A stretch of DNA of 64,000 nt from Isoetes taiwanensis (Eukaryota; Streptophyta; Lycopodiopsida; Isoetales; Isoetaceae), in contig JAJEKV010000033.1 in NCBI GenBank assembly GCA_021234155.1, positions 4,443,454 through 4,507,453 on the forward strand, read 5' to 3'. This document shows, piece by piece, positions 1 through 64,000 of the stretch. Made by a program: the position numbers and the translations under genes. Within the stretch, counting starts at the first letter, position 1, and every line of letters begins with the position of its first letter. The notes under the pieces were generated by a model that worked only from the letters and a program-made list of their open reading frames with translations, was not told the DNA's origin and did not search any database.

Positions 1-1
1 C

Positions 2-1312
2 CGGATCCGTGATCTTGAACAACAGCTGCAGCAAGCTATTCAGTCTGCTGATGAGGCTCAAGCAAAACTTGACGCCCAGACCGCCATTCTTCATAGAATG
101 CCTGTTGACTTCCCAGTTCCTTCCTGCTATCACGATTATGTGGTTGCTCGACGCCACCTCTTCCTTTCGAAGTGGCATGCGGAAGATGGACCTGTGGATA
201 TTCCCCTGAGCAGTGCAGATTTTCTTCGGATTTGGCCAGAACTCTCCATTGAAGACAAAGGGTTGTGCTGTGCCCTTGTGGTCTTTGATCTCATACACTG
301 TGCCGATCCAGACTTTATCACCTTCAGAGTGGTTCAGCCCATGGCTTACATCTTTCATGATTTCTATCTGGGTGATACACAGGAACATTTTGGAAACGGG
401 CCACGACAGCTTTTTCATGGTGACCCCACTGTGCAATGGGTGCTTCAGGATAACAATCCATATCTTGCGGATCCTGCTCAGACCCAAACTCTTCATCAGG
501 AGTACATGCCTGAGCTTGCCAATCATTTATCTCTCGGCAAGCCCGAGCGCCGAACAAATCCGAAGTATCTAGGACATCCCGAGGATCTTCCCTATGCACA
601 AATTTATATGCAGCACCTCGCCGGTTACAATCGCCATAAGCTCTGTTGGATAGCAAGACGGTCCCCACGGGATGGGATAGCCCTCCCCAACTCTCGACTC
701 TCTGCTTCTCTTTGGGATCGTTGGTGTCGGGCTCTTGATCCGGATCTTGTCGGGCCAATTCAGGGGAGACCGGCTCAGCAACCCACGCCCACGGGCATGG
801 TTCCTTCTCCCTATGCTTCCCTCAAGCGCACCTCCACGCCCCGGTTCCCCGACTTCGATTGGCACCTTCCTTTTTGGACCAAGGTCATGGATGGTCATGC
901 GGTGGACACCACCTCGGATCTCGGCGGATCTCCTGGTGGGATCCACGCTTTGTTCGCCCGCTCACATTGGGAAGAAGGTGCCACTCGGACAACACCACCA
1001 ATTGGATCTACATTGCTAATGGCGTGGTTGGCAACGGCCAGCGGATGCGCTTCATGGTCTCGACACCTTCTTGCGAATGCCTCCACCTCACCTCGATCCT
1101 TCCGTCCATCTTCAAAGCGTGGATTTTGCGCTGCTCTCAAATGCATTTTGCTAAGCTCCTTAAATCGACAAATGTCGTCCATTTTTCACTTTGCAATCCA
1201 AATGCGATGTCGGTGCCTTTGGCCTTCGGACTGTCTCCTCATGGAATGTCGGTACATTTCTTCGGGCGCCCACGCCGCCCTTGAAGACATGGTGCGCTCG
1301 CTTTCTTATTGA
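2..1312 (+). CDS. Retroelement ORF entering from left edge, unrecognised
   Basis: The frame is open from base 2 and runs to a stop at 1312, so the N-terminus lies outside the window. The visible start is a glutamine/alanine-rich coiled-coil-like stretch. A tryptophan- and histidine-rich globular region follows, covering roughly the first 150 residues after the internal Met at base 98. The last third is proline/serine/threonine-rich and of low complexity, so the C-terminus may be frameshifted. I recognise no family. A polypurine tract and an LTR-like start lie about 170 bases downstream, which suggests a gag-like or extra 3' ORF of an LTR retrotransposon. A host gene fragment is the alternative. 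Confidence 0.4.
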   Translation, partial: RIRDLEQQLQQAIQSADEAQAKLDAQTAILHRMPVDFPVPSCYHDYVVARRHLFLSKWHAEDGPVDIPLSSADFLRIWPELSIEDKGLCCALVVFDLIHCADPDFITFRVVQPMAYIFHDFYLGDTQEHFGNGPRQLFHGDPTVQWVLQDNNPYLADPAQTQTLHQEYMPELANHLSLGKPERRTNPKYLGHPEDLPYAQIYMQHLAGYNRHKLCWIARRSPRDGIALPNSRLSASLWDRWCRALDPDLVGPIQGRPAQQPTPTGMVPSPYASLKRTSTPRFPDFDWHLPFWTKVMDGHAVDTTSDLGGSPGGIHALFARSHWEEGATRTTPPIGSTLLMAWLATASGCASWSRHLLANASTSPRSFRPSSKRGFCAALKCILLSSLNRQMSSIFHFAIQMRCRCLWPSDCLLMECRYISSGAHAALEDMVRSLSY

Positions 1313-1480
1313 TGCGAGATCACCGCCCTTGGCCAAAACACTCCTCAAGCTCTTCAATCACGCCAGGGATCTCATAAGCCCGATTACCATAATGGTGCCC
1401 GTCCTCACTCCCGTGAGGATCACTTTCGAACATGGCTTCCCGCCCTCGAACGCGCTCCTCCTTTTCTTCACTCGGTGTCG

Positions 1481-1493
1481 TTTGGTGGGGGAG
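1481..1493 (+). other. Putative polypurine tract
   Basis: The sequence TTTGGTGGGGGAG lies directly before a TGTTAG start. This is the usual arrangement of the plus-strand primer next to a 3' LTR. Confidence 0.5.
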
Positions 1494-1996
1494 TGTTAGT
1501 CCTATGCCTCCCAGTGCGGACTATTCATGCATCTGACAGGACCGGGTCAAGCTCAAGGATCCTCGGTCGACCACGTCGGACATCCAAGGCTCCATGAAAG
1601 ACCAAGCGGCAGACCCACGCATGATCAAAGCCTGTGGCCCGATCAACAAGAGGCGCTTCGGACAAGTGGCGGCCCGCCACCGCCAGCGTCGGCGTCGGCG
1701 TGATTCTAGGCACTTCAAGAGGCACCGCCAAACATTCCTCCAAATCGGGCCTCCTTCCGAGAGTCGGCACCGAGATCGATCGAGTGTCTATATTGGGCCC
1801 AAGGCCATTGTACTATATATATGAGTAGAGCTAGCACATGAGTTTTTAGATGAGTTTTGAGTCTTGTCTCCTTTCAGTTTTCTCTCTATTGCGAGAGCTC
1901 ATGTATTTTCATCATTGATATCAAGGAAGCTTATCATCTTTCTCTCATTGTTTTGTTTTCTTCTTCTTCTTCTCTTCTTGCAAATCCCGCGTGACA
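1494..1996 (+). mobile_element. Putative 3' LTR (about 503 bp)
   Basis: It begins TGTTAG immediately after a G-rich polypurine tract. It contains a TATATATA box at about 1813-1821, followed by a T/C-rich leader. A plausible end is TGACA at 1992-1996. No second copy is present in the window because the element continues to the left. The 3' boundary is a guess: 2000-2170 has similar composition and could still belong to it. Confidence 0.45.
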
Positions 1997-2560
1997 TAGT
2001 CCCCCGGACTCTCCTGTTAGATCCACTGGTCCTCACAGAGGGTTGTCTTCCAGGAGTTCCCGAACCCAGACCCCAAACACCATTCCAGCCCGCTTCGGAT
2101 CATTTCCAGAGGTTTGCCAGGATCCAGTCGGTCTATGACAATTCGTTCATGACAGATTCATCCTTTGCTGCCGTGTAATCTTCTTTCATACATACCTCTG
2201 GGTTAATTCCAGATCTTTCAAAGCCTCCTCGACATTACTTACCCCTTGAATCTCACTTTGATGGTCTGCACGGAATTGCCAAAGCATGCCTTATTAGCCA
2301 ATACAAATTTTTCCAATTCTGGCTTACTGTAATGTCTTGCAACAGATTAATTCTTAATCCTCTAATTCCAACCAATTAATTTATACAGACCAACTTACAG
2401 TTGGCTTTACCATTTACTTGCCTGGCCAATTCAAATCCTAGCATCTCCTCCTGTGTAGGTAGTAAAACCCCCATCTGGATTGGTACCGCTTTGTGTTTGT
2501 TGGCTCCAATCTCCAATCTCCTTAAGCTCCTTATACAATTTGACAACATTCTTATTACTA
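1997..2560. other. Unassigned stretch
   Basis: I recognise no gene, RNA or repeat here. The right part may be the far end of the decayed gypsy element that lies on the minus strand downstream. Confidence 0.3.
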
Positions 2561-3600
2561 TCACGGTGGGGCGGAATTTTTTTACCGAGATTCTTTCTTT
2601 CTTTCTTTCTCTTCACGAATTAAGTTCTCCCAAAAAAAACCCAAATCCTTCATAATTTAATATTTATTGACCTTCTGTATAAACGGGATTAATCCATAAG
2701 AATACATACTGGCCTTCTGTGAATTCAAAGGTTTATGCATTTTAGTCTCCTCAATTGTGCATCCAAATCCTGGGCTACTTCATTGGCCATTTCCACATTA
2801 TAGAATCTCTCCAATTCAGCGAACATCAGCACTCTTTGCTATACATTGTCTCAAATGAACTCATCCTTATAGATTCCTGGTACGTATTATTATAGGCAAA
2901 CTCCGCCAAATGCAAACAGGAATCTCACGCCTTAGGCTGGCTCGGCACATAAATGTTTAACATATCTTCTAAAACCTGATTTACTCATTCCACTTGCCCA
3001 TCCGTCTGTGGATGGTATGCGGTGCTAGTATTCAATTTAGTTCCCATATTTCGGAACAATCCTTGCCAAAAATGACTCACGAACCTTGAGTTTCGATCTG
3101 AGATAATGGTACGTGGCATACCATGCAACATGAAAATTTCTTTGACAAATAACTTGGAGATATCCATAGTTGTGGCTGTCATCTTTGTCGGCATGAAATG
3201 CGCTTGCTTAGTCAATCTGTCTATCACAACGTAGATGGTATTATACCTTGCCTGTGTTCGAGGTAGATCTACAATAAATTCCATGCCAATGCATTCCCAT
3301 TTGGATGAAGGAACTTCAAATAGTTGCAACTCTCCTAAGGCTTTAAATCGTGAAGCTTTAACTTTCTGACATGCTATAACATTTCATCAGATACTCTTTA
3401 ACTATTCTCTTCTACCCTGGCCAAAAGAAATTTTGCCTAACCTTCATTTGAGTCTTGTATACCCAGGGATGTTCTGCTAATGGGCTACCATGTGCTTCAT
3501 ACAAGAATCTCATCTTCCATTCCAAATCATTCGGAACGCACATTTGACCCTTGTAATGCAAGACTGCATTAGCACTAGAGTTGTCCATTGGACCATTATT
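2560..3600 (-). pseudogene. Ty3/gypsy pol remnant: integrase region
   Basis: Read on the minus strand, 3600-3360 resembles the H2C2 zinc-binding part of an integrase, with in-frame damage. Bases 3329-2985 hold an open piece of the catalytic core. It shows DRLTKQAHFMP, ISDRNSRF and AYHPQTDGQVE, which place two catalytic Asp and the Glu of the DDE triad. The frame continues with stops to about 2700, including an EFAYNNTYQES-like segment typical of the region after the core. Multiple stops and frameshifts make this a dead copy. No LTR, reverse transcriptase or gag belonging to it was found. Confidence 0.85.
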
Positions 3601-4285
3601 GGTCCATGAACCATTATTGGTCCATCATACCCTTCCTCACTTAATGCCATAATTCTCGTCAAAGATTTTGTAATTTTGTAAATTGATTGCACAATATTTG
3701 TGTGCACTTGATTTCGAACCTCGTAGAGAAATTTCACGGCAATTTGATTTGCCGTCTTAGAGTTGTGATCATTTGAAAACAGGCAAAAACACTATTTTTT
3801 GGAGAAAGGAGAATCTTTACCGCCAATTGCAGATGGCGCGCAAGCATAGGAAGCATTCAGATTTAATCCAACGGCTACATCTAAGTTTTTGGATGGCTAA
3901 GATTGAGGCCCCAAATTAATACATTTTTCCTCCAAATGTGGCTCTGTTTTTTTACGTTTAGGAGATGCCGGAGTAACCTCTGTTCAATCCTTTTTTTCTC
4001 TCAGCATACTTCACGCATTAAGTTAGCACAAACTTAACTAGAGAATGTGTAAAGCCTTTTTTTTTCGTTAAGTTAAGAATAGAATATAATAGAAATATAA
4101 CATAACCCTTTTTGCGGATGTATTTAACTAGTTTCTGCTAAGTTAGTGTCTTTTAACTTCATTTGTACACGCATAAGGATCTCTTATAAAAAAATTAACT
4201 TCATCTTAATATAAAGTTAGGTGCAAAGATACCATTATTGCTATGATTTAAAATATCGTAATGCATGTTGCACTACAATAAACCA
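3601..4285. other. AT-rich 3' flank of the pectinesterase gene
   Basis: No gene is seen. A short GGTCCAT direct repeat occurs at 3590-3630, and several TTAACT-type words occur at 4010-4210. The region probably contains the 3' UTR of the pectinesterase but shows no clear polyadenylation signal. Confidence 0.4.
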
Positions 4286-5885
4286 TTATAGACCTAGAAT
4301 ATATGGTACGTTTGTTGAAGGCAACCATTCGTTACCTCCAATAAATGAACCAACAGTGAAATGTAATGCCTCCGTCGTGTTAAGTGCTCTAGTCCAATTC
4401 ACTCGACTTGACATGGTTGCTCCTGCACCAGTGTTTTTGTATTCGCCATAATATACGGTTTGGGATCTATTAGCAGGGGCACCATCCCATGCAAGCCAAC
4501 CTGCTGGGTTAATTGCACTGCTAAGTTGACTTTTCATGAACACAGTCCTAGAATAAGTTTTCCATGGACGGCCCAAATAGGTTTGACTAATGGCCCCATC
4601 AACCTGGCACTGATGAACTGATATCCCTGTATTCTGATTTATATCATCACGCCCTTGAGCAGTAATGGTGTTCTTTTGGAAACTGAGAGGTGTCCTAGCA
4701 TATAATGAGCACTTTTGAAAAACTACAGCCGAATTGCCAAATATAAAGTCTACAGTTCCTATCACTTGACATTCTCTATAAAATTGGCGATTAGCATATG
4801 TGTAGAGAGTATCTTGATAAGCAACTATGGAACACTTATAAAAGGCAACTTTGTCGGAAGTCACTAGCAGAGCAACTGCTTGGTTATTTTGAGGGCCCGC
4901 GTTATTCTGAATGGTAAGGAACTTACCAATGAATCCATTGCCTTTGACACCTGCAAATTATGGTATATAATTAGGAAGATGAAAGCCATTCATTTCCTAG
5001 ATAGGAAGGGAGAAACGTCTTACCAAAAGTGGCAGTTCTAAAAGTGGTCCCAGCTTGAGCATAATAATTGCTAGCAGTGATTATAGTCTTATTGATGCCA
5101 TCACCAAAAATAGTAAGATTTGTTAAGGAGCTTGGGACTTCAACCGTTTCATTGTATATACCCTTCTTAACATAAATAACGTAGCCAGGAAAAGAGGAGT
5201 TGATAGCAGCTTGTACAGAAGTGAAATTGCCACTGCCATCTTTGGCCACCACCAAATTAGCAGTCACATTTTGGAGGAGAAAACGACGACGATCGGGGGA
5301 CATCCAGATAGGAAGGCCCTTGATAAGCTTATAAGGAAAAGATAGCTCTTTTTCGACCAAATTTCTGCCATAGCTGCCATATGTATTAGTCTGATTACTA
5401 AGAGCCTGCTTTCTCAGATTCATAAATAAGGCCAATGAATTGCTAAGATCCTTTTGTAGCCCTTTTGCATTGCTCAACACTCCTTGCAGCGCTGATACTC
5501 CTAGAGCCTCAAGCTCATCTGCACATGTTGATCGCCCTGTTAGCGCCGTGCTCGTCCACGTCCATATATCATCACTAGTCCCATCCTCAATTGACCTTTG
5601 CGAAAAATATTGCACCTTTGCTGCTGCATCATTGAGATACCCCATTGCCCCCTTTAGGAACTCCATGCAATCTTCTAACACTACCCTCACTCTAGCCTCA
5701 CTTTGCGAATATGAAAGCGCATTTTGCACTATGTTAATTACATTTTGAAGTTTTGGTGCTGACGATCTCATTCCATCCCTGCAAGCTTGTGATGCATTCT
5801 GTATTGCAGTAAGTGGGAATCCATAGCCACTCGATATGCATAAAATCAATAACAAACCAACCACATGGACTTGGTGCTTTGGCAT
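4286..5885 (-). CDS. Pectin methylesterase with N-terminal PMEI domain
   Basis: Two exons, 5885-5024 and 4950-4286, are joined by a 73-nt intron (donor GGTAAGA, acceptor TTTGCAG), giving about 508 residues. A signal peptide covers residues 1-22. A PMEI-type inhibitor domain with conserved Cys follows (about 30-180). The processing site RRRFLL is near residue 200, and the catalytic pectinesterase domain fills the rest. Catalytic motifs are present: QAVALLV, QDTLY, GTVDFIFG (the two Asp and the stabilising Gln) and LGRPWKTYSR. The enzyme removes methyl esters from cell-wall homogalacturonan in the apoplast, and the pro-domain is normally cut off before export. Length and exon structure are normal for the family, and I see no disruption. 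The start is the first Met before the signal peptide. A weak AT-rich TATA-like tract lies near 5970-5980. Confidence 0.93.
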
Positions 5886-6842
5886 GACGTTAGAACAATG
5901 AAGATGGGACGAGATGATGCAGGTTGTAGTGAATTATCAAGTCACCTATGGCATATGGTTCTAGAGGTCATACTTTATTTAGAGCTTTAGGTTGTTGGGC
6001 CCAACGGTTGTTAGAACTCACTTTCCTCCCCTTTATGTCGGGTGGACAAGACAAAATTTTATTTAACATGTATATGACCATGTCTTAGGCTCCATTCTTA
6101 TAAGAAATAATACTAGCCCCCAGTTCTCACCTTTGCCACCAAATATATAGGCCCACATTGTGTTTTGACTCTATTTTAAGAATCAACTATTTGGTTTTGG
6201 TAAGCTGGCAAGAGAAACATTGTCAATGTTTTCCATAAGTGCCTACTTCTAAATCATAAATTATATTTTATTGGATATACAACACTATAAACATCGGCAA
6301 GATCGAGGGTAGGCACATTTCAAAAGTCAATGGCATAAACGGCAACATTGATTGAACGCGTTTGTCTTCCAAAGTTTGAGCTGTATTTTGGAAGAAAAAG
6401 AATGAAGAATAAAATGGAAGAAGGAAAAATGAGGAAGAGGAATTTTAAAGACCGTGTCCTACTACCCTTAGTGTTTATTCGCATCTATGGTTAAGTTTAG
6501 TTAAGGTAACTTTTACCGTTAAGTTAAATTAACAGTAACTGGGTGATTTTCTTCATACTAAAGCTAGTTAAGAAATTTAGCTAGGCCAACTTAATGGAAA
6601 ACTTTTTCGCACTCGTTTAGTTAAAAATGTTGGTTAAAAAAATCTTAACTAGCTAATTAAATTCTTTCGAACATGTCTAGTTAAGTTAGCCAAAGGTATA
6701 AAAAATTTTAAGCACATTTAACTAAATTTAGCTTTTAGTGCTAATTTCTAATTTAGTTAATTTTTAGTTAATTTTGTTGACTTAATTGAACAAGGGGTGA
6801 AGACAAGTTTAGTTAGTGTTTTTGGTTAAAAAAGTTGCCCAT
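5886..6842. other. Pectinesterase upstream region and TTAACT-rich DNA
   Basis: The first few hundred bases should include the promoter of the minus-strand pectinesterase. From about 6470 the DNA is dense in TTAACT/AGTTAA words, partly as inverted pairs, which looks like old MITE or simple-repeat material. No ORF is convincing. Confidence 0.35.
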
Positions 6843-6997
6843 TGCGGTGGTGGTCTAGTGGTAAGGCCTTGGATTGGAGTGATCCCCACTAGGGTTCAAA
6901 ACCCACTGGCTACCATCGGGTGGGAGATGTGGGTGAGTGCAAGTCCCACCAACTATGCCTTCAAACAAAAAAAAAAAACAAAAAACAAAAAAAAAAT
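6843..6997 (+). mobile_element. tRNA-derived SINE
   Basis: An internal RNA polymerase III promoter is visible. Box A-like TGGTCTAGTGGTA lies at 6851-6863 and box B-like GGTTCAAAACC at 6893-6903, with tRNA-like spacing. A non-tRNA body of about 60 bp follows, ending in an A-rich tail (6966-6996). The head does not fold as an intact tRNA and has no anticodon arm, so it is a SINE and not a tRNA gene. Target duplications are not clear. Confidence 0.7.
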
Positions 6998-7340
6998 GTT
7001 AATTAATTCTTAAATAAATTTCTTAACTATATGCTAACTTAACTAGTCGTGCGAATGTAAATTCCATAAAAAAAAACTATAATTTAACTTAACTGCGGGT
7101 GAGAGATGTGGGTGAGTGCAAAAAAACTATAATTTAACTTAACTGCGGGTGGGAGATGTGGGTGAGTGCAAGTCCCACCAACTATGCCTTCAAACAAAAA
7201 AAAAAAAAAAAAAAAAAAAAAAATGTTAATTAATTCTTAAATAAATTTCTTAACTATATGCTAACTTAACTAGTCGTGCGAATGTAAATTACATAAAAAA
7301 AAAAAACTATAATTTAACTTAACTGCGCGTACGAATGTAC
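6998..7340. repeat. Local duplications of the SINE 3' half and flank
   Basis: The SINE 3' segment (GGGAGATGTGGGTGAGTGCA plus the following body and A-tail) recurs at about 7145-7222. A shorter partial copy lies at 7091-7120. The flanking TAATTAATTCTTAAATAAAT tract recurs after each tail. This is tandem duplication of a pre-existing locus, not new SINE insertion, because the non-SINE flank is duplicated too. Confidence 0.75.
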
Positions 7341-7859
7341 CCTTATTAGGACATTTTTATTTAGAAACTTAATGTGTTAATTTTCTATACAAATATGCCC
7401 ACTTATAGCGAAGGGCTCTTGGAGGCCCACAATTGTTGCCATATAACAAGTCTCATCACCTGTGCAGCAATGTCATGACGTACATGCAAATGGGATGGAC
7501 AACATATGTGAACATTTTTGCTGCGTGTTCTAAGTGCAGAGGCCTTGATACATGTGAAAACGATCATGCACACCTCATAATAGAAATATAATCATCAGAT
7601 AGTTTCGTTGAGAATTCTCTCATTTTTTTATGTATGTAAATTGCATGAGTATTTATCATGCCTGCCATGTATATAGAAATGGGATATGGTTTCTTGGACA
7701 TTTTGCTTTCTGATTATGCACAATAAGAGCTTTTCTTTCTTACTCTTCAAACCAATGCGACATCATGGTGTTAAGACAGATGGAGTGTAAGTTTAGCAAA
7801 TATCTTGAGTGCATACAGATGTGGTGAAGTTCTACAATATCATACTTTTTCTCTCAGAA
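7341..7859. other. Unassigned stretch
   Basis: AT-rich sequence with no recognisable gene or repeat. It could include upstream remains of the PPR-like pseudogene. Confidence 0.3.
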
Positions 7860-8860
7860 CATGATATCATTGTGCAAAGTGCTCTTGATCTATGCCAAAT
7901 TCAGCATCTGTATGATTCATGGCATGTTTTTGCTAGGATATGCAGACATGGGATTTCGTTTCATGGAATGCATTAATTCATGGATATGCAGAGTGTGGGA
8001 CTGTCACGAAGTGAACAACTTGATTATAAAAATGCAAGAGCTTCGTTTCAGTCTAAAGACTAAATTAGATATGCTAATATCTAGTGCATCTAGTAGTCTA
8101 GAATGGGTCTAAGTATATTGAGTCACGTTCTCACATTTGGATTTAGAAGAGATTTTTATACCGAACATGATTGTTTGCATGTATCAGAAATTCAACAATC
8201 TTCATTCTGCATATCATGTATTTGATATAGTTTGCATGTTAATAACATTTGTTCATGGAATGCGCTGGTATCTGGATATGGTCAGTATGGAAACAATATG
8301 GGGTTATACAATTGATAGAATAAAATGTCATTTCTTAAAACATAGTGATCTCAAGATGTGGTCAGTCTGAGGTTAAGAAAAAAGGCTATTCATTTGATTT
8401 GTCAGGTTGAACAACAGGGTTTAAGCTCGACAATGCTATTCATGTCAATGTTTTTAAGTTCATTTGACATTATGCAGTCTTGCGAATGGGGGGAAAATGG
8501 CGATGCAAAGTTCTTGAAATCTGGTCTACGTCTAGATCTTGCTGGAAGGTATGCAACCTGGAAATATCTAGATCTTGCGCTAGATTTTGCTGCAATGTAT
8601 GCTAAACGTGGAAGTCTCAATGATGCCCATCAAATATTTGACTGGATGCCTGGATGGGATCGAAACACGGAAGTCTCAATGATGCCCATCGAATATTTGA
8701 TTGGATGCCTGAATGGATGTGGTGTTGTGGAAGTTGATAATCAGAGTATATGCCCAAGGTATTAGTAAGGCATATGATGAAGCTCTTTTGCAAATGCAGC
8801 AGGAGGGAATCACGCCAAATGCAATAATATTTGCATGCACTTTGAGTGCCGGTATGCTTT
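7860..8860 (+). pseudogene. Pentatricopeptide-repeat (PPR) pseudogene
   Basis: Degraded PPR units appear in shifting frames. A GYAECG-like unit is near 7978, a WNALVSGYGQYG-like unit near 8258-8300, and a clear AMYAKRGSLNDAHQIFDWMP at 8593-8650. The last is followed by a near copy about 45-50 bases downstream (8668-8720), and by an EALLQMQQEG..PNA unit at 8780-8830. PPR proteins bind organellar RNA; the unit spacing of about 35 residues and the SLNDAHQIFD motif are typical of the plant PLS class. Stops, frameshifts and the short internal duplication show it is not functional. Confidence 0.6.
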
Positions 8861-9280
8861 GAATGGGGCTTTTAAGTACTAGGAAAAATATGGTTCGAGA
8901 AGAGAATACCTAGTATTTTCCCAAATGTAATAAACAGTTAGCGCATTAGCATTACATACATTACCTACCTTATCGCTCAAAAATATGGAAACCCTTCCAA
9001 ATTTTCCTAAACCACGAAGAGTTTCCATCTATAGATCCCGGTAGGGTTTCCGCTCAAAAAATAAAATCAAAAGCAATTGGGTGGTCATGGTCTGCCAAGT
9101 AATTAATTTATGCAATTTAAAGTTATACTGTTGTTTCAGAATTGCTTTTTTGGGTTGCCCCTAGGGGGGCAAACCCTTGTTTATGTGGGTTTGTGGCATA
9201 TCCTAGGTATATGCTGGAATATACTTAGGATATGTTGATGACTGCTAAAAACCCATTGTTGCCTTAAATATCTCTGTAAA
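8861..9280. other. Unassigned stretch with GGAAACCCTTCC-type words
   Basis: No gene is seen. Bases 8985-9055 contain GGAAACCCTTCC/GGGTTTCC words resembling the hairpin-rich repeat at 52030-52600. Confidence 0.35.
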
Positions 9281-9907
9281 TTGAACACAATGGATGATGA
9301 GGCTCTTCCGCGTTTGGCTCAAAAGGAAACATTTGAAAAAGGATGGTATGCTGATGGGTTGGTGTGGATACAAAAGTGGGGCTTAGATATCTTGGATTTA
9401 AATGCTAACAAGAAGCGTCTCTGGGATTGGGTGAAGGAGGGTCTAATGGCTAAGTTTTGGACTAGGCCAGGGATAAAAGCTGAACTATACAGAAATACTT
9501 TTAATCCTGGATTGCAGCATGCCAGGTACTTGGAAGAAAGTATTTCGATGAAAAAGCGGCATTGCATCAGTCGCTTCCGTATGCACTCACATCATTTGAA
9601 TGTGGAGGTAGGGAGATGGTATAACACCACTCGGCAGTCACGTGTGTGCAGAATGTGTGGCACAGATGAGATTGAAGATGAGACTCATGTAGCCTTACAC
9701 TGCCCAGCATACCATGCATTGCGTCGTAGGTTCAATGTGGTTGCTTCAGATATGCTTCGCTTCTGTGCCTTGCCTGCAGGAAACGTCGGTAGTTTTCTTA
9801 TTGAATGCTTGCAGTTGAGGGAGACAAGGATTAAAGAATTATGTAGAATTATATGTACTGATTCAGATTTGGAGGGAGACGAGGATGTGATAGAAGACCT
9901 CCCTTAA
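9281..9907 (+). mobile_element. LINE 3' end: C-terminal zinc-binding region
   Basis: A 208-residue open frame matches the C-terminal end of a plant non-LTR retrotransposon. A basic SRFRMHSHHLNVEVGRW segment precedes a CRMCGTDEIEDETHV..HC zinc-knuckle-like motif. The same architecture occurs in the minus-strand LINE at 43871-44365. No reverse transcriptase lies upstream, so the insertion is strongly 5'-truncated. A short 3' UTR and a simple-repeat tail follow. Confidence 0.75.
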
Positions 9908-9990
9908 GAGGTCTTTAATTTATAGCTGATATTTGATGATTGTATTTGCTAAGTCTTATGGACCTGATGGTCCGACAGACAAAATATAAA

Positions 9991-10005
9991 ACTTCACTTC
10001 ACTTC

Positions 10006-10090
<85 letters not shown>
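9991..10090. repeat. (ACTTC)n then (TC)n microsatellite
   Basis: Four ACTTC units run directly into about 41 TC units. The tract follows the LINE 3' UTR and is best read as the expanded simple-repeat tail of that element. Confidence 0.95.
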
Positions 10091-10094
<4 letters not shown>

Positions 10095-13000
10095 ATAAGG
10101 GTTCAAGCCTAGAAAATTATTTACAGAATCTTTGCTTGATTTGGTTGAGTGGTCTGATCGTGTTTCATTGTGAAGAAGAGGTCGAGGCAATATTTGCAGT
10201 TTGTTATTTTGCCCAAGTTGAATTGCGCATACCCCTAAACACTTCCTATTACATTTTATATCGATTAACATAAAACCATCGATTAACACCTTCAAGAGAT
10301 GGAAGCATTGCTATAATGCTTGGTTTTCCTTCTGAGCTCTTAGGCATTTTTTTTTCCCTGGCATTTTTTCCTTCCAATGCAAGTAAAGTTCCTTCTATAA
10401 GCATTTCTAATGCAGTGGCTATGGCTATGGTAGAGCATCTTAGATGCCGCGCCTATGCAAGTAGAGATCCTTCTATAGCAGTTTCTATGATTTTAAGCCT
10501 AGAAGTCCATGGTTTCTTTCCTCAACTAGATTTCGTAAAAACTGCCGCTTCAGAAAGCTGATTCAGGTTCAAAAATGAAGGTGGCATTAGGGAGCAATTG
10601 ATGACTTCCAAAAAATAGTTTTTGGCTATAAGTAACGAGCCTTTCTTGCTCTAGTTATGGCAAAAACAACCAAGCCATTTGGCTGGCAAATCCCAGCTGA
10701 CAAATCTTAAGCTTTGTGACAAAAGGAATTGGAAGATTTGTCTGTTAGGTTTTAGATGCAATTCCAAAACTTCATCTTCTTTTCTTTGTGTTGTCTTTAT
10801 TAACTAGGGGTTTCTTAAGAATCAGATTTGAAATCCCATTCTTTATTTATGTTTTTGCAGTACTTCTAAGGAGCTTGAGATCTTGCTCAAGATCAACACA
10901 CACAAGTTAGAGAAGATATATATAAGTGGTGGTTTAGTCAGTGCTTGTCTACCTCCAGGTGCCAAGCATTGCCTGCTTATGGATTTCTTTTCATGTCTGA
11001 CCCTATTTATTTTGTCTCTAGAGATGGAAAAGTTTTTGAAATTGGAACGCTTCAAAAGTTTAAATGATATAGCGGTGCTTTTTAATTATTTGAAGCTACG
11101 GTTGCTACAATATCAAGCATGCTCGATGATATTATTATCTATAGAACATGTAGCAGGTAAATAAGGTTGGCTCTTGTAAGGATTATGGAAATCTTTGTCA
11201 AAGTAGATTTGAGTTTTGCTCTTTGTCGAGCAGTCCATTTGTGAGAAAGATGATATGGCAATAAGGAATAAACAAGAACAAATGTGTAAATGATGATGGG
11301 CGATAAAAATTCTAGCCTCTTGCAACCCAAATATTGCAGCGGGGAAGGCAAGCACATGTGATCTTGGCTCATGTCAGATGCTAAAATTAATGAAGCTAAT
11401 TATTAGCCCTCTTAAGCCATTAAAACATGCTGGTTGCAACCAATATATATTAGATAATCTGATTGCTTCTTTCAATGAAGCATAGGATGTAATCAGTATA
11501 TTAGATAATCTGATTGCTTCTTTCAATGACTGGCATAGGATGTAATCAGTTAAGATAATCTTAAGTTTACTCCTTACACGAGTTTTGGAATTTAAACTGG
11601 TTAAAAAGGCAATAGCTATGGTGAGCAAGGATACAAGAAGTACTTGCATGGAGTTTCACTTGGTACAACATATGAAGGGCGTTCAACATCTTGTACTTTT
11701 TCCACTTATGGTGCAGTAGGCACCGCATATATTTACTTGAAAACTGTGCATTTCAAAGGTAAGATAATGCAAAACTTATTATTTGCTCATTCTTTTAATA
11801 GTTTTCTTATAGATTGGCTAAGTTTAAACTATGGTTTTATTATACATATGTTATAGGAGCTAAAAGTTCTATTGTGTACAATTTCCTTGAATCTGGAAAG
11901 TGGGGGAAGTGCTTATTTTAGAAGCCCTGGTAAATGAAGGGCGTGATGACCGACGAATAAACCTTATGGAAATAGTGGGTGCTCTTAAGTCACAGGACAG
12001 AAGTTCAAATTTTTCCAGGAGTTTGCCAACTAAATCAGTGTAAGTTTTAGCTAGCTGGACATCCTTACCTATATAGTCTTTTTAATCTCTACTAGGTGCA
12101 GCTTAGATGTTCAGGTTCCTAGCCATTGAGTTAGGACATGCATATGTAGGGAGCGGCCAGATTTTGATGATAATATTAATCGTTATTCAAACTATTTGGG
12201 GCTACATCCTGGAGGGTGTACTCTGGTTGCTGCTATTATCACATCTATATGAAACTTGGTGATAGATGACCATTTATGAAAGCCTGAGCCCTTAATTGCA
12301 GTCCATAATAAGCGTGCATGTATGATAATAACGATTATTATGTTCGCAGAGATTGTGTTTGGTTTGTTTCAATACATTAATATTAACTTATAGACCAATA
12401 TGGATACTAACATGAATATTTTGCTTTGTTTAAGTCTCTTGCTACGAGGTTGGATAGCCACTAGGCAGCATCAAACTGGACATGTGACCACACACCACAC
12501 TACATTGCTTGGTTGGGCCCTGCCCCCAACCACTTTATATGCATCTATGGGTTTTGACACCCAACAGTTCAGAGTGCGATTCTAGGCAGTCTCGAACTTT
12601 AGTTGCTAGATCTAGTGTGTGCAAAAGCTCCTATTTTTACACAATTTAGCAGAGAATAATAGAGTTATACGTTTAATAGCATGGGAATGTTATTATATAT
12701 TTTGCTTTTTGCTTTGGAGCCTAATCAATCAAAAAACTCTGCCCAAATTTCTTATCTCACAAACTGTAAACCTGGATGTTCTGCTATGGAAAGCTTGACA
12801 TGCTTTCGGCCCTGTCATCTTTAAAAATTTTACAATACTTTAGCAATTTATGCAGAAACAGATCTGAGAGATTCTAGTGTTTCTAACTAATAAAGCATCT
12901 AAGGAGATGTTTTTATGAGATTGGTCCTTCATGGAGTTTAGATCTCCTCAAACGCATTTTCAATGTTTTTGGCTGCACATGCTCCTCAAATTCCTCAAAT

Positions 13001-13103
13001 CTTATCTTTTTCATCCTTAGGACAACAAAACCTCTATCCAACTAATAACTCATGCATTAAATACCAAACTTTAGCATTATTATAATTCTAGCAATTTATC
13101 AAC

Positions 13104-13105
<2 letters not shown>
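10091..13105. other. Long intergenic stretch without clear genes
   Basis: Only weak signals are visible. Bases 10861-11160 and 11644-11760 (+) are open segments bordered by a TTTTTGCAG acceptor-like and a GGTAAGAT donor-like site, so they may be decayed exons of an unrecognised gene. A tandem pair of about 54 bp (TTAGATAATCTGATTGCTTC start) lies at 11448-11552. I cannot assign a product. Confidence 0.3.

Positions 13106-13160
<55 letters not shown>
13106..13160. repeat. Poly(T) tract, 55 bp
   Basis: An uninterrupted T run. It could be the A-tail of a minus-strand retrotransposed sequence, but no recognisable SINE or LINE adjoins it. Confidence 0.95.
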
Positions 13161-13163
<3 letters not shown>

Positions 13164-13640
13164 CTTCCTTACTCCACAAGCATATCTTAATTGTGGAAAA
13201 AAGTATAGACGGAAATTTGCCAGAGTTCATTGCACCAAATGTATGTCCAACTCGTTTGTCCGTATTGAATACTTTGAATTGTACCTCGTGTATTTTAATT
13301 TTTTAACTGCAGAAACAGAAAAACAACATAAGACATACCGATGGAATTATTTTAGAAAAATTACTAGATAAGATTATTTATTTATGGACTTCTTTGCATT
13401 CTTTAACAGACAATTGAGGATCTACATAAGGTTGGATGCTCATTGGTAGAAGAACAAAGAATCGTCATGAAAATGCGCATTTCAGATGAATACATGAAGA
13501 AGCAAGTTGGGCCTGGTGGTGCTTTATCCCTCTCAATGTAGTAAGGTTCCAAGTTTCGAACTCCAGCCAAATGAAAGCAGAATCTTGTTATACAAACAAA
13601 ATGGCAGAATTTTGATCCAATAGCCACCTAGGCACCAACG
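13161..13640. other. Unassigned stretch
   Basis: No recognisable gene or repeat. The minisatellite begins at its right edge. Confidence 0.3.
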
Positions 13641-14355
13641 AATTTTGACGCATGCCACCTAGGCACCAACATGCCAAGGTCGCTCAAACATGCCAAGGTG
13701 GCTCAAACATGCCACGTGGGCTCCAACATGCCACCTAGGCTCCAACATGCCAAGGTGGCTCAAACATGCCACGTGGCTCCTAACATGCCACCTAGGCTCC
13801 AACATGCCAAGGTGGCTCAAACATGCCACTTGGCTCAAACATGCCAAGGTGGCTCAAACATGCCACCTAGGCTCAAACATGCCAAGGTGGCTCAAACATA
13901 CCACTAAGGTAGCTTCAACATGCCAAGGTGGCTCAAGCATGCCACACAGGTTCTAACATGCCATGCAGGCATTAACATGCCAAGGTGGTGCAAACATGCC
14001 ACGTGGGCTCCAACATGCCACCTAGGCTCAAACATGCCATGCGGGCTTCAACATGCCATGTGGGCTCCAACATGCCACCTAAGCTCCAACATGCCAAGGT
14101 GGCTCAAGCATGCCACGTGGGCTCCCAACATGCCACCTAGGCTCCAACATGCCAAGGTGGCTCAAACATGCCACTCGGCTCAAACATGGCAAGGTGGCTC
14201 AAACATGCCATGCGGGCTCCAACATGCCACCTAGGCTCCAACATGCCACCTAGGCCAACATGCCAAGGTGATGCCACCTAGGCATCAACATGCCACCTAG
14301 GCTCAAACATGCCAAGGTGGCTCGAACATGTCAAGATGGCTCCAACATGCCACCT
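13641..14355 (+). repeat. 19-bp minisatellite, forward arm
   Basis: About 37 diverged copies of a 19-bp unit, CATGCCA-(AGGT/CCTA/CGTG)-GGCTCMAA. Variants containing CACGTGG, CCTAGG or CCAAGGTGG alternate. The long ORFs across it are by-products of the 19-bp period, which rotates through all frames, and are not genes. Confidence 0.95.
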
Positions 14356-14702
14356 TGTCATGTTGGAGCCTAGGTGGCATGTTTGAGCCACCTTGGCATG
14401 TTTGAGCCTAGGTGGCCTGTTAATGCCCACGTGGCATGTTGGAGCCTAGGAGGCATGTTGGAGCCTAGGTGGCGTGTTTGAGCCATCTTGGCATGTTTGA
14501 GCCAACTTTGCATGATTAAACCACCTTGGCATGTTACAGCTTGCGTGGCATGTTTGAGCCACCTTGTCATGTTTGAGCCTAGGTGGCATGTGTGAGCCAC
14601 CTTGGCATGTTGGAGCCTAGGTGGCATGTTGGAGTTCACGTGGCATGTTTGAGCCACCTTGGCATGTTTGAGCCTAGGTGGCATGTTGGAGCATAGGTAG
14701 CG
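14356..14702 (-). repeat. 19-bp minisatellite, inverted arm
   Basis: The same 19-bp unit continues in the opposite orientation for about 18 copies. The switch lies between GGCTCCAACATG (14338-14349) and its exact complement CATGTTGGAGCC (14359-14370). The two arms could form a large cruciform or a double-stranded RNA if transcribed. Confidence 0.95.
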
Positions 14703-15482
14703 TTATGGAGGTCGAGTTTATTCAGTTGCACTTGAGACATGGTCGAGAAGCTGCAGTTGAAAACAAGAAGCAATAGAAACTGACGAAATGGGGTTTGGAT
14801 TTACCGAGGCAGGCTTTCCTACCAGTGCTCCTCCGGGAGGGCAAATGCCAATGCCTCCCTTCCTGGAACCCGGTTTCCCTATCTGACCGTTGAATTCTCC
14901 ATTCAAGTAACTTGCTTCGAGCAGGTTCAAAAAAATTCAAGATCTGTCCGGGAGAACATATCAAACCAACAAGTGTCCTGCAGTCGACCGTGTAGAAACC
15001 CAAGTGTTTTGTCGTTCGGGCAATACAAAGGCTCCGGAATGGAGATTTGACTTCGCCATGTCGTCCGAAACAGCCAAATTACCCTAGGGACCAAGTTACA
15101 TGGTCATTTTTTGCAGCAAAAGAAACACGAACCCTCTACATGGCAGTATTCTGCACCCTCCGCTAAGGCCAATTCACTACGAACGTGTTGGACATGAGCT
15201 ACTTTGGCGCCTCCTGGAGCAGGGGTGGTCTTCTGTCCACGAAACTTGGTCTCTAGGGTAATGTCGATGTTTCGAGTCCGTTGGCAGAGTCAGATCACAG
15301 TTCCGGGGTGGGAGAGTTGCCCGTCCATGGCCAGGGACCTTCCAGAGAGGACCTTTGGGTCGAACTGCTTCTGGAAGGTTTTAGGGCTCCGTCTTCTGGC
15401 GTCAACGCCCTCCCACTACCTCATGACATTGTGCAAGATCCTGGTCCAATCTGGCTAGGGTGTGGCCTCCAAAACGCAAACC
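14703..15482 (-). repeat. 813-bp satellite unit, inverted copy
   Basis: The sequence from the TATGGAGGTCGAGTTTATTC end to the TCATGACATTGTGCAAGATC end is the reverse complement of the units at 15786-18225, with only scattered differences. It is the single inverted member of the array. Confidence 0.9.
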
Positions 15483-15785
15483 CTGTGCCTTGCCAGGTTA
15501 TTGTAGGGTTTACATTGTGGAAGCCAAAACGTGGTCAGTTGCACTTGGGACCTGGTATACCTCTTTCGAACATGCATGCGGAGCCATGGCAACTGAAATA
15601 ACAAACTTTGGATCTATTGGCGATCCCGAACCATTCCAAAAAAATTTGCTACTACAAAATGTGTTCTTGACTTCTAATTGCGACACTGGGAGGAGGATAA
15701 ATCCAAACCCCATTTCGTCAGTTTCTATTGCTTCTTGTTTTCAACTGCAGCTTCTCGACCATGTCTCAAGTGCAACTGAATAAAA
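15483..15785 (+). repeat. Satellite spacer, type B copy 1
   Basis: About 300 bp that differ from the main unit but match 18286-18600. Shared words include GCCAAAACGTGGTC, AACATGCATG and AACTGAAATAACA. It separates the inverted unit from the direct array. Confidence 0.8.
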
Positions 15786-18225
15786 CTCGACCTCCATAAC
15801 GTAAACCCTACAATAACCTGGCAAGGCACAGGGTTTACGTTTTGGAGGCCATACCCTAGTCAGATTGGACCAGGATCTTGCACAATGTCATGAGGTAGTG
15901 GGAGGGCATTGACGCCAGAAGACGGAGCCCTAAAACCTTCCAGAAATAGTTCGATCCAAAGGTCCTCTCTGGAAGGTCCCTGGCCACGGACGGGCAATTC
16001 TCCCACCTCAGAACTGTGATCTGACTCTGCCAACGGACTCGAAACATCGACATTACCCTGGAGACCAAGTTTCGTGGGCAGAAGACCACCCCTGCTCCAG
16101 GAAGCGCCAAAGTAGCTCATGTCCAACACGTTCGTAGTGAATTGGCCTTAGCGGAGGGTGCAGAATACTGCCATGTAGAGGGTTCGTGTTTCTTTTGCTG
16201 CAAAAAATGACCATATAACTTGGTCCCTAGGGTAATTTCGCTGTTTCGGACGACATGGCGAAGTCAAATCTCTATTCCGGAGCCTTTGTACTGCCCGAAC
16301 GACAAAACACTTGGGTTTCTACACGGTCGACTGCAGGACACTTTGCGGTTTGATATGTTGTACCGGACAGATCTTGAATTTTTTTGAACCTGCTCGAAGC
16401 AAGTTACTTGAATGGAGAATTCAACGGTCAGATAGGGAAACCGGGTTCCGGGAAGGGAGGCATTGGCATTTGCCCTCCCGGAGGAGCACTGGTAGGAAAG
16501 CCTGCCTCGGTAAATCCAAACCCCATTTCGTCAGTTTCTATTGCTTCTTGTTTTCAACTGCAGCTTCTCGACCATGTCTCAAGTGCAACTGAATAAAACT
16601 CGACCTCCATAACGTAAACCCTACAATAACCTGGCAAGGCACAGGGTTTACGTTTTGGAGGCCATACCCTAGTCAGATTGGACCAGGATCTTGCACAATG
16701 TCATGAGGTAATGGGAGGGCATTGATGCCAGAAGACAGAGCCCTAAAACCTTCCAAAAGTAGTTCGATCCAAAGGTCCTCTCTGGAAGTTCCCTGACCAC
16801 GGACGGGCAATTCTCCCACCTCAGTTCTGTGATCTGACTCTGCCAACGGACTCGAAACATCGACATTACCCTGGAGACCAAGTTTCGTGGGCAGAAGACC
16901 ACCCCTGCTCCAGGAAGCGCCAAAGTAGCTCATGTCCAACACGTTCGTAGTGAATTGGCCTTAGCGGAGGGTGCAGAATACTGCCATGTAGAGGGTTCGT
17001 GTTTCTTTTGCTGCAAAAAATGACCATGTAACTTGGTCCCTAGGGTAATTTCGCTGTTTCGGACGACATGGCGAAGTCAAATCTCCATTCCGGAGCCTTT
17101 GTACTGCCCGAACGACAAAACACTTGGGTTTCTACACGGTCGACTGCAGGACACTTTGTGGTTTGATATGTTGTACCGGACAGATCTTGAATTTTTTTGA
17201 ACCTGCTCGAAGCAAGTTACTTGAAGCATGGATTCAACAGTCGGATAGGGAAACCGGGTTCCGGGAAGGGAGGCATTGGCATTTGCCCTCTCGGAGGAGC
17301 ACTGGTAGGAAAGCCTGCCTCGGTAAATCCAAACCCCATTTCATCAGTTTCTATTGCTTCTTGTTTTCAACTGCAGCTTCTCGACCATGTCTCAAGTGCA
17401 ACTGAATAAAACTCGACCTCCATAACGTAAACCCTACAATAACCTGGCAAGGCACAGGGTTTATGTTTTGGAGGCCATACCCTAGTCAGATTGGACCAGG
17501 ATCTTGCACAATGTCATGAGGTAGTGGGAGGGCATTGACGCCAGAAGACGGATCCCTAAAACCTTCCAGAAGCAGTTCGATCCAAAGGTCCTCTCTGGAA
17601 GGTCCCTGGCCACGGACGGGCAACTCTCCCACCTCGGAACTGTGATCTCACTCTGCCAACGGACTCGAAACATCGACATTACCCTGGAGACCAAGTTTCG
17701 TGGGCAGAAGACCACCGCTGCTCCAGGAAGCGCCAAAGTAGCTCATGTCCAACACGTTCGTAGTGAATTGGCCTTAGCGGAGGGTGCAGAATACTGTCAT
17801 GTAGAGGGTTTGTGTTTCTTTTGCTGCAAAAAATGATTGTGTAACTTGGTCCTTAGATGTAATTTCGCTGTTTCGGACGACGTGGCGAAGTCAAATCTCC
17901 ATTCCGGAGCCTTTATACTGCCCGAACGACAAAACACTTGGGTTTCTACACGGTCGACTGCAGGACACTTTGCGGTTTGATATGTTGTCCCGGACAGATC
18001 TTGAATTTTTTTGAACCTGCTCGAAGCAAGTTACTTGAAGCGTGGATTCAATGGTCGGATAGGGAAACCGGGTTCCGGGAAGGGAGGCATTGGCATTTGC
18101 CCTCTCGGAGGAGCACTGGTAGGAAAGCCTGCCTCGGTAAATCCAAACCCCATTTCATCAGTTTCTATTGCTTCTTGTTTTCAACTGCAGCTTCTCGACC
18201 ATGTCTCAAGTGCAACTGAATAAAA
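15786..18225 (+). repeat. 813-bp tandem satellite, three direct units
   Basis: Landmarks recur every 813-814 bp: GTAAACCCTACAATAACC at 15801, 16614 and 17427, and the GGTTTCTACACGGTCGACTG words at 16314, 17127 and 17941. Each unit boundary carries a perfect 10-bp inverted repeat, CGTAAACCCT with AGGGTTTACG, around a 20-nt loop (for example 15800-15839). ORFs of 93 and 84 residues repeat in each unit simply because the units are near-identical. They have no start context or recognised domain. Confidence 0.95.
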
Positions 18226-18604
18226 CTCGACCTCCATAACGTAAACCCTACAATAACCTAGCAACGCACAGGGTTTACGTTTTGGAGGCCAAAACGTGGT
18301 CGACGTCTTTGATAACTAGGTGAAACATTTCTAAACATGCATGGGGAGCCATGAGAACTGAAATAACAGAGTTTCGATCTAGTCACCAATCCGAGTGACT
18401 CCAAACAATTTTGCTACTGCATAAGGCGCTCTACACTTTTAATTGCAAAACTAGGAGGAGAATAAATCCAAACCCCATTCTTGCAATTTCTATTGCCTCA
18501 TGTTTTCAAAAGCAGCTGCTCGACCATGTCCCAAGTGCAACGGACCAAAGCCCGACCTCCATAACACAAACCCTACAATAACCTGGCAAGGCATAGGGTT
18601 TACG
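18226..18604 (+). repeat. Partial satellite unit and type B copy 2
   Basis: It begins with another copy of the CGTAAACCCT hairpin region, then switches to the type B sequence also seen at 15483-15785. Confidence 0.8.
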
Positions 18605-18707
18605 TGCCATATCCCCACTCGGAGTGCCTAGATGGCATGCTTGAGCCTAGGTGCCATGCCTGACCCACATTGGCATGTTGGAGAACTTGGCATGTTGGAG
18701 CGTATTT
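18605..18707 (-). repeat. 19-bp minisatellite, right-hand remnant
   Basis: Five or so diverged units (GGCATGTTGGAG, TTGAGCCTAGGTGCCATG) in the inverted orientation. The 813-bp array is therefore flanked on both sides by the same minisatellite. Confidence 0.8.
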
Positions 18708-18720
18708 GGCTCTGATACCT
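18708..18720 (-). other. PBS-like site
   Basis: On the minus strand the sequence AGGTATCAGAGCC differs by one base from the plant initiator tRNA-Met primer-binding site (TGGTATCAGAGC). It directly precedes the minisatellite on that strand. Confidence 0.4.
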
Positions 18721-18836
18721 TCGTGCACATGACTCGGAAGCAAGGTTTTCCCGAGCAAGGTTTTCCCGAGTTTGTGTTTAGGTTTAAGGTGTTAGCTATG
18801 GTATTTTGCTTGATGGCTCCAACAATTACATCTCTA

Positions 18837-19072
18837 ATTCTTAGTGCAAATCGTCTAAGTGCAATAAGTTATCTTGTTTATCAAAGAACCATTGGATTCT
18901 TAGTGCAAATCGTCTAAGTGCAATAAGTTATCTTGTTTTTCAAAGAACCATTGGATTCTTAGTGCAAATCGTCTAAGTGCAATAAGTTATCTTGTTTTTC
19001 AAAGAACCATTGGATTCTTAGTGCAAATCGTCTAAGTGCAATAAGTTATCTTGTTTCTCAAAGAACCATTGC
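18837..19072 (+). repeat. 59-bp tandem repeat, 4 copies
   Basis: Four nearly identical units starting ATTCTTAGTGCAAATCGTCT at 18837, 18896, 18955 and 19014. A partial unit follows. Confidence 0.95.
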
Positions 19073-19179
19073 ATTCTTAGAAAGAACCATTGGATAAGAT
19101 AAATTAGATACAATTAAAACCATTGGATGACGTGGATAACTATTGGATCGTCTATAGCGAACCTTAGTACCAACTAGAT

Positions 19180-19660
19180 GTAGGCATGGTTTAATGGTGT
19201 TCCACTAATGATATCCAAAATGGGGGGATAATGTTAGGATATTGCGTAGTCTTGCCATTTTATAATGCTTGGGGATTTGTTGCAATGGTCCTATTCCCCA
19301 TAAACAATTACATCTCAAATTCTTAATGGTCTAAATTATACCAAGATGTAGGAATGGTTTAATGGTGTTCCACTAACAATATCCAAAATGGGGGAATAAT
19401 GTTGGGATATTGCATGGTCTTGCCATTTTAATGCTTGGGGATTTGTTGCAATGGTCCTTTCCTCCATAAAGAAATACATCTCACAATTCTTAATGGTTTG
19501 TTATGCAAAAATGTTTAATGGTCTTTCTCTAACAATATCCAAAATGTCAGGATATTGTTAGGATTTTGCGTGGTCCTACGACATTAATGCTTAGGGATTT
19601 GTTGCAGCAATCCTGCACCCCCTCAAGGAATACAAATCAAATTCTTGATGGTTTTGTTAT
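19180..19660 (+). repeat. About 155-bp tandem repeat, 3 diverged copies
   Basis: Three copies contain the ordered words TTTAATGGT, ATCCAAAATG, TTAGGATATTG and GGGATTTGTTGCA. They begin near 19185, 19340 and 19500, and the third is the most diverged. Confidence 0.85.
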
Positions 19661-19679
19661 GCAAAAATAGGTGTTAAGT

Positions 19680-20265
19680 AATTGAAGTAGTTGAAGTAAC
19701 TTGTCTTACATGGAATACTAGTATAAGGACATGTGATCGTGCACGTGCCAAATCAATACTCTGTCCTACCACTATAAAGACCCGTGATATGGAAGGATAG
19801 GACATGTAGAGAATCAAGTATTCTTTCCTACTTCTATAAAGACATGTGACAATAGAAGTATTACACATGTCGTAATTCATGTATTCTTTCCTACAATGCC
19901 TTAGCAAATAAAGTACTCTGTCCTACTACTATAAAGACATGTGACATGGAAGCATACGACATGTAGAGAATCAAGTATTCTTTCCTACTTCTATAAAGAC
20001 ATGTGACAATAGAAGTATTACACATGTCGTAATTCATGTATTCTTTCCTACAATGCCTTAACAAATAAAGTACTCTGTCCTACTACTATAAAGACATGTG
20101 AATGGAAGTATAGGACATGTACATGTAGAGAATCAAATATTCTTTCCTACATCTATAAAGACATGTGACAATAGAATTATTAGACATGTAGAAATTCAAG
20201 TATTCTTTCCTACAGTGGATTGTATTATAAAATGACATGTCACAATAGAAGAAACTACAAAACGA
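19680..20265 (+). repeat. About 157-162-bp tandem repeat, 3-4 copies
   Basis: The phrase GAATCAAGTATTCTTTCCTA recurs at 19811 and 19968, with a variant at 20130. Each unit contains two related sub-units ending in TATAAAGACATGTGA. No coding content. Confidence 0.9.
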
Positions 20266-20274
20266 CAGTGGATG

Positions 20275-20402
20275 TTTTAGTCCACTGAAAAAAGAACACC
20301 ATTATCGAACAAAACCATACCTCCACAAATCCACATGTAGGATTCTTTGAAAACAGGACATGTAGACCTACCAAAACTGATGTTTTCAACAGTGGACCAA
20401 AA
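20275..20402. mobile_element. Small MITE-like element
   Basis: TTTTAGTCCACTG (20275-20287) and CAGTGGACCAAAA (20390-20402) are inverted with one mismatch and bound about 128 bp. A matching right end (TGTGGACCAAAAATTGGGGT) occurs near 55555. No clean target duplication is visible. Confidence 0.45.
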
Positions 20403-21767
20403 ACCGGGGTGAGTGTGATATATATCATTGGACCAGATTAAATAGTTAGAAAACAACAATTGATCGAGCATATGAAGAAATATACAGACAATTCCAGGTG
20501 AATGTTGAGAAATATACACTTAAATTTGCGGGCATGGCAGAACAGATGAAGTCTTCGACACACACATTGCTGAAAAAACAACTGGCCACAAAAAAGCAAT
20601 GCAGTTTCGACATGGAAACATGTGTGCAACTTGATGATCGCTTTTAATTAACACAATTTGAAAGACAATAGGATAGTCAAATATCGTTGGCCTCCGGGTT
20701 CATTTGGCCATGGTGTCAAACAAAATAAACACCATGTTTCAGAATAAGGAATGTTTTGAGCAGAAGATTAAGCAAAACATATCAAAGCTTCAAATAGAAG
20801 TTGTAGAGATGACCATTAGGATCTAACGAGCTCTTGAAACGATCATCAAAGAAAGTGAGCAACATCAGTAGCATCGTCAGACTCTATAGGACATGATCAC
20901 CATTTTGAAAATGGCAAAATCTATAGAGAACATAGGGTGACCTCTAGACTCCAGAAGTTGGAAGAAAGCTCCTCTAATCAAGACCATAATATGCAAGAGC
21001 TATGCAAGACAATTGCTTTGCAAGATAAAAGGCTTCATGCTGATCCTCATGAGCAGGCAAGAATTGGATACGCGTAGGGTAAACAAGGAAGCTCTTAGCT
21101 CCAGATGTTGAAGGACTGTCCATATCAAGTTGCCTGCAACACATCCAACAAAACAGGAAAATGCTATCAAGCAAAGACAAACTAAAGCAACTACTCAGCC
21201 AGACAATAGATCCCTTCAAGTCAAGCAATGGCAGAACATCAGGGATGCTAGTGACAATTGCTGCTACATATGCCCATTGCACAGAGGGTATTGCAAAGCT
21301 TCTCAAGGGCAACAAGGACAGAGGCACAGGGTTCACAATGTGGTGGTTCGAGGCCTCCTCTAGGAGGTGATATAGTTTAAGATTAACATCTAATAAATGA
21401 GCTCCGCAAAGGGTCCAATATGATTCTGCATTAGGTGGAATCATGTAGAGTTAGTATATATCATGGTTGGGAACAAAAGGCAAAGGTGTGCGAAAGAAGG
21501 CTAAGTCATGGAGACATCTATAAATAGAAGCTAAACTTCAATTGGTGATATCTCACCAGAGATCAGTATTGGATGATTTTTATTTCCTTGGAACAATCTC
21601 AGAGTCTAGTTTCAAATTGGAGAAGCACTTCTTTTGTTCATCCGTATGAGAGAGAAATGGCTGAAAGAGTGACAAGGGGCCAAAGAAGAAGATCGTGCAT
21701 TGCTCATTCTTTATTGAATTTTATTCTAAGAAAGCTATTACTTTTTTCTAGAGCTTCTGCTGATCTT
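20403..21767. other. Decayed coding-like region, unassigned
   Basis: Bases 20500-20640 and 20960-21370 (+) have coding-like, coiled-coil-type composition with several stops. I recognise no protein. This is probably an old pseudogene or element into whose right flank the large TIR element was inserted. Confidence 0.3.
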
Positions 21768-21838
21768 GGGGTGCAAAATCGGTACTGGGTAGCAGAAATC
21801 ACCGTCCGGACGCCGCTTACAAGTGCTTAAAATCGGCG
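21768..21838 (+). repeat. Left terminal inverted repeat
   Basis: An imperfect inverted copy of 30303-30374. The first 17 positions differ at two sites. It contains one TAAGCA word in inverse orientation at 21824-21829. Confidence 0.7.
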
Positions 21839-22092
21839 TGTTTTAAACATGACGTGCGTGATTGATCAATTGACATGTAGGGTGCGCGCCCGTCAAATGA
21901 CAGGCTGAGAGAATCATGAGCTTGTTTGGTGCCGGAAACATGAATGCCTGTAGCCCGCCATATTCGTGGATGGCGGGCTAACCCATCTTGAATTCAAGCA
22001 AAATGGAGGGACTAATTGTTTCCAAGAATTGCCTGAACCGAAATTCAACAATTTGCCCTCACCAATTTTGCAATACACGTAAATCGGGATAG

Positions 22093-25000
22093 ATGAAACC
22101 CAATTCCTCTCCCCGCTCAGTTTCTGAGCCATTGATGCGCAAGGAAGAGAGATCGAGGCGTAGATTGTATGCAAAGAAGGTAGCAATGAAGAAGAATTCC
22201 CCTTCTAAAGATTCGCCTTCAAAGAAGAATAAGAAATTGAGACTGAGTGACCGCAGAATAAGAGAAATTTCAGGAGAAATTTATGAAGTATTCAACCAAA
22301 TTAGTACAAATGTTGATGACAATGACAAAGGCCGTATCCTTGACAGTCTTCTTTGGAGGGCAAGGGATTTACCAATTGCTTCTATAAAGAAATCTAAGCA
22401 GGTTACTATGGCCGAGCAAATGGTGAAGAATTTGAAGGAAACAATGCAAGAACATAAGTATGAGAGGAATCATGACATGCTTCGTGCAAGGAAGTCCACC
22501 CAGCAGTAGGTACAAATGGTGTCAAGTCATTGAATCAAACAGAAGTGGCCAGATTGCTCAGCATCCCCAGAAAAACAATTTCAAATGCTTTTCAAAGAAG
22601 GTGCAAGTTAACAAAGGGGAAGGACCTTGGTCAATGTTCAGGAGGAGGAAGCGGATGGATAGCATGTTAGATTACAATAGAGAAGCTGTTATCAAGTTCT
22701 GGACAGAAAATACAAGAGTTTCTCCATACAAGAAAGACGTGAGGAGGTATGTATCAGAGACAGGAATAAAGATGGAACATCCAATTCACCTTCTTGAAGT
22801 CAGCCAAGTAAGTATTCATCCTATATTGTAGGGTTCATTATATGTAGCATTTATTTAGCATTCACACGATTTTCCTGTAGTTGCAATTCTACCTCAAGTT
22901 TAGAGAGGAGAATCCTCATATCAAAATTGTATTGCAGACTTTTGAGAGGTTGAAACCGAGTTTTGTAAGGAGGATGCGTGAGAGGCATACATGCTGTTGC
23001 ACAGGGTATTTTTTAGTGGCCCCGGCGGGCCAGATGGCCACACATTCACACATTTCATAAAATAGTCGGCCACACCGGAGTAGGATGCATTCTCACTATG
23101 ACCAAAGGATGGTGGCCAGTTCAAAACACCATTTCATTAAATTCACTTCATAAGTGGCCAATTAGATATTTGTCAAATCTTCAAACCCCTAAGGCGTGGC
23201 CATTCTAATATATTATGTGCATTAGCAACTAGTTGTGGTGGCCATTTAAACCATGGAATAATTTTATATTTATATAGTGCTATGGCCATGTTCTATATTG
23301 GCCAAGTGTAGGGACATAATTTTGATACTTATAGGGGGGGCTATGACCTTTTTGAGTTTAGCTCTAAAATTCTAAAGGCATTTTTAATAAGATAGTGTTT
23401 TTTTTCTTCGGTTCAAATTTGTTTCGATTCAATTTGCAATTTGCATCCCAAAATTATTTTTCGTCATCTAGACTGACTATCCTCTTCATCGTCGCAATTC
23501 AAGTCAAGGTTAGATTCCATTTACCAATTACTTGCAATATGGCTGTCAGTGAGATCTATCCTATAAAATCTGATCTTCTACCTACATTCAACATGTTTAA
23601 AACATTCAAATGACCTTATAATAATCTTAGTTAAAAAAGTGTAGCATGTATTTGTTTTTGTTTATAACAACTGCATAGAGCATCATAGAAACTAGATATC
23701 GTTTTATTAACGTGGCTATCATCTTTACATGTTAGATGTATGGATGTGGCCAATTCAAATTTTTGGAAAAAAAAAATAGTTCCATGATTTTGCCATTTAA
23801 GTTACAACCTCTTGGTGTGACGATTCAAAAAAGGGCCAGGCTAAACTACGCTTAGCAAATTATCCAAGGGAAATAGTGGCCAATATTTTACGCCCCGTCA
23901 AATATGTAGGGAGGTTAAAAAATACCCTGCTGTTGCATCTACCACTTGAAATTTGAATACATCATGCAGGGATTGAACAGTCTGAGAAAATCGGGTGGAG
24001 TTCATGACAATTGCAACTGCCACTGTGAGATTTGTGGCCCTGGCCCAGAATGTGCAGCCAAGGAGCATACAATCAAATGCACCAGTGATTTATGGAGACA
24101 AGTGGTCTGCAGCAAAGGTGATGATGAGGAGTGGTTTGATCATAACTGCTTGATGTTGGCGTGTAAAAAATGTGGGTTGGATAGAATTAGAAAATGTCCA
24201 CAGGAAATGGATGGCACGGGTTCAGTACTAGTTACTTGGAAGACATTTGAAAAGCAACACATGGACCGGGACGAGAGAATTGATGATCCAAGAAAGGCTT
24301 TGAGGTACAAACCCTGTCTTGAGATTAGTACGAAAGGAGAGAAGTCCCAAAGAGTTTCAAGAGGATGTGAAGAAGGTAATATCAGATTTTGTTCCACACA
24401 ATTACATAGCACATTGGCGGGCCAATCGGTTTAAAATAAGCAGGTGTGTCATCATTTCGAGAAGATACAATTGTATCTCATTATTGACTTTGCGTAAAAT
24501 TACAACATCAAGATCCGAGAATGAGCCCCGGTCAATGCACCGGCATACGACCAAGTTTCTATACTTGTTCACATAACATATAGACATGACAAAAGTGCCG
24601 ATATTCCTGTTCTGTCTGCGGAGCATGAAAGAAGACCGTCCAAAGAAGAAAAAAAAAAAGAATGTAAGATTGGAGCAGATCGGGGAATAGACTCAACAAT
24701 GGTAGGAAGATCATAAAAGAGACTCACTTTTACATTTCATGATAAAGTGCATGACTCATTATTTGTGGAACACCGCCACAAAAAAGCATGTTGCATGGCT
24801 TAAGGAACGAGGAAATAGAGTATGAGAAGCATTGGGTTTGGAGTGATGGCTGCTCATCACAATTCAAGTCGAGGAAAACCTTTTTTTTTTTTAGGCGTGT
24901 TCTTCACAATGAATGACAAGGAAATAGTGTGGAACTACTTTGCCCTTGCTCATGGTAAAGGTGAACATGATGGTGCGGTCTTTGTTATCAAAAGGTCGCT

Positions 25001-25736
25001 AAGTAAACAAACCCAATGGTGTGCAACCGAGGCATGCTAAAGATATTGTAAAATTTCGTGTACATATTTCAGCCATCTACCAGCTTGATGAAACAGATGA
25101 GATCAAAAGATATTTTTGGGAAATTGAATCTACTGTTGTGGCAAACATGGAAGAATATGAAATTGAAACACTTAAAGGCACAAAGAAGATTCACTGTATC
25201 AAACCTGTCAGCAGGAGTAGACCAAACAGGCTTGCTCATAGATGCCTGTCATGTTTCTGCTTGTTTTGCATGGATCATAATTGGGACTCCTGCATCAATA
25301 CAGGTAGATTTGGAAAGTGGGAGGTAACTGACTTAAAACCAGAAGTTGAGAAGAAAAAGGAGACTCTTGAACAAGCCAATGAATGGATCAGTAATTTGGT
25401 AGAGGTAGGTGACAATTTTGCAGTGAATGCTGAGGTAGACAATTCAGAGGGTGTGGACTTCTACATCCTCAAGTGCACAGAACCCAAATGCACACTTGAA
25501 GATTCATACAAAGATGGATGGGGGCAAAAATTTGGAGTATCTTAAGTGGATTGTATTATCAATTCTTGGGTAGTTTCAAGTACATGTTGTTCACTAAACA
25601 ACCCGAAGCCTCCGTGCACAGCCATGTGGTAAGATATCCTAAAATTGATATGGACAAAATAGAAGGCACAGACATGTACAAAATTTCACAGGAGACCCAT
25701 GAAAAAATTATGGCCAGTCTCCCAATAACATTGTAA
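22093..25736 (+). pseudogene. DDE-like transposase with HTH and Cys-rich regions
   Basis: From Met 22093 a basic N-terminal region leads to a helix-turn-helix-like stretch (SLNQTEVARLLSIPRKTISN, 22530-22592). A donor CAAGTAAGT at about 22808 and an acceptor CCTGTAG near 22878 bound a 70-nt intron. The next exon is cut by a hAT-type element. A Cys-cluster (CNCHCEICG..C) follows at 24020-24060, then CGLDRIRKCP. DDE-like motifs come next: DFA-stop-NY at 24502, WSDGCSSQFKSRK at 24840-24878, and HGKGEHDG at about 24953-24976. The C-terminus has further Cys/His pairs and ends at 25736. At least four frameshifts and two stops inactivate this copy. The motif order resembles uncharacterised transposase-like proteins of animals and early plants. 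That assignment is from memory and is not a search result. Confidence 0.7.
22994..23937. mobile_element. Non-autonomous hAT-type element, 928 bp, with 8-bp TSD
   Basis: Element 23002-23929 begins CAGGGTATTTTTTA and ends in its exact complement TAAAAAATACCCTG. CTGTTGCA flanks it on both sides (22994-23001 and 23930-23937). An 8-bp duplication with CAGGG ends is the hAT signature. Removing the element and one duplication restores the host transposase frame through a Cys-rich CCCIYH segment, which confirms the insertion. The interior repeatedly contains GTGGCC/GGCCA words and has no transposase. Confidence 0.92.
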
Positions 25737-26248
25737 TTCTTTGACACTTAACCAAATTGATGTTATTCTTTTCAAGTGATTTGTTGTTCCAGCACCTAAG
25801 CACGTAAGCACACATTTGTATATATATTAATAATAGTGAGGATGCACAAGGGTGGTGTGCATGGACACGTACTTCGAAATGAAGATTGAATTGTTGTTTA
25901 GGAATGTAGATTTGTGATATTGGAATAAGATTCAATTATTTATTTTGGTACCATCACTATCCCAACATTCTTGGCAAAATTATATTGTCAAGGCATTTCC
26001 TCGATGTGACATGTGTCAATTCGACTGGTCATACGAAATATTTAAGCCTGGTTACGAATTAATTGTTCTGGCGCGTGTGAGGTTTTTCGTACACTGACGC
26101 GCCTAAGCAGAGGATTTAAGCACTAGGCGCCTAAGCGTAAGCTCTTCTCACAAGCTCACACTCCGCCCATTCCCCGCCCAATTCCTCCGCACTCCTTCCC
26201 AATCCGCCGCACTCCTTCCCAATTCCTCCGCACTCCGCCCAATCCGGC
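25737..26248. promoter_or_regulatory. Intergenic region of the TIR element, upstream of acidic ORF
   Basis: It contains TAAGCA at 25798, 25806, 26104 and 26117, and GC-rich GGCGCGTG/GACGCGCC words at 26070-26102. Short CTCCGCACTCC tandem repeats lie at 26180-26240, just before the ATG at 26249. It probably serves as terminator for the transposase and promoter for the acidic ORF. Confidence 0.4.
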
Positions 26249-26709
26249 ATGAAGCGAGCACATAGCGAGGAGCCGGAGGTCACCTCCAAGAGGCGCTTAC
26301 TAAGCGTCGAAGAGGTGTTCCCTCCACTCTTCCCACCTTTGCCTCAAGTACTTGCCTCCTCTGCTGCCTCCTCTCCTGCCCACTCTACTGCCTCTCAATT
26401 TTCTGAACTATCCGATTCCGATTCCGATTCTTCTGATTCCTAAAAGAATCGGAAATGTCTTCGCAGGAATGTCACTGCAGTTCTGCAAGGGTGGATAGGG
26501 GAATCAGAAGAAGAAGACGAGTCTAATGAAGAAGTCGATGAAGAAGAAGAAGAAGAAGAAGAAGCAGAAATTGAAGACGAATCGGCCGACTTTGCAGACT
26601 TCATGGCGCTCATAAATGGTATGCATGTTTCATTTATTTTCTTTAATCAATTTTTCATTTTCATTTGTTTAATCAATTTTTTGTTATTGGTGTTGCAGAT
26701 GGAGAATGA
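26249..26709 (+). CDS. Small acidic serine-rich protein, one in-frame stop
   Basis: An ATG opens a frame with a basic N-terminus (MKRAHSEEPEVTSKRR), a Pro/Ser-rich middle and an SDSDSDSS tract. A TAA at 26441 interrupts it, but the same frame continues through a long Asp/Glu run to a donor at 26619. An 80-nt intron ends TGTTGCAG at 26698, after which the frame closes at TGA 26707. The product would be about 126 residues if the TAA is read as a point mutation. I recognise no family. The acidic runs with a basic head suggest a nuclear or chaperone-like accessory protein, but that is a guess. The intact splice signals and surrounding frame argue for recent loss. Confidence 0.45.
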
Positions 26710-27575
26710 AGGGCCTCCAGCTTGCCTCCGGCATTTTTTTTTTTTTAATTGTTCTTGCCTCCAGCAGACACCCCCTGAAGACACCCCCCTGAAGAAGACA
26801 CCCCCTGAAGACACCCTGAAGAAGACACTGGCCTAAAGGCCAATTTTTTTGTAAAAATTTTTGTTTATATCCTGAAGACACTGGCCTGAGGGCCTTTTTT
26901 TTGTAAAAAATCTTGTTTCTATAAAAAGTTTTTTGTCTCTATCAAAGTTTTTTTTGTCTCTATCAAAGTTTTTTGTTTCTCTATCAAATGTTATTTTTGT
27001 CTATCTATCAAATATATGAAGTTTGAATTCTTGTACAGTCCATTCAGATTCTGCTTGAATGTAACAGTGCTCTAGCTCTTTAATTAGTTTCAAACACTAA
27101 GCATTTTAATTAGTTTCAGCAGTGCTTGTGAGTAAGCACTGGAACACACGAGCACTTATGCAATAAACAGCTAGGTGTGAACAGTTATATAGCTTAACAG
27201 TAAGCACTTCACCTTAACTGCATGACAGTAAGCATTTGATGACCTTAACACTTCTGCTAGCGTTAAGCAACTACATACTTAGTAACTGTCACTGCATGAC
27301 AATAAGCAGTATCTGCCATTAAGACTCGTACCAGACTAGCACTTGCAGGCAATTTTTTTTAAGCACTTAATAAGATTTAAGCATCCCTTGCAGTCAGCAT
27401 TGAAGTAGATATAAACAATATAGCAAAAACTTATAGACAAGTCTGCATTGAACTACATAAACAATATAGCAAAAACATTCTTAAATTAAGATAAAGATGG
27501 TACATGAAAAGTGTAGGATTCCTTGGCCTAAATAAATGACGATCAGGCCAATAATCATAAATGTCTCAGGCTTAA
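26710..27575. promoter_or_regulatory. Convergent 3' region with TAAGCA cluster
   Basis: A short ACACCCCCTGAAG minisatellite lies at 26766-26830, and GGCCTAAAGGCC/GGCCTGAGGGCC hairpins near 26830 and 26890 are followed by T-runs. Eight TAAGCA words then lie within 286 bp (27098, 27133, 27201, 27229, 27264, 27303, 27360, 27378), all in one orientation, against well under one expected by chance. They sit between convergent genes. Confidence 0.6.
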
Positions 27576-28406
27576 TCACAGTACTGGAGAATGACAAAGT
27601 TCATCACCATAAACCTTCTCCAATTCCTCCTTCACAAACCTGCAGAACTGCAATTGTTTTCCAGAAAGTCTTTCCAAGCATAGCTTCATAATCTGTCTAT
27701 CTGTCTTAGGCCAGGGCTTGTATCTGTGTGTGTTCTTCACTAGTAACTTCATTTTTTCCTCAGTCTTGGCCTGCAGTATTTCTTCTATCTTTGAGGTGAG
27801 TACTGTTAGCACTTCATCATAGACATCCATCTTGAATGCAGGTACCCGCAGAAATTTCCAGGGACTGCTAAGGTAAGACTTGTATAATGAATCATCAAGA
27901 AGCAAAGTCTTACCTTTGAATCTTGGGTATGACTCATATATTTTCCCAAGTGGCTTCATCATGACTGGACATTCTGGTTTGTTAGGGTGGTGAAAACTGG
28001 TCTTCACACATTTTTCCTGTCCCCATACAAATTGAAATCTGCCCCTCAAATCTGGACATAGTACTTGCAGCACATCTTCCACATTAGAGAGTTGCATTGA
28101 TGACCATATACCAACACAACACTTCTGTAACAAAGTCTTCAAGAAGAACACTGCTTCTGGTCTGAATATCACTTTCTTTCTGCTAGTGTATGTCATTGTC
28201 AATCCTGCTTCCAAGCGTATGTGTTCATTTGCACCAAATATTTTTACCAACACACCATTTAAATCCAAGACAATGAGTTTATCTTTTGCTGCCAAATCAA
28301 TATTTAGTACGTTGGAACATCCTGAATACCTACACAACAGGAATTTGGGTTGAATGTGGAAACCTTTCTGTATCAACAGCAGGATTCTCTGACCTAACAG
28401 AATCAA
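27576..28406 (-). CDS. FCP1/SCP-like HAD phosphatase domain (variant motif I)
   Basis: A continuous frame of about 270 residues carries the HAD phosphatase signature of FCP1/NIF-type proteins. Motif I is LIVLDLNGVLV, followed by VGIWSS (motif II), MMKPLGK (motif III Lys) and LLLDDS (motif IV). In the classical DxDxT/V motif the second Asp acts as general acid. Here it is Asn, which may lower or change catalysis, although I recall DLNG variants in plant relatives. No ATG opens the frame; the first possible start is TTG. This suggests the domain is a 3' exon of the upstream coiled-coil ORF. An acceptor GTGTAG at 28330 would begin the exon at 28329. The frame is intact, unlike the transposase of the same element. 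Confidence 0.8.
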   Translation of the reverse strand: MILLGQRILLLIQKGFHIQPKFLLCRYSGCSNVLNIDLAAKDKLIVLDLNGVLVKIFGANEHIRLEAGLTMTYTSRKKVIFRPEAVFFLKTLLQKCCVGIWSSMQLSNVEDVLQVLCPDLRGRFQFVWGQEKCVKTSFHHPNKPECPVMMKPLGKIYESYPRFKGKTLLLDDSLYKSYLSSPWKFLRVPAFKMDVYDEVLTVLTSKIEEILQAKTEEKMKLLVKNTHRYKPWPKTDRQIMKLCLERLSGKQLQFCRFVKEELEKVYGDELCHSPVL

Positions 28407-28458
28407 CTGGTAATCCTACAGTAAATGCAACAAAAGAAAATCAATAATATTCAATGTT

Positions 28459-30228
28459 TTAAGCAACACTAGAAGTTGTGGCCTTCTTGGCCAGCAATGC
28501 CCACACCCCCTTTCCAGGGTTATTAAGGGCAGCAATCACTTGTTGAAGATCAGGCTCACCTGAAACTTGCGGGCCTGATTCTACATTTTCTTCAGAACAC
28601 ACTTCGATAGATGTGGTGTCATGATTGAGACTGCTTCCTGCATCTTTAGCATAGCTACTTCTTGTTCTCTTTCTTGTAGCCTGAACAACTTCTTTGATAT
28701 CCTCCAGCTTACCCCTCTTTGTTCTTCTGCCCTTTCCTTTTGGCAAATATTCACCCAAGTTGCCCTCATCTGATGGAATTACTCCCTCAACTTCCTTAGG
28801 TGCTTCAATGTGTACAATCGGGTCTGTTGTTTTTTCCACAACTGGTGCTGTGTTTACAACTGGTGCTGTGTTTACAGCTTCTTCTATAGCTTCTTGGACA
28901 GCTTCTTGGACTGGTGGTGGTGGTTCTGCTGTTGCATTCAAATCAGTCACAATTGACTGTACTCCTATAGGACTTTGCAGGGGTAGTGCATCTTCAAATG
29001 GCACCATTGTCCTTCTTTGAACCCTGAAGGGTGAGACCTCAATTGCAGGACGGATTAACACATCCTTTTTTGGTGTACTATTTGAAGCACCTGCAACATG
29101 GCCAAAACCTAGCTCGTCAAATACACCCTCTAGCACCTTTCCAGGGCAACCATGAATACATTGTCCTCCTCTAAACAATGAACAATAAGCTATATGATAC
29201 TCATGTTGACAATTCAGTGCTAAACTTAACCTGTAAGCTTTAGTGAATTCCAGACCACATGCTGAACATGTATAAAATGGATCTTGCACTAACAACTTAT
29301 CTCGTATAATAGTAGAGATGCTAAATGTTGCAGGAGTATCCATTTTCAGCTTCCACAAATTGTTTATGTAGAAATGCAATTGTCTCTGTTCTTCTTCGAG
29401 AACTTTTAACTCCTCCTCAAGTTTGAGTTTACATTTGACCTGCTCATTAACAGATGTAGGGTTCATTGCTTTTTGTACCTTGTTCCTGTGCCAAGTTTCC
29501 ATCTGGATAGTCTGCTTCAAATCTTTAATTTCTGCCTCCAACTCACAGTTTGGATTAAGCTTGAACTCCTCCTGTTTTGTAGCCAAATCATTTGTGGCAT
29601 GTCTTAAACTGTTCTCAGCCTCTTCCAACATCATTTTCTGTAATTCAGAGGCCTTCTCATTGCCTTTCAGCTCACTTCCTACTGCTTCCAGATTCTTTGT
29701 GATAAGTAAAACTGATTTTCCAATCTCCTGTACTGCATTCTCTAAGGTTTTTATGTTTTCATCACATGCACTGATCTCATTTGATCCAGCTGCCACCTTT
29801 GGCTTTGCCTTCATTTCAGTTTTCCTAACATGTGCTTTAACATCTGCCTCTGTTTTTATTTGTCTATTGTTGTGGTATCTTTGGCATTGCACAGCAAATG
29901 CAGCCCAGTTTACTTTGTGTTCCTCAGGTGCAACTATTGATCTAGTGCAATTTTCAAACGCAAAAGCAAGGGCCAGTTGCTTTCTTACTTCTTTGTTGTG
30001 ACAATTGTTGTAGATTTTTTGACAGAGTGTTTCCAACTTCTCTTGAAGATGCTCCTTTGCACAGTGCCATTTTATCTTTCCCTTGTTCAACTTCTTTGTC
30101 CAAACAGAATCCCAATCTCGATCCGTACCATTATTTTCCAACCAAGTTTCTTCCTCGTGGGGCTTCACCCCCGAATTGCACAGACCTCTGATGCTGTGGA
30201 AATCATCCGCGCTCCATGCCTCCATCAT
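28459..30228 (-). CDS. Coiled-coil protein with Cys/His zinc-finger-like motif
   Basis: An intact frame of 589 residues runs from the first ATG pair (30228/30225). A Trp-rich N-terminal domain leads to a long heptad-type coiled coil (roughly residues 130-310). A CSACGLEF..CQHEYH..C..CIHGCPG cluster (about 330-385) could bind zinc in a RING- or ribbon-like way. The C-terminus is Pro/Val/Glu-rich with a KGKGRRTKRGK basic patch. It begins about 75 bp inside the right TIR. A strong donor CAGGTGAGC at 28559 would splice, via a 22-nt exon (28415-28394), to the HAD exon at 28329 and keep the frame. That gives about 814 residues in all. Unspliced, it stops at 28459. I do not recognise the family. Confidence 0.65.
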   Translation of the reverse strand: MMEAWSADDFHSIRGLCNSGVKPHEEETWLENNGTDRDWDSVWTKKLNKGKIKWHCAKEHLQEKLETLCQKIYNNCHNKEVRKQLALAFAFENCTRSIVAPEEHKVNWAAFAVQCQRYHNNRQIKTEADVKAHVRKTEMKAKPKVAAGSNEISACDENIKTLENAVQEIGKSVLLITKNLEAVGSELKGNEKASELQKMMLEEAENSLRHATNDLATKQEEFKLNPNCELEAEIKDLKQTIQMETWHRNKVQKAMNPTSVNEQVKCKLKLEEELKVLEEEQRQLHFYINNLWKLKMDTPATFSISTIIRDKLLVQDPFYTCSACGLEFTKAYRLSLALNCQHEYHIAYCSLFRGGQCIHGCPGKVLEGVFDELGFGHVAGASNSTPKKDVLIRPAIEVSPFRVQRRTMVPFEDALPLQSPIGVQSIVTDLNATAEPPPPVQEAVQEAIEEAVNTAPVVNTAPVVEKTTDPIVHIEAPKEVEGVIPSDEGNLGEYLPKGKGRRTKRGKLEDIKEVVQATRKRTRSSYAKDAGSSLNHDTTSIEVCSEENVESGPQVSGEPDLQQVIAALNNPGKGVWALLAKKATTSSVA

Positions 30229-30302
30229 CAACAGTGAAACACTGATCTGAGTTTTCGCGCCCAGGGGAAAAGGAGGGAGAAGGGCGTGATGGGCTTCGAC
30301 GT

Positions 30303-30374
30303 CCGCGAGTTTCAGCACTTAAAGTGCTTAAACGCTTCGCCAAAAGTTGTACTCCACTAGCGATTTTACACCCC
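30303..30374 (-). repeat. Right terminal inverted repeat
   Basis: The inverted counterpart of 21768-21838, ending CGATTTTACACCCC on the plus strand. It contains CAGCACTTAAAGTGCTTAAA, itself nearly palindromic and bearing a TAAGCA word on the minus strand. Confidence 0.7.
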
Positions 30375-30768
30375 TTGTTTAGTAACCTATTATTATCCTT
30401 AAGCCCGACCCTTGGTGTCTATATTGAGGACTACTAGCTCGGGGGAAGAGCTACAAGTGGAAGCTGATTGTCAGATATGCCGTATTGTCTTTATGTTCCA
30501 GTTTGATATTGCTAACTGAGTGGTCGGTTTGGATGGAGAGATCCTTTAAATAGGGCCTTGGCTACTAATTTGTGTAGAAGTCTTATATTTATTTATGTAT
30601 GAAAGGAAAATCGTACCATGAGGCAAAAGATGACCTCAACAAGAAGATCCAAAGAATAGTCCTCTCCTGGGACTTCCTGTTCGTATGCACATTATTAATG
30701 CCTCTCATCTTGGTATTCAGCACCACAACCATCCACATATTGTGAAATTTAGAGTGGCACATGTAAGA
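30375..30768. other. Unassigned stretch
   Basis: No recognisable gene or repeat. It lies between the large TIR element and a dispersed repeat fragment. Confidence 0.3.
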
Positions 30769-30955
30769 GATGTCATACTCCATCAAGGAATGAAGTTGAA
30801 AGGCACCTTGTTGTATATGGACTATGACCCCATCCCGCTACAACAAAAGCCATGTTAGCAGGAGCTTGATCGCATGAGGGATATAAGAAACAATGGTGGC
30901 ACCGTTGCGCTAGTTTAAGGTGAGGTGGGAATTTTCCATTCGCTTAACTATAGCA
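30769..30955 (+). repeat. Dispersed repeat fragment, copy 1 (second at 58.1 kb)
   Basis: It shares GAAAGGCACCTTGTT, GGACATAAGAAACAAT-type and GGTATGGATTTT-type words, in order, with the minus strand of 58215-58021. Similarity stops exactly where the Helitron end begins. The repeat looks coding (GTLLYVDY in copy 2), but I recognise no family. Confidence 0.75.
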
Positions 30956-31260
30956 CTAGTAACGGTGCCCAGCGTTGCTGGGCATAAGTTGGAAGTTTGT
31001 AAATGTTTTGCCCACAATGAATGCGAATGTCTGGCATAGCTGCATTCATATCTGGAAGATGCTCGCGTCTTCGAGCGTCTTCTCCCACTCCGCATTGTCT
31101 TGCAGTAAGCCGAGCTCTTTGACAGCTTCCATGAAGGTTGAACATAGTTTTCCATTGACAGTGAAGAGATATGCTAAAGTTTTTTATATCTTTGCATTTT
31201 CATAAACCAAATTTAAAAGTAGGCAAAGGTGAAAAAGGTCATGGCCTTTGTCTAAAAAAA
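30956..31260 (-). mobile_element. Helitron 3' end with helicase fragment
   Basis: Read on the minus strand, a perfect hairpin GCCCAGC-AAC-GCTGGGC (30983-30967) is followed seven bases later by CTAG (30959-30956) and a host T. That is the standard Helitron 3' terminus. Just upstream, 31160-31057 encodes VNGKLCSTFMEAVKELGLL and a DNAEWEKTLEDAS segment, matching part of the PIF1-like helicase of Helitrons. The rest of the Rep/helicase gene is missing or unrecognisable, so this is a deleted copy. Its 5' TC end was not located. Confidence 0.82.
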
Positions 31261-32170
31261 AGGGTGACATTTTAAACAAAATTTTTTCAAGATAAAGTCT
31301 GCTTTATCTTTAAAAAAGCACTCCATTGCATTACCAAAAAATTGGTGGGCATGGAGTGCCACACTCTATTGCATTTGCTAAGAATTGGTAGATATGATAT
31401 TGCATTAGCTAGAAATTAATGGTGAACTTTGATATTTTGTAACATATTCATAAAAATGTCATTCACGTCTATGACAAAGGTGGGCACTCCATGTGGTTGA
31501 TTAAGTATAGCATTGATATTGCATTGGCTAGAAATTAAAGGAGAACTTCGAATGTTTTGTAGCACATTCATAAAAATATGGCATATATATGGGTTATGAT
31601 TATGGGGTATGACATTTATGATTTGTCTAAAATGGGCTTATATATCTTCACCAATGACTATGAAGTAACACATACTCAAGTTGATTGAATTTTAGCATGT
31701 TGTTGTTTATAGCATCAAGCTTTAAAATACCCAAGTTCTTATGCTTGTTCTTGTGGTTTGGATGCCATCACAAAAAGAGCTCTGCTATAAACACCTAAGC
31801 GACCATGGTTGATTCATTGGTTGTCAATATCTCTCAGTAAACATCATCATCAATTCTGTTGTGTCATTGTTGAGGACCAGAGCAAACTTGCAAATACCTT
31901 ATGCCTTTTAAGTCCTTCAATTTCAGCAAAATAAGCAAGAGCATAAGAATTTGCTGGAAACCCATCCGAGTTAACTATATGTGATATTTGCTTCTGTCCC
32001 AACTACAGCATCCGAGTTAACTATATGTGATATTTGCTTCTGTCCCAATTACAACAGTTTGCATGACTTTCATAGGCAACAGGCAACATATCTTGCACAG
32101 TTTTTATTTTAATCTTCCTACTTGTGTATAGGCAGCATATCTTGCACATTTTTTTTTATTTTAGTCTTCT
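31261..32170. other. Unassigned stretch with short direct repeats
   Basis: Contains duplications such as GAGTTAACTATATGTGATAT (31969 and 32011), GGCAGCATATCTTGCACA-type words near 32083 and 32132, and CATTGGCTAGAAATTAA-type words at 31400 and 31525. Part may be Helitron interior. No gene recognised. Confidence 0.35.
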
Positions 32171-32174
32171 TACT

Positions 32175-33438
32175 TGTGTTGTACCTTTGCATGCGGTTTG
32201 CATACTGAAGGTGTAAAGGGAGTACCGAACAGCTGGCTCTTCAACATCAACATCTTCTGCACCATTGCTTTGCATGCGAATATGTGCACCATTTCTGACA
32301 TTTATCTCTGTCACAAATTCCGCTTTAAATACTCTTATACATATTGGTCTTCAATAATTTCGTTAAGCCTGAGCATTTCTTCTAAAGTTGAATGCCGATA
32401 TCGCTGATCAGAATTGGGCATTATACCAAACTTATGGAATGGGTAAAGCCTCCGTCTCTGTTCCTGCTCTGCTTCCCCTGTTTTCTCCTTTGCACCCTCT
32501 TTTGTCTGGCCTGCCATTTGTTCCTCAATTTTGAAGCTTGGGGTATCAATCCCATCTTCTGAGGCAATTCCTGCGACAATTTTTGGTCTAAACTTGGCAT
32601 ACAAGCGATAGCCATGCCATCCAATCTCATCTTTCGGATACTTCCTGGCTAATTGCTTTATAGCACCTTTCACAGTCTTCAAGTAGGGTCCAAAAGCCCT
32701 CTGTATGTATCCCCCATTATTCTTTGAAGACATTTCTTTGCCTCTAGACAGAGCTGCAATTCTTCTGTTAACGATCTTGCCAGGGATTCTGGTGCCAAAG
32801 ACTCTGTATTTTTCGAATTTCTTGGGCATGGCCTCATTGGGAGGGGGCTTTTGTGTGGCCTTAATTCGGCGTATTGCGGTGGCTCTGACGCGGCCATACA
32901 TGTGAGAGATTGCGGAATCAAAGGATCTTAATCCTTCATCAAAGGAATAGCCTTCTCTGTTTGTGACGAAGGCGACCCTATTCTTGATCTCATCTCCAAC
33001 TGTCGCCATTTCTGTATAAGATATTTTTATTTGGCCACGATTAAGTGCTTCAAGAACCTTTGCAAAACCTGTGGCGTCCTCCTCTTTGCCGATAATCCCA
33101 ACTGTTTCTAAGATTTCCCCTTTTCCTTGGGCAAAGACCTGACCGTCTTCTTCAGCAACCTCCTTCCGGCCATCAATAACTCTTCTGCCATCTTCATGCA
33201 AAGAGGTAATTTTGGGAGTCTTCTTTCTTAATCCCTCTGATGGATCTACTCTGGCATCAACAGCACCATCCTCACCATCAATGCCTGCCAAAATAGAGAT
33301 GCAAGCAATTACTTTTGCTTTCACCTTGGCTTGAAGGAATTTCAAGCTTTTCTTCAATCCGGTAAGTCCTATCTTCATCAATTTCTTCTTTCTGCATTTC
33401 CTAAATTGGGGAGGGGGCTCCCCTACTTCATCTCTCAT
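32175..33438 (-). CDS. Unrecognised basic ORF behind an LTR/PBS-like start
   Basis: A 367-residue open frame (33438-32335) is rich in Lys/Arg. It has a repeated IDGEDG/EDGRRVIDGR acidic-basic pattern at the N-terminus and a compact region (GWHGYRLYAKFRPK) near residue 280. It appears to continue past its stop after a one-base shift near 32340, with good coding character down to 32175. There an ACAAGTAAG donor-like site occurs. Its start lies about 30 bases after a PBS-like site, which is where gag normally begins, but I see no gag or zinc-knuckle motif. It may be an unusual gag or a captured host sequence. Confidence 0.5.
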
Positions 33439-33465
33439 TACTGCGTCCCAGGATCTTCACATCCG

Positions 33466-33477
33466 CTCTGATACCAT
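33466..33477 (-). other. Primer-binding site (initiator tRNA-Met)
   Basis: The minus strand reads TGGTATCAGAGC, an exact match to the usual plant retrotransposon PBS. It lies directly after a candidate LTR end. Confidence 0.75.
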
Positions 33478-33689
33478 CTTAATATTCGGGAATTCAAGAG
33501 ATAACTAGAATGCACACAATAGTATATTGGATAGAATAGAAAACATGAGAACAAGCTTCTCACATAGCTTGCATATAACTGACTTATAGACACGACCCTT
33601 AGTTTACGGGCATGGCTCTTGGACACGTCACCATGCCACATATGTATAGCATGTGACTATGCTGAGTTGGAGGGCTGCATATTCTAACA
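33478..33689 (-). mobile_element. Candidate 5' LTR, about 210 bp
   Basis: On the minus strand it starts TGTTAGAATATGCAGCCC and ends just before the PBS. The short length recalls copia-type or small non-autonomous LTR elements. I found no second LTR to the left, so either the other end is lost or the element is longer or interrupted. The 3' boundary (ATTAAGA) lacks the canonical CA. Confidence 0.55.
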
Positions 33690-35904
33690 GCCTTCTTCCA
33701 GATTCTTTTGCCTTTCCTTTGTATTTTCTCTAACCAATTCTTCAGATTAATCCAGCCAGTAGTGCTACATTAGGGCCCTTCTTTGGCTGCAAATAAACTT
33801 TTTTATTCTTCAACATTGCCTCTTCTCCAGCATTTGGTCCTTGAATGATCCTCCATCCTTTCCAATTTGTTTTTCTTCATCTTCCTCTCTTCTGATCAAT
33901 TCCATCAGGCCAGTTTCTCTTCCTTTCTAGATGTTTCTTCATATATAGGGATGTGTTCGCCTTTGCATGCTTCGCTGTTGCTGGGATTCACCAGAGATGG
34001 AGTTGGGTCTGCTTTCTGTCAGGCCAAATTTCCAGTAATTTCGGAGTTGCATTTACTGCCAGTATCCAGCCCAGCTCATCCCGATGTCCTTAGCTTTGGC
34101 AATTGGACGCGTATTCATTCTTGGAGTACCAGATTTGATGTCTGGGTTCTTGTCCATTTTCTTCCTACATCCCTAGCTATGGATCTACCATAATCGAGTT
34201 GCACAGGTTCTTCATCCAAATCATGGAATGTGGATCTACCGCTTTCTGTGTATCTACCGAAATCATGCAATGTAGTTTCACCCGAATCATGCAATGTGAT
34301 CTACCCAAATCAGGCTTCACAGGTTTCCATCAATGGATTTTTTCGGCAAGCTTACATGCATCCATTCATCTTTGGTTTTCCATGCCGAACTTTTTCAATG
34401 CAGAATAGTCTTGGGTTACAATTATATACTAAACTTTATATGTCCTTATTGGATTGAAACTAATATAGAGGCAAGCAGGTCGTCTCTCATTTCCTAGCCT
34501 TTGGTTCAATTCTCCTTTACAAGAGCTTTTGCTTTGTCACATTATTTAAGGTTAGATTCATCTTGTGACAACCTTTACTTTGCCATCACATGTATATTGG
34601 TTATCGTTCTTATGAATTAACACATTGCCATCAACACAATTTTTATATTTTGTTTTTTACATTAGGTTAATATCATATCCTCTTTTGTCAAAACTTACGT
34701 ATTTGGTAATTGTCCCACATGCGTAACAACAGTATTTTCCTTTGCCATCATACGTCTTCAATAAATTGATATGCTATCGCATATTGCCCTAGAAACGGTT
34801 CGGTTCATATTATGCTTTATTTGTAAATGTATGTGTATTTGATCATAGGTCATCTAAATTGACACTTTATAGGATGTTGCCCTCGAGAACATTCTCGATG
34901 TTTTCATGGATGACCAACATTCACCCTCGTTCCTTTTTCTTCCTTCAATCGTTCCTAACAATAGCCCTCAATATTTGTTTGCCTCAATATTCAATTTGCC
35001 TTTGGTGTTCGTTGATTTCCCCTGACCCCAATAGGCCGGTTTTTGTGTTCTTTGCGAGTCCCTTTCCAGAATATATTATTTCATGTATTAGGAGGAGAAA
35101 TGGTTTACATTTTTAAATCGATTATCTTCCTTTTTTTATTTCTCTACTTTATTGTTTTAATGTTGTTGAATACATATGCTTATTCTTACATTTGTGATTA
35201 GAGAGTCTCTTGTGCAAAGGGACTTTGAGAAATCCAAATATGACTTGTTTTCTATGGAAAAACAAAATGGGAGACCTTGCTTAAAATTCAAAAGTAGTTG
35301 TTAATCTATGAAAATTATGCAAACTCCATATCCAATATCAAATTCATTATAAACTCTTGATTTAGGATACAAAGCTTGGCATCAGGGAGTTGTCAATAGC
35401 CAAATTGATGAATTTGGAGGTTTTGATCTTGTAATGAATGCTAGACTTCATGAATTGATTCATCCAAATGAGAAGATTGGACCAATTTATAAGTGTTCAT
35501 ATTGCCATGCTTTGAGGCATTACGGATGCTTGCAATAACAACAGCTACAAGAATTCAATGGCAACTGACTATCTTTCATATAGGCCATATTGATGCCAAT
35601 GGAAGGGATCTTGCAAATGAACCTTTGAGGTCACTGAGATAACTTTGTTATAGCACTATGTGATAGCGTATCTATTAGCACGATTTCATCCAATGTGCTT
35701 TAGTTAAATCACTACTCTATTGAATCATAGTAACAAACTTTACAATTCAAAACTTTAGAAATCGTCTGACAACTCATTCAAAAAATTGTAATTCATCACC
35801 TGAGGTGGGTAATGTATATCAAAGGTTGCAATAAGAACTTGGTGCATAGCATTGATTTAAGAAAATCTCTTATGTGTTTATAAAATATAGTGTACTTGCT
35901 TAAG
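33690..35904. other. Long stretch without recognised genes
   Basis: AT-rich sequence. Bases 34225-34330 hold a short repeated ATCATGCAATGTG / ATCTACC motif. Open segments at 33867-34193 and 35370-35540 have no recognisable domains. Confidence 0.3.
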
Positions 35905-38694
35905 GAACAATAACAGGTCATAAGATTACATGAGTTTGGAATGATCTGGTTGATCAAGGAAATAAAGTCATCTTTCTTTGAGGTAGAAGTAGTGGGACTA
36001 AAGTCTCTGCCATTGAACAGGGAGGCAAGTTTAAGAATCTGGCAATATCACAGGTCTAAACCTCCCTGACAATCAAGGCAGTTTAATTCTATCTCAATAT
36101 GCTGATGACACTTTTGCTTTTCTGGTTTCTAATTCAGATAACATTTCTAAATTCTTGGGAATAATTGACCTTTTCTCTGCTGCATCTGGAATTTTCCTTA
36201 ATGTTGCAAAGAGTGTGATTGTTGGAGACATTCCTGAGAACTATATTTGTGATATTAAGGTCCTTGGCACTATGCAAGCAACCAAGCTTCTTGGTATGCC
36301 TTTGTCACTCAACCCCAACATCAAAGGCTTGTGGGACCCAATTCTCCAAAGGATCAGGCAAAAGCTAAACTATTTCAAAAGTTCCTTATCTATGGCAGGT
36401 CGCACTATCATTGCTAATTCTGTTCTTGCAGCTTCCCATATTTATTTCTCCTCTGCTCTAGTTGCTCCTAAGTGCATTTATAATGAGCTGGAAAAAACCA
36501 TTAGGAATTTCATTTGGGGGGGAAATCATTCTGTGAACTGGGATACTGTTACCAGATCCAAATCTAATGGTGGACTGGGTTGCAAAAATTTATATCTGCA
36601 GGCCTGTGCCTTAGCAGGTAAGTTTATTTGGAGAACTTTATCTGGGAACAATTCTGTAGCTTCAACCTTCATTAGGCATTGGCTCCATTGCACATATCCT
36701 GAAGGTCATCCAAGTGTTAAACACTGTCTGCCAGAGTCAGCCCTCACTTACTTGCACCCAGGTAGAAATTCCTCTCCTCTGATGCAAAACATGATCAAAG
36801 CTTGGAATATTGTACAGGGATGTTATGACATCCCCTCAATTCAAGATCTTAACTTGAATTCCTCCTTATTCTGGTCTCCCCAGTTTCAGGATAATAATGG
36901 TAACATCCCTGCCTTAAGGCATCCTAAAACTTACAGGAAATGGTTGGATCTTGGAATCACTCATGTTAGACACCTAATAAGAAATGGCCATATTATTTCC
37001 TGGACTAATCTTAGAAGGCTTCTACAGGGCACTTCAAGTGACAAATCTATTCTCAAACATTTCAAGAGCATCATGTCACAGTCTACAAATCTGTTGGTCA
37101 ATCAGAATGATTTTACCCTCAAGATACATGGCCATGTCAAATACAAAGTCAACTTAGTATATAAGCTGCTTAATCAAAGAGACACCTCTGCTAAAGCTGG
37201 GCTCAAGTGGTCTATCTCTGAAATGGAATGCAAGTCTTTATACAATAATGTCTGGAATTCTTACTGTCCTCCAAAAGTCAACTTTTTCATCTGGTTAATA
37301 GCCCATAAGAGCCTCCCAAATCTTGTTTCCCTCTCAAGAAAGATTCCTACTTTACGGTTCAACCGAGATGTCATTCAAATTGCACACAAGATGAATCCAT
37401 GCAACACATTTTCCAGTGCCCCAAACTCATGGGGTTTTGGTCATGGTTTTGCAGAAAGTTCAGTGATATGTTTGTTGGGCAACCACAGGATAATTTGCTA
37501 CAGCATATTCAAAATAATGATGCTTTTTTGAATACTATTGTCTTCACTGCTTTATGGAATATTTGGAAGTCTAGAAACAGGATTGTTTATGGCAAGAATA
37601 AATTTTCTATCTTCTGGATTAAAATGAACTTTCAACTAGATTTGGAAGCCTTTGTATCTGCTCACAAGAGCAAATTGGGGGACAATTATGACAGGAAATG
37701 GGACTCTGTTGGTAAATTTATAAGGGTTTTCAATTTGTATAATTCCTGTTTAAATGTCATTAACTCTAATGCTCCTTTCTCTGACCTTATTGATAGAATA
37801 TCTGGAATTCCTGAAGGGAGAGGGCAGGAATAAGTTCGACACAATGCTGACTTACCAAGAAGCTACACTCTACTGCAACAACTCAGGGGTCTCAAATATA
37901 GAGCCACCAGGGCCAGATGCAAGCTCAGATGATATCATGCTGTATAAGGTTAGAAGTACCAGTAATGAATCCACCTGGGCTAAACTATTCTGCAGAGAAG
38001 TGGTGCAAATGTATTGCCTGTTCAGTTTTCTGTTCATGTACCATTTCTCCTTGACGAAAGAGACAACTTCAGCAGTCTGAGAACTATATTATTCCCACAA
38101 AATGCTCTCTGACCTTTATGGTACTTTACTCCTGCTAATGGCCAAAGAAGATGTTCACCAGCTGCTCATGGAAAATGGATCTGAGCATAATAGCTACAAG
38201 TTTGGTACTGACTCAGGGTTTTACTGGGTTTACAACAGGATCTTTGACCAAATCATGAAAGCCCCTTAACCATCCTATCATATTCCTTTTTCCAGCCTCA
38301 ATCTATATCTGCAATATTACTTCTTGCCTTAATCCCAGTTGCTCAGTTCATAAACATTCTCTTGTCTAACACTTGAAACAGGTACTTGGAGATCAATTTT
38401 GTACTTGCAGGATCTTGGAGCTCGTTTTGTCCAAATGATAATCTTCAATCCAGCTACTGTTCCAGCTTACTCAACTGGTGCAAATCAACACTTTGGATAA
38501 TTTTCTACTGCAGAACAACAGCACTTTATGGCTATACTTTTGGTGGCACATTACTGTTTAAACATTATGCTCATTCCATGATGATATTTCCTTATTTTAA
38601 CCCTAAGATGTAACTAATGGGAAATCTTGTTCCCTCATTGGTTACACATATGTATGGCTTTTATTAATTAATGGAAAAAACATCTCTTAACCTC

Positions 38695-38725
<31 letters not shown>

Positions 38726-38731
38726 AATAAC
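35905..38731 (+). mobile_element. 5'-truncated LINE with 10-bp target duplication
   Basis: GAACAATAAC occurs at 35905-35914 and again at 38722-38731, directly after a poly(A) tail (38695-38721). This defines the insertion as 35915-38721. The coding part starts just upstream of the reverse transcriptase active site (QYADD, 36091-36105). The region before it, 35915-36050, does not look like RT and may be rearranged 5' sequence. Confidence 0.9.
36057..37833 (+). pseudogene. LINE reverse transcriptase C-terminal half
   Basis: The frame shows the YADD catalytic motif, then the thumb/connection region with LSMAGRTIIANSVLAASHIY and FIWGG..GGLGCKNL. It ends in the C-terminal RT-associated zinc-binding region (W..CPPKVNFFIWLIAHKSL and a MQHIFQCP Cys/His end). 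One frameshift near 37410 splits the last part (37399-37833). The endonuclease and the N-terminal RT motifs are missing, as expected after 5' truncation. It is the same general LINE type as the element at 45026-51272, but AT-rich. Confidence 0.85.
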
Positions 38732-39131
38732 TCTTTAAAAATTTTGCTCTTCTTCTATTTGATACTAGATTCTCTTTATTGAAACAAAAAATTGATATGA
38801 GAAAGTATCTTTAAAGCCTGCCAAGTTTACTCCTTCAAATATCATGTTTTATAGAAACTACCAGTGCGAGTTCAATGTGGTAAAGGGGAGAAGAAGTTTA
38901 TGCTTACATTTTAGAACAACAATTCGTACATGTCTTCCTAATTTTAGTTGGTTTTTAATTGGTTTCTTACATGCACATTATATCAGGATTGAGTACCCTT
39001 TTTAATACTCACGCATGACCAAATTGACAGCTAAGTCAATGCATACTATCTAGTTAATAAAAGTTTTAGCTTAACCAAAAGTGGAAGCATAAGAATTCTA
39101 GAAGTAAAAACAAAAAAGGAGTTCTAACTTA
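38732..39131. other. Unassigned stretch
   Basis: AT-rich sequence between the LINE target duplication and the piggyBac-like coding region. No features recognised. Confidence 0.3.
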
Positions 39132-41430
39132 ATGGAGGCATGTTCCAAGGATTTTGTTGTCGAGATTCCAGTTGCTAAGTGTCGCTCAGGGAAGAAGCTA
39201 GCAAAAGATGATTTTTTTAGGAGCTTAGTTTGTCGGCAAATTTTAGTTCCTGCCCTTGAATTCGGAGAAGAGTGGGCTAAGGAAAAATTTGAAAATTTTG
39301 ATGTTGAAGTCTCACTTCCAGGCCAAATTTGTTCATTTGATGGCAAGAAAAGGTTATTTGAGATTTTCTTTGAGTTAGATAATGATTACATAAAGATGAA
39401 TTGAAGACATATTCAAAGGTTTCTTTTTCCAGATGAAAATGTAGCAAATGAAAATACAGAGAAGATGCAAGACGAACATCAAAGGACCCTTCAAAATAAA
39501 AAAAGTTATAGATGACAGAGGCAAAGGAAGGAGAAAGGAGAAAGAGAATGATGATTCAAGTGCAGATTTAGAAGATAAATATACAGATTTAGAGGATGTC
39601 CCACTAGCTTCTCTTTTTTCTGCAAAAGGTAAGACCATACTATGGCCTTCTTTGACTGATTCTTTCACTGAATTTTGAGAATTTGATCCCATGCATGCTT
39701 TTTGTCTTGCTAAAGAATCTGGTTCACCATCAAAAGAGCCCTTTATACCTACTGCTACAAATGAGAAAGAAGCCCTTATAGCTCCTACTCCCATTTTTGT
39801 TCCTCCACTTAAAATTCAGCCTCCTGAACCTGAACCTGATGTGCCTACTTCAGCTTTTCCTATAGCTACAGCAACACCTTTGCCTACTCAAATGGAGGTT
39901 GAAGTAAATATGGAGGTTGAGACTACTGAAATGGAGGTTGAAGTAGCCATTGTAGATGAAGAACTAGTAGATGGAAGAATTTCTAAGAAGCGCGGTAGGC
40001 CTAAGAAGAAAAACTAGAAAATTATAGTGAAGAGAAAGGGCTTAAGAGGACGTGGTCGTCCTCGTAAGAGCTTGTCTGATGATCCTTAACCTGCAAGTAG
40101 ATCTTCTAATGCTGGTATAGTAGATGAGAACGTGGCTTCTACATTAGAAAGTAGAGAGGAATTTAAGGAGGGTGCTTCTATTTCAAGTGACGAGGAGGAA
40201 GATAATCACGAGATGGATGACTTGCAACTTCAAAGAGAAGGTCCTGCATTACGCGATGATATTGATGAGAATGAATTGCCTGGAGATGAGCCTTCTCTTG
40301 CATCATGGACATTTAATAGTGACTCGTTGCCTCCTAATGTACTGCATAAACTTCCATCTTATAACTTTGAACCTTGCCCAGCTTCACGAACCAAGAAGAT
40401 ATCTGCTTTTCATCCTTTTACATGCTTCTTATTCCACACCATGATGTCCTAAATCTGCCACGAAACTAACAGATATGCTGACGAGGTTAGGAAAAAGACA
40501 CAAAGAAAATATGAAAATGTTAGAAAGTGGTCTCCTGTTGATGTCAGCACCCTTTTCAGATTTTTGGGCCTCATAATCGCTATGGCCTTGAACGCATACA
40601 ATAAGCTTACATCGTATTGGAAATCAGGAGAAGTAGGAATAGTAAATTGGCCAAACTTTGGTAGATTTATGAGATTGACGAGAGCACAACAATTTAAGAG
40701 ATTCTTCCGTCTTAGAAATAACCACTTACGTCCTCTCGATAAGACAACAAGGGAATATAAGATTTATCAGGTACAATATGTTGAAAAGGAGTGGAATAAG
40801 AGCTTCATTGATTTGTATACTCCAAGAAAGGAGGTAACAGTTGATGAAAGGATCATTCCTTCAAGGAATGACGTGAACCCATTGCGAATCTACAATCCTA
40901 AGAAGCCACATAAATTTGAAATTCAACTCTGGACCTTATGCGATTCAACGTCGGGCTATTGCTTGCAATTTGAGGTGTATGATAAGTTAAAATAGGAGTC
41001 CGGTGTGGGCTTCCATGTTGTCTCAACCTTAGTGAAAAAACTTCGAGGTACAGGCCATCATGTGTTCTTTGACCGCTACTTCACACGCATAAAGTTACTA
41101 GAATGGTTATCCAAGAAGAGGCAAGGTGGTATGGGAATAATTAATCCCAACAAAACCAAAATGTTCCCTATCAAGATGCACAAATTCGATGGTAAGTCCG
41201 CATAGGACTTGTGTTGTTTCTGCTGCTAATTGAACGATTGAAAAAGCAGCAGGTATTGAACATGAGGCTTGTAGAGCAAAAAGAACTAAATTTTACTGCC
41301 ATGTTTGTGAAGTTCATATTTGTCCTAGTCCATGCGACAATCTGTACCATTCAGACCTATGGGATCCGCTTCGAGAAGAATCAAAGAGGGCTCAGAAAGC
41401 AATGCGACAATGAACTACAAAGGTGAGTAT
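39132..41430 (+). pseudogene. PiggyBac-like transposase, decayed
   Basis: One frame runs from 39448 to 41205, broken by about six stop codons. An acidic region with repeated MEVEVNMEVE-type units is followed by AT-hook motifs (KKRGRPKKKN and GRGRPRK, 39985-40065). The piggyBac DDE domain is at 40455-41205: RFLGLIIAMAL, TVDERIIPSRN with the first catalytic Asp, LWTLCDSTSGY, and FFDRYFT with the second. The third-acidic region is missing. A C-terminal Cys-rich domain (YCHVCEVHICPSPC, 41287-41330) follows in another frame, so an internal deletion of roughly 150-200 residues is likely near 41205-41240. The ORF at 39132-39404 (KRLFEIFFELDND) may be an N-terminal exon. TTAA-flanked ends were not identified. 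Confidence 0.8.
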
Positions 41431-43415
41431 AATCTCTTAGGGTTAGTAATCTCAAACTAAAATGATGTTGATTTTCATTCAATGAATTTGTAACAGGTTG
41501 GCAGTTTTGGCAAGTTATGGAAGATATTTTTTTTGCTGATTTTCAATCAATGAGTTTGTAACATGTTTGTCGCATGTCATAGAAGATAGTTTTTGCTAAC
41601 CATCATGGTTATGGCTGTAACAGTTCAGACTTGACGCACTGATCTAAAAAGTATCTTTCTATTTTTGCTTACTTGCAGCTGCTACATGCATTTACTGTTT
41701 TGAATTTCTTGTATCTTGGAAAGAGAAGATGTTTTGATAGTGTTTAGGCTAAACTAAAATTACAATTGACAAGACTTGGTTATGACTAGAGTTGGACCAA
41801 GTATTAATTGCATGGATGGTGTAATCAGCTTTCAATTGGACAAGAAAGTTTCTTAAATCAGCCATCCGATAACTTTTACTCAATAACTGACAATTCGTGT
41901 GAACTAATATCAAAGATTGAGATTGTAGTTGGTTAACATGGCATTCATCTTATCTTTTTTTGGTAGGCCAAGTTCTCTGAACCAATATTGGTCGACTGCA
42001 TATAATATAAATCTTGATTTCTTGAGACAATATGTTCTGTCCTTTTAGCATGCTTCTTTTTGCAATAGTGCTATAACACCAAAGCTTCAATACCATGATT
42101 TTTAAAAGAAAAAGTGGAATATGACATAGGCCTAAAAGGGACAAGAATTGGGTTTCAATGCTGCAAGACTGAGTATCTGCTAGCATAAACTTCTAAATTG
42201 GCCAAACAAATCGATTAAAAGTCAATCATGGAATTTATTACCCTATATGACCACTTTAGGTGAATTATCCTCAAAACTTGAGAGGGAAATTAGCTAAGGT
42301 GAAGTTATTCTTGTTTTTCAAGGGAGGCTAGGTTCTGTGGACCAATAATGGTCTATAAATGGGACTGGAAACAACATGTTGTCTTGATTTCTTGTGGCCA
42401 CGTGTTTTACATTTTGAGTGTCCTTTTTTTTTTGCATTGGTCTTATAAAACTAAAAACTTTAGTATTATTATTTTTCAAGAATGATAATGAAGCAATCTC
42501 CAACAAGCAATAAAAACATAAATTTGCATACACTTCGAATTAAATACCATGAATAGTTGCAAATGCTCAATTTCATGGATAATAAATATGTTTCACGGAG
42601 GGGGGAACTTATCTACTTTCTAACTTCTAAGTTTGAGATCCAAACTCATTTCTATACAATAGTTATTGAATTAAAATTGGAACAATACTTTATGAACCAT
42701 TTTGGTTCACAAAGGACAAAAGACAATTTTGACGCTGTCATGTTCGATTCAGCTTTTCTCTCTTGTCAAACTTCGGATTGACATGTGGGTTTTTGGAACT
42801 TTTTTATAAATTTGTGTAGAAAAATAAGAAAATAATGAAAAAAATGAAAAAAATCTTTTCACCCGTACAGTTTTAGTTCATGTATACATGAAGCAGTTTT
42901 GACTAGACCCCCCTCGGTTCATCAATGTATAACTTACGAAAATAGAGGCAGATGAATTTTTTGTTATTTTTTCTATGGAGCATGACTGCCACATATTAAC
43001 ATATAGAAAGGGTTTGATCCAGTTTCTTGCCATTGATTTTATATGGATTTTAAAGTAAACCCTAGCAAAAGACCATTAATGGTTCATTGCTTGACAACTC
43101 TAGTAGAAAACAAGCATTTGGAAACTCGATAGATCCTCCTTTTATAATGGAACGCTTCATTTTTTTCCAGATGCGAGGGTGCTTAAGCGCCCAGCAAACA
43201 TCATTTTCCTTAACAAAGATTGGGGACCAAAACAAGGAGCAGTTGACACTGTTGAAATTAATATCCTTGCGCTCAAAGCCTTATGCCACAAGATTCCAAG
43301 CTTCAAAAAATTTTCTCATAAGGGGGAAGGTGTTTGGGGCACTCTTGAATTGATAGTAAATAGAGTCAGGAAGATGGTGGGCATACTTTCCCATTCCCAA
43401 AGGCTGCTTGCTGAT
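41431..43415. repeat. Unassigned region with a diverged 120-bp duplication
   Basis: 41970-42085 and 42330-42450 share the ordered words CCAATAxTGGTC, TCTTGATTTCTTG, TGTCCTTTT and TTTGCA, so they are old direct copies about 360 bp apart. Similar ACCATTATTGGTCC words occur near 3600. The open segment 43179-43421 (+) is not recognised. Confidence 0.45.
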
Positions 43416-43656
43416 CTATAGCCAATACCCTAAGAATTCCATAGCAGTGGAAGTCCACCCATTGATAGCTTTCCATACATATTTGGCTCCAAGAGCCTGA
43501 CAATGTTTGTGTAGTGCCTTAAGTCCCAAACCGCCTTCTTTTTTACTATGGATAATTTCTTCCCATTTCACAAAAATGCATCCCCTTCCAGAGATAATCT
43601 CTAAGGCATCTCTCAATATCATTGTATGTCTCCTTATCAGCAATGATAACAGATGA
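43416..43656 (-). mobile_element. LINE fragment, RT C-terminal region
   Basis: The minus strand encodes IIADKETYNDIERCLRDYLW and, after a frame change, a KWEEIIHSKKEGGLGLKAL segment. This matches the region just after the RT domain in plant LINEs (compare GGLGCKNL at 36.5 kb). It does not continue the LINE on the other side of the ATT tract, so it is a separate fragment. Confidence 0.65.
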
Positions 43657-43658
43657 AA

Positions 43659-43826
<168 letters not shown>

Positions 43827-45025
43827 CATGCCCCTTTTGAACCTTGAAGGTCATGGAGCAACAGATTACATCACTGTTTCAGTGACATCAAAAACGATCT
43901 ATGTGATTCTACCTTTTTCATATACACCCCTAAAACATTTGGTGACATTTCTAATAATGAATGAAAACTTATGAAGTCAATATCAAATGTATCCCTTAGA
44001 TGTTGATAAGCCACGCAATGAAGAAAGACATGTGTCTCATCTTCCACTTCATGTGACTCACACAACATACATTTACGGTCCTCTCTTGGAATCTTTGCCC
44101 ATCGTCCTGTCTCTACTCCAAGTCGGTGTGAGCTAGTTCTGTATCTAGCAATAATCTGTTTAATGCATCTCGGTATCTTCGCTTCCAAGTAGGCTTGGTT
44201 TGTGTATACAACCATCGGATTTACCTCTCCCCTATAATAATCCATCCGAGACCCCTGTTTAGCCCACAATTTATTCACAGCCATCATCTGCACTAAATCT
44301 CTTGTCCCCACAGCCGTGTCTGGCCAATTATCCATTGTGATCCCCCATTTCTCGGCCCAAACCACAACATCTTTATACCAACCGGATTCATAGCTAGCTT
44401 GGATATGCGGGTGCTTGCCAGCACCACATTAGCTGTCAGAGCATGACCAGCATAAGACAGATTGGGAGAGAGAGAAAGGAGCTTCTTCTTGATCCGAGCT
44501 ACTATTGACCTCCACACTTCCTTGTTGGGCAGATTAATTGCCAAAGGAAGGCTTAGCAGAGTTATAGCTTGATTGAAAAGGGCTATTTTTTATTCCTTTA
44601 GTATCCAAGGAGTTCAAGGGGTTTTTCCAAAGAATACTACATTTATTCAGGTTTAGTTGAACCCCTGACACAGAAGCAAAGAGCTCTATCTGCTACTTTG
44701 ATTAGCTTTTTGTAAGAGAAAGGTATCATTTGCATATTGTAAAATAGTGAGCTGCTTGTCTGACCCAGGCATCTGCAGACCTTGAATCAAATTTTGATGT
44801 TGGAGATCTTTTACAACTCTAGTAAACATTTCAGCTACACACAGAAACAAATAAGGGGCCAGAGGGCACCCCTGTCTAACACCTCTTCTTATGGGAAAAA
44901 AACCGATAGGGGAGCCATTGACTATTAGACATGATGATGCCAATTTGTTGAGGGCCATGATCTTGGTTATGAGAGTGGGGTGAATATCTATATGAGTCAA
45001 GGCTTTCTTCAAAAATTCCCAAGAT
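43827..45025 (-). mobile_element. Minus-strand LINE, 3' portion
   Basis: On the minus strand from 45025 the frame carries WEFLKKALTHID, then RRGVRQGCPLAPYLF (RT motif) and QYANDTFLL. In the last, the catalytic YADD has become YAND. After frameshifts come LSYAGHALTANVVLAST (44470-44400) and an intact C-terminal zinc-binding region (44365-43871, CMLCESHEVEDETHVFLHC). A short 3' UTR and the ATT tail follow. The 5' part continues at 51278-52005, beyond an inserted LINE. The Asp-to-Asn change and the shifts show it is dead. Confidence 0.85.
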
Positions 45026-45072
45026 GGCAGTGGCGGACCTAAGGCGGCGACTGCAGGCGCTGGTGTGACCGG

Positions 45073-47383
45073 TTGGATCGATTCGAGCTCCGGAGGCATG
45101 GCAGACAACCGGATTCGGAGGAGCGACCCCTGGAGATGCAATCGGCAGCTCATAGAAGGGTTCCGAAGCTGGCGCGGGCGGCCCAGCAGACTCGTCTGGG
45201 TGGGGTTGGATCTTCCACCCAAAAGCCTAATCCGCCTTCAACGGATCTTCTTATGACAGAAAGGCAGGCTGTAGGGATGGATTTGGCAGCACCGAGACTA
45301 CAGAGCCGAACTATGGGGCTGTTGTTATCATCAGATTCTTCTGCAGGTGAGGTGGTTGGCGTGGGGAGGAGCTCGACAGCTTCAGGGCCACAGGGCCGGC
45401 CGGATGGGCTGGGGTTTAGGTTGCCCACAGATCCGATTGCTCGAGTGCCGGATTTGGTTAATTCATCACTTGAGGGAGGTGTGGGTGGTGGTAGCGGGTC
45501 TCTTGAGGCAGGTAGCGGGCCACTTCAATCTGGTGCCCATCGGGCTGAGGTGTCCACGGTTTTGAGGAGGGAAGAGGTAGGGCAGACAGCCTTAAGACCC
45601 CTGGGTTGTGCGCTGCAGCCAGGGGCTGGACAAGGCTCTACGGAGATCGGAGGCAAGGAGGGGGCGGGCTGCCCTCTTTTAGGTTTGGTGCAACAGCCAG
45701 GATCGGGGCAGGGTCCTATGGAGGTCGATGAGAGGGAGGGGGTGACTCATTTCCCCGCAGATCAGGGAGCATCCTCGGCACCCAATCTGCAGGTTGATGT
45801 TCAGGCTGGGAGTCCTTGTGCAGTGGGTGCACAGGCTGTGGGGGAAGCAGAATTTGAGGTCCCGAGCAGCATGCCGCCACTTGAGACAGCAACTCCGCTG
45901 GCCAGTCCAAATTCGCCGGTCTCGACATTGCCGGAGGATCCCTTTGCAGTGGCAGATCCAGTGTGCAGTTTGCCCCAGGGCAATGGGTGTGGTGGTGTGC
46001 CACAGCATCCGCATAAGCCGTCGGGACGGGACAGCCCAAGTCTGGGGAGGCGTGCGGCTGAGGGGCATGGAGTCAGTGCGGCGGGACCTGCATGGCGGAC
46101 GAACGACACGGTGAGTCGGCTTTCACGCCCACGGTTCTCAGAATGGATCCGGCACACCGTGGCGCCGGCCGACACTTATCGGATGGAGGAGGCTTTGGCT
46201 TTCTTGAATCAGCACAACAGGAGGGAGTTGCAGGTGGACCCCATTGGCCCTCCGGCGGCCATAGTCGAGTTAGATCATCAGCAGCATCTCAAGTCTATCT
46301 CTAACCTAGTCTCGTGCGCGGCGTTGGTGTACTGTACTGGGGTGCTGGACACCAGGAGAGTTGGCGGGTGGCTGCAAGCTCACTTCAAGCGGTTGGGGAT
46401 CTCGCCGTTTCAGTCTGTGAAGTTCCTGAGGAACAATTTTTTTCTCATGTTCAATGCGCCCCTGGTAGTGGAGAGGGTAGTGGCGAGAGGGGTTGACCTC
46501 ATGTGGGGGAACTACCTGATTTACCAGCATTACACCCCTGGGGTGAGTGCTCGGTCATTGTCGGCTCTGAAGATCCCGTGTTGGTTTCATGTGATGGATC
46601 TCCCAGCGAATATGTTGTTGCCAGAGTTCATGATTGCGATGGCTAATGGGCTCGACGGCCATATTGCGCACTCCATAGTTCGAGAGCCAAAGATCTGTGT
46701 GGCTTTACCCGCGGATAGTCCACTGCCTCCTTCGGTGACTGTTAGGAGCGGAGACTGGTACTTTCGGTTTCCCCTTAGACTGTTAAATGGGGCAGAGATC
46801 CACATAATGTTTCCCGCTCTCTAGGTCTTTGCAGGCTCGCTTCCAGAGTTCAGGCCTGTGTCAGTATCAGGGGCCTCAAGGGAGGCAAGGAGGGAGGCTC
46901 CGCAGGGTGGGGACCAGGTTCGGTCGCAAACTCAGCTGGTGGAGGAGGCTCTTCCATCCAGGATCCAGCCGATCCCAGCGCCGGATAGGTCACTTCGGTC
47001 TATCTCGGATAATGAGCCGGTGGTCGCCGGTGGGCGTGGATCGGTATCTTCACGCATTTGGTGGCCCGAGTTGCTTCACATCCAAATTCGCCGAACGGGC
47101 AGAGCAGCGGCAACCCCGATAGATGGGCTCGGGATTGGTGGAGGAGCGGTTGGTGCAGCTGTCGGATTCTGATGCTGTATCCACCCAAGCCTCCTCGGAG
47201 GGGATGGAACTGGATAAGGTGGCTCTGCACTCGTGGGGCGATCGAGGTGGATTTGATCTTGAGGTTGCACTCACAGATAACCCGCTCGCCCTTGTTCCAT
47301 ACGACTCAGATCAGGGGCCGGCTTCACCGGCAAGACGAGGGCGGAAGAAGAAGCATCGTAAGAATCCTTCTTCTCAGTCGTAG
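45073..47383 (+). pseudogene. LINE ORF1 (gag-like, DUF4283-type)
   Basis: A Gly/Pro/Ser-rich N-terminus of about 350 residues precedes a folded domain (46200-46820) resembling the DUF4283 RNA-binding fold of plant LINE ORF1. It includes GGWLQAHFKRLGISP, NNFFLMFNAP and IPCWFHVMDLP. A TAG at 46822 interrupts the frame, which then continues to about 47120. After a one-base shift it resumes (SQSD-type acidic and RRGRKKKHRK basic tail) to 47383. I see no zinc knuckle. It would coat the LINE RNA in the ribonucleoprotein. ORF2 starts two bases later. Confidence 0.75.
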
Positions 47384-47385
47384 TT

Positions 47386-50300
47386 ATGGATAAAAAGATC
47401 GTGAACTGGAATGTTCGTGGGGTGCGCTCGTCACCTGCGAAGAGAACGAGAGTGGCGTTGGCTGTTCGGAAGTTGGATCCAGATATTTTGTGTCTTCAGG
47501 AGCATAAGTGTCACAGGGAGACTCTCGGGCACTTTTGGATATGTTTGGGCCGCAATACGCTGCTGCGGTTTCCATCTCTTGGGCCTCTAAGGGTGGGACT
47601 GCCATTGCGTGGAAGATGCATGTGCCGGTGACTTTTACCATGGCTGATCATTGGGGCAGGTGGGTCATCATCAAGTGGCGCGAGGGTCCGCGCGAGTGGG
47701 GTATTGTGAATGTCTATGCCCACAACAGTGCGCGGCAGAGAGGGGCGTTGTGGGCGTCATTAAGACATAAGGTCGCATCTTTGGGGGCGGATGTGGCTTG
47801 GCTGCTGTTGGGCGACTTCAACATGGTCGAGTTCGTTCATGATAGGTGTGGCAGAGGAGCGGAAGTGGTGCAGGGTTTTGAGCGGCTGCAGTGGGTAATG
47901 CTGCGGGACTCCTTGCATCTGGCAGAGGCGGCGGGCGACTCTTCATTTACGTGGTGTAAACAGTGGACGGGGGTCGGTCGGGCATACGCTCGACACGATA
48001 GATGCTATGCTAATACCCTAGCAGCGGACCAGGCGCCTCAGCTTAGGCGGACGAACATTTTGTCTACCGCGGTCTCTGACCATTTTCCTCAGTTAATCTC
48101 CCAGGGAGCGACTGCAGCCAGACCGAGCCGCACTGTGTTCAAGTTAAATACCGCCTACCTGAAGGATGCTGATTTCTCGTGGGGATGCCAACAGATTTGG
48201 TTTCGCACCTTTCGGGATAAGTTCGGGATGGCGGGAATGGTGCAGGCCTTAGCGAGATCAAGGCATTTGCCAAGTCGTGGGGCAGTCGGAGAGCACGGCA
48301 AGAGAGGGAGGTGTTAGAGGCGTTGTATCGCGAATTGGAAGACCTTAGGTCTCGGCCGGCCCGACGGGGTCTTGGGGAGAATGAGATTTTTATACCACAT
48401 TGCGCCAGATGAATCCGGGGGCTGCTCGAGCAAAGGGTGAAAGCGGGGATCACCTGGTTGCGGGAAGGGGACACTAATTCTCGTATGTTCTTCAGGGCTG
48501 CGCGACAGAAGAAGTATGCGGCCTCTATGTCATCGCTGGCATTGGCTGATGGTCGTACCCTGAATTCGCCGGTGGACATCAAGCAGACAACTTTTCAGCA
48601 CTTCTCTCAGTTCTTCCAGGAAAAGAGATATCCCTACACAGACGTGATGGAGGAGATTGTTCTCAGTAAAGTGTCATGCAAGGTGTCAGCAGAGAGGAGG
48701 CAGATGTTGCAGCGCCCACTCACAAAGCAGGAGCTTGAGGAGGCTTGTCGTGCCTTGGTCCCTCACAAGTGCCCTGGTCTGAATGGCATTCCGGTCGAGT
48801 TCTTCCAAGAGTATTGGGATTGGGTAGGGGACTCGGTGCTGCAGACCTATCAAGATCTGCTTCAGGCAGAAGCATTGGACGCTTAACACGGGCTGCATCT
48901 CGTTGATACTAAAGGTGAAGGAGCCCGCTGTCATTTCTGATTGGCACCCCATCACCCTTCTGTCGGCAGTGTACAAAATTATTGCGAAGGCACTTTCGCT
49001 TAGACTGCAAGTTGTCTTGAAAGAGACTATTAGTCCCATGCAGTCAGGCTTCATTCCCGGAAGGCAGATTCTCAGCAATGTGGCAGCGGCATTCGAGGGC
49101 ATTCACTGGGCACGCAGAACAGGTCAGCCGATTGTGTATTTGAAGCTGGATTTCGCAAAGGCCTATGATAGTGTTCGGTGGACGTTCTTGAAAAGGATGA
49201 TGTTAGCCTTTGGGTGTGGGGAGACCTTTACGGCAGTGGCTATGAAGCTCTTAGTGTCTGCCAGAACCACCCTTCTGTGTCATGGCGAGTCATCTCGATA
49301 TTTAGGGTGGGGCGTGGAGTTCGCCAGGGGTGCCCTTTGGCGCCCTTCCTCTTCACCATTGTAGCAGAGGCCCCCTCGCAGTTGTTGACTTCCGCAGTGG
49401 AGGCGGGTGTGGTGGAGGGGCTGAGGATGGCAGACGGATCGCAGCAGATTGGCAGTCAGTACGCTGATGATTCATTCCTCTTCCTGTAGGCTGATGAGGG
49501 GAATCTGTTAAACATGAAGGAGTTGCTGGATACATTTTCCCTTGCTTCTAGCTGCCTCATGAATTGGACGAAGTGCTCGGCATTATGGCCGGCAGCTGAT
49601 CCCATGCCTGTGGTCGTGTCTCAATTCCCATGGCGAACGCAGCCGCAGGGCACGTGCTCTAGGCTTTTGGGTATTCCGTTCGGCATCGACATTTCAGCGT
49701 CAGCGGTGTGGGAGGACATTTTGGTGGGACTGCGGCGGCACCTCAATTGGTGGAAAGGGGGGAAGCTGTCCATGGCTGGCAGGGTCACTGTGGCGAAGTC
49801 CGTCCTATGTTCGAGTCATATTTATATGGCTTCTATCATCCTGGCGCCAGAGAGCAAGGTGCAGGAGATCTCCTCTATGGTTCGTAACTTCGTATGGGGA
49901 GGCAATGAGGAAGGGGCGGTCGTGAAGGTGGCCTGGTGGAAGTGCGTGTGCCCCAAGGCTGCGGGTGGACTCGGCTTCTTCGACCTCTCGCTGCATGGCA
50001 AGGTCCTCTTGTCCAAGTTTGTCTTTGCCATTCTTGAGAATGTGCTCGACTCCCCGGGCATGGTCTTGCTTCACCAGTCGCTGTCCCACTCAATAGTTTT
50101 TCACAAGCCGTCTGTGTCCGCGTGGCTCCCTTGGGCGTTGTTCGTGGATATCAGGTCGTATGCTCATGCCTCTTCGTTTCTGAAGGGGCTCTTGCGAGCC
50201 TGGGAGCAGATCCGTCCGCTGTTTTCAATTGACGCCACCAGGTGCATTCAGTTGGAGGCATTGCCTTGGTGGATCCCGCTTGGACCACGTGCACCTGTGG

Positions 50301-51151
50301 TTCTGGCAGCCTCCGTCGATCCCCGAGTTCAGCGCAGATGGACGCAGTGTGGGGTATTCACGGTGGCGGACTGGTATATGGACGGGCAGCTGGCATCTTG
50401 GCAACTTTTTCGCCACAGATTTTGGCTTCAAGAACGGGATTGTGCTATCTGGGTGCGGGTGGCTAATGCTCTGCCGCTGCACCCTCCGCAGGTATCAGGA
50501 CGTGTGTGGAAGTGTCATCCGAAAGTAGATCCCTCAAATTTCGTGAAATCTTGTTATGGGCTTTTGGCAATTCAAGATGAGCTGCCTCCTTCGGATGGGT
50601 GGAGTCTTCAGGTGCCTGGGGATGATTGGGCCTATATCTGGAGATGGATATGGAACCCAATCTCGCCTCCCAAGATTCGGGTATTGCTGTGGCAGATTGT
50701 GCACCGTTCTTTGAGGGTGAACACGTGGGTCCACAGGATCAACCCGCGGATCAGCGACTTGTGTCCTTTGTGTGGTGCATGTGTGGAGACCCTGGAACAC
50801 TGCATGTTTCTCTGTTCAGATATCCAGCCGGCATGGCAGTGGGTCCAGCGCCTTTTTCATACCTCGCTCCGTAGTCAAGAGGTTCTTTTGGGGCTGTACT
50901 CTAACTGGTGGGCCCAGCTTCAGAGTCTGGCCTTTCATTTATGTAAAGCCTGGTTGTTGTGGCTCATTTGGAAGCGACGACGCATGAAGGTGTTCAGGAA
51001 TGCAGAGATGCAGCCTGAGGCTTTGGTCCCGCAGTTGAGGTATAAACTGTATCTGTCTTACTTGGCGTCCCCTCGGAAAGAGCAGTTCAAGGCAGCTGTT
51101 TGGGAAAGAACCCTCCACATTGTAGACACTCTGGGCAGATTTGTGGCTTGA
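47386..51151 (+). pseudogene. LINE ORF2: endonuclease and reverse transcriptase
   Basis: The APE-type endonuclease begins VNWNVRGVRSS with LQEHK, then after a shift at about 47510 shows VNVYAHN, LLGDFNMV and SDHFP (to 48090), keeping the catalytic Asn, Glu, Asp and His positions. RT motifs follow: CPGLNGIPVEFF (48770), SGFIPGRQILSN (49045), LDFAKAYDSVRW (49147), GVRQGCPLAPFLF (49310) and QYADDSFLFL (49456). A TAG at 49487 breaks the frame. The remainder to 51151 is open and ends in a CPLCGACVETLEHCMFLC zinc-binding motif. There are at least four frameshifts (near 47510, 48330, 48890, 49290) and one stop. Target-primed reverse transcription is the expected mechanism. Confidence 0.88.
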
Positions 51152-51277
51152 GTCGTAGATAGGTATACATGTTAGGTGGGTGCTCGCTCTGGTGTGGGCA
51201 GGAGCACCCTAATATCGCTCGTCTTGTATTTATTCTAGATTAATATTAGTTAATGTGATCTTTCAAAAAAAATTTTT

Positions 51278-52005
51278 TTCCCAAGATATGGTATCATAAG
51301 CACGTTTGAAGTCCAGCTTCAGCAGCATACATCCCTATTTGGAGAGCCTATTCCAATGAATGGCCTCATTAGCTGCTATATAACTGTCCAGGATATATCT
51401 ACCTGAGAGAAATCCAGACTGACAATTGCTAATGTTATGGTGAAGGTGCATAAGGATCATAAGAGAAAGGATTTTGGCCAGGATCTTATATGTGGTATTT
51501 GTCAATAAGATTGGGCCCGGTCATTCAAATTATTTGGGTGTTGGACTTTAAAGATCAGAGCAATGAAGCTAGAAGTAAATGAAGGATACAGAGATGCAGC
51601 TTCCCAAGCTCCTTTAATAAAGTTCATAAAATCGTCTTTTATCACCACCCAGAAAGTAAGAAAGAATTCAGGTGGGAATCTATCAGGACCTGGGCTTTTA
51701 CCCTTGTCCATGTTCTTGAGAACATGAAGGACCTCCTTCTTATTTGGATATTCAGCACATCTATCTTCCATGGGTTGTAGCAGGGATGTCTTGGAAAAAG
51801 CTGTCCATTATATGTTCATGACTTTGAGAGTACTCCTTAGCTTTAAACAGGTTGGTATACTGCTCCAGGAACTCCTGTTTAATTCCCTGCTCATCCTCAA
51901 TACTGAGGCCGTTTACATCCTTGATGGAGGTGATAGTATTGTTGACAAGTCTGTTTTTGGCTACTCTTTCGAGCTGCCCTGGTCCATCTTATTGTATTGA
52001 AAATG
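51278..52005 (-). mobile_element. Minus-strand LINE, 5' portion of the interrupted copy
   Basis: On the minus strand the frame carries a linker (LVNNTITSIKDVNGLSIEDE), then after shifts KSPGPDRFPPEFFLTFW (51690), SGFLSGRYILDSY (51400) and KLDFKRAYDTISWE (51325). It ends exactly at the target duplication and continues at 45025. Nothing recognisable as LINE lies beyond about 52005, so the copy is 5'-truncated before its endonuclease. Confidence 0.85.
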
Positions 52006-52029
52006 TTTAGCTTAAGGTTTATTAGATTT

Positions 52030-52600
52030 ATTGCGCACCATAAGGTACGGATGGGTCCGTACAAACTCTTCTAATTTTCCATGGAAACCCTACATTCGAT
52101 TTGGGTCAAAATCCCGTGGAAGCTTTTCCCATTTCCCGTGGAAACCCTTCCAATTTTCCAAGGAAACCCTTCTTATTTTTCAATTCCATGGAAACCCTTC
52201 CTATTTTTCAGGAAAACCCTTTCGGGTTTCATTTAAACCAGGAAAGGTTTCCACCCTTCCTATTTTCTGGGGAAACCCCTCCTAATTTCATATTTTGAAA
52301 AATAGGAATGGTTTCCACAGAAAATAGGAAGGGTTTCCCATTTTGAAAACATGAAGAGTTTCCATAGAAAGTAGGAATGGTTTCTACGACATTATTTTAT
52401 TTTAGAATATTCACGCGCGTCAACCTTTATGGACCACACTTACCAAGATGGGTGCCTTCTATTACTGCGGATGCCTTTTATTAAGGCGACACGTCCATCA
52501 ATGCACGTCACCCTAGAATTTTGAATTTATATGAAACCCTTCCTATTTTCCACACATACGAAGGAAAATAGGGAGGGTTTCCACATACGGTGAAAATTTT
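52030..52600. repeat. Hairpin-rich GGAAACCCTTCC repeat region
   Basis: Roughly ten TTTTCC-ATGGAAACCCTTCC-type units occur on the plus strand at 52070-52290, and the complementary GGAAGGGTTTCC words follow at 52290-52400 and 52560-52590. The two halves could fold into a long imperfect hairpin. Similar words occur at 8985-9055. No coding content. Confidence 0.75.
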
Positions 52601-53530
52601 CACGAGCTACGCTCTACATCTTTAAATCATTTTCTCTCTTGTGCTTCTATATCTTTAAATCATTTTCTCTTTTGTGCTTCCACTCCACGTTTGCATTCAC
52701 CCAACGGATCGGGAGGTTCCATATTCATCTCTATATGATTCATTACGAAGCATTTATTCAGTTGTTGGATGTTAAAGTCTAACCTTACAGGTTTGGAACA
52801 AAAAAAATGTTTGTGGCAACAAATCAACATCAAGGAATAACCGAAACAAAACAAACTACTCCATTGTACCAATCCATGGCATTGGAGGAATCAATCATGC
52901 CTTGCACTTGATTTTTAGTGGAATATGCAAGGCATGGCTTGGACTGCTAGTTTATATTACATGATGGCATTTTAGTAGTATAAAGTATGTTTTTTCACCC
53001 ATGACTTCAGCATTGCCTATAGATTCTTAAATTTGAGTTAATGCACTTAAATTTGAGCTAATGACTGTGAGATCCTACAGGGAATGTTTTGCTTTGTAGA
53101 AATATATTTGCTGGGAGATTTTTCCAATTTCAACGAGTTGTCCTCAAAAATTTTCGGGCACTCATTGAAAATTAAAAATAAGGACTTCTTGAGCTTATAC
53201 AACCAGGAAGGAAGGAAGAAATTTTTAACGTCCGCGGAACCCAATCGGGTAAGGTGGCGCAGTGCACGTCCCAGCCATCTTGGCTATGGCCATATGGCTT
53301 GAACGTAGCAGAACCCATAAGGAAAAATCCCCCCCCAAAAGGAGTGGAACATTTATCATAAGTTTAAAATTGAAGATAAATTATATGGATGAAAAAATGC
53401 CATCAAAGGTTAAGAAGAACGGTCCAGATTTAGCGAATATAAACGGCCCGGATGGTGATCCGGGTACTTTGCTCCTATTGGTCTGCTACTTTCCCGCTTT
53501 CCTACTCTATGCGTCCCAATCAGAGAACGG
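52601..53530. other. Unassigned stretch
   Basis: It contains a short tandem duplication of ATCTTTAAATCATTTTCTCT (52617 and 52650). No gene recognised. Confidence 0.3.
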
Positions 53531-53534
53531 GGAG

Positions 53535-53725
53535 AGCTGCCCGCCTTGCTTCACCGCTATGGCGTCCCCCCTGTTTCACGGCCTTCCTATAGCCGATGCC
53601 GCCCTGCTTCACGGCTATGGCCGCCCTGCTTCACGGTCTTCCTACAGCTGATGCCGCCCTGCTTCACGGCTATGGCGCTTCCCTGCTTCACAGCCTCCCT
53701 ACAGGTGATGCCGCCCTGCTTCGGA
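53535..53725 (+). repeat. GC-rich tandem repeat (CTGCTTCACGGCTATGG units)
   Basis: Seven or so CCTGCTTCACxGC-type words, arranged as alternating 24- and 30-base sub-units, with CCTACAG..GATGCCGCC spacers. Three overlapping ORFs cross it only because the period is near a multiple of three. Confidence 0.85.
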
Positions 53726-53979
53726 TTCGGATCATCAAAGAAATCAACTTTTCTCAGTTGATCAGGAGAGCTATCCAAGGCGCTCAGCTTAGTGCCCTGC
53801 TTGCTGAAAATTTTAAATTGCTGGGAGAGGCCAGTATAGCAGATCTTATTCCTCGACTATGGTGGCTAGATCTGCACGGATTTAAGAAAAGGTTGGGGTC
53901 AGTGTGGCTGGTCTCTATTTGGTGGCCGATTCCTACTTCCCAGCATAGCTTAATAGACCTGCGTCCTTTCTGTACCTAA
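53725..53979 (+). pseudogene. Possible cytochrome P450 fragment
   Basis: A segment reading INFSQLIRRAIQ, then SIADLIPRLWWLDLHGFKKR, resembles the region before the I-helix in plant CYP proteins, where IADFIP..WLDLQG-type sequences occur. No heme-binding Cys motif or other P450 region is near, so it is at best a short exon fragment fused to the tandem repeat. Confidence is limited because the match rests on one short block. Confidence 0.35.
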
Positions 53980-55590
53980 GGCTGGAAGAGGAGCGGCCGA
54001 TCAGCTCAGATGAAGGCTGTCCCATTCAATATCATCGGCATCATTTGTACATGCCAGAATCTAGCAGTTCCCCCAGCTACCATGTTGTTCCCTGCAAATC
54101 AGGAACTTGTGTTCCGGATTAGATGCGACAGCCTTTGAGACTTGTCCAAATCAGGTAAGTCCAGTCTGTTTGTTTTTCATTGCTTAGCTTTTTCTAAAAT
54201 CCTTTTTCTAAATTGTTTGTTTTGATCCAGACACAGATGTCTTCAATAGGGCAGGATTACTTCCAAGAAAAGGGGTTTCTTTCAAACTTGTGGCAGATGG
54301 CAAAACAGAGTCTGCTCTAGGTGTTGGAGCTAAAATAAACACACTATTGCTGAAGGCAACACTGGCAGAAGCAAATTATTTTTGCTAAAAGACAAATCCT
54401 CGCAGACATTTGTATGCTTTAGACATTTTTATGTTTTAGGATGTTACAGTGCAGTCAACTATGCTAGTACCGAGTCAATACCGGTTATATGAGTAACAAT
54501 GTTTTCAAATTACCTGTTATATGAGTAACAGTGTTTTCAAATTATATTAATCATCTCATGTTTTGATCCTTCACCGTTAATTTAATTATTCTGAACCTTT
54601 AACCATTAATCTCAATGTAATGTTAAAATTTAGATTGCAATCTAATAATATTTGTCTTAATTTTTGGGTTTGATTCTTAAAGCCTTTCTTAAAAGGCTGT
54701 ATTCATTTGTATTCATTTTGTTTGTGTTTGTATTCAAATGTTGCGGTGCTTTATATTTTGCAGATTGAAATTATCACTAGGCATAGCTGTGCTTTTTTTT
54801 TTTTTTTAAGAATTGGTGCCATGTGTCAAGGTTTGATTAGTTAAAAAGATATCCATGTATAAAGAATGAGTGCCACGTGTCAAAGTTTGATTGCTTAAAA
54901 AGATGTCCACGTGGAACCAAACATGTTGTTTTTGTAAACTTAAAAAAAGTCCACGGATATTTTATTTTAATTTTCTTGCAAAAACAACACTTGGAAACAA
55001 CTAATTTAAAAAATAACGTGTCTACTTTTTAATAGCTACATATAATATTGAGGAAAACAATGTTTAAAAATCGCAATTATTTTTAGATGCTACATGTGGA
55101 TTTCTTTAAAAACTATGTATCTTTCTCTAAGAAAACAATGACAACTTTTAAAAACTACAAGTAGAGGAAAAAAACAAAACGTATAGAAAAAGAAAAAAAG
55201 ATCTGTCTTTTTTACTTCTTCATGTGTAGTAATACGTAAATCTATGCATGTACTTTTCAAATAAACAACGCATGACTTCTCAAAAAAACAACAGTGACAA
55301 AAAAAAGAACCACACGTAGAAAAAACTGATAAAAACAACAGTGAAAAAAAAGGAGACGTTGACAAAAAATCACAAAAACTATGTCAATTTTTCCTACGCG
55401 TGGATTTTTCTGCCAAAAGACCACCGTGGAAAATTTTTGCCAAAAAACCACTGTCTCTTTGTGCAAATCCAGATAAACGGGCCACGTGGACTTTTGGGGC
55501 CATTTTGGTGTTGTTTTTGGCATAAAACAACACTTCCGTACAACTAAAAAACAACTGTGGACCAAAAATTGGGGTCAGTGTGTATAGTAG
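53980..55590. other. AT-rich stretch without genes
   Basis: 54830-54940 contains two copies of TGCCA(T/C)GTGTCAA(A/G)GTTTGATT. Bases 55080-55560 are A-rich with repeated AAAACAACAxTG words. The end near 55555 matches the MITE-like end at 20390. Confidence 0.35.
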
Positions 55591-55790
55591 AATGACCTCA
55601 TGTCCTCATATAGCGAAAAACTTAAATGGACCGATAACCGACTCTTGAAGAGTGAGCAATTGTCTTTGCTGGACCGATAACCGACTCTAGAATGACCTCA
55701 TATAGCGAAAAACTTAAATGGACCGATAACTGACTCTTGAAGAGTGAGCAATTGTCTTTGCTGGAGCAATGCTGATATCGTCCAAACAAT
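55591..55790 (+). repeat. About 100-bp tandem duplication
   Basis: AATGACCTCA...TATAGCGAAAAACTTAAATGG...GAGTGAGCAATTGTCTTTGC occurs twice, at 55591 and 55691. The first copy has an extra 8 bases. Confidence 0.9.
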
Positions 55791-58020
55791 GTCATGATAT
55801 GAAGGCCATGACATCCCAATGCTCATTCATGCCATGAAGGGCGTGATTTCTTAATAACTGATCACATCGCGAAGGCCATCTCACCCATTTGGTGAAAGGA
55901 TCACCCTTTTGATGGGCATGGCTTCATGGGATCTTTGCCCTTTGGAGACTTGTCATCAAGAATTGGAGATTTGGACCTTTCTCGTTTCTTGAGAACTTTG
56001 TCTTAACCTTTATCTGGACCATTGTCCAGACCTTTGTTCTTGCGTATGACATTTAGGAAAAATCATGTGCCTTCAAGGACAAGAATAACAGGCACATATC
56101 CCTTCTCCCTTCCCCCCAAACACACACTCTAGATGAGGAGAAAGATGGAAACTAATTCTGTGGGTGGATAACTGCTCTGTATTTTATCATCTTGTCAATT
56201 GTTGGCCTATTAGTGTACACTGTTACCTCTTTCATTGTGACGGGCCAACTCAAGATGGTGTAAATAAAAAAGCAATAACTTGTTATTTCCTCAAAGGCAT
56301 GACAAACCAGTGCAGTGCAAACGTCGCATTCTTGGAGAAGAGCTACTTTAAGTCTAAAGGGATTGGAACTGGCATTGGGATTACAATACTAATAGGTTTT
56401 TTGGGAATTTCAGAACCCCGCAGGAAAATATTCGAGGGCAGCACATAAACTATCACATCAGTGAACATCAAAATCCAAAGAGGTTGCTGCTAGTTGCATG
56501 GAAAGATCAAGTCTAAAAATTGCATTTGCTAGAATTTGCCATCCTTATGTATTGGTTGTTGTTTGTTCCATCAAAATATCAAGTCTTAAAATGACATTTG
56601 CTAGACCATCCTATCCTTATTTATTGGCAATATATTCATAGCATTTTTTGCCCAATTCATTAGTGTTTAATCAATTGTTGTGGCGAACAAAAATGGATCC
56701 AGTGTGGATCATCTGCAACTTGAGCTTTCAAAATCTGATGTCATGAGGTTGCCTCCAAAAGTTAGGCTTCTAAATCATAAATATAAGTATTGACCTTTTC
56801 TTGTAAAGGTGAATTGTGATAGTGTTGTGCAATTGGTTTTGCAATAGGATGTATTATTCTTGTTGGTCAGCCATGTCAGCAGAAAGAGACCGGAGTTCTG
56901 TATCAGAGGTAGAAAAGCATTTATGTTCTGATACAAGGCAAGCAAGTGTTAAAAATTCTTTTTTTGCAGAGTACCTAATTTAACTTCAACCTCTGCCGTA
57001 GTAATGATTTCAATGGGACACAGTCGAGAGTCTCTTTGATTTCTGATTCTAGAAGGGCGAGTATTCGAGTTTGCCTCTTGGACTTTTTCAAATTAAGCTT
57101 CTTGAAATCTTTTTGGGCTTTAATTTAGCTGCGTATTTTCATCAAGAGCTATGGAGACATCATTCGTGGGCTTCTCTTGCCACTCAATTGCTATTTTGTT
57201 GGTATTTTTAGAGAATGCCTTGAGGATATGAAGCAAAAGTGATGGCACTTATCAACATCCTTGGCCTTATCAATATTTTACACGGAGGTTCCCAATTCAG
57301 GTTGACTATTGTTCTTCCTCGACATGGTCTTGGAGCCTCTGAACTTTATTATGATTCTGAGAATATAGTGCCTCAATGTGAGCTCTTGCCTGAGATATCT
57401 AACTCACTAAAGTCTTGTACTCTTTTCAAACTTTATTTTGTAAGTTACTCTTGAAGATCTCGATTATCGCATGCAGAGATCAAATATCTTCTCTAAAGAT
57501 GTCTTAACATTTTGATGCAACATATTGGTGCAGGATGGGTCATCCTTATTTCTCCTCTGTGGAATAATCGTGTTCCATCATTGGAGGTGCCTCGACGTCA
57601 TTATCTCCCATTACCTATTTTTATATGCTCTCTATGATTATATAGTTTTAGAATTTTTTTTTTAAGATTTTCCGAATTTTCTTCCCCTGGAGGAAGTATC
57701 AATTTGTACTCAATGATTTTTCAAAAGCTCAATGAGAACACCACTTATGTGTTGTCTATGTTCTAGCAATAAGAATATAGTAATAACGCAATCGTTTTTG
57801 TCAATAGAGATGTAGCAGACAACACGACCACCACACGACAACCCAAGCCGACGAGTCAACAGGAAATAAGATTATTAATCGTCGAGACGATACAAAAAAC
57901 AAGGATAGAAATTGAGATTTCCTACGTCTCAGAGTAGGAGCTAACCATATCTGCGAGACCATATCATTACGATTGCCTGAGGAGCTATAGCACGTACACA
58001 TATTGCAGCAACAGATGGTC
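55791..58020. other. Long stretch without recognised genes
   Basis: The open segments at 56164-56448 and 57239-57454 have no recognisable domain. No repeats of note. Confidence 0.3.
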
Positions 58021-58215
58021 GAATTGCTCCTTTCTATAATATAGGTAGGCAGGTGAAAAATCCATACCTTTCCTTGAACCAATGTAGCATCACCAATATT
58101 GTTTCTTATGTCCTTCACACGAGCAAGATTTCGTCGACGTGACACATGTTGTAGAGGGGTGAGGTGATAGTCCACATATAACAAGGTGCCTTTCAACTCC
58201 ATTCCTTAATGAGTA
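58021..58215 (-). repeat. Dispersed repeat fragment, copy 2
   Basis: The minus strand matches 30769-30955 with a more open reading frame (ELKGTLLYVDYHLTPLQHV start). It continues uninterrupted where copy 1 is cut by the Helitron, so it shows the pre-insertion sequence. The family is unknown. Confidence 0.75.
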
Positions 58216-58923
58216 TGACGAGAAAAGGTCGATTGTATTGGACTGTACCAAAATTGAGATTGCCTTGCATTTGTCCAAAAGCATGAGAACCTGAATTGGG
58301 TCGAAAAGTGGGATGGCTCGAAAATTGGCTAAGGCCCCCAGGGTTATAGGTACGCAAAAGAATTGACTGGTGGGTGAATACTGGAAGAGGATGGATCTGA
58401 ATAATGCCATAAACAAAACATATATATGAACAAGTTCCAGAAGGTTAAGTGAAGTAATAAAAAGCCAACCATTACTGATGCGCCCTGCCATCTATCATTT
58501 GAGCCTTGTAGAAGATCACGAAAAATCAACCATCCAAATACCTATGTCCCATTGCTCCATTTGACGTTGCATGTTAGTCCAAATAGAGGATCTAGCAATG
58601 TCATAAGTAGGACACTGATTATACACAACATGATAGGATTGTACTTCAAAGCAAGCAATGCTCAGTGCCCTACTGGTCAACCAATGTGCACACTATTTGA
58701 AGTTAAGGATGTCATGCCACTCCAAAACCTCGAGTTGTTCTAACAATGGTAACCGTAATCCAATCGAAGGACGAATTTATCCATTTTATATTATAAATCC
58801 CTTTAGTATTTGTATCTATGCTCTTGAAAACAGATTATTTGTGGTCCAAGCTCCACAATTTTTTTGCCTAATTTGTGTTACAACCCATATATTTCAAGAA
58901 ATATCTTTTAGCATGACAAGGAA
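58216..58923. other. Unassigned stretch
   Basis: It probably includes more of the same dispersed repeat on the minus strand (58216-58500). No recognisable domain. Confidence 0.3.
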
Positions 58924-59560
58924 CACTACAAGAGGATAGGGTTTTTGCGTCAACCCCTGCGTCACTACCTTCTAAGGTTTGTCAGATTTGTGTCAGAAGC
59001 TTGAAAGTGACACAAATTAATTTGATTGCGTCAGAACTTGTGTCAATACAATTGTGTCAATAACAACGTCATTTTTATGGCACATGTGTGTTAAAATTTT
59101 GGAATTTTTCCGTTAGCTTTTATAATGATGATTACATCGTTTATTGCAACAAGATTGTGACATAATTTAAGTCAATATAGCAATAGGTTTGTTTCCACTA
59201 TAGCATCGTCAGTTCTACAGTTTTGGGTTGATTTTGTTACGCATTTGTGGCACATTTTGTGATAGTTCCTTGTCACCTTTTGTAGAACTTTTGCATCATT
59301 TTGTAGTATCATATATAATGGGAATTTTACGTCAACTTTTTGTTATAGATTGTGGCACTTATATCTTGTGATTGTGTAAAAAAAATGTCAATGTAGTGAC
59401 ATTGTTAAGTAGAAATATATAGATATCTTGACACAAAAAGGGCTAAGTTTGACACAAAAGTGCCACTAACTAATATGAGGGAAACAACCTTGCAAATAAA
59501 CATTTTATAGTTTTTAATTAGACTATCATGGTTTTAATGGTACTATATAAACAATATAAC
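58924..59560 (+). mobile_element. CACTA (EnSpm-type) transposon terminus
   Basis: It begins CACTACAAGAGGATAGGG, followed by GTTTTTGCGTCA, which is characteristic of plant CACTA ends. The next 550 bp are full of subterminal words (about fifteen GTGTCA/TGACAC/GCGTCA and GTGGCAC). No TNPA/TNPD genes and no matching CTTGTAGTG end are present. It is either a fragment or is interrupted by the LTR element to the right. Confidence 0.75.
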
Positions 59561-59624
59561 CAATATTTGTTACAGGTGCTCCCAAAGGGCATAGCCAGAA
59601 TCGGGCCCTTGACGGACGTTCATG

Positions 59625-59637
59625 AGCAGGGGGGTAC
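59625..59637 (+). other. Polypurine-tract-like sequence
   Basis: GAGCAGGGGGGTA directly precedes the TGTTGG start of the LTR. This would normally mark a 3' LTR. Confidence 0.4.
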
Positions 59638-60500
59638 TGTTGGTCACGGTTGCCGGGCAGTTGTGATTTAATGGGCCATATTGACTGTAACCAGTCTATG
59701 GTGACGGGAAGCGGAATAAGAGGTAGTAATGGCTAGCGGCGGGTAATGGTCCGCTAGGGGGCACTAATATTACTAAATATTAGTGCGGAAGGAGCTAGCA
59801 GAGTTTGCTGAGGCAGAAGACTTATATGGTTGCATGGTTAACATTATTATATTAATGTTAATGTAACTTGTGTAGGCACTAGGGGCCAATGTTATTAACA
59901 TGAAAGATAAATATGTTAGCTACGGTTTTAATAAGCCATTAAAGAGACACGTGGCGGCAAAGGATTTGATGGGTCATAGAAATCTGATATTGATCAGAGG
60001 AGACGAATTCGTGAAGGAATCCGGTTGCTAGATCGATGGGTTAATTGTAGAGAACGGATTTGGATCAAATAAAAGCCTAATCTGGCCGGTTTTGGGCATA
60101 TAGGACTGATAGTTAACTCCAGAGCTTGTATTATAAAGCTGGGAGGAAGTATTGGTTGAGGGCACGAATTTGGATCAGAAGAATAGGAGAGCCAATTCTG
60201 CTATAAGACTTGGCTAATTGATTCAAGAGCTGGGCCTTGAGCTCGGATTTGGATTCCAAGGCTGTAGGTGTAGCTCCAAGGCAGAATGTTACTGCCAGGA
60301 GCCGGATTAAGCTTGGCCAGCCGGTAACCATTCATCCAGGGAGAATTCTCTGGAAGGATCCAGTCTGTGTGGATGGTTTTGCATAGTAGCAAGCTATCGT
60401 GGTCAGTGAGGGGGATCTAGGATCCAAGGTGTGGGCGGTTTTGACCAGCGTAGCAACGTGGGCAAGGGTTTTCCTTTGGAAAATTTTTGTGCTGTAAGAG
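59638..60500 (+). mobile_element. LTR, about 860 bp
   Basis: It starts TGTTGGTCACGG and ends near CTGTAAGAG, directly before the PBS. A TATAAAG box lies at about 60132-60138. No second copy is present in the window. Confidence 0.7.
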
Positions 60501-60513
60501 TGGTATCAGAGCC
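60501..60513 (+). other. Primer-binding site (initiator tRNA-Met)
   Basis: TGGTATCAGAGCC, an exact match to the plant tRNA-Met PBS, lies three bases before the gag ATG. Confidence 0.85.
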
Positions 60514-60515
60514 TA

Positions 60516-60946
60516 ATGGCTGAATCTGCACCTGATATGCCGACTACACCAATTGACGATTTGCCTGAAGTGCATCCACCAGAAGACGTCATAATACCTG
60601 CTCTCGAGGACATTCATCTGGAAGATGAACTGCCCGAGTTCGATTTGGACGAAATTGCACCCTCCGATGTCGCTTCCCCGAGGCGGTACCCAGTAGGGTG
60701 ATGTCCATGCAAATGCTGCAAGTGCAGCTAATGCGGGTTTTAATGATGCCAGGAATGCTCCGGGAGCAAGTACTGAGCGGGGTCCCATAAGTGGGAACTT
60801 ACCTGACAATGATGAAGTTCTTGTCAACCGATCGTATAGGGAACTAGACGAAATAAGAACTGAACAAGCCAAGTTCAGGGATACCCTAGGGTTGATGCAA
60901 GAAAACTTGCAGAAGTGGCACAAGGCCCCCAAAAATGAACTTGTAT
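60516..60946 (+). pseudogene. LTR retrotransposon gag start, truncated
   Basis: The ATG opens an acidic N-terminus (MAESAPDMPTTPIDDLPE...) that stops at 60701. After a one-base shift the frame continues (ANAASAANAGFND..., then a coiled-coil-like ELDEIRTEQAKFRDTLG) to a stop at 60946. Capsid, zinc knuckle and pol are absent, so the element is cut off here. The type is probably Ty3/gypsy, judging from the long LTR and PBS, but without pol this is not certain. Confidence 0.65.
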
Positions 60947-61129
60947 AAAAAATTAGCATGAAAACCAGTATGTATGTGGTTTTCTTAGACGACAATCCAC
61001 AATGTAAAAAAAAACCATGTGTCCTTCCTGGTTTCACAAAATCCATAATAGTCCATATCATATTTTTTGTACTAATTCGAATTTTTAAGCTAGTTTCTAG
61101 AAATCCTTACTAGTTTATAAGATTGTGTT

Positions 61130-61500
61130 TCAGTGTACATTGATTTAGCAAAATCATCACTAGTTCATATCATGTTTAATTACATGAATTCTACAGTCGT
61201 ACAATAACTTTTTGAAATCATCAGTAGTTTAAAAGATGTGTTTTAAGCATATATTGATTTTGCAAAACCAATGCCGATCTGCACTAAATTTAATTAGATG
61301 AATTCTAGATAGCAAAATCATCGCTAGTTTATATCATGTTTAGTTACATGAATTCTACAGTTGTACAATAATTTTTTGAAATCGTCAATAGTTTAAAAGA
61401 TGTGTTTTAAGCATATATTGATGTGCAAAAACAACGCTAATCTGCAATATATTTAATTATATGAATTTTAGATTTTACAATGGTCTATAGAAATCATCAT
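61130..61500 (+). repeat. 164-bp tandem repeat, about 2.2 copies
   Basis: AGCAAAATCATCxCTAGTT and the following ATGAATTCTACAGT, AGTTTAAAAGATGTGTTTTA words recur with a 164-bp offset (61147 and 61311). A third, partial and diverged unit follows. Confidence 0.88.
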
Positions 61501-64000
61501 TAGTTTATGGAATGGTTTCTCTATATACATTTTTAATATCATAATATTGGATGCTTTTACATGCTAGTTATCGAAAATTTTGTATTCTATTGAGTTTTTC
61601 TTATTAGTTCGAGAAGCATGTTAAATTTTGCAAAGATGCTAAGATTTTTTCATGTGATTATTCATTATGCTTATTAACGCACCCCCCTCCCCCACCACAT
61701 TTGGTCGACAATCGAAAACAATAATAAAAACAAAAGACGGGTTGTTTTTTTTTTAAAAAAAAAAAAAATATACGTATGTGGAGGTGTGGTTTTTCAAGGA
61801 TACAATATAGTTTTTCTTAAAAAGCTACGATTTTTAGCAGGCTTGCTTAACCCCCCTTACAACAATCCTTATAATTCTAGCATATCCATCTAGCATGCCA
61901 CATAAGTTTGTGACGTGTCCTAATCTTAACCATAAGATCTGCTATTTTTTAATTGAACGGTTCTAAAAAATAGAAAAACCCTTCAAAATTAAGCCCCTTC
62001 TTTGACGGATGCAGAGGATTTGCTCGCCTTGCCTGGCTTGACCTCCTTCTATATTTTCCCTATTCTTTCTTTTTCCCCTACATTGTTGTTTATTTATTTG
62101 CTGTAGTATACGAATTTCCATCCGACTATGTCGTGGGTCGTGCCAACATACTTATTACTGCTAAGGTTTTTCCCTCGAAAACCCTTCGGGGCAGGGGTTT
62201 TTTAATCCTGTCAGTAATAGGCTTGCTGCTCTCTTTTTGGTTTGGGTCCCATAGGCCAATTGGTTTCCGTGGATGCTAAAAACCTATTCTATTCTATTCT
62301 ATTCTATTCCTCTAAAGGAGTTTGATTTACGAATTTCCATTCGACTATGTCGTGGACCGCAACTCCTTCTAAAGGAATTTGATTTATGCCAGACAGAGCA
62401 GTTATAGTATAGCAAAACACCTGGGTAAGGCTTTACCTCAGTAAGTTTTTTCGTCTACCAATGGATACATTTAATCTATGGCTAGAAAAATTAAAAACCT
62501 TTGGAAAATAAGCTATCGCTCTTTATTTGCGTTGAGTTTCGATGGTTCGACGATATGCTTCTTGCCGGAGGTTAGCATCCCAAGGTCTGCAGATTGGGTC
62601 ACGTAAGAAAGGCCGCCTTGGTAGCTTTTAACTCACCTCACAATTATGTTTAATATGAAGAAGCTCGTGGCCAATGAAAGGCATGTGTAGCTCAAGGTAA
62701 AGGCCCCCAACTCTGCCAGATTGTTGCCAAGGCTCCACTCTATTTGCTTGTCTGCCTATCTGCCTGCGTGACTTTTGTTTAAATGCAGGTACATATTTCC
62801 AAATTCTTGCTTAAAATACCAATGACGGATCTGAATCTCCATCAGGCTATCTTTCTTGACCATGCACGAGGTGTGAAGATGGACTTTCAGCATTAGTAGA
62901 TCTGCTACCCCCTTTAGATAAGTATCCCTCTACTGATCGTGAGTAGATGATCCATCCAACCCTGCAGAAAATTCATCCAAGCCATTTTCATTTATTGTGC
63001 AGAAAATCTAATTGCCTGGTCCATATCCCTGTTTCCAGCCCTTTGTACATAGTTGCAACAACACAAATCAGTTGAGGTCACATGACATTAAGGGCTACAT
63101 TAATTGGAGTCTCATCTAGTGATGAAAGGTTGTGTTATAGATTGCCCAGATTGTACAAACAATGTAGGCTCTACAATAGTTCCAGTCGATTCCTTAGTTT
63201 CTTCCTTTTGTTAGTCCATTAAGTTAAAGATAGGGTTATTGTTTTCATCCCAAGTTCATCCCATTTCGCGATGGCATGAGCATGGTGAAAAGGCAAAGAT
63301 GAGTGATGGTGTGGCAAAACACGAAGGGGTGGAAATATGAAGAATTTGCCTAGCCAACTTCGCAATTTTTTAGAATAAGCATATTTCACCGTAGTGACTT
63401 GGCATTTCATTGGATGATGTGGCATGTCACATGATGTCTAAGCATTGTATGCACTTTTCATAGAAATTGATACCGAAGGAGCCGCCAATCTTCGGATATG
63501 AAGGTCCAGAAGCCACCAAGTTAGATGGTTGGGGTTTCCAAATCCCTCCTTGCTAATGATCTATAGAATTTAGCCAAAGTTAAAGATAAAAATTGGCTTT
63601 AGATAGATAAAAATAACGCCGCAACAACAAAGCTTGAATCCCTGATAACAATGGAAGAAGAAACCATAATCATGGGCATTGCCATTATTTTGTCAAAAAC
63701 ATATCACAATATTGATTAAAAGACATAAGTCAAATACAAAATATAATGATTTCTGCAAGCTTTTATGCATTCACATGCATTGTTCGTTCCACCTAATAAA
63801 GAAGTCGAAAAACATTTGTGCATGTGTCTATAGGATCCTAGCATTAAGATCTTAGCATTCTTCTTTGCAAAAAAAAAGGTGCCGAGGAAACATGGGGGGA
63901 TTTAATTTAATCCTTTATAACCTAAGATTGTCAAAGGTTTTGGATGGTATTCGTATAAGAATACCGTAAATGCTGACGGTGGCACTGTGGATTCGAAATA
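61501..64000. other. Terminal stretch without recognised genes
   Basis: Contains a (TATTC)5 microsatellite near 62284-62309. A diverged direct pair of ACGAATTTCCATxCGACTAT occurs at about 62109 and 62329. No gene, RNA or element end is recognised up to the window edge. Confidence 0.35.

Follow-up and report, generated by a model that had tools for sequence, protein, structure and literature searches.

The window, a stretch of 64,000 nucleotides from Isoetes taiwanensis, contains at positions 21769-30373 an element with two genes facing each other, a transposase gene on the forward strand and, on the reverse strand, a gene for a coiled coil, a RING-like Cys/His cluster and an FCP1-type HAD domain. 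This span corrects an earlier one by a single base at each end, as the outer G/C is part of the target duplication CTTG, read in the flanks at 21765-21768 and 30374-30377. The terminal inverted repeats (TIRs) have the cores GGGTGCAAAATCG (21769-21791, forward strand) and GGGTGTAAAATCG (30350-30373, reverse strand), as defined by end alignment and by copies elsewhere in the genome. With zero mismatches allowed, GGGGTGYAAAATCG matches the window only twice, at 21768 (+) and 30374 (-), in inverted orientation. A length of 70 bp had been proposed for these repeats, which is too long; the terminal match in the window copy is alignable over about 25 bp. Its pairwise score is borderline in one scoring scheme, where 12 of 971 random window segment pairs score at least as high, and in a looser scheme 164 of 971 do so. 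The score alone is thus unconvincing, and the ends are proven by the genome-wide copies.

We searched the 1.66-Gb Isoetes taiwanensis assembly for such copies. The left end (38 bp from 21769) has 211 exact occurrences and a version of the right end (36 bp, one base off that of the window copy) has 252, with 0 occurrences in a reversed-pattern control. An inverted right end was found within 35 kb of 53 of 79 left ends, compared with three same-strand pairs, and the spacing is 7.3-8.4 kb in 35 of the 53 paired copies. The family termini are GGGTGYAAA ends flanked by 4-bp target duplications, which are exact in 15 of the 17 copies read (swapped control, 3/272) and match at three of four bases in the remaining two. 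The duplicated sequence varies between copies (CTTG, TGGT, AGAG, CACC and others). Joined-flank junctions were spanned in 38/40, 40/40 and 28/39 scored rows, so that all three insertions tested have paralogous empty sites. Inverted ends in many copies, a duplication of fixed length and empty sites together identify a TIR (class II) DNA transposon. Elements of the piggyBac and Kolobok groups duplicate TTAA, and membership in either is ruled out by target duplications that vary and are not TTAA. For piggyBac, the TTAA target is documented (PMC5199201).

The transposase (protein 1) begins with an N-terminal exon of 138 amino acids at 22093-22506, which is present in four other copies (L047-L050) and is BEN-like only below the Pfam cut-off. 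Further exons (...GPWSMFRRRKRMDSML..., then ...LQFYLKFREENP...RERHTCC) at 22617-22993 were placed by comparison with copy L030, their intron being a GT-AG reading. The core follows at 23938-24960 and reads DFAENY ... DGCSSQFKS in open copies, its frame being broken in the window copy, and a C-terminal part at 25003-25545, located by genome matches, is open over 180 amino acids; L047 is without this stretch. The motifs DFAENY, DGCSxQFKS and GKGEHDG recur among copies, with gaps where frames are broken, and two copies (L018 and L030) have open transposase frames of 627 and 611 amino acids. No transposase family scored over the Pfam cut-off with the protein 1 frames, PDB sequence searches gave nothing convincing (best E 0.6 in one, no match in a second), and a scan of viral contigs with the L018 and L124 transposases and the L122 HAD domain found no relative. 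By its motifs, protein 1 is a transposase of putatively DDE-like type, facing the second gene as the sequence-only reading had it.

Inside the element, a non-autonomous insertion of 928 bp at 23002-23929 (ends CAGGGTATTTTTTA) is flanked by the 8-bp duplication CTGTTGCA at 22994-23001 and 23930-23937. We take this insertion to be hAT-like; it does not belong to the element and is missing from all four copies L047-L050. Overlooked earlier was a short acidic reading frame on the forward strand at 26249-26620 (MKRAHSEEPEVTSKRRL...). It is open in L030 and L047, carries one stop in the window copy and is followed by a GT-AG intron, by reading. The surrounding stretch between the transposase and HAD genes (26.0-27.5 kb) is variable among copies.

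All parts of the second gene lie on the reverse strand. The coiled-coil/RING part (28470-30228) starts at the first Met of a 619-residue open frame and is joined to the HAD exon (27576-28329) by a putative 54-nt intron 1 (28416-28469), a putative 52-nt linker exon (28364-28415) and a putative intron 2 (28330-28363), the last about 37 nt shorter than in three other aligned copies. The splice sites were read by eye, and on this reading the two parts putatively form one protein (protein 2). The coiled coil and the Cys/His cluster noted earlier were both found again in the frame adjoining the HAD domain. AlphaFold predicts helices for the coiled coil at residues 179-327 (29338-29784), with pLDDT near 90 only at residues 231-280. 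The RING-H2 pattern has eight ligands, C-x2-C ... C-x-H-x2-H-x2-C ... C-x2-C. All eight are present in L121, L122 and L124, and seven of the eight ligand columns are invariant across the four families compared. The window copy (29146-29268) departs from the pattern in that its sixth ligand column holds a Tyr, a Cys following at the next position, and in that the final spacing is x3 instead of x2; L018 and L045 from the same family have Cys in the sixth column. No Pfam RING model passed its curated cut-off, the best being zf-RING_2 in L121 with 21.6 bits versus 27.3 (E 2.6e-4), and a PDB search returned RLIM (E 0.005). The ligand pattern makes this cluster RING-H2-like, with a putative role as an E3 ubiquitin ligase. 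As AlphaFold models were unusable for the transposase (mean pLDDT 32) and for most of protein 2 (mean pLDDT 39), the DDE and RING assignments are motif-based.

The FCP1-type HAD domain was confirmed by Pfam NIF (PF03031), which the window copy matches with 48.2 bits over a cut-off of 21.8 (E 1.2e-12). Motif II (IWSS), the motif III Lys (in MKPL) and the motif IV Asp-Asp (LLDDS) are kept. In FCP1/SCP-type phosphatases motif I is DxDx(T/V), and its second Asp is the acid/base residue of the HAD phosphatase mechanism. This motif is not present here: the window copy has DLNG, and all 17 repeat-type domains sampled carry DxN at motif I, compared with DxD in four of four other domains. Two loci (L123, L125) have HAD domains with DxN and no visible transposase, so the variant is not exclusive to the transposon lineage. 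We read the domain as an altered or pseudo-phosphatase, from which poor turnover is to be expected because the acid/base Asp is missing, and the phosphatase activity suggested earlier is hence disfavored. It has to be weighed against this that NIF scores reach 48-76 bits across the HAD frames scanned, that motifs II-IV are conserved, and that no PDB sequence other than UBLCP1 (E 1.5e-4), a CTD phosphatase, matched at E 0.01 or better. An active enzyme that removes phosphate from Pol II or from a host regulator and so favors element transcription nevertheless appears unlikely to us, given the Asn in every repeat-type domain sampled.

The pairing of the two genes extends beyond the window copy. 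We scored the best 150 of 6022 candidate places for the transposase C-terminal part; among these 150 matches listed, 57 have a convergent HAD match within 12 kb, where about 0.3 chance pairs are expected, and none has a wrongly oriented one. Among the matches listed, 82 of 143 HAD domains are without a transposase within 15 kb, and the left ends have one wrongly oriented transposase neighbor and one such HAD neighbor. In L048 similarity is lost before the HAD gene. Of five further HAD loci examined, three show the two-gene layout again, two of them with resolved TIRs and duplications: L122 (TIRs GGGTGTAAATATGGTTCTGC, duplication TACT) and L124 (TIRs GGGTGTAWATTTGATATTGGTACCC, duplication TATA). 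The third, L121, has the gene pair. These diverged relatives share 31-37% HAD identity with the window copy, and transposase segments of more than 60 residues are 30-65% identical. The same two-gene order is thus found across related families. Candidate places number in the thousands genome-wide, and there are several diverged families whose HAD frames are open. A large TIR transposon with an accessory gene for an FCP1-type HAD domain, as originally proposed, is borne out by many copies of constant gene order, their 4-bp duplications and their empty sites. Phosphatase and transposase do co-occur between such ends, and the HAD locus showed no sign of being a syntenic host gene, a reading that its thousands of candidate places rule out.

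We then compared HAD coding sequences, using L103, L105 and L115 inspected with their flanks and L058, L101, L106 and L118 as slices. The domain is under purifying selection between diverged copies: four diverged pairs with open frames (dS 0.7-1.0) have dN/dS values of 0.32, 0.20, 0.30 and 0.24, and L105/L115, both inspected loci, have 0.19 at a dS of 2.6 that is near saturation. For the L058 slice against 22 window-family HADs dN/dS is 0.25-0.61, with an upper 95% bound below 1 in 19 of 22 (L069 was left out, having too few shared codons). Many of the pairs computed inside the window family have values near or above 1, as expected of decaying copies, and were not counted as selection. The state of the reading frames carries less weight. 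Intact accessory frames beside a broken transposase had been taken to suggest selection or a role in trans, a weak argument since the L018 and L030 transposases are open and nine other places differ from the window coiled-coil frame by 19-35 indels apiece, most of them 1 nt long. Many window-family copies have broken frames, and the genome is a Nanopore assembly (excerpts of PMC8566536), by which intact and broken states are confounded. The case for selection thus rests on dN/dS between diverged copies.

Together, these findings identify the window copy as a decayed member of a lineage of cut-and-paste DNA transposons that encode two proteins and have 4-bp duplications. Protein 2 is very probably a selected, element-encoded second protein, as judged from the sequence comparisons. 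It would act in trans for element propagation, with the coiled coil making it multimeric, the RING-like finger recruiting ubiquitin machinery, and the HAD domain, whose acid/base Asp is replaced by Asn, binding a phosphorylated partner or turning it over only slowly. The usual substrate of FCP1/SCP-type enzymes is the Pol II CTD, and the likeliest partner class may be the transcription or silencing machinery. With such a partner, protein 2 would be an expression or anti-silencing factor, which we regard as a tentative possibility, somewhat short of an even chance. A bolder version is rather doubtful, namely that an obligatory RING-coiled-coil-pseudophosphatase, kept throughout this lineage of plant transposons, recognizes a phosphorylated protein of the host (the Pol II CTD may be the one) and modifies it via the RING, so that the element controls its own transcription or silencing by way of host phospho-signaling.

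Protein 2 could instead be a transposition cofactor engaged in end binding, synapsis or target choice. Two-protein transposons are known, such as Nuwa with its Myb/SANT protein (excerpts of PMC12730594), and the predicted coiled coil suggests multimers, but no DNA-binding domain scored over the Pfam cut-off in the protein 2 frames scanned; we consider this role improbable. Much less credible, and already disfavored, is passive capture, in which the HAD/RING gene is a host fragment carried as cargo by transduplication. Plant transposons are documented to capture genes (accessible part of PMC13317346), other NIF-domain genes are numerous in the genome, and window-family frames are often broken with dN/dS near 1. 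Against this stand the gene order kept despite deep HAD divergence and a DxN motif unlike the four DxD domains sampled, and the low dN/dS of the four diverged open pairs speaks against idle cargo. That the transposase and HAD genes are two elements inserted side by side can be dismissed as most improbable, since the variable 26.0-27.5 kb stretch with its extra frame and the nested insertion are outweighed by the recurrent unit length, by the convergent open frames of L122, which are about 210 bp apart, and by the single outer duplication, which rules out two abutting elements.

We favor the reading of protein 2 as a selected second protein of the transposon. Its combination of an FCP1-type HAD domain lacking the acid/base residue with a RING-like finger suggests a link to transcription or phospho-signaling, and protein 1 itself matches no transposase model in the Pfam searched. 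Activity, partners and silencing effects are directly testable, as thousands of candidate places and diverged open HAD frames are available. In such genomes, annotated FCP1-domain genes may in fact belong to transposons. We found no precedent for a transposon with an FCP1/NIF-type phosphatase gene in the open-licence PMC literature. FCP1, SCP and UBLCP1 share the Pfam family NIF and motifs II-IV with the Isoetes domain, which differs by its DxN motif I, its coiled-coil and RING-like neighbors and its location in a transposon.

Among transposons, Sola2 elements as described in excerpts of PMC3627910 also have 4-bp target duplications, short TIRs and an extra gene beside the transposase. Their duplications are AT-rich, whereas those of the Isoetes element are mixed, and the extra gene is Fanzor1 in Fanzor1-carrying Sola2 rather than HAD/RING; the likeness is one of description. 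Fungal transposons with TET/JBP dioxygenase genes (KDZ, hAT7, IS3EU, PHISTA, Plavaka and others) similarly tie an enzyme-like accessory gene recurrently to DDE transposases, but with another enzyme and with superfamily duplications of 2, 3, 6, 7 or 8 bp, 8 bp in KDZ (Zisupton), in the portions of PMC12730594 that cover them. VANDAL MULEs with VANC or Kaonashi (KIU) are likewise plant DNA transposons whose additional gene acts on related copies and, in the case of KIU, carries an enzyme-like (Ulp1) domain, according to the available text of PMC13317346. They are non-TIR MULEs with another accessory domain, in contrast to the TIRs, 4-bp duplications and HAD and RING domains of the Isoetes element. 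Helper genes of this enzyme-like kind (VANC/KIU, TET/JBP, Fanzor) are relevant to the ways in which elements escape silencing.

The TIR transposon in the window belongs to a family with the footprints of cut-and-paste transposition and with a second gene that recurs and is under selection. We searched a genome of 1,658,258,908 bp in 1110 contigs; the published Isoetes taiwanensis assembly is reported as 1658.30 Mb in 204 scaffolds and 909 contigs (PMC8566536). In the window, exact matches of the element ends are found only at GGGGTGCAAAATCG (21768) and GGGGTGTAAAATCG (30374, minus strand). The sequence-only reading gave these ends as 70-bp TIRs, which is too long: their pairwise match spans ~25 bp, and among 971 segment pairs drawn at random 12 reach its score, or 164 when the scoring is less strict. 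As the pairwise score alone is insufficient, the TIR question is decided by the genome-wide copies. Exact genomic matches number 211 for the window copy's 38-bp left end and 252 for a 36-bp right end that comes from other copies and is one base off that of the window; reversed control patterns of both ends have none in the genome. We examined 79 of the 100 left ends listed; for 53 of them an inverted right end lies no more than 35 kb away, with a spacing of 7.3-8.4 kb in 35 of these pairs, and the control of same-strand pairs gave three. An exact 4-bp target site duplication (TSD) surrounds GGGTG...CACCC in 15 of 17 elements with both flanks read, and agrees at three of four bases in the other two; swapped flanks match in 3 of 272 pairs. 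CTTG stands on both sides of the window copy, placing the true element at 21769-30373.

We next consider empty sites. With the window copy's two flanks joined, 40 places were scored among 464 candidates; 38 cross the junction with 80-89% identity, and the other two are the window's own flanks. For the diverged locus L122, all 40 scored places (of 121 candidates) cross it with 90-99% identity. For a second such locus, L124, 28 of 39 do so, the best with 96% identity over all 200 bases; two of the remaining rows are its own flanks and nine stop short of the junction. The junction-spanning places are paralogous copies of repeats that the elements had jumped into. The many copies, fixed-length duplications and empty sites anticipated for this element are thus all found. 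Elsewhere in the window, a frame at 40453-40995 resembles a transposase fragment, presumably of the piggyBac type; frames at 4286-5933 resemble one gene, which we take to be a pectinesterase; and frames at 45043-51151, where G+C content is raised, resemble a LINE, presumably with endonuclease and reverse transcriptase.

The transposase lies on the plus strand and the HAD gene on the minus strand, directed towards it. This order, too, recurs as proposed: of the 150 transposase matches listed (scored of 6022 candidates), 57 have a convergent HAD match within 12 kb, where ~0.3 chance pairs are expected, and none has a wrongly oriented one. Among the matches listed, a transposase match lies downstream of 16 of 40 left ends and a HAD match downstream of 14, with one more wrongly oriented in each case; a right end is at the expected place for 13 of 150 transposase and 13 of 143 HAD matches. 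No transposase row lies within 15 kb of 82 of the 143 HAD rows, among the matches listed; the HAD search scored 139 of 5488 candidates, and in both searches absence from the list is not absence from the genome. For three copies (L047, L049 and L050), the alignment with the window element extends through the HAD gene, with ~1.1 kb of transposase (24467-25548) missing in L047; the alignment of L048 ends at 26134. Between the two genes, the window family has a small acidic frame at 26249-26620 (to 26703 with a likely intron), which is open in both L030 and L047. There is no space for such a frame in L122, where ~210 bp separate the ends of the two main genes.

For the second protein, a 619-amino acid frame (28459-30318) contains a predicted coiled coil, with pLDDT near 90 at residues 231-280, and a Cys/His cluster. 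Comparison of four copies at the frame boundary points to a putative GT-AG intron of 54 nt (phase 1), followed by a 52-nt exon and another putative intron, whose length is ~70 nt outside the window and ~37 nt less within it; this arrangement would link the coiled-coil frame in frame to the HAD exon. The cluster has RING-H2 spacing, and all eight ligands are found in L122, L124 and the further locus L121. In the window copy the sixth ligand column is a Tyr, with a Cys one place further; in two members of its family, L018 and L045, the column is Cys. Profile support for a RING-H2 finger is weak but consistent (zf-RING_2 against L121, E 2.6e-4, under the curated cut-off; RLIM, E 0.005). The HAD domain matches Pfam NIF (E 1.2e-12), and in the PDB UBLCP1 alone matches it at E <=0.01 (E 1.5e-4). 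Motif I reads D-x-N-G in all 17 repeat-type domains sampled (the window and 16 slices) and D-x-D in four comparators (L111, L112, L119, L120), while motif II (IWSS/IWTT and variants), the Lys of motif III and the Asp-Asp of motif IV are retained. Four of the 17 (window, L103, L105, L115) were seen inside such transposons, two (L107, L113) were inspected and show no visible transposase, and 11 were sampled without flanks.

A genome search with the NIF model gave 3261 candidates. The top 47 rows listed exceed 93 bits and are taken as mostly host genes, a judgement based only on tandem clusters and two slices. High-scoring NIF-domain genes form two clusters at G000:C1018 ~22.9-23.1 and 26.0-26.9 Mb, probably of tandem host genes. 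Scores of 60-85 bits are found for many more rows, whose open frames are spread across the genome. At three of five such places inspected together with their flanks (L121, L122, L124), a RING-HAD gene is convergent with a window-related transposase. The transposase motif GKGEHDG is present in all three, DFAENY in L122 and L124, with frame breaks obscuring it in L121, and DGCSxQFKS in L121 and L124 (the L122 frame breaks within it). L122 is bounded by TIRs GGGTGTAAATATGGTTCTGCTACCC with TSD TACT, its 25-bp end occurring 25 times, and L124 by GGGTGTAWATTTGATATTGGTACCC with TSD TATA. Their HAD domains and that of L121 are 31-37% identical to the window copy; transposase segments >60 residues of diverged relatives share 30-65% identity with the window family. 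The other two places, L123 (C1027:14496700-14506200, DMNGVLLK) and L125 (C912:3533800-3543200, DLNGVLCR), have other neighbours and no transposase visible in the inspected flanks; their DxN domains lie downstream of other frames, and three frames scanned at each gave no Pfam family above cut-off. The L123 type is recurrent (L107/L108, 85% identical).

Diverged open HAD pairs have dN/dS of 0.32 (L105/L106), 0.20 (L106/L118), 0.30 (L105/L118) and 0.24 (L101/L103) at dS 0.7-1.0. L105/L115, from the inspected loci L122 and L124, gives 0.19 at dS 2.6, near saturation, and L107/L117, outside loci seen to be this transposon, 0.15; pairs with saturated dS have pN/pS upper bounds <=0.74. Near-identical pairs give 0.27-0.64, some intervals reaching 1. 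The slice L058 gives 0.25-0.61 against 22 window-family sequences, with an upper bound <1 in 19. Many other pairs within the window family are near or >1, as expected because copies decay after insertion. The sequence-only reading had argued from intact accessory frames beside a broken transposase. The window transposase is indeed disrupted, by frame breaks and a 928-bp nested insertion (23002-23929; ends CAGGGTATTTTTTA, 8-bp duplication CTGTTGCA), presumably hAT-like. The argument fails, since the transposase frame is open in L018 (627 amino acids) and in L030 (611 amino acids) and the coiled-coil frame is indel-rich elsewhere: in comparisons with the window frame over 1.4-1.9 kb, each of nine places has 19-35 indels, most of a single nucleotide, and a tenth, L018, has one over 796 nt. 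Against window 28459-30318, L040-L050 show many 1-nt indels, some at recurrent positions. The published I. taiwanensis assembly was built from Nanopore reads and polished with racon and pilon (PMC8566536); we suspect that part of the indels is assembly error, maybe systematic, in the repeat.

No Pfam transposase model matched the frames scanned. TTAA-type families and those with 8-bp TSDs differ from the 4-bp TSD of the element and are disfavoured. Sola2, compared by description, shares a 4-bp TSD (PMC3627910); the TSD length is compatible, but the element is left outside Sola. It is a variation on a known transposon type, with an accessory RING-HAD gene for which we found no precedent in the open-licence PMC literature. 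Protein 2 may act in trans, its coiled coil multimerising it, its RING-like finger recruiting ubiquitin machinery, and its HAD domain binding a phosphorylated partner with presumably poor turnover. We favour a role in expression or anti-silencing over a direct part in the transposition complex, by analogy with VANC/KIU (PMC13317346) and TET/JBP elements (PMC12730594).
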